IMG/VR virus record: IMGVR_UViG_3300049448_000009
Coordinates: 1-22,620 of that record
Reading direction: 5' to 3' (one strand)
Source of the DNA: a virus
DNA length: 22,620 nt
Part shown: piece after piece, positions 1 through 22,620 of the stretch
How the letters are laid out: the number at the start of each line of letters is the position of its first letter
Position numbering within the stretch: the stretch's first letter is position 1
Translations under genes and position numbers: made by a program
Notes under the pieces: generated by a model
Seen by the model: the letters and a program-made list of their open reading frames with translations, nothing else
Told to the model about the DNA's origin: nothing
The model's database searches: none

Positions 1-515
1 GCGCCGCTGTACGATTCCAGCCCTTCGGCGACGCCGGGATTGCCTGCCGTGCCCGGTGTTGCGCCGGAACCGGAAGCACCGCCGGCTGGACCGAGACGAC
101 CGCCGCCGACACCACCAGCGCTCGACGAACCCTGCTTACCGCCTTTCGCTGTCCAGATCGTCGTGTCGCCGGTGAATGTCGTGTCACCGCCATCAGCGGA
201 CGCGGCAGACGCGCCGACGCTGAAGTTGTAAAGCGTGTTCGGCGTGCAGGGAATCGTGCGCCGTGTGTATTCACCAGACCCACCGCCGGCGCGCGGGCCG
301 CTCGCGCCGGTGCCTGACGGAATCGTGCCGCCGCCGGCCGCCTGCAAAATGATTTCGATGGCCTGCGCCCAGCTCGGCGACGTGACCGAGCCTGCGCCGC
401 TCGTCGTGACGGTGACGAACGTGCTGTTGCTCTGCGTGCTTCCCGCAGCCGGCGGCACCGGCGGGAAGATGAAGATAAAGCCGCGCTGCTTTTTTCTGAA
501 CGGTGGCTGCATCAT
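1..515 (-). CDS. Glycine-rich tail fibre / tail-tip adhesin, N-terminal part (3' end outside window)
   Basis: The frame stays open from ATG-ATG at 515 to the window edge, giving 171 codons without a stop. The product starts MMQPPFRKKQRGF, followed by a proline/serine/threonine stretch. From about residue 70 it is very rich in glycine, with GGG, GGGSGEY, DGGDTT, GGVGGGRLG and GGASGSG blocks separated by short beta-like stretches such as TLYNFSVGAS. This pattern is typical of phage glycine-rich tail-fibre domains, which form polyglycine sandwiches and bind host surface ligands. The ATG overlaps the stop of the upstream gene (TGATGATG), so translation is probably coupled. Its position right after the J-like gene fits a receptor-binding accessory. 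The C-terminus is not seen, so the exact family is open. Confidence 0.72.
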   Translation of the reverse strand, partial: MMQPPFRKKQRGFIFIFPPVPPAAGSTQSNSTFVTVTTSGAGSVTSPSWAQAIEIILQAAGGGTIPSGTGASGPRAGGGSGEYTRRTIPCTPNTLYNFSVGASAASADGGDTTFTGDTTIWTAKGGKQGSSSAGGVGGGRLGPAGGASGSGATPGTAGNPGVAEGLESYSG

Positions 516-865
516 CACGCGACCTCGACGCCACTGATGCGGCAGGAAATCTTGCCGGCGACGTCGGCGATCAAGTCAATGAAGTCGCCGGTCTGCATGT
601 TGGTCGAGCATGACGCCTGCAGCATCGCGCCAGCAGCGCCCGCCGGCGCAAGCACAAGCGCAGGCACCAGTGCGAACGCGTTGCTCGAGGCCTGCCCGCT
701 CGGCGTCAGCCGCAGCGTGATCGTGTGCGCGACGCTGTCGGTGTTGGCGAACCAGATGTCCTTGATGATTGCCTTCTTGCCCGACGGCACGGTGTACGGA
801 GCGCCGGCAGCAGCTGGTGCGAAGCCGGTGGCCATTGTGATGAGGACGACGGTATTCAGTGCCAT
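515..865 (-). CDS. Small tail-associated protein, function unknown
   Basis: The product has 116 residues. It begins MALNTVVLITMATGFAPAAAGAPYTVPSGKKAIIKDIWFAN, continues with alternating beta-like stretches (TITLRLTPSG), and has an alanine-rich middle (ALVPALVLAPAGAAGAM). The IIKDIWFAN and HTITLRL elements resemble a small all-beta sandwich of the kind found in phage tail-tip and fibre-accessory proteins; no named family is recognised with certainty. Its ATG shares one base with the stop of the J-like gene (TGATG), and its own stop overlaps the start of the glycine-rich fibre gene. Coupled expression with both suggests a tail-tip or fibre-attachment component. The hydrophobic N-terminus could be mistaken for a signal peptide, but it lacks the basic n-region. 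Confidence 0.75.
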   Translation of the reverse strand: MALNTVVLITMATGFAPAAAGAPYTVPSGKKAIIKDIWFANTDSVAHTITLRLTPSGQASSNAFALVPALVLAPAGAAGAMLQASCSTNMQTGDFIDLIADVAGKISCRISGVEVA

Positions 866-3405
866 CAGTTAGCGCCCACCCATGCGCTGATGTCGTTGAA
901 AATTGAGTATTGGATGAAGTTCTGCGTCCCATCGACGCCGACCGAAATCACGCCTAGCGTGCTGACGAAAATCGTGTCGGTGTTCAGAACCGCCGTGATG
1001 CCGACGCGCACATAGCGCATCGAACTGACAGCGACTTGCGCATTCACGCGCGTCCAGGCGTCGCCGACGTTCACCTTGTATTCGATGTACGGCTGCGCGA
1101 CGCCGCTGAGATTCAGATATTGCAGATTGCTGATGACGGTCGCATTGATGATGCCGCCGAGGTCGAGCGTCTGGCTTACCAGTCCCGAGATGCCTGCGGC
1201 GTGATACGTCGCCAGCGCGTTCGGATAGTTGGTCATCGCCAGCGGGAAAAGCGTATTCCACACGCTCGCCGTGTCGGTCATCCAGCCGCCGCTCTGCGCC
1301 GACATCAGCGTCAGAATGGGCGCGCCGGGGTCGAAGTTGGTGTAAGAGCTGGTCGTGTTCGGCGTGACAGTGATGTCGCAGTAAGCCGCGTTCGCTGATG
1401 GCTGGCCCTGCGGGAATGTCGCGCTGCGCACCGAGTCGAGTGCCTTGATGAAAATGCGGTGCAGGCCTGACGGAATCAGCGTGGTGTTCAGCGTGTTGCC
1501 GGGAAACGCGACGAAGGCGGTGAATTGCGCGCTCGCCCAGGTGTCGGTCGTCAAGCCGTAGCGAATCTCATATCCGGTCAGATCAAGGTCGGTCGCTGCG
1601 CCCCACGTCAGCCGCGTCTCGCCGTTGGTCGAATAGCCGGTGATGATGGGCACGTCCGACGGAATCGACAGCTTGCCGCTGTTGGTGATGTTGAACGTGG
1701 ACCACGCGCCTTCGACCAGCGCCGAGCGCGCGCGCACCTGCAGGGTATAGGGCAGATTTTCCGGCAGCGCATCGGTGACGAACTTGAGCTGATCGTGCGG
1801 CACGGAATAGCTCGACTGCTTCGTGCCCTGCGTGATGAGGACGTCATAGCCGTCGAGCAGGACATATCCGAAGTAAGCGATGCCGCCGCTGGCATAGTCG
1901 GCGGTGGTCGGTCCGTCCCATGTGATGATGAAGCGCGACGCATAGCGCCCCGTCTGAATCTGGTAAACGTCTTCGACGGCGTTCAGCCCGACGACGTTCG
2001 GCACGATCAACGGCGACGGCAGCGTGCTATCCATCGACGACGGGCCAGACGCCACGTCGTTCGAATACTTCGCATCGTCATACTCCAGACCGCTGACGCT
2101 CCATCGCCCAGGCTGCGCCGGGTCGAGCTTGAGACAGCGGAAGAGCTTGGCCGAAAGTCCGATGGGATGCGTCAGGTCGAACACGTCGCCGATTTCCATG
2201 CTTAGCCCATCGTCGAACATGCTGAACGTGCAGGACAGATCGGAGACGAGCGCTTCGTTCAGGCGCTCGACGGCGTAGCGATAGGCTTCGGCATAGCGCG
2301 TGATTCCCGGCTTCGCGATCTGCGTGACGCGTCGCGTCGTCGTGCCGTCAAGAACGCCCGGCGCATAGGCGGTCGCCTGCGCGTCGGTCCATGGCGTCTT
2401 GCTGGTGTCGGTGTAGGTCACCTGCACGACGGTCGGCAGGTTGCCGATGTCCTTCTTCGACAGCTTCAGCGTGCCGCCGACGATGCGGTCAGGACCGAGC
2501 GACACGACCGACGTCGATGGCGCGTCGAGAACCAGCCGCCACGTGTTGCCTTCCTTGAACGGAAAGCAGCCGGCGTAGTCGCACAGCACGGCGAGCCACG
2601 TGCGTTTCGTCTGCGGCGTGTCCAGCATCACGTCGAGCTGGTTGCGCACCGCGCCGCCGACCAGCTGATTGTTGCGTGCAGCGAGCGCGGCAACGTCGGT
2701 CCAGTTGACGAGGCCGCCCAGTCCATAGTCGGCATTGGTGATGAAGTCCGCGATGCAGTAGGCAGGAACTGTCGAATAGGCCTTCGCGCCGCCATTCACG
2801 GATGCGACCTTGAAACCACGCACGGTCGCATTCAGCGTCGGGAAGCCGCTGGTCTTGCTCGAGGCAATGCCGACGACGCTGTAGCAGATGCCCGGCAGCA
2901 CGTCGGCATACACCAGATGCTCCAGTCGCTTCGCGTTGACCAGCGTCGGGTCCGGTGCGACTTGGTTGCCGAGATAGTTGGTCACGTTGCTGGTCGTGAT
3001 CGTGTTCGACACTTCGACCGACTCAATCGCCGACACGCCGGCCGTCGTGCCGTAGCACCACACCACGAGCAGATAGAGCAGGCCGCCGGTCACCTGCACG
3101 CCGGCGATGCGTCCGCCGACTCTGCGTCGACCGTAGACCAGCGGCAGGATGCTGCCCGCGCCGGCGATCATTGCCTGCTGCTGCGAATTCTTGCGCGACG
3201 TTTTGTTCAGCGTCGACCGGGGCACATACGGGTCGACATAGTTGCCATTTCCGGTCAGCGCCAGAATGTAGTCGAGCGAGCCGGCATAGTTGCTTGCGCC
3301 GCTGCCGGGCAGGTTCGGCACATTGGCAAGGTCCGACGACATCGGCGCTGCGCCGATGCTCGGCGTCGCGGGCGCGTTCGGGTTCGGATAGAACGACGAC
3401 GGCAT
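865..3405 (-). CDS. J-like tail tip / host-specificity protein with Fn3-like domains
   Basis: This 846-residue protein fits the central tail-tip (host specificity, lambda gpJ-like) role at the distal end of the tail. The N-terminal 460 residues contain J-type elements: a hydrophobic GAGSILPLVYGRRRVGG segment near residue 85, then mixed alpha/beta hub domains (LAVLCDYAGCFPFKEGNTWRL near 265; EIGDVFDLTHP near 405). Two fibronectin-III-like repeats follow at about 475-575 (FIITWDGPTT, GYDVLI, YTLQVRARS) and 580-675 (TRLTWGAATD, GYEIRYGL). The C-terminal 150 residues look like a discoidin-type beta-sandwich (YIEYKVNVGDAWTRVN, MRYVRVGITAV) that could bind sugars. It is shorter than lambda J (about 1130 residues). 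The ATG lies 3 bases after the preceding stop. The role is known for the family; receptor binding is inferred. Confidence 0.88.
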   Translation of the reverse strand: MPSSFYPNPNAPATPSIGAAPMSSDLANVPNLPGSGASNYAGSLDYILALTGNGNYVDPYVPRSTLNKTSRKNSQQQAMIAGAGSILPLVYGRRRVGGRIAGVQVTGGLLYLLVVWCYGTTAGVSAIESVEVSNTITTSNVTNYLGNQVAPDPTLVNAKRLEHLVYADVLPGICYSVVGIASSKTSGFPTLNATVRGFKVASVNGGAKAYSTVPAYCIADFITNADYGLGGLVNWTDVAALAARNNQLVGGAVRNQLDVMLDTPQTKRTWLAVLCDYAGCFPFKEGNTWRLVLDAPSTSVVSLGPDRIVGGTLKLSKKDIGNLPTVVQVTYTDTSKTPWTDAQATAYAPGVLDGTTTRRVTQIAKPGITRYAEAYRYAVERLNEALVSDLSCTFSMFDDGLSMEIGDVFDLTHPIGLSAKLFRCLKLDPAQPGRWSVSGLEYDDAKYSNDVASGPSSMDSTLPSPLIVPNVVGLNAVEDVYQIQTGRYASRFIITWDGPTTADYASGGIAYFGYVLLDGYDVLITQGTKQSSYSVPHDQLKFVTDALPENLPYTLQVRARSALVEGAWSTFNITNSGKLSIPSDVPIITGYSTNGETRLTWGAATDLDLTGYEIRYGLTTDTWASAQFTAFVAFPGNTLNTTLIPSGLHRIFIKALDSVRSATFPQGQPSANAAYCDITVTPNTTSSYTNFDPGAPILTLMSAQSGGWMTDTASVWNTLFPLAMTNYPNALATYHAAGISGLVSQTLDLGGIINATVISNLQYLNLSGVAQPYIEYKVNVGDAWTRVNAQVAVSSMRYVRVGITAVLNTDTIFVSTLGVISVGVDGTQNFIQYSIFNDISAWVGAN

Positions 3406-3408
3406 GGC

Positions 3409-3735
3409 CTACAGCTCGCGCAGCGCCACGGTGACGGTCAGGACTTCCGGTTCGGCTGGCACGCAGACCGGTGGCGCAGCGAAGACGCACGAATAGGTGA
3501 CGCCGTCCAAGTCCCACGCGAAGTCGAAAAAATCGAAGCGGTGCAGATCGTAGAACGCCATGAGCGCGGCGAACGCGTCCTTGGTCAGAATGTGCTTGAT
3601 GGTGAATCGACTTTTGCGCGCAGGAAACCAGCCGCGAACATGAACGCCACCGCCGACGTCTTGGTCGATGGTGCGGTCATCCACTGCATCCTGCTGCGAG
3701 CCGAGGACCTGATTGAAGCCGGGATAAGTCGCCAT
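3409..3735 (-). CDS. Minor tail protein, lambda gpM-like (tail tip)
   Basis: The 108-residue product runs MATYPGFNQVLGSQ to VLTVTVALREL. It follows the pattern of small lambda gpM-like tail-tip proteins: an N-terminal beta region, a helix in the middle (KDAFAALMAFYDLHRF), then FFDFAWDLDGVTYSCVF where gpM-type proteins carry an F/W block, and a final strand (EVLTVTVALRE). The length matches gpM (about 109 residues). The ATG begins one base after the TGA of the upstream tail gene. A longer reading in this frame, starting upstream at 4098, is an out-of-frame shadow of that gene. It sits between the tape-measure block and J, where a tip adaptor is expected. The family call is by pattern only. Confidence 0.72.
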   Translation of the reverse strand: MATYPGFNQVLGSQQDAVDDRTIDQDVGGGVHVRGWFPARKSRFTIKHILTKDAFAALMAFYDLHRFDFFDFAWDLDGVTYSCVFAAPPVCVPAEPEVLTVTVALREL

Positions 3736-3736
3736 C

Positions 3737-4270
3737 TCAGAAACTTTCTGGTTGCAGAACGTAGGACTGACCGCCGAACACGATGACGGTGCCCGGTGGC
3801 GGCAACATGCTGAAGCCCTGTTCGACGGTGATGTATTTCGCCGGCGCGTATTGGACGCCGTCTTTCGCCTGACGCAGCGACACCTTGATGGCGGTGACGT
3901 TGGTGTCGATCTCGACATCGCCGCCGACGCCGTCGAACAGCAGCACCGGGTCGTCGTCCTGCGGGTCGTCGCCGTAGAATTTGAAAATGCGGATGGTGCG
4001 GTCAGCGATGCCTTCTTCCAGAATGAGCGTGCTGATGTCCAGTTCGGTGTTGTCGATGCTGAGCGACCCGCCCTGCGTCGCCGATGTCGCGTCGACACCG
4101 ATGCCGGTGACCGCGAAGCCCCACGCCAGCCAGTCGTTGCCGAGAACCGTCACGTCGCCGCGCGAGCAGAGACGCACCGGACTGCTGAACAGCATTTCGA
4201 GCAGGTAGCCCGGTGCCGTCAGCGGCTGCGCGATCTGCGTCGAGACGGAGACGGACAGCGCGCGCGTCAT
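3737..4270 (-). CDS. Distal tail / tail-tip protein
   Basis: The product has 177 residues and is rich in predicted beta strands (YLLEMLFSSPVRLCSRGDVTVLG, RTIRIFKFYGDD, PVLLFDGVGGDVEI, TVIVFGGQSYVLQ). It begins in an ATGA overlap with the tape-measure stop. The pattern of an N-terminal strand, a W-x-x-W/F block (DWLAWGFAV) and a repeated beta core resembles DUF2163-like or gpL-like tail-tip hub proteins that form the ring beneath the tape measure, but I cannot assign the family securely. It holds a single cysteine in the N-terminal half, so a gpL-type iron-sulfur cluster is not supported. It probably forms part of the tip complex with the next two gene products. Confidence 0.65.
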   Translation of the reverse strand: MTRALSVSVSTQIAQPLTAPGYLLEMLFSSPVRLCSRGDVTVLGNDWLAWGFAVTGIGVDATSATQGGSLSIDNTELDISTLILEEGIADRTIRIFKFYGDDPQDDDPVLLFDGVGGDVEIDTNVTAIKVSLRQAKDGVQYAPAKYITVEQGFSMLPPPGTVIVFGGQSYVLQPESF

Positions 4271-7200
4271 GGTCCGCTGCCGGCCAGGTTGCCGACTTCG
4301 GTGCCGGTCACGTCGACGTGGACGTTGACGTTGGTCGGCGTGCGCGCTGCAGTGAGCGATGTGTTGGCGGCATCGGTCTGCGTGTCGGCTGCGGTGTTCA
4401 TCTTGTCGGCAGCCTTCGCCAGATCGGACGCCACCGTCGTCATCTTGTCGGCGGCTGCGTCAAGGTGCTGCTGCGCCGTCAGTTGCACATCAGCGCCGGC
4501 GGCACCGAGTCGTTGCTGTGCGAGCGTGTCCGTCTCGGTGATGACTTTTTCGAACGCCGCAAGCGGACCCTGCATGGTCTTCAGGAACTCGGCCCACGAC
4601 GTGGCCTGCTGCTCGGACGTCATCTGGTCCCAGTTGTGTGACGCCTTCCACGCATCGCCGGCCTGCGACAGATACATATTCCACGACTTGGTCACTGCGG
4701 CGTCGATGTTCTTGTTCAGTTCCGAAATGCGCGCCGGGTCCGTCGCCGTCTTCAGTTCTTCCTGCCAGCCTTTGATCTGCGCCTGCCAATTGGAATAGCG
4801 CTGGTCGTCGGTGCGGATGGAGTCGTCGAGCGTCTCGAGCGTCGACGCGGTCAGCGCTTTCAGGTCGGCCGCGATCTGCTTGATGGCGATGAGCGCGTTG
4901 ACGGCGGCGGTGCCGTAGGCGGTCGTCGCGGTCGCGAGCGCTTGCGCAGCGGCTGCGCTGTCGTCGGTCTTGCCGATGAGTTCGGTCAGCGCATCGCCCT
5001 GCGCGGTCAGCGCCTGGAACTGGTCGTTCGTCGCGGTGACGTAGGCGTCGGACGCTGCTTTCGCCAAGTCCACTTTATCGGCGGCGAATATCAGCCCGGT
5101 CGCCGAAGCGATGGCGTTGATATTGTCGATGGAATCCTGCGTCGTGCCGATGGCCGCGATGAGGTTCGACTTGACGGCGTCGGGCAGCCCCTTCGTCACG
5201 TCTTCGAACGTGAGCAGCGAGTTGGCAAACTTCGCAATCTCGTCGGCAGTACCGGAGAAGCGGTCGAAGACATCGGCCAGCGGCTTGTCGAGTTCTTGGA
5301 AAGCGGCGGTCAGCACCTGCTTCAGCACGTCGCCGCCGTACTTCGTCAAAAAATCTTCGGTGCTGAACGTGCCTTCGATACCGGCGAAGGACATGCCCTG
5401 CAGCTTCGTGCGAAGCCGGTCGATCTGGTCGCCGGTCAGGCGCTCGCCGACGGCGTCGAGCGCCTGCGCGATGATCTTGTTGAACGCTTGCGCTGCCTGT
5501 CCGCTGAATTGCTTGGTGCCGGCGTCGAGGAACCCGACGTTGCCGAAGAACTTGGACGCCACCGACGCGTTGTCTTCGAATCCGGCCGTGCCCGCCTGAA
5601 TGCCGAACTGCGCCTGCACTTGCGACGGCTTCTGATTCGCTTGCCAGATCGAATAGGCGGCGACCGCCGCAAGCGCAATCCAGCCCGCGACCGGGATGGC
5701 CGCCATTGCAGCGCCCATCGTCGCCATCGCCGGCGCACCGCCGGCCGCCGTGGCGAGCGCCGGCATGAATGCGTCACCGGCAGCACCGGCAGCGAACGCC
5801 GCGCCGCCTTCGCCGAGCGTGCTGATGCCGCCGAGCGCCGCAGTGCCGAGCGACGACGCAGCCGAGCCGATCATGCTGCCCGGCCCGGTGAGGCTGCTGG
5901 CAAGGCTGCTGCCGACGCCCGACAGCGCCTGCGTGCCGCCCTGCACGACACCGGCTGCCGCGTTGGCAATCGGCTGCAGCAGCGGGCGCAGGACCAGCGT
6001 GCGGAACATATCTTCCAGCGCTTTGCGCAGGCCTGCGCCGAAACTTTCGCCCTTCTTGAACGCGTTGAAGAATCCGTCTTCCAGCGCCTTCTCAATGTTC
6101 TGCGACGTCTGCTTCCACGCGCGCTCTGTTTCCTGCGCTGCTGCGATGGCGTCGCCGCGAGCTGCAATCCGCTGCCACGTCTGAATTGCAATGGTCAGCT
6201 CGCGAATGTCGTGCGCGTTCTGTTGCGCGTTCGCGCTTATCAGTTGCTGATTCAGAATAAAAATTTGCGTCTCGGCGTTGGTCATGCCCATCGTCGCCAG
6301 CTGCGTGTCGAGCGACTTGTTCATGTCCTCGAGCGAGTTCGAATAGGCCGTCGCCGACGCGGCGGCGCGCGTGATCGCGTCTTCGACCGACCGCCACGCG
6401 TCGCCGGATGCCTTGACGCCAGCCGCCAGCTGATTCGCCGCGTCCGTCTTGCGCATGAAGTCGTCGAGCAGCGCGTTGGCCTTGTCGAACGGCACACGCG
6501 CGAGCGCAGCGCCGTACAGATAGAGCGCCGCCGTGCCCATGCCGATGCGCGTGTTCGTCTCGGCCAGATTGCGCTCATACGCTGCCGTCGCGTCGGCGAG
6601 ACGCTTGACTTCGTCGGCTGCCTTCTTCGCGGCGTCCGCCTGCTTGGTCGCGAACGGCTGCTGCTGCAGCAATTCAGCGACGAGCTGGCGATAGCGTTCA
6701 AGGTTCGGAATCGCGCCCGACTGCAGGCCGGCAGTCAGCACGGCCAAGTCTTTCGCGAAGCTCGACGAGAAGCCGAGTGACTTGCCTTCGATGGAATTGA
6801 TGACGCCGTTAAGCTCGTCCAGTTGCTTCGCGGTCAATCCCGCAGCTTCGCCCAGGCCAATGACGCCGAAGCGGTCGCGGTCCATCGCAGCAGCAAAAGC
6901 TACCGACGCTTGATGTGCCTCTTCTTGCTTCTGTCTTAGTTGCAGGTAGGCGCTGACCAGCGTGATGACCGGATTGGCAATCGAATGCCAGATGTCGGCG
7001 AGCTTCACGCTGTTGTCGGCGATCTTGACCGTCGGCCCCTCCAGCGATGCCAGCACTTCGCGCAGAGCGACCAGCGCATTGACGACGGCGATGATGCCGG
7101 GCAGCAGTTCGTTCGTGATCGCGATTTTCAGTTTGTTCGTGCCATCCTGCAGACGGGCGAACGCGTCTTCCGCTTCGCGCGCAGTTCTGGCCTGCTCGTT

Positions 7201-7809
7201 GGTGACCGAAGCTGCGACGGTGCCGTTGTCCGCCAGCGTCTTGAGAAACGCGCCGGCGTTCTGCGCGCCCTTGCCAAGCAACTCCATCGTCAGCGCGGTG
7301 CGCATGCCGCCTTCTTCGACGCGCTGCAGCGTGTCGGCGACGATCTGCAGCGCCTGTCCAGTCGGCAGCTGGCTCAGCGTCTTCGCATCCAGCCCGAGCT
7401 GCTCCAGTGCCTTCGCTGCCTTCGACGAGCCGTCGCCGGCTTCGAACAGTGCCTTGGACAAGCGCGCCGACATGGTCGACACCTGCTCCAGCGAGATGCC
7501 GCCATCTTCGGCAGCGAGACGCATGGAAGACAGCGCTTCGGCCGTCGTGCCCGAACGATCAGCCAGCCGCGATAGTTCGGCTTCAGCGGCGATAGTGGAT
7601 TCGATCATGTGTTCGAAGCCATACGCTGCCGCGCTGATGGTCAGCGATGCACCGAGCGACTTGAACAGACCGCTGACTGCGCTGAGTGACTTGGTCGTGT
7701 TCGCCGTGAAGGCTTGCAGTTCCTTGTCCATCCGCTCGACAGCGGTCAGCACTTCCGCGATGTCAGCGCCGAATTTAAGGACCAGTTCGCCGAACGATGC
7801 AGTGGCCAC
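4267..7809 (-). CDS. Tape measure protein
   Basis: At 1180 residues this is the largest protein here, and it sits immediately downstream of the G/T chaperone pair, where the tape measure is always found in lambda-like tails. It sets tail length, is extruded on infection and is wrapped by the chaperones during assembly. The N-terminus is helical (LVLKFGADIAEVLTAVERMDKELQAF) and has the typical LADRSGTTAEALSSMRLAAE segment. The middle contains long charged helices (around 370-420 and 540-600). A small-residue, alanine/glycine-rich stretch at about 640-720 includes a hydrophobic segment IPVAGWIALAAVAAYSIW near 703-720, a candidate membrane-inserting part. At about 0.15 nm per residue, a rule of thumb, the tail would be near 175 nm. 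The start is GTG, preceded by GAAAGG, two bases after the T-frame stop. Confidence 0.95.
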   Translation of the reverse strand: MATASFGELVLKFGADIAEVLTAVERMDKELQAFTANTTKSLSAVSGLFKSLGASLTISAAAYGFEHMIESTIAAEAELSRLADRSGTTAEALSSMRLAAEDGGISLEQVSTMSARLSKALFEAGDGSSKAAKALEQLGLDAKTLSQLPTGQALQIVADTLQRVEEGGMRTALTMELLGKGAQNAGAFLKTLADNGTVAASVTNEQARTAREAEDAFARLQDGTNKLKIAITNELLPGIIAVVNALVALREVLASLEGPTVKIADNSVKLADIWHSIANPVITLVSAYLQLRQKQEEAHQASVAFAAAMDRDRFGVIGLGEAAGLTAKQLDELNGVINSIEGKSLGFSSSFAKDLAVLTAGLQSGAIPNLERYRQLVAELLQQQPFATKQADAAKKAADEVKRLADATAAYERNLAETNTRIGMGTAALYLYGAALARVPFDKANALLDDFMRKTDAANQLAAGVKASGDAWRSVEDAITRAAASATAYSNSLEDMNKSLDTQLATMGMTNAETQIFILNQQLISANAQQNAHDIRELTIAIQTWQRIAARGDAIAAAQETERAWKQTSQNIEKALEDGFFNAFKKGESFGAGLRKALEDMFRTLVLRPLLQPIANAAAGVVQGGTQALSGVGSSLASSLTGPGSMIGSAASSLGTAALGGISTLGEGGAAFAAGAAGDAFMPALATAAGGAPAMATMGAAMAAIPVAGWIALAAVAAYSIWQANQKPSQVQAQFGIQAGTAGFEDNASVASKFFGNVGFLDAGTKQFSGQAAQAFNKIIAQALDAVGERLTGDQIDRLRTKLQGMSFAGIEGTFSTEDFLTKYGGDVLKQVLTAAFQELDKPLADVFDRFSGTADEIAKFANSLLTFEDVTKGLPDAVKSNLIAAIGTTQDSIDNINAIASATGLIFAADKVDLAKAASDAYVTATNDQFQALTAQGDALTELIGKTDDSAAAAQALATATTAYGTAAVNALIAIKQIAADLKALTASTLETLDDSIRTDDQRYSNWQAQIKGWQEELKTATDPARISELNKNIDAAVTKSWNMYLSQAGDAWKASHNWDQMTSEQQATSWAEFLKTMQGPLAAFEKVITETDTLAQQRLGAAGADVQLTAQQHLDAAADKMTTVASDLAKAADKMNTAADTQTDAANTSLTAARTPTNVNVHVDVTGTEVGNLAGSGP

Positions 7810-7811
7810 GG

Positions 7812-8189
7812 TCAGCCTTTCTTCGCTTTCGCCTTCTTGCTCATCGCCGACAGCAGGAATAATCCCGTCAGCGCCGTGCTGGAAATGCGTGCGCCTTTCT
7901 GTGCCGGCGTCTTCGCCGGCGGCAGGTCGACGACTTCATCCTTCGGCATCGCTTCCTTCATGTCTTCGGTGGTCAGCATGAAGTCGGCAAGCGTTGCGGC
8001 CTTGTGCTTGCGCAGGTCGCGGTGCTGGTTCGCGATGAGCGTGCAGAGCAGCGCGTTGCGCAGGTCCTGCCGACGCTCGCCGAACGGTTCCAGCCGGTAA
8101 TAGTCGACCCAGTCGAGCAGCTCGGCATAGGACATCTCATCGCCAAGCTGCTCGACCGTTTTGCCAAGTGCCAAGGCCACCCGATGCAT
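7812..8189 (-). CDS. Tail assembly chaperone, T-frame (expressed as G-T frameshift product)
   Basis: The ORF encodes 125 residues if read from ATG at 8189, beginning MHRVALALGKTVEQLGDEMSYAELLDWVDYYRLEPFG. This matches the C-terminal T domain of lambda-type tail assembly proteins (a helical core followed by a helix-turn-helix-like EMSYAELLDW element). The open frame extends upstream past 8189 as RIGGHPLKRF to the GGGAAAA slippery site, and the conserved part clearly begins in that extension. It is therefore probably made as a -1 frameshift extension of the G protein, about 248 residues in total, rather than from its own start: no ribosome binding site precedes the ATG. The C-terminus is lysine-rich (SKKAKAKKG). 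The G-T fusion normally recruits the tail tube protein to the tape measure. Confidence 0.85.
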   Translation of the reverse strand: MHRVALALGKTVEQLGDEMSYAELLDWVDYYRLEPFGERRQDLRNALLCTLIANQHRDLRKHKAATLADFMLTTEDMKEAMPKDEVVDLPPAKTPAQKGARISSTALTGLFLLSAMSKKAKAKKG

Positions 8190-8197
8190 GAAGCGCT

Positions 8198-8557
8198 TTA
8201 ATGGATGACCTCCGATTCTTTTCCCGGCGTCTTCTCCGGTGTTGCGTTCAGCCCGACCGCCTGCGCGATCTTGCCGACCAGATCATTGAACGCGTCTATA
8301 CGAACCTCGAGCAGCGCGCGTGCTTCTTCGCGCGAGATGACCGGCTTGCCGTCTTCGTCGCACAGCGCTTCGGAGATAAGCAAAAGGGCGAACTCTTGGT
8401 TGTTCGCCCCTTTGGACCGCTGCACGTCCTGCAGTGAAAAGACTTTTTTCGCGCTCAGCTGCTTCACGAAAAAGGCTTGCGACACGCCATCGACCGTCAC
8501 TTCGATCGGCACGATTTTCGGCGCGTACATCGTCAGAAGACTCTGCTTGTCAAACAT
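8198..8557 (-). CDS. Tail assembly chaperone, G-like
   Basis: This 119-residue protein lies between the tail tube and tape measure genes, the position of lambda gpG. It begins MFDKQSLLTMYAPKIVPIEVTVDGVSQAFFVKQLSAKKVFSLQDVQRSKG and carries helical segments rich in acidic residues (EFALLLISEALCDEDGKPVISREEARALLEVRIDAFNDLVGKIAQAVGL). The frame ends in TPEKTPGKESEVIH after passing over a GGGAAAA slippery heptamer. AAGGAGGG stands five bases before the ATG, one of the best ribosome binding sites in the window, which fits high expression of G relative to G-T. It coats the tape measure during tail assembly and is absent from virions in lambda (family knowledge). Confidence 0.87.
   Translation of the reverse strand: MFDKQSLLTMYAPKIVPIEVTVDGVSQAFFVKQLSAKKVFSLQDVQRSKGANNQEFALLLISEALCDEDGKPVISREEARALLEVRIDAFNDLVGKIAQAVGLNATPEKTPGKESEVIH
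8219..8225 (-). other. Programmed -1 frameshift site GGGAAAA (G to G-T)
   Basis: Reading the G frame as CCG GGA AAA GAA gives an X XXY YYZ heptamer, G GGA AAA. Slipping back one base places both tRNAs on GGG AAA, and the next codons (AGA ATC GGA GGT CAT CCA TTA AAG CGC) run without a stop into the T frame. An SD-like GGAGAAG lies about 8 bases upstream (8231-8237) and could stimulate slippage. Lambda uses GGGAAAG at the same place in G/T. The predicted fusion has 113 G-encoded residues plus 135 from the T frame. Confidence 0.85.
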
Positions 8558-8622
8558 GCTTCCCTCCTTCACGGAATTGAAAAACCACAACCACCACCAC
8601 ACAACCAGCACGGCGCTCCCTG
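8558..8622 (-). other. Short intergenic spacer, tail tube to chaperone
   Basis: These 65 bases separate the tail tube stop from the G-like start. On the transcribed-sense strand the stretch is GT-rich, with repeated TGG/TTG units followed by a T5 run, and ends with CGTGAAGGAGGG, the ribosome binding site for the G-like gene. No stable hairpin is visible, so it is not called a terminator. The CGTGAAGGA core resembles the GTGAAGGA at the end of the capsid leader. Confidence 0.4.
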
Positions 8623-9060
8623 TTACGGACCTGCAGGGCTGCCGCCTGGTGGCGCGTAATCGACCGAGCCGCTGACCTGCAACGAGATTTTCAGATCGAC
8701 CTTGTCGTCGGTCTTGACGTCGAGATTCCACGACGTGACGATGCCTTCGAACGTGAAGACGTGGAATTCGCCAGACGTGTCGTCGGGAATCTTGACGCGG
8801 AAGGTGTTGGCAGGTGCCTGCGTTGCGTACATCGTGCGCAGGTACATCTGATACGTCTCGCCGGTGAAGTTGCAGTCCATCGAAATCGCACCCCAGTCCG
8901 CGAGGCCTTGCAGATATTCCTTGCCCGTGGACTTCAGGTGCGTCGTGTCGATCAACTTCGCTTTGCCATCCGGCCCGGTGATGTTGACGACCTCTTCGAT
9001 GTCGTGCAGCACGCCCGCGACCAAGACGCTGATGATGGATTGCTGTGCTTTCAAAGCCAT
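8623..9060 (-). CDS. Major tail tube protein
   Basis: This 145-residue protein, starting MALKAQQSIISVLVAGVLHDIEEVVNITGPDGKAKLIDTTHLKST, has the typical tail tube pattern. Strands surround a D-T-T-H-L-K-S-T motif and a GLADWGAISMDCNFTG segment, with a long antiparallel section (FRVKIPDDTSGEFHVFTFEGIVTSWNLDVKTDDKVDLKISLQVSG) typical of lambda gpV/HK97 gp-type tube subunits. It ends in a flexible PPGGSPAGP tail and lacks a fused Ig-like domain. It stacks as hexameric rings around the tape measure. It is preceded by a 68-base leader with a three-codon mini-ORF and the site GAAGGAATCATC-ATG, nearly the same as that in front of the capsid ORF. Confidence 0.92.
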   Translation of the reverse strand: MALKAQQSIISVLVAGVLHDIEEVVNITGPDGKAKLIDTTHLKSTGKEYLQGLADWGAISMDCNFTGETYQMYLRTMYATQAPANTFRVKIPDDTSGEFHVFTFEGIVTSWNLDVKTDDKVDLKISLQVSGSVDYAPPGGSPAGP

Positions 9061-9128
9061 GATGATTCCTTCGCCAGTGTTCTAATGGGCCATCGACTTG
9101 CCTCCTTTTCTTCGCACGAGCTGGTGCG
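9061..9128 (-). promoter_or_regulatory. Leader of the tail tube gene with mini-ORF ATG-GCC-CAT-TAG
   Basis: The 68-base gap holds, in transcription order: a small stem CGCAC-cagctc-GTGCG (9128-9113), AAAAGGAGG, a three-codon mini-ORF ATG GCC CAT TAG (9093-9082) seven bases later, then GAACACTGGC and the GAAGGAATCATC ribosome binding site of the tail tube gene. The block GTCGATGGCCCATT-A-GAAC is shared with the capsid leader at 20514-20551. ATGG-C-CCAT is also an inverted repeat, so a protein-binding site is the alternative. Both are inference; only the sequence similarity and layout are seen. Confidence 0.6.
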
Positions 9129-9500
9129 TCAGTCCCGGTAGTTCCACACGGAAAAATCAAACGTCATGTGATAAAGGCGCGTGTCGTCTTCGTACATTTC
9201 GGACCCGAAGCTGTAGACCGAAGAAAACGCGGTCGCTTCGTTCATCATGTCGACGATGGATTCCTTCAGCGCCGTCAGTTGCGGATAGCTCGGCCCGTAC
9301 AGGTCGAAGCGTATCTGCGCCTTCTCGAGCTTCGTCACGCCTTTCAAATCGCCGACGATGTTGTGCGTCGGCATTGAGATGATGCAGTAAGGCGTGGTCG
9401 TGCCTTGCGGCGCGCGCAGCGAGTAATAGCGATTCCCAAGCACGGCGACGACTGGCGCAGTGCCGTCGATGAGCGTGATGACTTTTTCCTTGAGATACAT
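9129..9500 (-). CDS. Tail terminator-like protein (DUF3168-like)
   Basis: This 123-residue protein starts MYLKEKVITLIDGTAPVVAVLGNRYYSLRAPQGTTTPYCIISMPTHN. It shows the DUF3168 pattern found in many siphophages: a helix followed by LGNRYYSLRAPQGTTTPYCIIS, a strand FDLYGPSYPQLTALKESIVDMMNE and a closing YHMTFDFSVW. Proteins of this type (lambda gpU-like fold) cap the tail tube and form the head-side tail interface. Its ATG directly follows the stop of the upstream gp10-like gene with no spacer. The order gp10-like, DUF3168-like, tail tube is the standard siphophage arrangement and supports the call. Confidence 0.83.
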   Translation of the reverse strand: MYLKEKVITLIDGTAPVVAVLGNRYYSLRAPQGTTTPYCIISMPTHNIVGDLKGVTKLEKAQIRFDLYGPSYPQLTALKESIVDMMNEATAFSSVYSFGSEMYEDDTRLYHMTFDFSVWNYRD

Positions 9501-9983
9501 CTATTGGAACCCTGTGCCGGTCATTTCTTGCGTCAGCACGCCGCGCAGCGTCTGCTGCTCGGCATAGTCGCGCGCCACGCTGAGCGCTTCGTTGACCGAG
9601 CGCCCGAAGCCGCGTTCCATGAACGGATTGCCCGCCTTCGAACTGTGACCGAACTCGACGAAATACCAGTAGTAAGCGTCTTCGCTTTGCTGCGCCTGGT
9701 TCTTCTTGCCGGGGCGGACTTTCGCCTTGACGAAAACGACGTATTGCACGAGGTTCCACGGGACGTCGCGCTTGCGCCGCGCTGCCCAGATGTGACGACG
9801 CAGAACGCCGGTGAGCTTTGGCGCTTCCTGCTGCACGCTTTTCACGCCGACGCGCGCCGCGCGCAGCATCGAGCCGGCCGCGACCTTCTCCTTCAGATTG
9901 AGCGGCAGCGTCTTCAGCTTGGCACTGATTTCCTTCATGCCGTGGACGCCGACTTCGCTGGAGACGGAGACGAAGCTAACCAC
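9501..9983 (-). CDS. HK97 gp10-like head-tail / tail completion protein
   Basis: The 160-residue protein carries the signature of the HK97 gp10-like family: a basic helical N-terminus (VHGMKEISAKLKTLPLNLKEKVAAGSMLRAARVGVKSVQQEAPKLTG), a PKLTGVLRRHI block, and a YYWYFVEFGHSSKAGNPFMERGF element matching the family's Y-x-x-x-x-E-F-G-x-S-x-x-x-x-x-P-F-x-R-P-A pattern. Family members join tail to head during assembly. The GTG start at 9983 overlaps the end of the upstream head closure gene by 8 bases. The first 15 residues are poorly supported, and an ATG at 9938 (MKEIS) is an alternative start. Confidence 0.86.
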   Translation of the reverse strand: MVSFVSVSSEVGVHGMKEISAKLKTLPLNLKEKVAAGSMLRAARVGVKSVQQEAPKLTGVLRRHIWAARRKRDVPWNLVQYVVFVKAKVRPGKKNQAQQSEDAYYWYFVEFGHSSKAGNPFMERGFGRSVNEALSVARDYAEQQTLRGVLTQEMTGTGFQ

Positions 9984-10326
9984 TGGTCAGCCCCGTCGAG
10001 CAGATCAGTGTGAGTTCGGCGCGCTTTCCCGTCGGGTCCTGCACCGACAGAATGTCGGCTGGCAGGTCGGGCGGGCCGAGCAGAAGCAGCCGATGCAGCT
10101 CGGTCACGTCGGGGCGATAGCGCATGGTGATCTTGTACGTCGTCACCGCGCGCACCATCTCGGCGGTCGTCTGCTCTGTCTCCATCTTGCGGAAGCCGAA
10201 GAACGGTTCGACCTTGACCATATCGGGGCCGACGTCGGTCCACACCGGTTCGAACGCGCCGAGCGTGTCCTTCGGGTCCGCACGCGCCTGAATCATGCAA
10301 GGCGTGCGCAGTTCGCCGGCATTCAT
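9976..10326 (-). CDS. Head closure (head-tail joining) protein
   Basis: The 116-residue product begins MNAGELRTPCMIQARADPKDTLGAFEPVWTD. It matches the phage head closure/Phage_H_T_join pattern: MNAGELR.. at the N-terminus, a W-x-D/V-x-x-x-V-A/V block, an E-type helix (FFGFRKMETEQTTAEM), a Y-K-I-T-M-R-Y-R strand (residues about 85-92), and a final L-x-x-x-D-P-T-G-K-R/E-L segment. It plugs the portal/connector channel after DNA filling. The ATG overlaps the upstream connector stop (ATGA), and AGAGG lies five bases before it. Confidence 0.87.
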   Translation of the reverse strand: MNAGELRTPCMIQARADPKDTLGAFEPVWTDVGPDMVKVEPFFGFRKMETEQTTAEMVRAVTTYKITMRYRPDVTELHRLLLLGPPDLPADILSVQDPTGKRAELTLICSTGLTSG

Positions 10327-11012
10327 GCGAACCTCTTGCGCAGGCAGTAAGGGTCCATCAGCGACTGCGCGCCAGACGGAATCTTCGCGAGCTTGAGCGT
10401 CGTCGTGTCTTCGCGATTCTCGTGCAGGTGGCCGAGTGTCAGCAGCATGGCGGCCTTGACCGATTCCGGCATTGGGTTCACTGCCGGCGACGTCATCGGC
10501 TTATCGTAGCCGGCATCGAAGCGGATGCGCACGGCGCTCTGTATCTGCCACGTGTCGGGCCACGGGCCGACCAGGTCGACGGGATAGAGCGCCGACGGCT
10601 GCGCGACGTCGTCGAGAAAATAGCCGGCCGGGTCCATGACCTGCAGCGTGCCGGTCGTGTCGTAATAGCTCACCGACACGAGGTCGGTGATCGGCCCCAT
10701 TGGCAGCAGCACGCCATACTCACCGACCGAGGAAAAATCGAACTCCCCCGCAGCGGGGTGGTGATATTCCGAACTCGGAAACGAATCGGCCCAAAATTCC
10801 AGCGTCTGCGGCGCGATGGCGATGGCCAGATACTGCTCGCACATCTCGCGCGCGACCGGAATGAAGCTGTCGAACCACGCGTCTTCTTGAGTGTAGTTGA
10901 CGCGCAGGTGCGCTTTCGCTTCGTCAACGTCGATCTGTTCCTGCGTCGGTGGCGTCACGACGCGAATGCCGAAGCGCAGCAGGTGCGGACCCCTGTGTGG
11001 GCGAATCATCAT
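10323..11012 (-). CDS. gp6-like head-tail connector (phiE125 gp8 type)
   Basis: Starting at the ATGATG at 11012, the product has 229 residues. It contains the connector core: the D-E-A-K-A-H-L-R-V block at about 30-38, then DAWFDSFIPVAREMCEQYL, LEFWADSFPS, then a strand-rich domain with PITDLVSVSYYDTTG and RIRFDAGY, and a C-terminal helix PESVKAAMLLTLGHLHENRE. This is the architecture of HK97 gp6 and phiE125 gp8-type connectors that dock to the portal ring. An in-frame extension to 11051 overlaps the GT-A gene, and AGAGGT precedes 11012, so that start is preferred. It directly follows the sugar-modification cassette rather than the portal, which is unusual. Confidence 0.88.
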   Translation of the reverse strand: MMIRPHRGPHLLRFGIRVVTPPTQEQIDVDEAKAHLRVNYTQEDAWFDSFIPVAREMCEQYLAIAIAPQTLEFWADSFPSSEYHHPAAGEFDFSSVGEYGVLLPMGPITDLVSVSYYDTTGTLQVMDPAGYFLDDVAQPSALYPVDLVGPWPDTWQIQSAVRIRFDAGYDKPMTSPAVNPMPESVKAAMLLTLGHLHENREDTTTLKLAKIPSGAQSLMDPYCLRKRFA

Positions 11013-11692
11013 GGCGCGACCTCTTTGGTCCATAGTTCGGCATGCTCGCAATCGCGGTGCTGCGGGAATTCAGGCGTGCCGAGCGTGAAGTGCGCAACCA
11101 TCGGGCGCGCTGGCTTCGGCTGCACGCCGACGAGCCAGTTGGCTTCCGGCGGCAGTTCGCCGATCTCGCTGTCGGCGAGCCACTTGAACGCGTGCAGATC
11201 GCGGCCCGGCCACTGGTTCAGTGTCATCAGATTCAGCCGCGCGTTCGCGGGGTGGTCGACGTTCCACAACATGACCGACGACCACAGCTTGCGCGGATAG
11301 ACGGTTTGCGCGCGGCCATCCATCTTGGTCGCAGCGAAGCGATGCGTCGGATGCTTGACCACCGCCACCGCCTTCGACTCGTCCATGTACGCAGCGAGCG
11401 CCTGCGCCGGGTCCTCGAGGAACACGACATCGCTGTCGACGAACAGGCACCAGCCCGAGTGCGCGAGCAACGGCACGAAGAAGCGCGCGATGGCGAAGCT
11501 GGTCGACTGCGACGCCGACGAGTTGAAGTCCCACATCTCGCCGCGCGTGTCGACCGGGCGCGTCAGCATGCCCGACATGCGCAGCCGGTCTTCGCGCAGC
11601 GGGATGACGTCGCAGCCGTAGCGCTTCGCGGTCGTCGTCGCGACGTCGAACGACACCGGCGCGCGCGGTTCGAATCCGATGTAGGTCTTCAC
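11009..11692 (-). CDS. GT-A fold glycosyltransferase (GT8-like), DSD motif
   Basis: This 227-residue enzyme has the hallmarks of a GT-A transferase. The N-terminus MKTYIGFEPRAPVSFDVATTTAKRYGCDVIPL is a nucleotide-sugar Rossmann-like half. FVDSDVVFL at residues 84-92 contains the divalent-metal-binding DxD triad (DSD, 86-88). The C-terminus has NWLVGV and HFTLGTPEFP, resembling the H-x-x-G element of GT8 enzymes. It would transfer a hexose from a nucleotide-sugar to an acceptor that cannot be told from sequence. The GTG start overlaps the methyltransferase stop (GTGA) after GGAAGCGG. Its position inside the head genes suggests a virion or host-surface acceptor, which is inference. It has no signal peptide or membrane segment, so it acts in the cytoplasm. 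Confidence 0.85.
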   Translation of the reverse strand: MKTYIGFEPRAPVSFDVATTTAKRYGCDVIPLREDRLRMSGMLTRPVDTRGEMWDFNSSASQSTSFAIARFFVPLLAHSGWCLFVDSDVVFLEDPAQALAAYMDESKAVAVVKHPTHRFAATKMDGRAQTVYPRKLWSSVMLWNVDHPANARLNLMTLNQWPGRDLHAFKWLADSEIGELPPEANWLVGVQPKPARPMVAHFTLGTPEFPQHRDCEHAELWTKEVAP

Positions 11693-12198
11693 GGCTTCAC
11701 CGCTTCCAGGCGCATGTCGCGATAGTCGCGCTTGCCGTGGAACTGCAGCGCGCCCGGCTTGATGTCGACGAAGCCGGCGGCCTTCAGCTCGTGCGTCAGT
11801 TCGTACACCGTCCAGCCCCAGCGATGCATCATCAGCGGATTCGCGCTGCGCGGGTCACCGAACAGGCCGCGCCGCGCCGCGTCGTGGTCCATGACGCCGG
11901 TGGTGATGTGGCGGCAGACCTTGAGCAAGTCGGGCAGCTCGACGATCAGCACGCCACCCGAGCGCAGCACACGGAACCATTCGCGCAGCGCCAGCGGCGC
12001 GTCCCACCGCTCCAGATGCTCGACGACATGGATGGCAGCGACTTCGTCGGCGAAGCCATCCGGCAGCGGCAGCGCCTTGACATCGCAGCGCAGGTCCGCG
12101 CCGTCGGCCACGTCGATGTTGATGTAGCCCGGCCACAGCTTGCGACCGCAGCCGACGTTCAGCTTCTTCGGCAGCGCCTGCAGGTTAAGCATGTTCAC
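11689..12198 (-). CDS. Class I SAM-dependent methyltransferase
   Basis: The product carries methyltransferase motif I KLNVGCGRKLWPGYINID (LNVGCG at residues 11-16 from the internal Met), motif II DLRCDVKALPLPDGFADEV and motif IV AIHVVEHLERW, followed by REWFRVLRSGGVLIVELPD. This is the Methyltransf_11 arrangement typical of enzymes that act on sugars or small molecules. The GTG at 12198 has AGGGAG nine bases upstream; an ATG at 12192 or 12228 is possible. It overlaps the end of the preceding GT-B-like gene. In glycan cassettes such enzymes usually methylate a transferred sugar (inference). The family is clear, but the substrate is unknown. Confidence 0.82.
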   Translation of the reverse strand: MNMLNLQALPKKLNVGCGRKLWPGYINIDVADGADLRCDVKALPLPDGFADEVAAIHVVEHLERWDAPLALREWFRVLRSGGVLIVELPDLLKVCRHITTGVMDHDAARRGLFGDPRSANPLMMHRWGWTVYELTHELKAAGFVDIKPGALQFHGKRDYRDMRLEAVKP

Positions 12199-13030
12199 GG
12201 GCTGGCGCTCCCTGTTGCTGTGCGGCATGCGCCGCGAGTCGGGCCAGCAGATAGCGCCACGCTGCGGCAGCCTCTTGCGGCGTCCACTGCCACCACGCCA
12301 AGCTGCGCAGAAAGCGCAGGCGCTGTTCCACCGTGGGCATCATCGGATTGGCGATGTCGTTGTCGTACAGCGCCGCCGCCGCGCCGTCTTCGCACGCGAC
12401 CGGGATGCCGGCGATGCAGGCGTCAATCGCAACATTCGAATGCCGGCAGACGACCAGCGACGCGCCGGTCAGCACTTCCGCAATCGGCATGCCTGCCATG
12501 CGCTTAGTGTCGGGCAGCGTGCGCGGGTCGTGGTCGCGCTTCGGCCGGTAGATGACTTCGCTGCGCGGATAGGTTCGGCGGATGCGCACCAGCGCGGCGC
12601 GCTCCCAGCTCGTTTCTTCGATGCCGAGTACCTTGTTCGCTTTCGGGCCAAGGCCCACCAAGACAATCGGGCCATCGGGGTCGTGATCGTCGCGCAGCTT
12701 GATGCCGTAAGAATCGAAGCGGTCAGGTTCTTCGTCGCGCAGCCACGCCTGCGGATGATCGGCGTCGATGGCCACGCGCATCGCATGATTGTCGCGGTGC
12801 CGGTTCCAGTAGCCGAGGTCCCATCCGATGGCGTGCCGCCCGCTCGCGACGTGCCGGAAGAACCACGGGCGGCGCTGCGCATGGCCGATGCCGTAGGTCA
12901 TCAGCAGATCGCAGTCGCCGTGATAAGTGAACCGCACCTTGCAGGCGACCGGCGCTGCGTCGGCCAGCGCCTGCATCATCCGCGCGGCCGGCAGAATCAT
13001 CTCGTGCGAGACGATGAGTTCACAGCGCAT
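12185..13030 (-). CDS. GT-B / capsule-synthesis-like protein (LAWxQW family, copy 2)
   Basis: This 281-residue protein has two Rossmann-like halves. The first is RFTYHGDCDLLMTYGIGH, and the second is PIVLVGLGPKANKV followed by EVLTGASLVVCRHSNVAIDACIAGIPVACED (residues 185-214), which has the VV-x-x-x-S-x-x-A-x-x-x-x-x-x-G-x-P signature of GT-B and KpsS-like capsule proteins. The C-terminal RLRFLRSLAWWQW (237-249) matches the RLAMFRELAWAQW of the gene at 14377-15132. It may transfer or polymerise sugars, but no catalytic residue is certain. Its ATG lies inside the previous gene, with GGAG eight bases before it. The C-terminal tail is alanine/glutamine-rich. Confidence 0.7.
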   Translation of the reverse strand: MRCELIVSHEMILPAARMMQALADAAPVACKVRFTYHGDCDLLMTYGIGHAQRRPWFFRHVASGRHAIGWDLGYWNRHRDNHAMRVAIDADHPQAWLRDEEPDRFDSYGIKLRDDHDPDGPIVLVGLGPKANKVLGIEETSWERAALVRIRRTYPRSEVIYRPKRDHDPRTLPDTKRMAGMPIAEVLTGASLVVCRHSNVAIDACIAGIPVACEDGAAAALYDNDIANPMMPTVEQRLRFLRSLAWWQWTPQEAAAAWRYLLARLAAHAAQQQGAPAREHA

Positions 13031-13853
13031 CAAGCCATCTCCGGTAGGTGTCTGCCACGTCGTCGAGCGACAGCGCGTGCAGCGCCATCGTCTCGGCCCG
13101 GTGGCGACGTTCGGCGACCGGGGCCAGTGTCTCCAGCCCGGCCGCGAACTCGTCGGCGCTGTCGGCCCACAATTCAGCGCCCGACGCGATCTCGAGCGCG
13201 CCCGCTTCGCGTGACACGATGCACGGCGTCGCCGAGCCTTGCGCGTTGGCGAGCTTGGTGCCGGCTTTCCAGTGCGTCGGCGCGTAGCCGCATTGCACGC
13301 GCACCGCGACGACAATGTCGAGGTCGGACAGCGCGTTCGGATTGATGACGAAGCGCCAGCCGTGGCTGCGACACTCGACGTCAAACCACGTCTGCCACTT
13401 GCCCAGGTACTGCAGGCCGCCTTCGTAGCCGACGGTCGCGACCTCTTCGCGGATGGGATTGCGCTGCAGACCGGGGCGCGCGTGATGTGGCAGCGCCAGC
13501 ACCGGCACGCCGAACGGTTCGCAGTCGTTCGCCATCGCTTCGGTCGCGGCAACGATGGCGTGCGGACTGACGCGGTCGACTTCGCTGCGCAGCCAGTCGA
13601 TGCATTCGTCCTTGCTCCACGAATTGCCGACCTGCTGCGGCCACGCGTCGACGATGTCCCACACCACCGGCACGCGCGCGGCGTGGATGCGCCCGAGCAG
13701 GTCATTGTTGGCGCGCTTGACGATGACCGCCAAGTCGATGCCGTCGAAGTTCACGGCGTTCGGCAGCACCGTCGCGCCGATGGCCGCGCCGAGCTGCACG
13801 CCGCGAATCTGCCACGACGCCGACGTGCCGCGCCCGGTGATGAGGACGTTCAT
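13020..13853 (-). CDS. GT-B fold glycosyltransferase-like protein
   Basis: The 277-residue product begins MNVLITGRGTSASWQIRGVQLGAAIGA, a short nucleotide-binding-type start. It then has ARVPVVWDIVDAWPQ (60-72), VAATEAMANDCEPFGVPVLALPHHARPG (101-128), a GYEGGLQYLGKW loop (142-153), and THWKAGTKLANAQGSATPCIVSREAGALEIASGA (194-227). The last segment resembles the donor-binding K-x-x-x-K-L...G-x-P...E-x-G-x-x-E region of GT4-type GT-B transferases. It is shorter than full GT-B enzymes (about 350-400 residues), so one half is reduced. The ATG overlaps the upstream stop (ATGA). A sugar-transfer role is inferred; donor and acceptor are unknown. It is not clearly related to its two GT-B-like neighbours. 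Confidence 0.72.
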   Translation of the reverse strand: MNVLITGRGTSASWQIRGVQLGAAIGATVLPNAVNFDGIDLAVIVKRANNDLLGRIHAARVPVVWDIVDAWPQQVGNSWSKDECIDWLRSEVDRVSPHAIVAATEAMANDCEPFGVPVLALPHHARPGLQRNPIREEVATVGYEGGLQYLGKWQTWFDVECRSHGWRFVINPNALSDLDIVVAVRVQCGYAPTHWKAGTKLANAQGSATPCIVSREAGALEIASGAELWADSADEFAAGLETLAPVAERRHRAETMALHALSLDDVADTYRRWLDAL

Positions 13854-14035
13854 GCTTTTGCCGCCTCCAGATCGCGCTCGGCGACGATGACGAAGCTGTC
13901 GGCGAACTGTCGCGCCGCTTCCACTTCCTGCGTCAGCCACGTGCCGTCCTCGTTGCGGCGGACCAGCACGACCAGCGCGCCCGACGGAACCAGCGCCCGG
14001 TCGCCGGGCCGCCATTGATGCGAAGCGCGCATCAT
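13850..14035 (-). CDS. Small hypothetical protein, SH3-like beta barrel possible
   Basis: The 61-residue product begins MMRASHQWRPGDRALVPSGALVVLVRRNEDGTWLTQEVEAARQFADSFVIVAERDLEAAKA. The PGDRALVPSGALVVLVRR and GTWLTQEV segments give a small beta-barrel pattern, followed by strand FVIVAERD and a short helix. It starts at an ATGATG overlapping the stop of the basic small ORF (TGATG) and ends in an ATGA overlap with the GT-B-like gene, so it is tightly embedded in the operon. No family is recognised. Confidence 0.65.
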   Translation of the reverse strand: MMRASHQWRPGDRALVPSGALVVLVRRNEDGTWLTQEVEAARQFADSFVIVAERDLEAAKA

Positions 14036-14172
14036 TGGCCCCGTCGCCCTTGCGTCTTCGTGCGCCGCTGCTGCTTCACGCGCTTGGCCCGCGCCTGCTT
14101 CACTTTCGCCACGGTGTTCTGCGGCACCAGCGCGGGCGTGTTGGTGGTGGTCATCGGTGCGACTTTGCCCAT
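14032..14172 (-). CDS. Small basic protein of 46 residues
   Basis: An ATG at 14172, three bases after the stop of the membrane protein, opens a 46-codon frame ending in TGA that overlaps the next ATG. The product is MGKVAPMTTTNTPALVPQNT followed by a strongly basic tail (VAKVKQARAKRVKQQRRTKTQGRRGQ) with about 12 Lys/Arg. No conventional ribosome binding site is visible; translation could be coupled to the previous gene, or start at the Met at 14154. The exact end-to-start overlaps support a real gene. The basic tail would suit nucleic-acid or acidic-partner binding, but that is only a guess. Confidence 0.5.
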   Translation of the reverse strand: MGKVAPMTTTNTPALVPQNTVAKVKQARAKRVKQQRRTKTQGRRGQ

Positions 14173-14175
14173 GAC

Positions 14176-14364
14176 TTATTTGCGTCCGACATACAGGTCG
14201 GGCCACGGGCCGAACAGGGACAGCAGCCACAGCACGACCACGATGATGACGACGACGTAGATGATCTTTTTGATGCCGGGGTCGATCATCGTGCCCCACC
14301 GATTGAGCGCATAAAGTCCGAAGCCGACCAGCAGCAGAATGACGACGACGGCGATCAGAGACAT
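14176..14364 (-). CDS. Small two-helix membrane protein, Thivi_2564-like
   Basis: The 62-residue product has two hydrophobic segments, about residues 3-20 (LIAVVVILLLVGFGLYAL) and 34-51 (IIYVVVIIVVVLWLLSLFG), joined by a short loop NRWGTMIDPGIKK. This matches the Thivi_2564 family of small bacterial membrane proteins in layout and sequence (MSLI start, M/D-x-x-IKKI linker, VLWLL end). The ATG has AAAGGAG eight bases upstream, one of the clearer ribosome binding sites here. It is the only membrane protein in the cassette and is likely inner-membrane located. No topology signal or function can be given. Confidence 0.78.
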   Translation of the reverse strand: MSLIAVVVILLLVGFGLYALNRWGTMIDPGIKKIIYVVVIIVVVLWLLSLFGPWPDLYVGRK

Positions 14365-14376
14365 GGCCTGCTCCTT

Positions 14377-15132
14377 TTAATTGAGTAACGTCTTCAGCGC
14401 GGTGCCGTCGGCGACTTCGCTTTCACGCCACTGCGCCCACGCCAGTTCGCGAAACATCGCGAGCCGCGCAGCGCTGTCGCGTTTCGGTTCGCCGCCGAAC
14501 TCGGACAGCGGTCGGCACGCCGACGCGCCAATCCAGCGCGGGAAGGCGTACCAGACCGGCACGCCAAGCACGAGACAGCGCAGCGCTGCGCCGCTGTTCC
14601 AGGTGACGACCTGCTTCACGTTCTGCAGGTCGTCTTCCAGCGAGACGCCACGCACGGCGTCGGGGTGCTGCCGGATGCGTCCGCCGATCTGGCGCTGTAC
14701 CATCTCGGCCCATCCGTGCGGCGCGGCGATGCGCGGTTCGCCGAAGCCACGCTGCGCCAATATCAGCGTCTCGGTGCCGTCGTCGCGCCAGTCGGCAAGC
14801 TCGACGCCGAGTGCGTCCCATCGCTGCGCACCGAGTCGCGGCCAGCGGCCGGCACCGGCATGGTGACCGACCGCCATCGACACCCACGAGTCGCCGAGCC
14901 AGTCGCGGCCCAAATAGCCGTTCTCGCAAACGACCGCGCGCGCGCCGGCGCATTCGAAGCGGTCGGCGACGTCGCTGGCGACACCGTACCGACTCCACAG
15001 GATGGCGACATCGTCGCGCTGTGGTGGGTCGACGCTGGCGACGAGTTCGAAGCCGGCAGCGGTGATGCCGGCTTCGAACGCCCTGCGGCGTGGTTCAGGC
15101 TGTGGCCTGACAAGGCAGACAGCTCGCGCCAT
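14377..15132 (-). CDS. GT-B / capsule-synthesis-like protein (LAWxQW family, copy 1)
   Basis: The true start is ATG at 15132 (MARAVCLVRPQPEPRR), preceded by GGAGAAGG and six bases; longer readings are shadows. The 251-residue product has Rossmann-like strands AVCLVRP and VAILWSRYG (residues 42-50), then NGYLGRDW (71-78), and DLQNVKQVVTWNSGAALRCLVLGVPVWYA (168-196), the pattern seen in KpsS/capsule-synthesis (PF05159-type) and GT-B proteins. It ends with RLAMFRELAWAQW (223-235), shared with the gene at 12185. It overlaps the DUF115-like gene by 38 bases, which is long for this operon. A sugar-transfer role is inferred, and no acid/base residue can be named. Confidence 0.7.
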   Translation of the reverse strand: MARAVCLVRPQPEPRRRAFEAGITAAGFELVASVDPPQRDDVAILWSRYGVASDVADRFECAGARAVVCENGYLGRDWLGDSWVSMAVGHHAGAGRWPRLGAQRWDALGVELADWRDDGTETLILAQRGFGEPRIAAPHGWAEMVQRQIGGRIRQHPDAVRGVSLEDDLQNVKQVVTWNSGAALRCLVLGVPVWYAFPRWIGASACRPLSEFGGEPKRDSAARLAMFRELAWAQWRESEVADGTALKTLLN

Positions 15133-15895
15133 GTAGTGCCTTCTCCAGTTGAACGAACGGAAAGCAGAGCAGGTCGGTGCGCCGCGTCGCGTTGACGACA
15201 CGCACGCCCTCGTCGCGCAGGTCCTTCGCGAGCGGTTTATATTTGGCCAGCCACACGGCGTATTGTGGAAAGCTCTGCAGGTCGCCGGGATGGTCGCCGT
15301 GCCAGTGCGTGCGGCCGATTTCGTTGTTGTCGCGACAGTCGAAGCCGAGCAAGATGATTTCTTCCGCGCCGGCTTGATATGCCAGCCCGATAGCCTGCGA
15401 CCCGCTGTTCGCGCCGACGTTGATGACGCCGCGCGCACGATTGAGTCCCATGCTGTTTTCGCTGCGCACATAGTGCAGCCCGAACTTGTGCGCGGCGAGT
15501 TCATCCTGTGTCCACAGCGCGCCGGCGAAATGCCCGGCGACGTCGCCGTGGTATTTTTCCCACCATCGCCCGTCGCAGGCGTAAAGCACGTCGGCCCACG
15601 GCGCGCGCTGGTATGACGTGTTGATGACGATGACGCGGCGGTCGACGCCGTTGCGCCAGCGCTCGACCAGTGCGCAGTCGTCGGCGGTCAGGCTGATGCC
15701 GCTGGCGATGATGACGACGCTGGCGTGCGGCCAGCGCAGGCCTGCCCACGGCAGCCGGCCCATGTGGCACGTCGCGAGGCCTTTGCGCTGCAGCTCGAGC
15801 GCTTCGCGTTCGGTCTGCACGAAGAAGTGCGACGACTCGACGATGGTGCCGACGGCCGGGTCGTTGAACGACACCAGTGCGCGCAACTCGGTCAT
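15095..15895 (-). CDS. DUF115/MptE-like Rossmann protein, putative sugar enzyme
   Basis: This 266-residue protein starts at ATG 15895, in an ATGA overlap with the preceding gene. Residues 59-98 (SVVIIASGISLTADDCALVERWRNGVDRRVIVINTSYQRAP) and 157-200 (GVINVGANSGSQAIGLAYQAGAEEIILLGFDC, then THWHGDHPG) match the DUF115/6-hydroxymethylpterin-diphosphokinase-like fold, related to sialyltransferase-type transferases; G-x-x-x-S/T, NSG and HxHGDHP are the visible landmarks. Phage copies of this family are common but functionally uncharacterised. The first 40 residues form a separate short domain resembling the small protein at 18163-18390. A nucleotide-binding role is likely; the substrate is not known. 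Confidence 0.78.
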   Translation of the reverse strand: MTELRALVSFNDPAVGTIVESSHFFVQTEREALELQRKGLATCHMGRLPWAGLRWPHASVVIIASGISLTADDCALVERWRNGVDRRVIVINTSYQRAPWADVLYACDGRWWEKYHGDVAGHFAGALWTQDELAAHKFGLHYVRSENSMGLNRARGVINVGANSGSQAIGLAYQAGAEEIILLGFDCRDNNEIGRTHWHGDHPGDLQSFPQYAVWLAKYKPLAKDLRDEGVRVVNATRRTDLLCFPFVQLEKALHGASCLPCQATA

Positions 15896-16719
15896 CGCAG
15901 TCTCAGGACCGTCGGTTCTTTTGCGGTGGCGCGCTGCTCGGTCAGGTCGCGCCCGTCTTGGCCGCGCTTGACGGCGAGCGTCCACGCTTTGGCACCGTCT
16001 GCCGTTTCCGGCTTCGTGCGTGTCGCTTCGTTGCAGTGCCACGTCGAGCCGCGATAGGTGACGAAGTCGCCGGCTTCATAGTCGCGATCAGTCCACACGC
16101 CGCGATAGAGCAGGACCGGAAAATAGAGCAGCGTGGTGGTCTTGGTCTGGCCGACGGTGACGGTCAGCGCGACGCGCCGTTCGTCCTGCTGTTCGATCTG
16201 CACGTCGGGCGATTTCCACAGGCGAACCGCTGCCGCTTCCACCGCCTGGTTGATCTGTTCAGGGTCGAGCGCATCGCGTCCGTCGCGCGGCTTCGGCCAT
16301 GCGGCGAACAGATCGCGCACCAGTGCGTGGACCGCGAGCATGTCGACGTCTTTGCCGGGCGGGCCGTCCTTCGGCTTCGGCCACGCTTCGAACGCGGCGG
16401 CCACGTAGGCGGCAGCGGCTTCGCGACAGACCAGCTCCAGTCCGCTCATGTCCACCGGCGGCGCGTCCTTGCCGTCCTTGGCTTTCGGCAGCGCCGCGAC
16501 TTCGTCCGCCACTTTCGCCGCGATCAGTTCGACGTGCTGCTGCGCGCGCGCGTCCATCGCGGCGAGTATTTCATTGTGATACAAGAGTTCCGGCAGCGGG
16601 TCGCTTTCCTTCTTCGCTTTCAGCGCGGCCAGCTCGTCGCGCAGTGGTTGCAGTGCGCGTTCGATGGCGGCGCGCGTGGCTTCCGCGATACTGGCGGCCA
16701 TCTGTTTCATGTCAGACAT
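15892..16719 (-). CDS. Collagen-like probable head fibre / virion decoration protein
   Basis: The 275-residue product opens with a charged coiled coil (about residues 5-75: ASIAEATRAAIERALQPLRDELAALKAKKE). Short collagen-like linkers follow: PKAKDGKDAPP (78-88), WPKPKDGPPGKD (113-124) and WPKPRDGRDA (141-150), with helices between. The C-terminal third is a beta domain, LLYRGVWTDRDYEAGDFVTYRGSTWHCNEATRTKPE (204-239), reminiscent of small chitin-binding CBM5/12-type domains, plus a last KRGQDGRD. Proteins of this design sit on heads or tails as trimeric fibres. Placement right after the portal suggests a head fibre. GGAGG six bases before the ATG supports this start, which overlaps the portal stop by 8 bases. 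The role is inferred. Confidence 0.72.
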   Translation of the reverse strand: MSDMKQMAASIAEATRAAIERALQPLRDELAALKAKKESDPLPELLYHNEILAAMDARAQQHVELIAAKVADEVAALPKAKDGKDAPPVDMSGLELVCREAAAAYVAAAFEAWPKPKDGPPGKDVDMLAVHALVRDLFAAWPKPRDGRDALDPEQINQAVEAAAVRLWKSPDVQIEQQDERRVALTVTVGQTKTTTLLYFPVLLYRGVWTDRDYEAGDFVTYRGSTWHCNEATRTKPETADGAKAWTLAVKRGQDGRDLTEQRATAKEPTVLRLR

Positions 16720-18166
16720 AAGCGACCTCCAGCAGAGCGCGCACTTCGTCGGCCAGTTCGCGGTGGAATTCTTCGGCGTCGTAGGTCTTCGCCGGTGGAC
16801 GCGCGGAAGATGCCGGCTCTGGCGACGACGGTGGTGCCGGCAACGCCGGCGTCGGTGCGGCAGGCGTGGCGCGATTGACCAGTTCGCTTATCGGCCACAT
16901 CTGGTTTTGCATGAACGGCGCGTCGCCGCCCGGCACCGGCTCAAGGTTTTCGATGCGGCGCGCTTCGTTCGGTGCCATCACGCCCGACGTGAGGTTCGAC
17001 TTGTTCGCTTCGGCGCGGCCTTGCGGGTCCATGCGCAGCAGGCCTTCCAGGTCCATCTCGGCGCTGTACGGCGGCGGATTCTTGCCGAGTTCCAGCCCTT
17101 CGTTCAGCAGCGCTTCGACGGCTTCGATGTAAAGCTGCAGCGTCTGCGAGTAGTAATCCTGATTGAGCGCCGAGACGGAATTGAACGACGCCGGCAGCGA
17201 GCCGCCGAGCTTGTACAGCGGCACGTTGAACGCGCGCGCCACGTCTTCGGTCGTCCACTTCAGCTGCTCAATCAGTTGCGAGTCGGTCGGCGTCATCGAC
17301 ATCGGCTCATATTTCAAGCCGTCGCCGGCGACCAAGATGCGCCCGAGATTGCCCTGACCGAAGTCGTGTTCGAAATCTTCCTTCAGCCGCTTCGCGGTCG
17401 CGTCCGGTATCGTGCCGGGACTGGTCAGCTGGCCAGACGGTCGACTCATGTTCTGGAAGAAGCGCGCGCTGTTGGCCTGAATCTTCAGGCCCTGCGTCGT
17501 GCTGCCCGCGCACGCATAGATCGGCGACACGCCGACCAGCGGATGCCACAGGCACGGGCCGCGATCATGGATGATCGCGTCGGCCGGCACGGTGACCGAC
17601 TGGTCGACGCCGGCGAGTGTTGCGGTGTGCGCCGAGTCGGTGTCGATGCGATAGAACACGGACCCGTCAGAGGCCACCAGCGGCGTGACGTAGAAGGGAT
17701 TGAGCGGATAGAGCGCGGTGACGACGCCGCGACTGTCGCGCTCCTTGAACTGGTAAGCATTGCCGTGCAGCAGCTTCCACGCAATCCACATCTGGATGAA
17801 CTGCAGCCGCGTCTGGTAGCGGTTCGGCTTGTTCAGCACCGCAGCCAGTGGTGACGCGCGGCCCACTTCTTTCCAGACGCCACCTTTGCCCTCTTCCATC
17901 ATCTTGATGCGCAGCTTCGCGATGTCGCCCGAGATGAGCGCGACGCACGAATAGACGGCCGAGAACGCCAGCATGTTCGCCGGCGTCACCGGCGCGGTGT
18001 AGCGCTGCCACGCGCCGGCAAACGGTTCCCATATCGCACCCATCCAGCCACCGCCGCGCCCGGCCTGCGCCAGCGGCGTGACGTCGGTGACCATGTCCAT
18101 GCCCTTCTCGAGCGCGGGCGGTGGGTCCATGCCGTCGTAGTTCGCGGCGGTTTTAAACAGGCTCAT
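16712..18166 (-). CDS. HK97-family portal protein
   Basis: This 484-residue protein fits the HK97 gp3-type portal: N-terminal FSAVYSCVALISGDIAKLRIKMME, then PNRYQTRLQFIQMWIAWKLLHGNAYQF, the PLNPFYVTPL segment, and a core DAIIHDRGPCLWHPLVGVSPIYACAGS. Further along are NSARFFQNMSRPSGQLTSPG, then WTTEDVARAFNVPLYKLGG (about 300-318) and the alpha-rich LNQDYYSQTLQLYIEAVEALLNEGL (334-358). The C-terminus is a low-complexity proline/alanine tail. Dodecameric portals form the DNA-entry vertex and bind terminase and the connector. The ATG overlaps the upstream stop (ATGA). Unusually, this portal lies downstream of the capsid gene, not upstream. Confidence 0.96.
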   Translation of the reverse strand: MSLFKTAANYDGMDPPPALEKGMDMVTDVTPLAQAGRGGGWMGAIWEPFAGAWQRYTAPVTPANMLAFSAVYSCVALISGDIAKLRIKMMEEGKGGVWKEVGRASPLAAVLNKPNRYQTRLQFIQMWIAWKLLHGNAYQFKERDSRGVVTALYPLNPFYVTPLVASDGSVFYRIDTDSAHTATLAGVDQSVTVPADAIIHDRGPCLWHPLVGVSPIYACAGSTTQGLKIQANSARFFQNMSRPSGQLTSPGTIPDATAKRLKEDFEHDFGQGNLGRILVAGDGLKYEPMSMTPTDSQLIEQLKWTTEDVARAFNVPLYKLGGSLPASFNSVSALNQDYYSQTLQLYIEAVEALLNEGLELGKNPPPYSAEMDLEGLLRMDPQGRAEANKSNLTSGVMAPNEARRIENLEPVPGGDAPFMQNQMWPISELVNRATPAAPTPALPAPPSSPEPASSARPPAKTYDAEEFHRELADEVRALLEVAYV

Positions 18167-18390
18167 TCTTCCGCCGTCAGATCGCGTCGGCGATAGCGTC
18201 CGCGCGGCGTCGGCTCTGGTCGAGCTGCAGGTGCAGGCATATCCGCAGCGGCCGGCACGCGTGCCGAGCCGCTTTTGAGCAGCTGCTTCAGGTCGGCGTC
18301 ATCAGCATCGAACACGGCACCGCGCACGTGCAGCGCGCCGCCGTAGAAAATCCGCTTGCAGGCAATCATTCGCACAGTCGCACCCTTCAT
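18163..18390 (-). CDS. Small virion-operon protein, unknown (DUF7210-like pattern)
   Basis: The product is about 75 residues from ATG 18390; ATG 18369 (MIACKRIFYGG) would give 68 and has AAGGG, though 13 bases away. It contains KRIFYGGALHVRGAVFDADDADLKQLLKSGSARV, a short beta-beta-helix unit of the kind often encoded next to the capsid gene, followed by a proline-rich, basic tail (PAAADMPAPAARPEPTPRGRYRRRD). The start lies directly after a terminator-like hairpin, so the translation start is uncertain. The stop overlaps the portal ATG. It may be a small decoration or head-vertex protein; no function is established. The unit recurs at the N-terminus of the DUF115-like protein at 15895. Confidence 0.62.
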   Translation of the reverse strand: MKGATVRMIACKRIFYGGALHVRGAVFDADDADLKQLLKSGSARVPAAADMPAPAARPEPTPRGRYRRRDLTAEE

Positions 18391-18427
18391 CAAAAGAAGG
18401 GGCCAGCCACGTGCAGCCGGCCCCCTT
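18391..18427 (-). terminator. Terminator-like hairpin after the capsid gene
   Basis: In transcription order, the arms AAGGGGGCCGGC and GCTGGCCCCTT pair around an 8-base loop TGCACGTG, with one bulged G and one G-U pair. The hairpin is followed by CTTTTG. This is a GC-rich rho-independent-type structure 23 bases after the capsid stop. It is read as a partial terminator or processing barrier that would reduce portal and downstream transcript relative to capsid transcript. The T-tail is short, so readthrough is likely, and the downstream genes must still be transcribed. Confidence 0.65.
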
Positions 18428-18449
18428 GCTCAGCAGGAAAAGTCCCGAG

Positions 18450-20513
18450 CTACAGCGCGAGGTTCGACCACACGGCGACGACGTGCGCTCGACGTGGTGC
18501 GTAATTGATGAAGCGCACCGCACGAATGCCGACAAGGCCGTTCTGCCACAGGCTGACCAGCGAAGTCGCGCCACCGGTCGGCGTGTCCGTCATTTCGACC
18601 GATGCTTCCATCGACAGGTCGACCGCGATGCCGCCGTCGTCCGCCATCAGAATTTCGGACTCCTTGACCAGCACGGCAATCGTGTCGCCGACCGAGACGG
18701 CGCTGAATGGCACGTTTTGCGACGTGATGACCGGGAAGCCCTTGAACGTGCCGCCGTTGACGTTGATGTCGGGAAATGCCAGCGGCCCTTGCGCGGTGCG
18801 CAGCGTGCCGATGTTCAGCGCCGTGCGCGGATTCATAATCCAGGTGCAGCCACTCGGTGGCACCTTGTTGTTGACCAGCTCCATGATGACGGCCGACGTG
18901 TCGGTGTCGACGCTGGCGATGGTGGTGCCGGTCGATTGAATCTTCACCGCAGCGAAGGTGATCGACGCCGGCGAGACACCGGCGACCGCCGCGACGGTCG
19001 GGTCGATGAACTGATGGTCGGCATACGCTGCAATCGCTTCGGCGAGGTCGTTGCGGATGACGCCTTCGGCGCTCGGCGTGGAGAAGCGCGCCAGTTCTTC
19101 GGAGATGACGACGATGGTCGCGATCTTGGTGATGCCGAGCGCGATGGTGTCGAACACTTCCTTGGACAGCGGCATCGGCTTCGCTTCGCCGACCCACTTC
19201 GACGCCGACGCGCCGGCGGTCATGCGCGCCACCTTGACGTTGAACGGCATCTTGCGCGTCGCGGTCAGCCGCCCGAGTATCGTCATCGGATAAAGGAACT
19301 CGACGAACTCGGAAGCCATCTGGTTGACCGGCGCGAGCGGCCCGGCCCACGACGCGTCCGTGGTGACGCCCGGCGCGACCGCTGCCTTCTGGTTCATCAG
19401 CAGCGATTCGATCTGGCGCGGTCCTGCGCGCAGCCGCAGCGCCTGTTCCACTTCCGGCGTCGAGTCGCGCCACATCTTCGCGCGCTCCAGCGCTGCCGTC
19501 GGGTCGTTCTTCGAATCGGCGATGGCGATGCAGTAGCGCACGAACGGCATGCCCTTCGGCAAGTTCGCGTTCGGGCGCAGGATGAAGTCGCGAGCGCGGC
19601 CACGCGCCGGTTCCTGCACGTCATCGGTCGACGCTGTGCCGCCGCCGTTCGCTTTGGTATCGACCGGCGCTGCGGACGCGACGACCGACTTCTGCACTTC
19701 GCGCATGCGCTTGAGCTGCACGTCCGCCGCCTTGATTTCGTCGGTGAACTTGTCGAACTCTTCGCCCTCTTCGGGCGTCATGTTGGTGGCGCGCTCGACG
19801 GATGCGTCGAGCAGTGCCTTGCGCGCCGCTTCGGCGGCCGCGCGCTTCGCTTCGTAGCCGGCGATCTGTTCGGCAATGGTTTGCATCGTGTTTCCTTTCG
19901 ATGGTTTTTTGCCGGAGTCGCCCGGTGTGGAAGATGCCGTCGCAGCGCTGGTGCCGGTCGCGGCGCGCTCGACTTGCAGGTCGAATGACTTGATGGAAGT
20001 GATGGTCGCGTCGGCGTTCGCGGGAATCGTCACCAGCGAAAGCTCGAGCCATTCCCATTCCAGAAAACGAATTCCGCCCCACGGGTCTTTCGCGTTGACC
20101 GGTTCCATCTTGGTCGGAATGAAACCGATGGAGACGCCACGGATGAGCTTCAGCTTCATCTCGGCCCACGCGACGTCGAAGCGTTCTTTCAGTGTCGGCG
20201 GTGCGTCGATCTGCTCGACGTGGCCGCGCACCTGGATGCCGTCGGCCGTGACCTGCGCTTCGGTCACCAGACCAATCGGCAGGTCGGTCTTGTGGCCCTT
20301 GATGAACGAGACGGGCAGCTTGAAGCGCGCGCCGTTCGGTTCAACGATGTCGCCCTGACGGTCGGTCGATGGTGTCGAAGCCGTGGCTTCGAACGTGCGC
20401 GCGTTGTCGTCGAATTGCTTGATGTCCAGACGCGCCCAGCATTGCACTGGTGCTGCGCCTTTCTGCGACAGTCGCGCGATGCGCTCGCTGTACTGCTCGC
20501 GCTGGTCGGCCAC
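18450..20513 (-). CDS. Fused prohead protease - HK97 major capsid protein
   Basis: One continuous 687-residue ORF. Residues 1-182 form a U35/S78-type prohead protease with FIKGHKTDLPIG (catalytic His74), RGVSIGF (Ser128) and ELSLVTIPANADA (about 157-169). A serine/threonine/glycine linker (about 183-209) follows. Residues 210-687 are an HK97 gp5-type capsid protein: a helical delta-domain-like start MQTIAEQIAGYEAKRAAAEAARKAL, then ARDFILRPN, ASEFVEFLYPMTILGRLTATRK, KWVGEAKPMPLSKEVFDTI, and a C-terminal MADDGGIAVDLSMEASVEM plus WQNGLVGIRAVRFINYAPRRAH. The GTG start has AAGGA seven bases upstream. A strong internal start at 19886 would give a separate 478-residue capsid protein. Protease and capsid are usually separate genes in HK97-like phages. 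Confidence 0.94.
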   Translation of the reverse strand: MADQREQYSERIARLSQKGAAPVQCWARLDIKQFDDNARTFEATASTPSTDRQGDIVEPNGARFKLPVSFIKGHKTDLPIGLVTEAQVTADGIQVRGHVEQIDAPPTLKERFDVAWAEMKLKLIRGVSIGFIPTKMEPVNAKDPWGGIRFLEWEWLELSLVTIPANADATITSIKSFDLQVERAATGTSAATASSTPGDSGKKPSKGNTMQTIAEQIAGYEAKRAAAEAARKALLDASVERATNMTPEEGEEFDKFTDEIKAADVQLKRMREVQKSVVASAAPVDTKANGGGTASTDDVQEPARGRARDFILRPNANLPKGMPFVRYCIAIADSKNDPTAALERAKMWRDSTPEVEQALRLRAGPRQIESLLMNQKAAVAPGVTTDASWAGPLAPVNQMASEFVEFLYPMTILGRLTATRKMPFNVKVARMTAGASASKWVGEAKPMPLSKEVFDTIALGITKIATIVVISEELARFSTPSAEGVIRNDLAEAIAAYADHQFIDPTVAAVAGVSPASITFAAVKIQSTGTTIASVDTDTSAVIMELVNNKVPPSGCTWIMNPRTALNIGTLRTAQGPLAFPDINVNGGTFKGFPVITSQNVPFSAVSVGDTIAVLVKESEILMADDGGIAVDLSMEASVEMTDTPTGGATSLVSLWQNGLVGIRAVRFINYAPRRAHVVAVWSNLAL
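19884..19899 (-). promoter_or_regulatory. Internal ribosome binding site and ATG for free capsid protein
   Basis: Within the fused ORF, GAAAGGAAA stands six bases before the ATG of codon 210 (MQTIAEQ), exactly at the predicted protease/capsid boundary. The spacing and strength match those of the best starts in the operon, and codon 210 opens a 478-residue protein of normal capsid length. It strongly suggests that free capsid protein is translated as well as, or instead of, the fusion. An A6 run lies just upstream, at 19905-19910. This is inference from sequence alone. Confidence 0.7.
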
Positions 20514-20551
20514 GATGGTTCCTTCACGCGTTCAATGGGCCATCGACCTCC
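20514..20551 (-). promoter_or_regulatory. Leader of the protease-capsid ORF with mini-ORF ATG-GCC-CAT-TGA
   Basis: These 38 bases lie between the large terminase stop and the capsid ORF. In transcription order they read GGGAGG, TCG, ATG GCC CAT TGA (20543-20532), then ACGCGTGAAGGAACCATC and the GTG start. The block GTCGATGGCCCATTGAAC, and the GAAGGAAxCATC before the start codon, also occur before the tail tube gene. The GGAGG is only three bases from the mini-ORF ATG, closer than ideal. The near-palindrome CGATGG-C-CCATTG could instead be an operator. The function is unproven. Confidence 0.6.
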
Positions 20552-22096
20552 CTAGATCGCGAACAGCTGAAACTTCGGCGGCTGCGTCACCACCAGCGGC
20601 ATGCTGCCGAAGGCCATCGCCATCGCCACCATGCCGTCGATGCGACCAGTGCTGCGCATCTTGTTGAACTTGCGATTCCCGGCCGGGTCCGTCAGCGTGG
20701 TCGCGTTCGCGGCGCACATGCGCAGCACCGGATTGCCGGCGTGCGCCACGCGATTCGACAACAGCTGCCGCTCCATCACGTCGAGCGCCGGTCCCATGTC
20801 GCGGAAGCCCTGACCGAAAGGCCGCAGCAGATCGACGAACGCGGCGGGCGCATCCTGCCGCGACAGCGCGGCCTTGAAGACGTCGATGCGCCACCGGTCG
20901 AACGCGATGCCCTTGAGTCGCCCGTGCCACTCCGCTGCCCACTCCAGCACTTCGGCGGCGACGAAGTCGTAGTCCACCGTCGCGCCCGGCGTCAGCCGCA
21001 GAAAGCCCTGCTGCGCCCACACGTCGTAAGGCACATGGTCGCGCCGCGAGCGCTCGAGGACGCCGACTTCCGGTGCCCAAAAGCGCGCGCCGATGTTCCA
21101 CTGGTCGGCCGCTTCCCATGTCCACACCAGCGCGCACAGATCGTTGACCGCCGACAGGTCCAGCCCCGACCAGCAGTCGTGCAGCCCCTCGTGCGGCACC
21201 ATGTCGCGGTCGCCTTTGCTCCAGACGTCGTGCGACACGAACGGCGACGACGACTCGACGCGCTGGTTCAGGTGCAGGTTGCGAAACGTCGGCGCGAACG
21301 ATGGCATCTGCTTCGCCTTCGTGGCCTGCTTCTCCATGTCGGAAAGCGAACGGAACACGCCAAGCGCAGGATTCGATGCGCGCCATGCCGCCCGGTCGTC
21401 CAGTGCGCAGTCCTTCGGCGCTTCGTACAGCGCCAGCACGGTGTGCGGATTCTCGCCGTGCCGCGCTTCGTCTATCCACAGCGACAGCATGTCGGTGTCG
21501 CTTGCCGCCTGCGTGCTGATGACCAGCAGCAGCGGTCGTTCGTAGGCACCTTGCGACGACTGAATCGCATCGACGAACTCGCTGCGCGGTCCCTTCACCT
21601 GTCCGACCTCGTCGAGTATCGCCACCACCGGCGAGATGCCGTGGATGCGCTTGCCGTCCGCTGCGAGCGCGCGATACTCGACGTTGCACATCAGACCGAA
21701 CAGACGCTTGCGCGACGGCACGATGCGCACCACCTGGTCGAGCGCCGCATTCAGTCGCACCATCTTCGCCGCATAGTCGAACACAAGGCCGCTCTGCTCG
21801 CGCGACATCGCACCGGACACCACCTGCGAGTTCTGCACCGCTTCCGGTCCCGCGACGTGCGCCAGCACCAGACACGCGATGAACGTCGTCTTGCCGTTCT
21901 TCTTCGCGGTCGACAGAATCGCCAGCTCGGTGTGCTGCGCGTTGTCGTAGGTCCGAAAGATGAAGTCCTTTTCGAACGGCTCCAGCACCACCGGCTGGCC
22001 GAGCAGTTCGCCTTCTGGCACACGACAGAAGACTTCGATGAACGCAATGACCCGCTCGGCCCTCGTGCGTCGTTTCGCGACAGATCTTTTTTTCAC
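20552..22096 (-). CDS. terL: Terminase large subunit (TerL)
   Basis: The 514-residue product is an HK97-type TerL. The N-terminal ATPase has Walker A STAKKNGKT at 62-70, Walker B VVAILDE with the D162/E163 pair, and the coupling motif LLLVISTQ at 189-196. The C-terminal RNase-H-like nuclease has metal ligands at D313 (GLDLSAV), D400 (IAFDRWR) and D487 (RIDGMVAM). The enzyme docks at the portal, translocates DNA and cuts concatemers. The GTG start shares GTGA with the small subunit stop. The C-terminus QPPKFQLFAI is normal for the family. No frameshift or missing catalytic residue is seen, so the packaging motor is intact. Confidence 0.96.
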   Translation of the reverse strand: MKKRSVAKRRTRAERVIAFIEVFCRVPEGELLGQPVVLEPFEKDFIFRTYDNAQHTELAILSTAKKNGKTTFIACLVLAHVAGPEAVQNSQVVSGAMSREQSGLVFDYAAKMVRLNAALDQVVRIVPSRKRLFGLMCNVEYRALAADGKRIHGISPVVAILDEVGQVKGPRSEFVDAIQSSQGAYERPLLLVISTQAASDTDMLSLWIDEARHGENPHTVLALYEAPKDCALDDRAAWRASNPALGVFRSLSDMEKQATKAKQMPSFAPTFRNLHLNQRVESSSPFVSHDVWSKGDRDMVPHEGLHDCWSGLDLSAVNDLCALVWTWEAADQWNIGARFWAPEVGVLERSRRDHVPYDVWAQQGFLRLTPGATVDYDFVAAEVLEWAAEWHGRLKGIAFDRWRIDVFKAALSRQDAPAAFVDLLRPFGQGFRDMGPALDVMERQLLSNRVAHAGNPVLRMCAANATTLTDPAGNRKFNKMRSTGRIDGMVAMAMAFGSMPLVVTQPPKFQLFAI

Positions 22097-22590
22097 TGCA
22101 CCGCATGGCCCGGCGTCGCCAGTAAGCCATCATCATCGCGTTGCGCAAGAGTGAGCAGTTCGCGCGCCGCCACTTCCGTCTCGCGCGACTTCGCCACGTC
22201 CGCCGCCGGCCCGACCACCAGCGCCGACTGCAGACCGAGCAAGCGCGTCAACGTCACCGCACGCCGCGACAGCGTCTCCAGCAGCGAGTGCTTCGCGTTC
22301 ATGACGACCGTGCCGCGCTCGTTTTTCAACGTGTCGCCTTCTTCGCGAATCTCCAGCGATATGCGCTCAATATCGGCCAGACACCGCGCCAGATTCGCCC
22401 CGTGATGCAGGTCGGTCTGCGACCATTCCGAACGCGCCCGCGACGACGACACCAGCTCCCAAAATGGCACGTCGCCATCGCGCAACTTCACCGTCGCCGG
22501 CGGCTTCACCGGACCAAGCGCCGCAGCGGCAAACGCAGCCACAATGCTCGACGTGGTGTCGGATGGCTGCCGCTTCACGCGCTTCGGCAT
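22093..22590 (-). CDS. terS: Terminase small subunit (TerS)
   Basis: The product has 165 residues from ATG 22590 (MPKRVKRQPSDTTSS); a TTG at 22608 would add six. The N-terminus is basic and flexible. It is followed by a helical core WELVSSSRARSEWSQTDLHHGANLARCLADIERISLEIREEGDTLKNERGTVVMNAKHSLLETLSRRAVTLTRLLGLQ, the LARxxADIE...EG...NERGT.V.N.....L..L.....L.R.LG pattern of phage TerS proteins. It recognises the packaging site and recruits TerL. It overlaps the TerL start by four bases (GTGA). The distance to the window edge is only 30 bases, so upstream control is not visible. Confidence 0.85.
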   Translation of the reverse strand: MPKRVKRQPSDTTSSIVAAFAAAALGPVKPPATVKLRDGDVPFWELVSSSRARSEWSQTDLHHGANLARCLADIERISLEIREEGDTLKNERGTVVMNAKHSLLETLSRRAVTLTRLLGLQSALVVGPAADVAKSRETEVAARELLTLAQRDDDGLLATPGHAVQ

Positions 22591-22620
22591 GGCTCTGCCC
22601 AGTTCCAAAAAAAGCGAAGG

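Follow-up and report, generated by a model that had tools for sequence, protein, structure and literature searches.

The window, a 22.6-kb IMG/VR virus record (22,620 nt), carries on its minus strand a cassette of six enzyme genes (D, B1, B2, B3, MT and A; positions 11009–15895), and this cassette is a phage-borne set of enzymes that is conserved and linked to virion genes. All six genes are found together in 47 non-redundant IMG/VR contigs, so that the feature noticed in the first-pass annotation is confirmed and proves larger than was thought. The six genes probably constitute one late virion-glycosylation module, which would decorate a virion protein with a short O-methylated glycan. Enzyme activity, sugar donor, step order and acceptor are what we infer here, and the folds of B2 and B3 are computed predictions.

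A six-gene cassette within the structural genes

The minus-strand order of structural genes in the window is terminase, protease-capsid fusion, portal, head-fibre-like protein, cassette, adaptor, head closure, neck, terminator, tail tube (major tail protein) and tape measure. The sugar-type genes had been placed by the earlier annotation between portal/fibre and head-tail connector, and they do lie there, between the head-fibre-like gene and the adaptor gene. The relevant features are as follows.

18450–20513, minus strand: protease-capsid fusion (phrog_617, 8e-119)
16712–18166, minus strand: portal (phrog_12, 3e-103)
15892–16719, minus strand: head-fibre-like protein with a portal-associated C-terminal domain (phrog_1289, 4e-33), flanking the cassette
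15095–15895, minus strand: D, first cassette gene, DUF115/GT42-like single-domain protein of 266 aa (phrog_4603)
14377–15132, minus strand: B1, LAWxQW protein and B3 paralogue that keeps an RxHP motif (hhalign to the B3 profile)
14176–14364, minus strand: small ORF of 62 aa with two hydrophobic stretches; a similar membrane ORF lies at the same place in the relative L002
14032–14172, minus strand: small basic ORF of 46 aa; a similar peptide lies at the same place in L002
13850–14035, minus strand: small ORF of 61 aa, not seen in L002 and without a family match
13020–13853, minus strand: B2, predicted GT4-like GT-B glycosyltransferase of 277 aa (structure model)
12185–13030, minus strand: B3, LAWxQW protein of 281 aa with a predicted Kdo-transferase-like GT-B fold (structure model)
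11689–12198 (GTG start) or 12228 (ATG start), minus strand: MT, predicted SAM-dependent methyltransferase (Methyltransf_11)
11009–11692, minus strand: A, predicted GT-A-type glycosyltransferase with a DSD motif (phrog_28018, 4e-44)
10323–11012, minus strand: gp6-like head-tail adaptor (phrog_442, 6e-20), the other cassette flank
9976–10326, minus strand: head closure (phrog_25)

The genes share one strand and their starts are coupled, as had been described: each start overlaps or almost touches the preceding stop, with overlaps of 38 nt for D-B1, 11 nt for B2-B3 and 4 nt for MT-A. The exception to this tight spacing is B1-B2, where the three small ORFs intervene. No promoter-like site was found across positions 8000–18400, and hence none inside the cassette; terminator-like sites across the same span are fewer than in shuffled sequences. 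When compared with the closest relative, L002, the six cassette genes give dN/dS values of 0.11–0.22 and the neighbouring structural genes, portal, fibre and adaptor among them, give 0.06–0.25. All six cassette genes therefore appear to be under purifying selection, within the range of their structural neighbours.

The expectation that portal and fibre genes normally adjoin the connector and head closure genes is borne out in L249, the portal of which is 49% identical to that of the window: here fibre gene and adaptor ORF are directly adjacent, which represents an empty state with no cassette. In the relatives L241, L243, L246 and L248 the fibre-adaptor gap is filled by other, unrelated genes, and the gap beside the fibre gene is thus a general insertion place. 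A viral scan with the adaptor protein as query returned L002 only, and the small ORF at 18163–18393 had no match elsewhere in the collected loci. The head-fibre-like protein itself gives a CBM_5_12 match of 6.6e-5, which is under the cut-off.

Predicted folds and motifs of the cassette proteins

The enzyme classes read in the first-pass annotation are correct, the two LAWxQW proteins being B1 and B3 and the GT4-like protein B2. On their folds, families and motifs, D, B2 and A are phage-encoded glycosyltransferases of predicted activity.

The D protein matches phrog_4603 (‘alpha-2,3-sialyltransferase’) at 3.5e-47. Against Pfam PF01973 (MptE-like/DUF115) it scores 19.9 bits, below the curated cut-off of 34.6, and 29 of its 37 homologues match this family weakly at E ≤ 0.01. 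A D profile also aligns with the Cst-II sialyltransferases, with an E of ∼ 1e-3 across most of the profile when it is built from 10 sequences and an E of 0.05 when it is built from 37; Cst-II is a LOS sialyltransferase. The DUF115 superfamily includes the Maf flagellin O-glycosyltransferases, the catalytic domain of which (pfam01973) resembles Cst-II (PMC11339370). D and Maf belong to one superfamily, and D may likewise resemble Cst-II, but Maf proteins have three domains whereas D has one, with ∼ 200 conserved residues and a score below the Pfam cut-off. A fused targeting domain on D was considered and rejected, as the first 55 residues have matches in three close relatives only.

The structure model of B2 (pLDDT 97.5) superposes over residues 1–277 with Z scores of ∼ 20 on many GT4 enzymes, which include SdgB and Gtf3, and because so many of these enzymes score alike the fold match leaves the acceptor undecided. 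SdgB and Gtf3 glycosylate proteins. The model indicates a GT-B fold like that of GT4 enzymes, and Glyco_trans_4_4 is matched by 6 of 49 B2 homologues.

For B3 (pLDDT 95.6), the 20 best Foldseek matches of the model are retaining Kdo transferases only, and the best PDB matches are KpsC, WbbB and KrkA. The Z scores against KpsC and WbbB are 12–13, with the next unrelated fold at Z 10, ∼ 3 Z units lower. This suggests that B3 has a retaining β-Kdo-transferase-type GT-B fold, and the same fold is predicted for B1 by homology, since B1 matches the B3 profile at 99.2% in hhalign. Above noise, the window's B1, B2 and B3 have no match among Pfam, PHROG or NCBIfam families, none of 51 B3 homologues has a Pfam or PHROG family, and searches of PDB sequences with profiles of the three, and likewise with the protein of the distant podovirus relative L009, returned noise only.

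Families GT99, GT107 and GT140 share a QXXXD nucleophile motif and a CMP-binding (K/R)XHP motif, the latter also present in sialyltransferases (PMC12887879, PMC10148158). B1 keeps RxHP, with R154, H156 and P157 invariant in 41 of 41 sequences, and likely uses a CMP-sugar. At the QXXXD columns, however, B1 reads QRGIG, with Gly in 41/41, as judged from sequence alignment rather than structural superposition. B3 has RPK in place of RxHP and GxGxK in place of QXXXD, so that neither motif is present; an HSN motif is invariant. QXXXD was scored in aligned columns only, a regular-expression count over unaligned sequences being swamped by chance matches. The column assignment is supported by L009, which keeps RPHP and GQVPQD at the aligned places. 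Thus KpsC (GT107), WbbB (GT99) and KrkA (GT140) are the closest solved folds to B3 and have RxHP in common with B1, but B1 and B3 are without the QXXXD nucleophile, B3 is also without RxHP, and sequence similarity is undetectable. As the Asp nucleophile is absent from both proteins, and RxHP from B3, neither was assigned as a Kdo transferase.

MT is predicted to be a class I SAM methyltransferase from its match to Methyltransf_11 (38.3 bits, 2.2e-9), which is above the Pfam cut-off of 21.2. A contains a DxD metal-binding motif in which D86 and D88 are invariant in 36/36 relatives, and a weak GT8 match is found for 8 of the 36. The tiny ORFs were rejected as conserved subunits in general, because the content of the B1-B2 slot varies among carriers: different genes are found there, often a second methyltransferase.

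No CMP-sugar synthetase (PF02348) was found in any of 30 carrier records, none of which is certified complete. This absence, although suggestive only, indicates that the sugar donor is probably the host's, and a phage-encoded CMP-sugar supply was rejected on the same grounds. CMP-Kdo is general in Gram-negative bacteria.

The module recurs among head, neck and tail genes

Most of the loci came from three IMG/VR profile scans (B3, B1 and A), which together with the rest gave 189 non-redundant clusters; an HMM of each window gene was then applied to every ORF of the loci. Because the queries were enzyme sequences only, the scans are unbiased towards structural neighbours, within a collection made up of viral contigs only. 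In 40 of the 47 contigs with all six enzyme genes the order is D-B1-B2-B3-MT-A, uninterrupted by any other cassette gene, and the remaining seven have a duplicated or displaced gene. This recurring order and the low dN/dS values indicate that the arrangement is not a product of chance.

The first-pass annotation had asked whether the same gene set in other phages always lies in the structural operon, and had reasoned that similar cassettes found mostly outside such operons would speak against a virion role. The set does recur, and mostly there: among the 71 loci with B2, the most specific gene, 67 also contain head/tail genes, of which 457 of 458 are on the cassette strand. This outcome favours a role in the virion. 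Two of the four exceptions are contigs of < 5 kb and two are podovirus-type phages (L092 and L096), where the set lies between replication genes and lysis genes.

The site between fibre and adaptor is not unique, and the block occupies other places too. Where the block is contiguous and both flanks can be seen, it is found 12 times between head closure and neck, 10 times between fibre and adaptor, four times between capsid and adaptor, and once between fibre and a second D. Well-supported branches of a B2+B3 tree (57 rows) force at least seven changes of position class, these classes being coarse labels, and despite the moves the block stays among head, neck and front tail genes. L014 and L042, which are close on this tree, have the block in heads that differ in gene order. 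In a prophage of Variovorax sp. JS1663 (L238) the set is split, with D between fibre and adaptor and B1-A between tail tube and tape measure. Pairwise-identity correlations between cassette genes are 0.2–0.6, no higher than with neck genes, and the case for co-inheritance consequently rests on gene order.

B2 was found in 2 of 301 genomes of the Variovorax family group and in 1 of 369 genomes of a wider class sample, the latter being the Variovorax genome itself. In one genome of the family group (G055) a lone B2 lies beside a weak A-like gene in what is seemingly ordinary chromosome.

Partial relatives in named phages

B2 has no match in 50,697 phage records, and the full set is therefore absent from every phage record searched. 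The first-pass annotation could match the combination to no described pathway, and our literature searches likewise found no description of the cassette, but partial relatives do exist in named phages. PAJU2 has the head gene order of the window and places D, gp11 and MT in the interval from head closure to neck. In D3, D lies between capsid and adaptor. CcrSC and CcrColossus have D, a B1-type gene, A, MT and a GT9 gene between tail and lysis genes, and in Tetraselmis virus S20 the stretch from capsid to head closure holds two D genes along with transferases and methyltransferases. All five resemble the window in having, by structural genes, D together with a methyltransferase and other sugar enzymes, known or putative. 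They differ from it in having no B2 and fewer or different transferases and, in CcrSC and CcrColossus, in the position of the cassette after the tail genes. The D homologues of PAJU2 and of Klebsiella phage Eowyn were labelled ‘structural protein’ by their depositors. In P1 two D-family genes, pmgO and pmgP, lie side by side, and both were non-essential in a CRISPRi screen (PMC10695390).

The closest precedent in function is provided by mycobacteriophages Che8 and Rita, on the capsids of which glycans are reported (Freeman et al. 2023 as cited in PMC11256854). As summarized there, phage-encoded glycosyltransferases are thought to decorate the phages' own virion proteins, as proposed here for the window. 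In that account the putative transferases of Maravista lie towards the 3′ genome end (PMC11256854), whereas the window has a six-gene ordered block in the head-neck genes; and the Che8/Rita glycan was shown by experiment, in phages of mycobacterial hosts, whereas for the window the decoration is proposed.

Discussion

If the cassette glycosylates the virion, the module would be made late, together with head and neck proteins. D, as a single-domain GT42/Maf-like protein, would act in the cytoplasm, where it would start or cap a glycan at a Ser/Thr-type site; extension of this glycan would fall to B1 and B3 (Kdo-transferase fold), to the GT4-like B2 and to the GT-A-type A; and MT, plus the second methyltransferase of many carriers, would methylate sugar hydroxyls. 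At least B1 and D would probably draw on host CMP-activated acidic sugars, since no examined carrier has its own CMP-sugar synthetase. The recurrence of the set, its gene order, its near-confinement to virion genes, purifying selection, the folds and motifs, and the Che8/Rita precedent all support this reading. So do the ‘structural protein’ labels of the PAJU2 and Eowyn D homologues, the place of D in the superfamily of the Maf flagellin enzymes, and the absence of PF02348 and PF00303 from the 30 carrier records. Counting against it are the use of the gap as a general insertion place, the position of the set in L092 and L096, and the missing Asp nucleophile of B1 and B3. The fibre, which had been among the proposed acceptors, was rejected as an obligate one, because carriers such as L018 and L040 have a portal-capsid order and no detected fibre gene. 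The survey found no one structural protein shared by every carrier and so points to no particular acceptor. A more specific and wider proposal is tentative and on the whole doubtful: that the module, spread among tailed phages whose hosts are mostly uncultured (one is identified, through the Variovorax prophage), supplies virions with an O-methylated glycan in which a Kdo- or sialic-type acid is present, taken from the host CMP-sugar pool by nucleophile-less Kdo-transferase-fold enzymes.

The main rival is that late in infection the cassette alters the LPS core or capsule of the host, which might, for example, keep progeny from sticking to debris or shut out competing phages. The first-pass annotation was right to list host surface modification as an alternative but gave it too little weight, because several of the enzymes resemble LPS/capsule enzymes: B3 is like the LPS/capsule Kdo transferases, D may resemble Cst-II, and the Caulobacter versions have an additional GT9 gene of heptosyltransferase type. 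Moreover, the set adjoins lysis genes in the two podovirus-type carriers and the Caulobacter phages. We nevertheless consider this explanation unlikely, since nearly all carriers have the genes within head-neck-tail genes and return them there after each move, a position that late expression alone would not require. Serotype conversion, in addition, is normally expressed in the lysogen.

It is quite improbable that some of the cassette proteins are instead virion components or binders that have kept an enzyme fold and lost its activity. The ‘structural protein’ labels of the PAJU2 and Eowyn D homologues and the lack of the known catalytic Asp in B1 and B3 would fit such proteins, but RxHP in B1, DxD in A and HSN in B3, all motifs of active-site type, are invariant, a structural role for a methyltransferase is hard to see, and the dispensability of the D homologue pmgO in P1 also argues against it. 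Modification of phage DNA is less probable still. Phage glycosyltransferases that act on DNA are well known, and L092 and L096 have the set beside replication genes. Against this, the cassette is placed among virion genes, its folds match Kdo and GT4 enzymes rather than known DNA glucosyltransferases, and no thymidylate-synthase-type hydroxymethylase (PF00303) was found in the 30 carrier records, which are not certified complete and may lack genes.

Overall, if virion glycosylation is the correct reading, glycan-coated phages would be far commoner than the few known mycobacteriophage cases suggest, and their enzymes would be escaping detection, B1, B2 and B3 having no Pfam, PHROG or NCBIfam match above noise. 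The cultured partial relatives PAJU2, D3, CcrSC and CcrColossus make the reading testable. Such modules would be a source of cytoplasmic glycosylation enzymes, including ones with Kdo-transferase folds that lack the usual nucleophile, and phage adsorption, immune recognition and stability could all be affected.

Distribution of the cassette genes and their homologues

Homologues of D, the DUF115/GT42-like protein of the cassette, are encoded in phages that include P1 and Klebsiella phage vB_KvM-Eowyn, and the window protein itself carries an N-terminal extension.

4941-6127, phage P1 (L006): pmgO and pmgP, adjacent and overlapping D-family (DUF115-like) paralogues
2303-2875, Klebsiella phage vB_KvM-Eowyn (L257), a 265-kb phage: D homologue with the deposited label 'structural protein'
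15730-15895, minus strand, window: N-terminal extension of D, ∼ 55 residues

The sole description of both pmgO and pmgP is of putative morphogenetic functions. The D extension is common to L002 (the closest relative of the window), L015 and L024 only, and no matches to it were found beyond these three loci.

The head-fibre-like protein (window 15892-16719, minus strand), homologues of which are present in cassette-free phages too, directly adjoins the sugar genes and displayed a weak, under cut-off match to the carbohydrate-binding family CBM_5_12 (6.6e-5).

The slot between B1, a LAWxQW protein, and the GT4-like B2 differs in content, being occupied by three tiny ORFs in the window whereas many relatives (L070, L115, L137, L013, L014, L027, L144, L156, L056 and L063) have a second SAM methyltransferase there.

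A single, strongly matching B2 adjoins a weak A-like (GT-A type) gene in a bacterial genome (L258, G055:C25, 9459-11456), and no phage genes were detected near it. This gene may be a cellular source of B2, or may have been transferred from a phage.

Finally, L207, L210, L213, L218, L223, L226, L227 and similar phage contigs encode A together with several B1/B3-type paralogues, some with the CMP-binding RxHP motif intact, and are devoid of B2 and of window-type head-neck genes. Theirs is a larger sugar cassette, different from that of the window.
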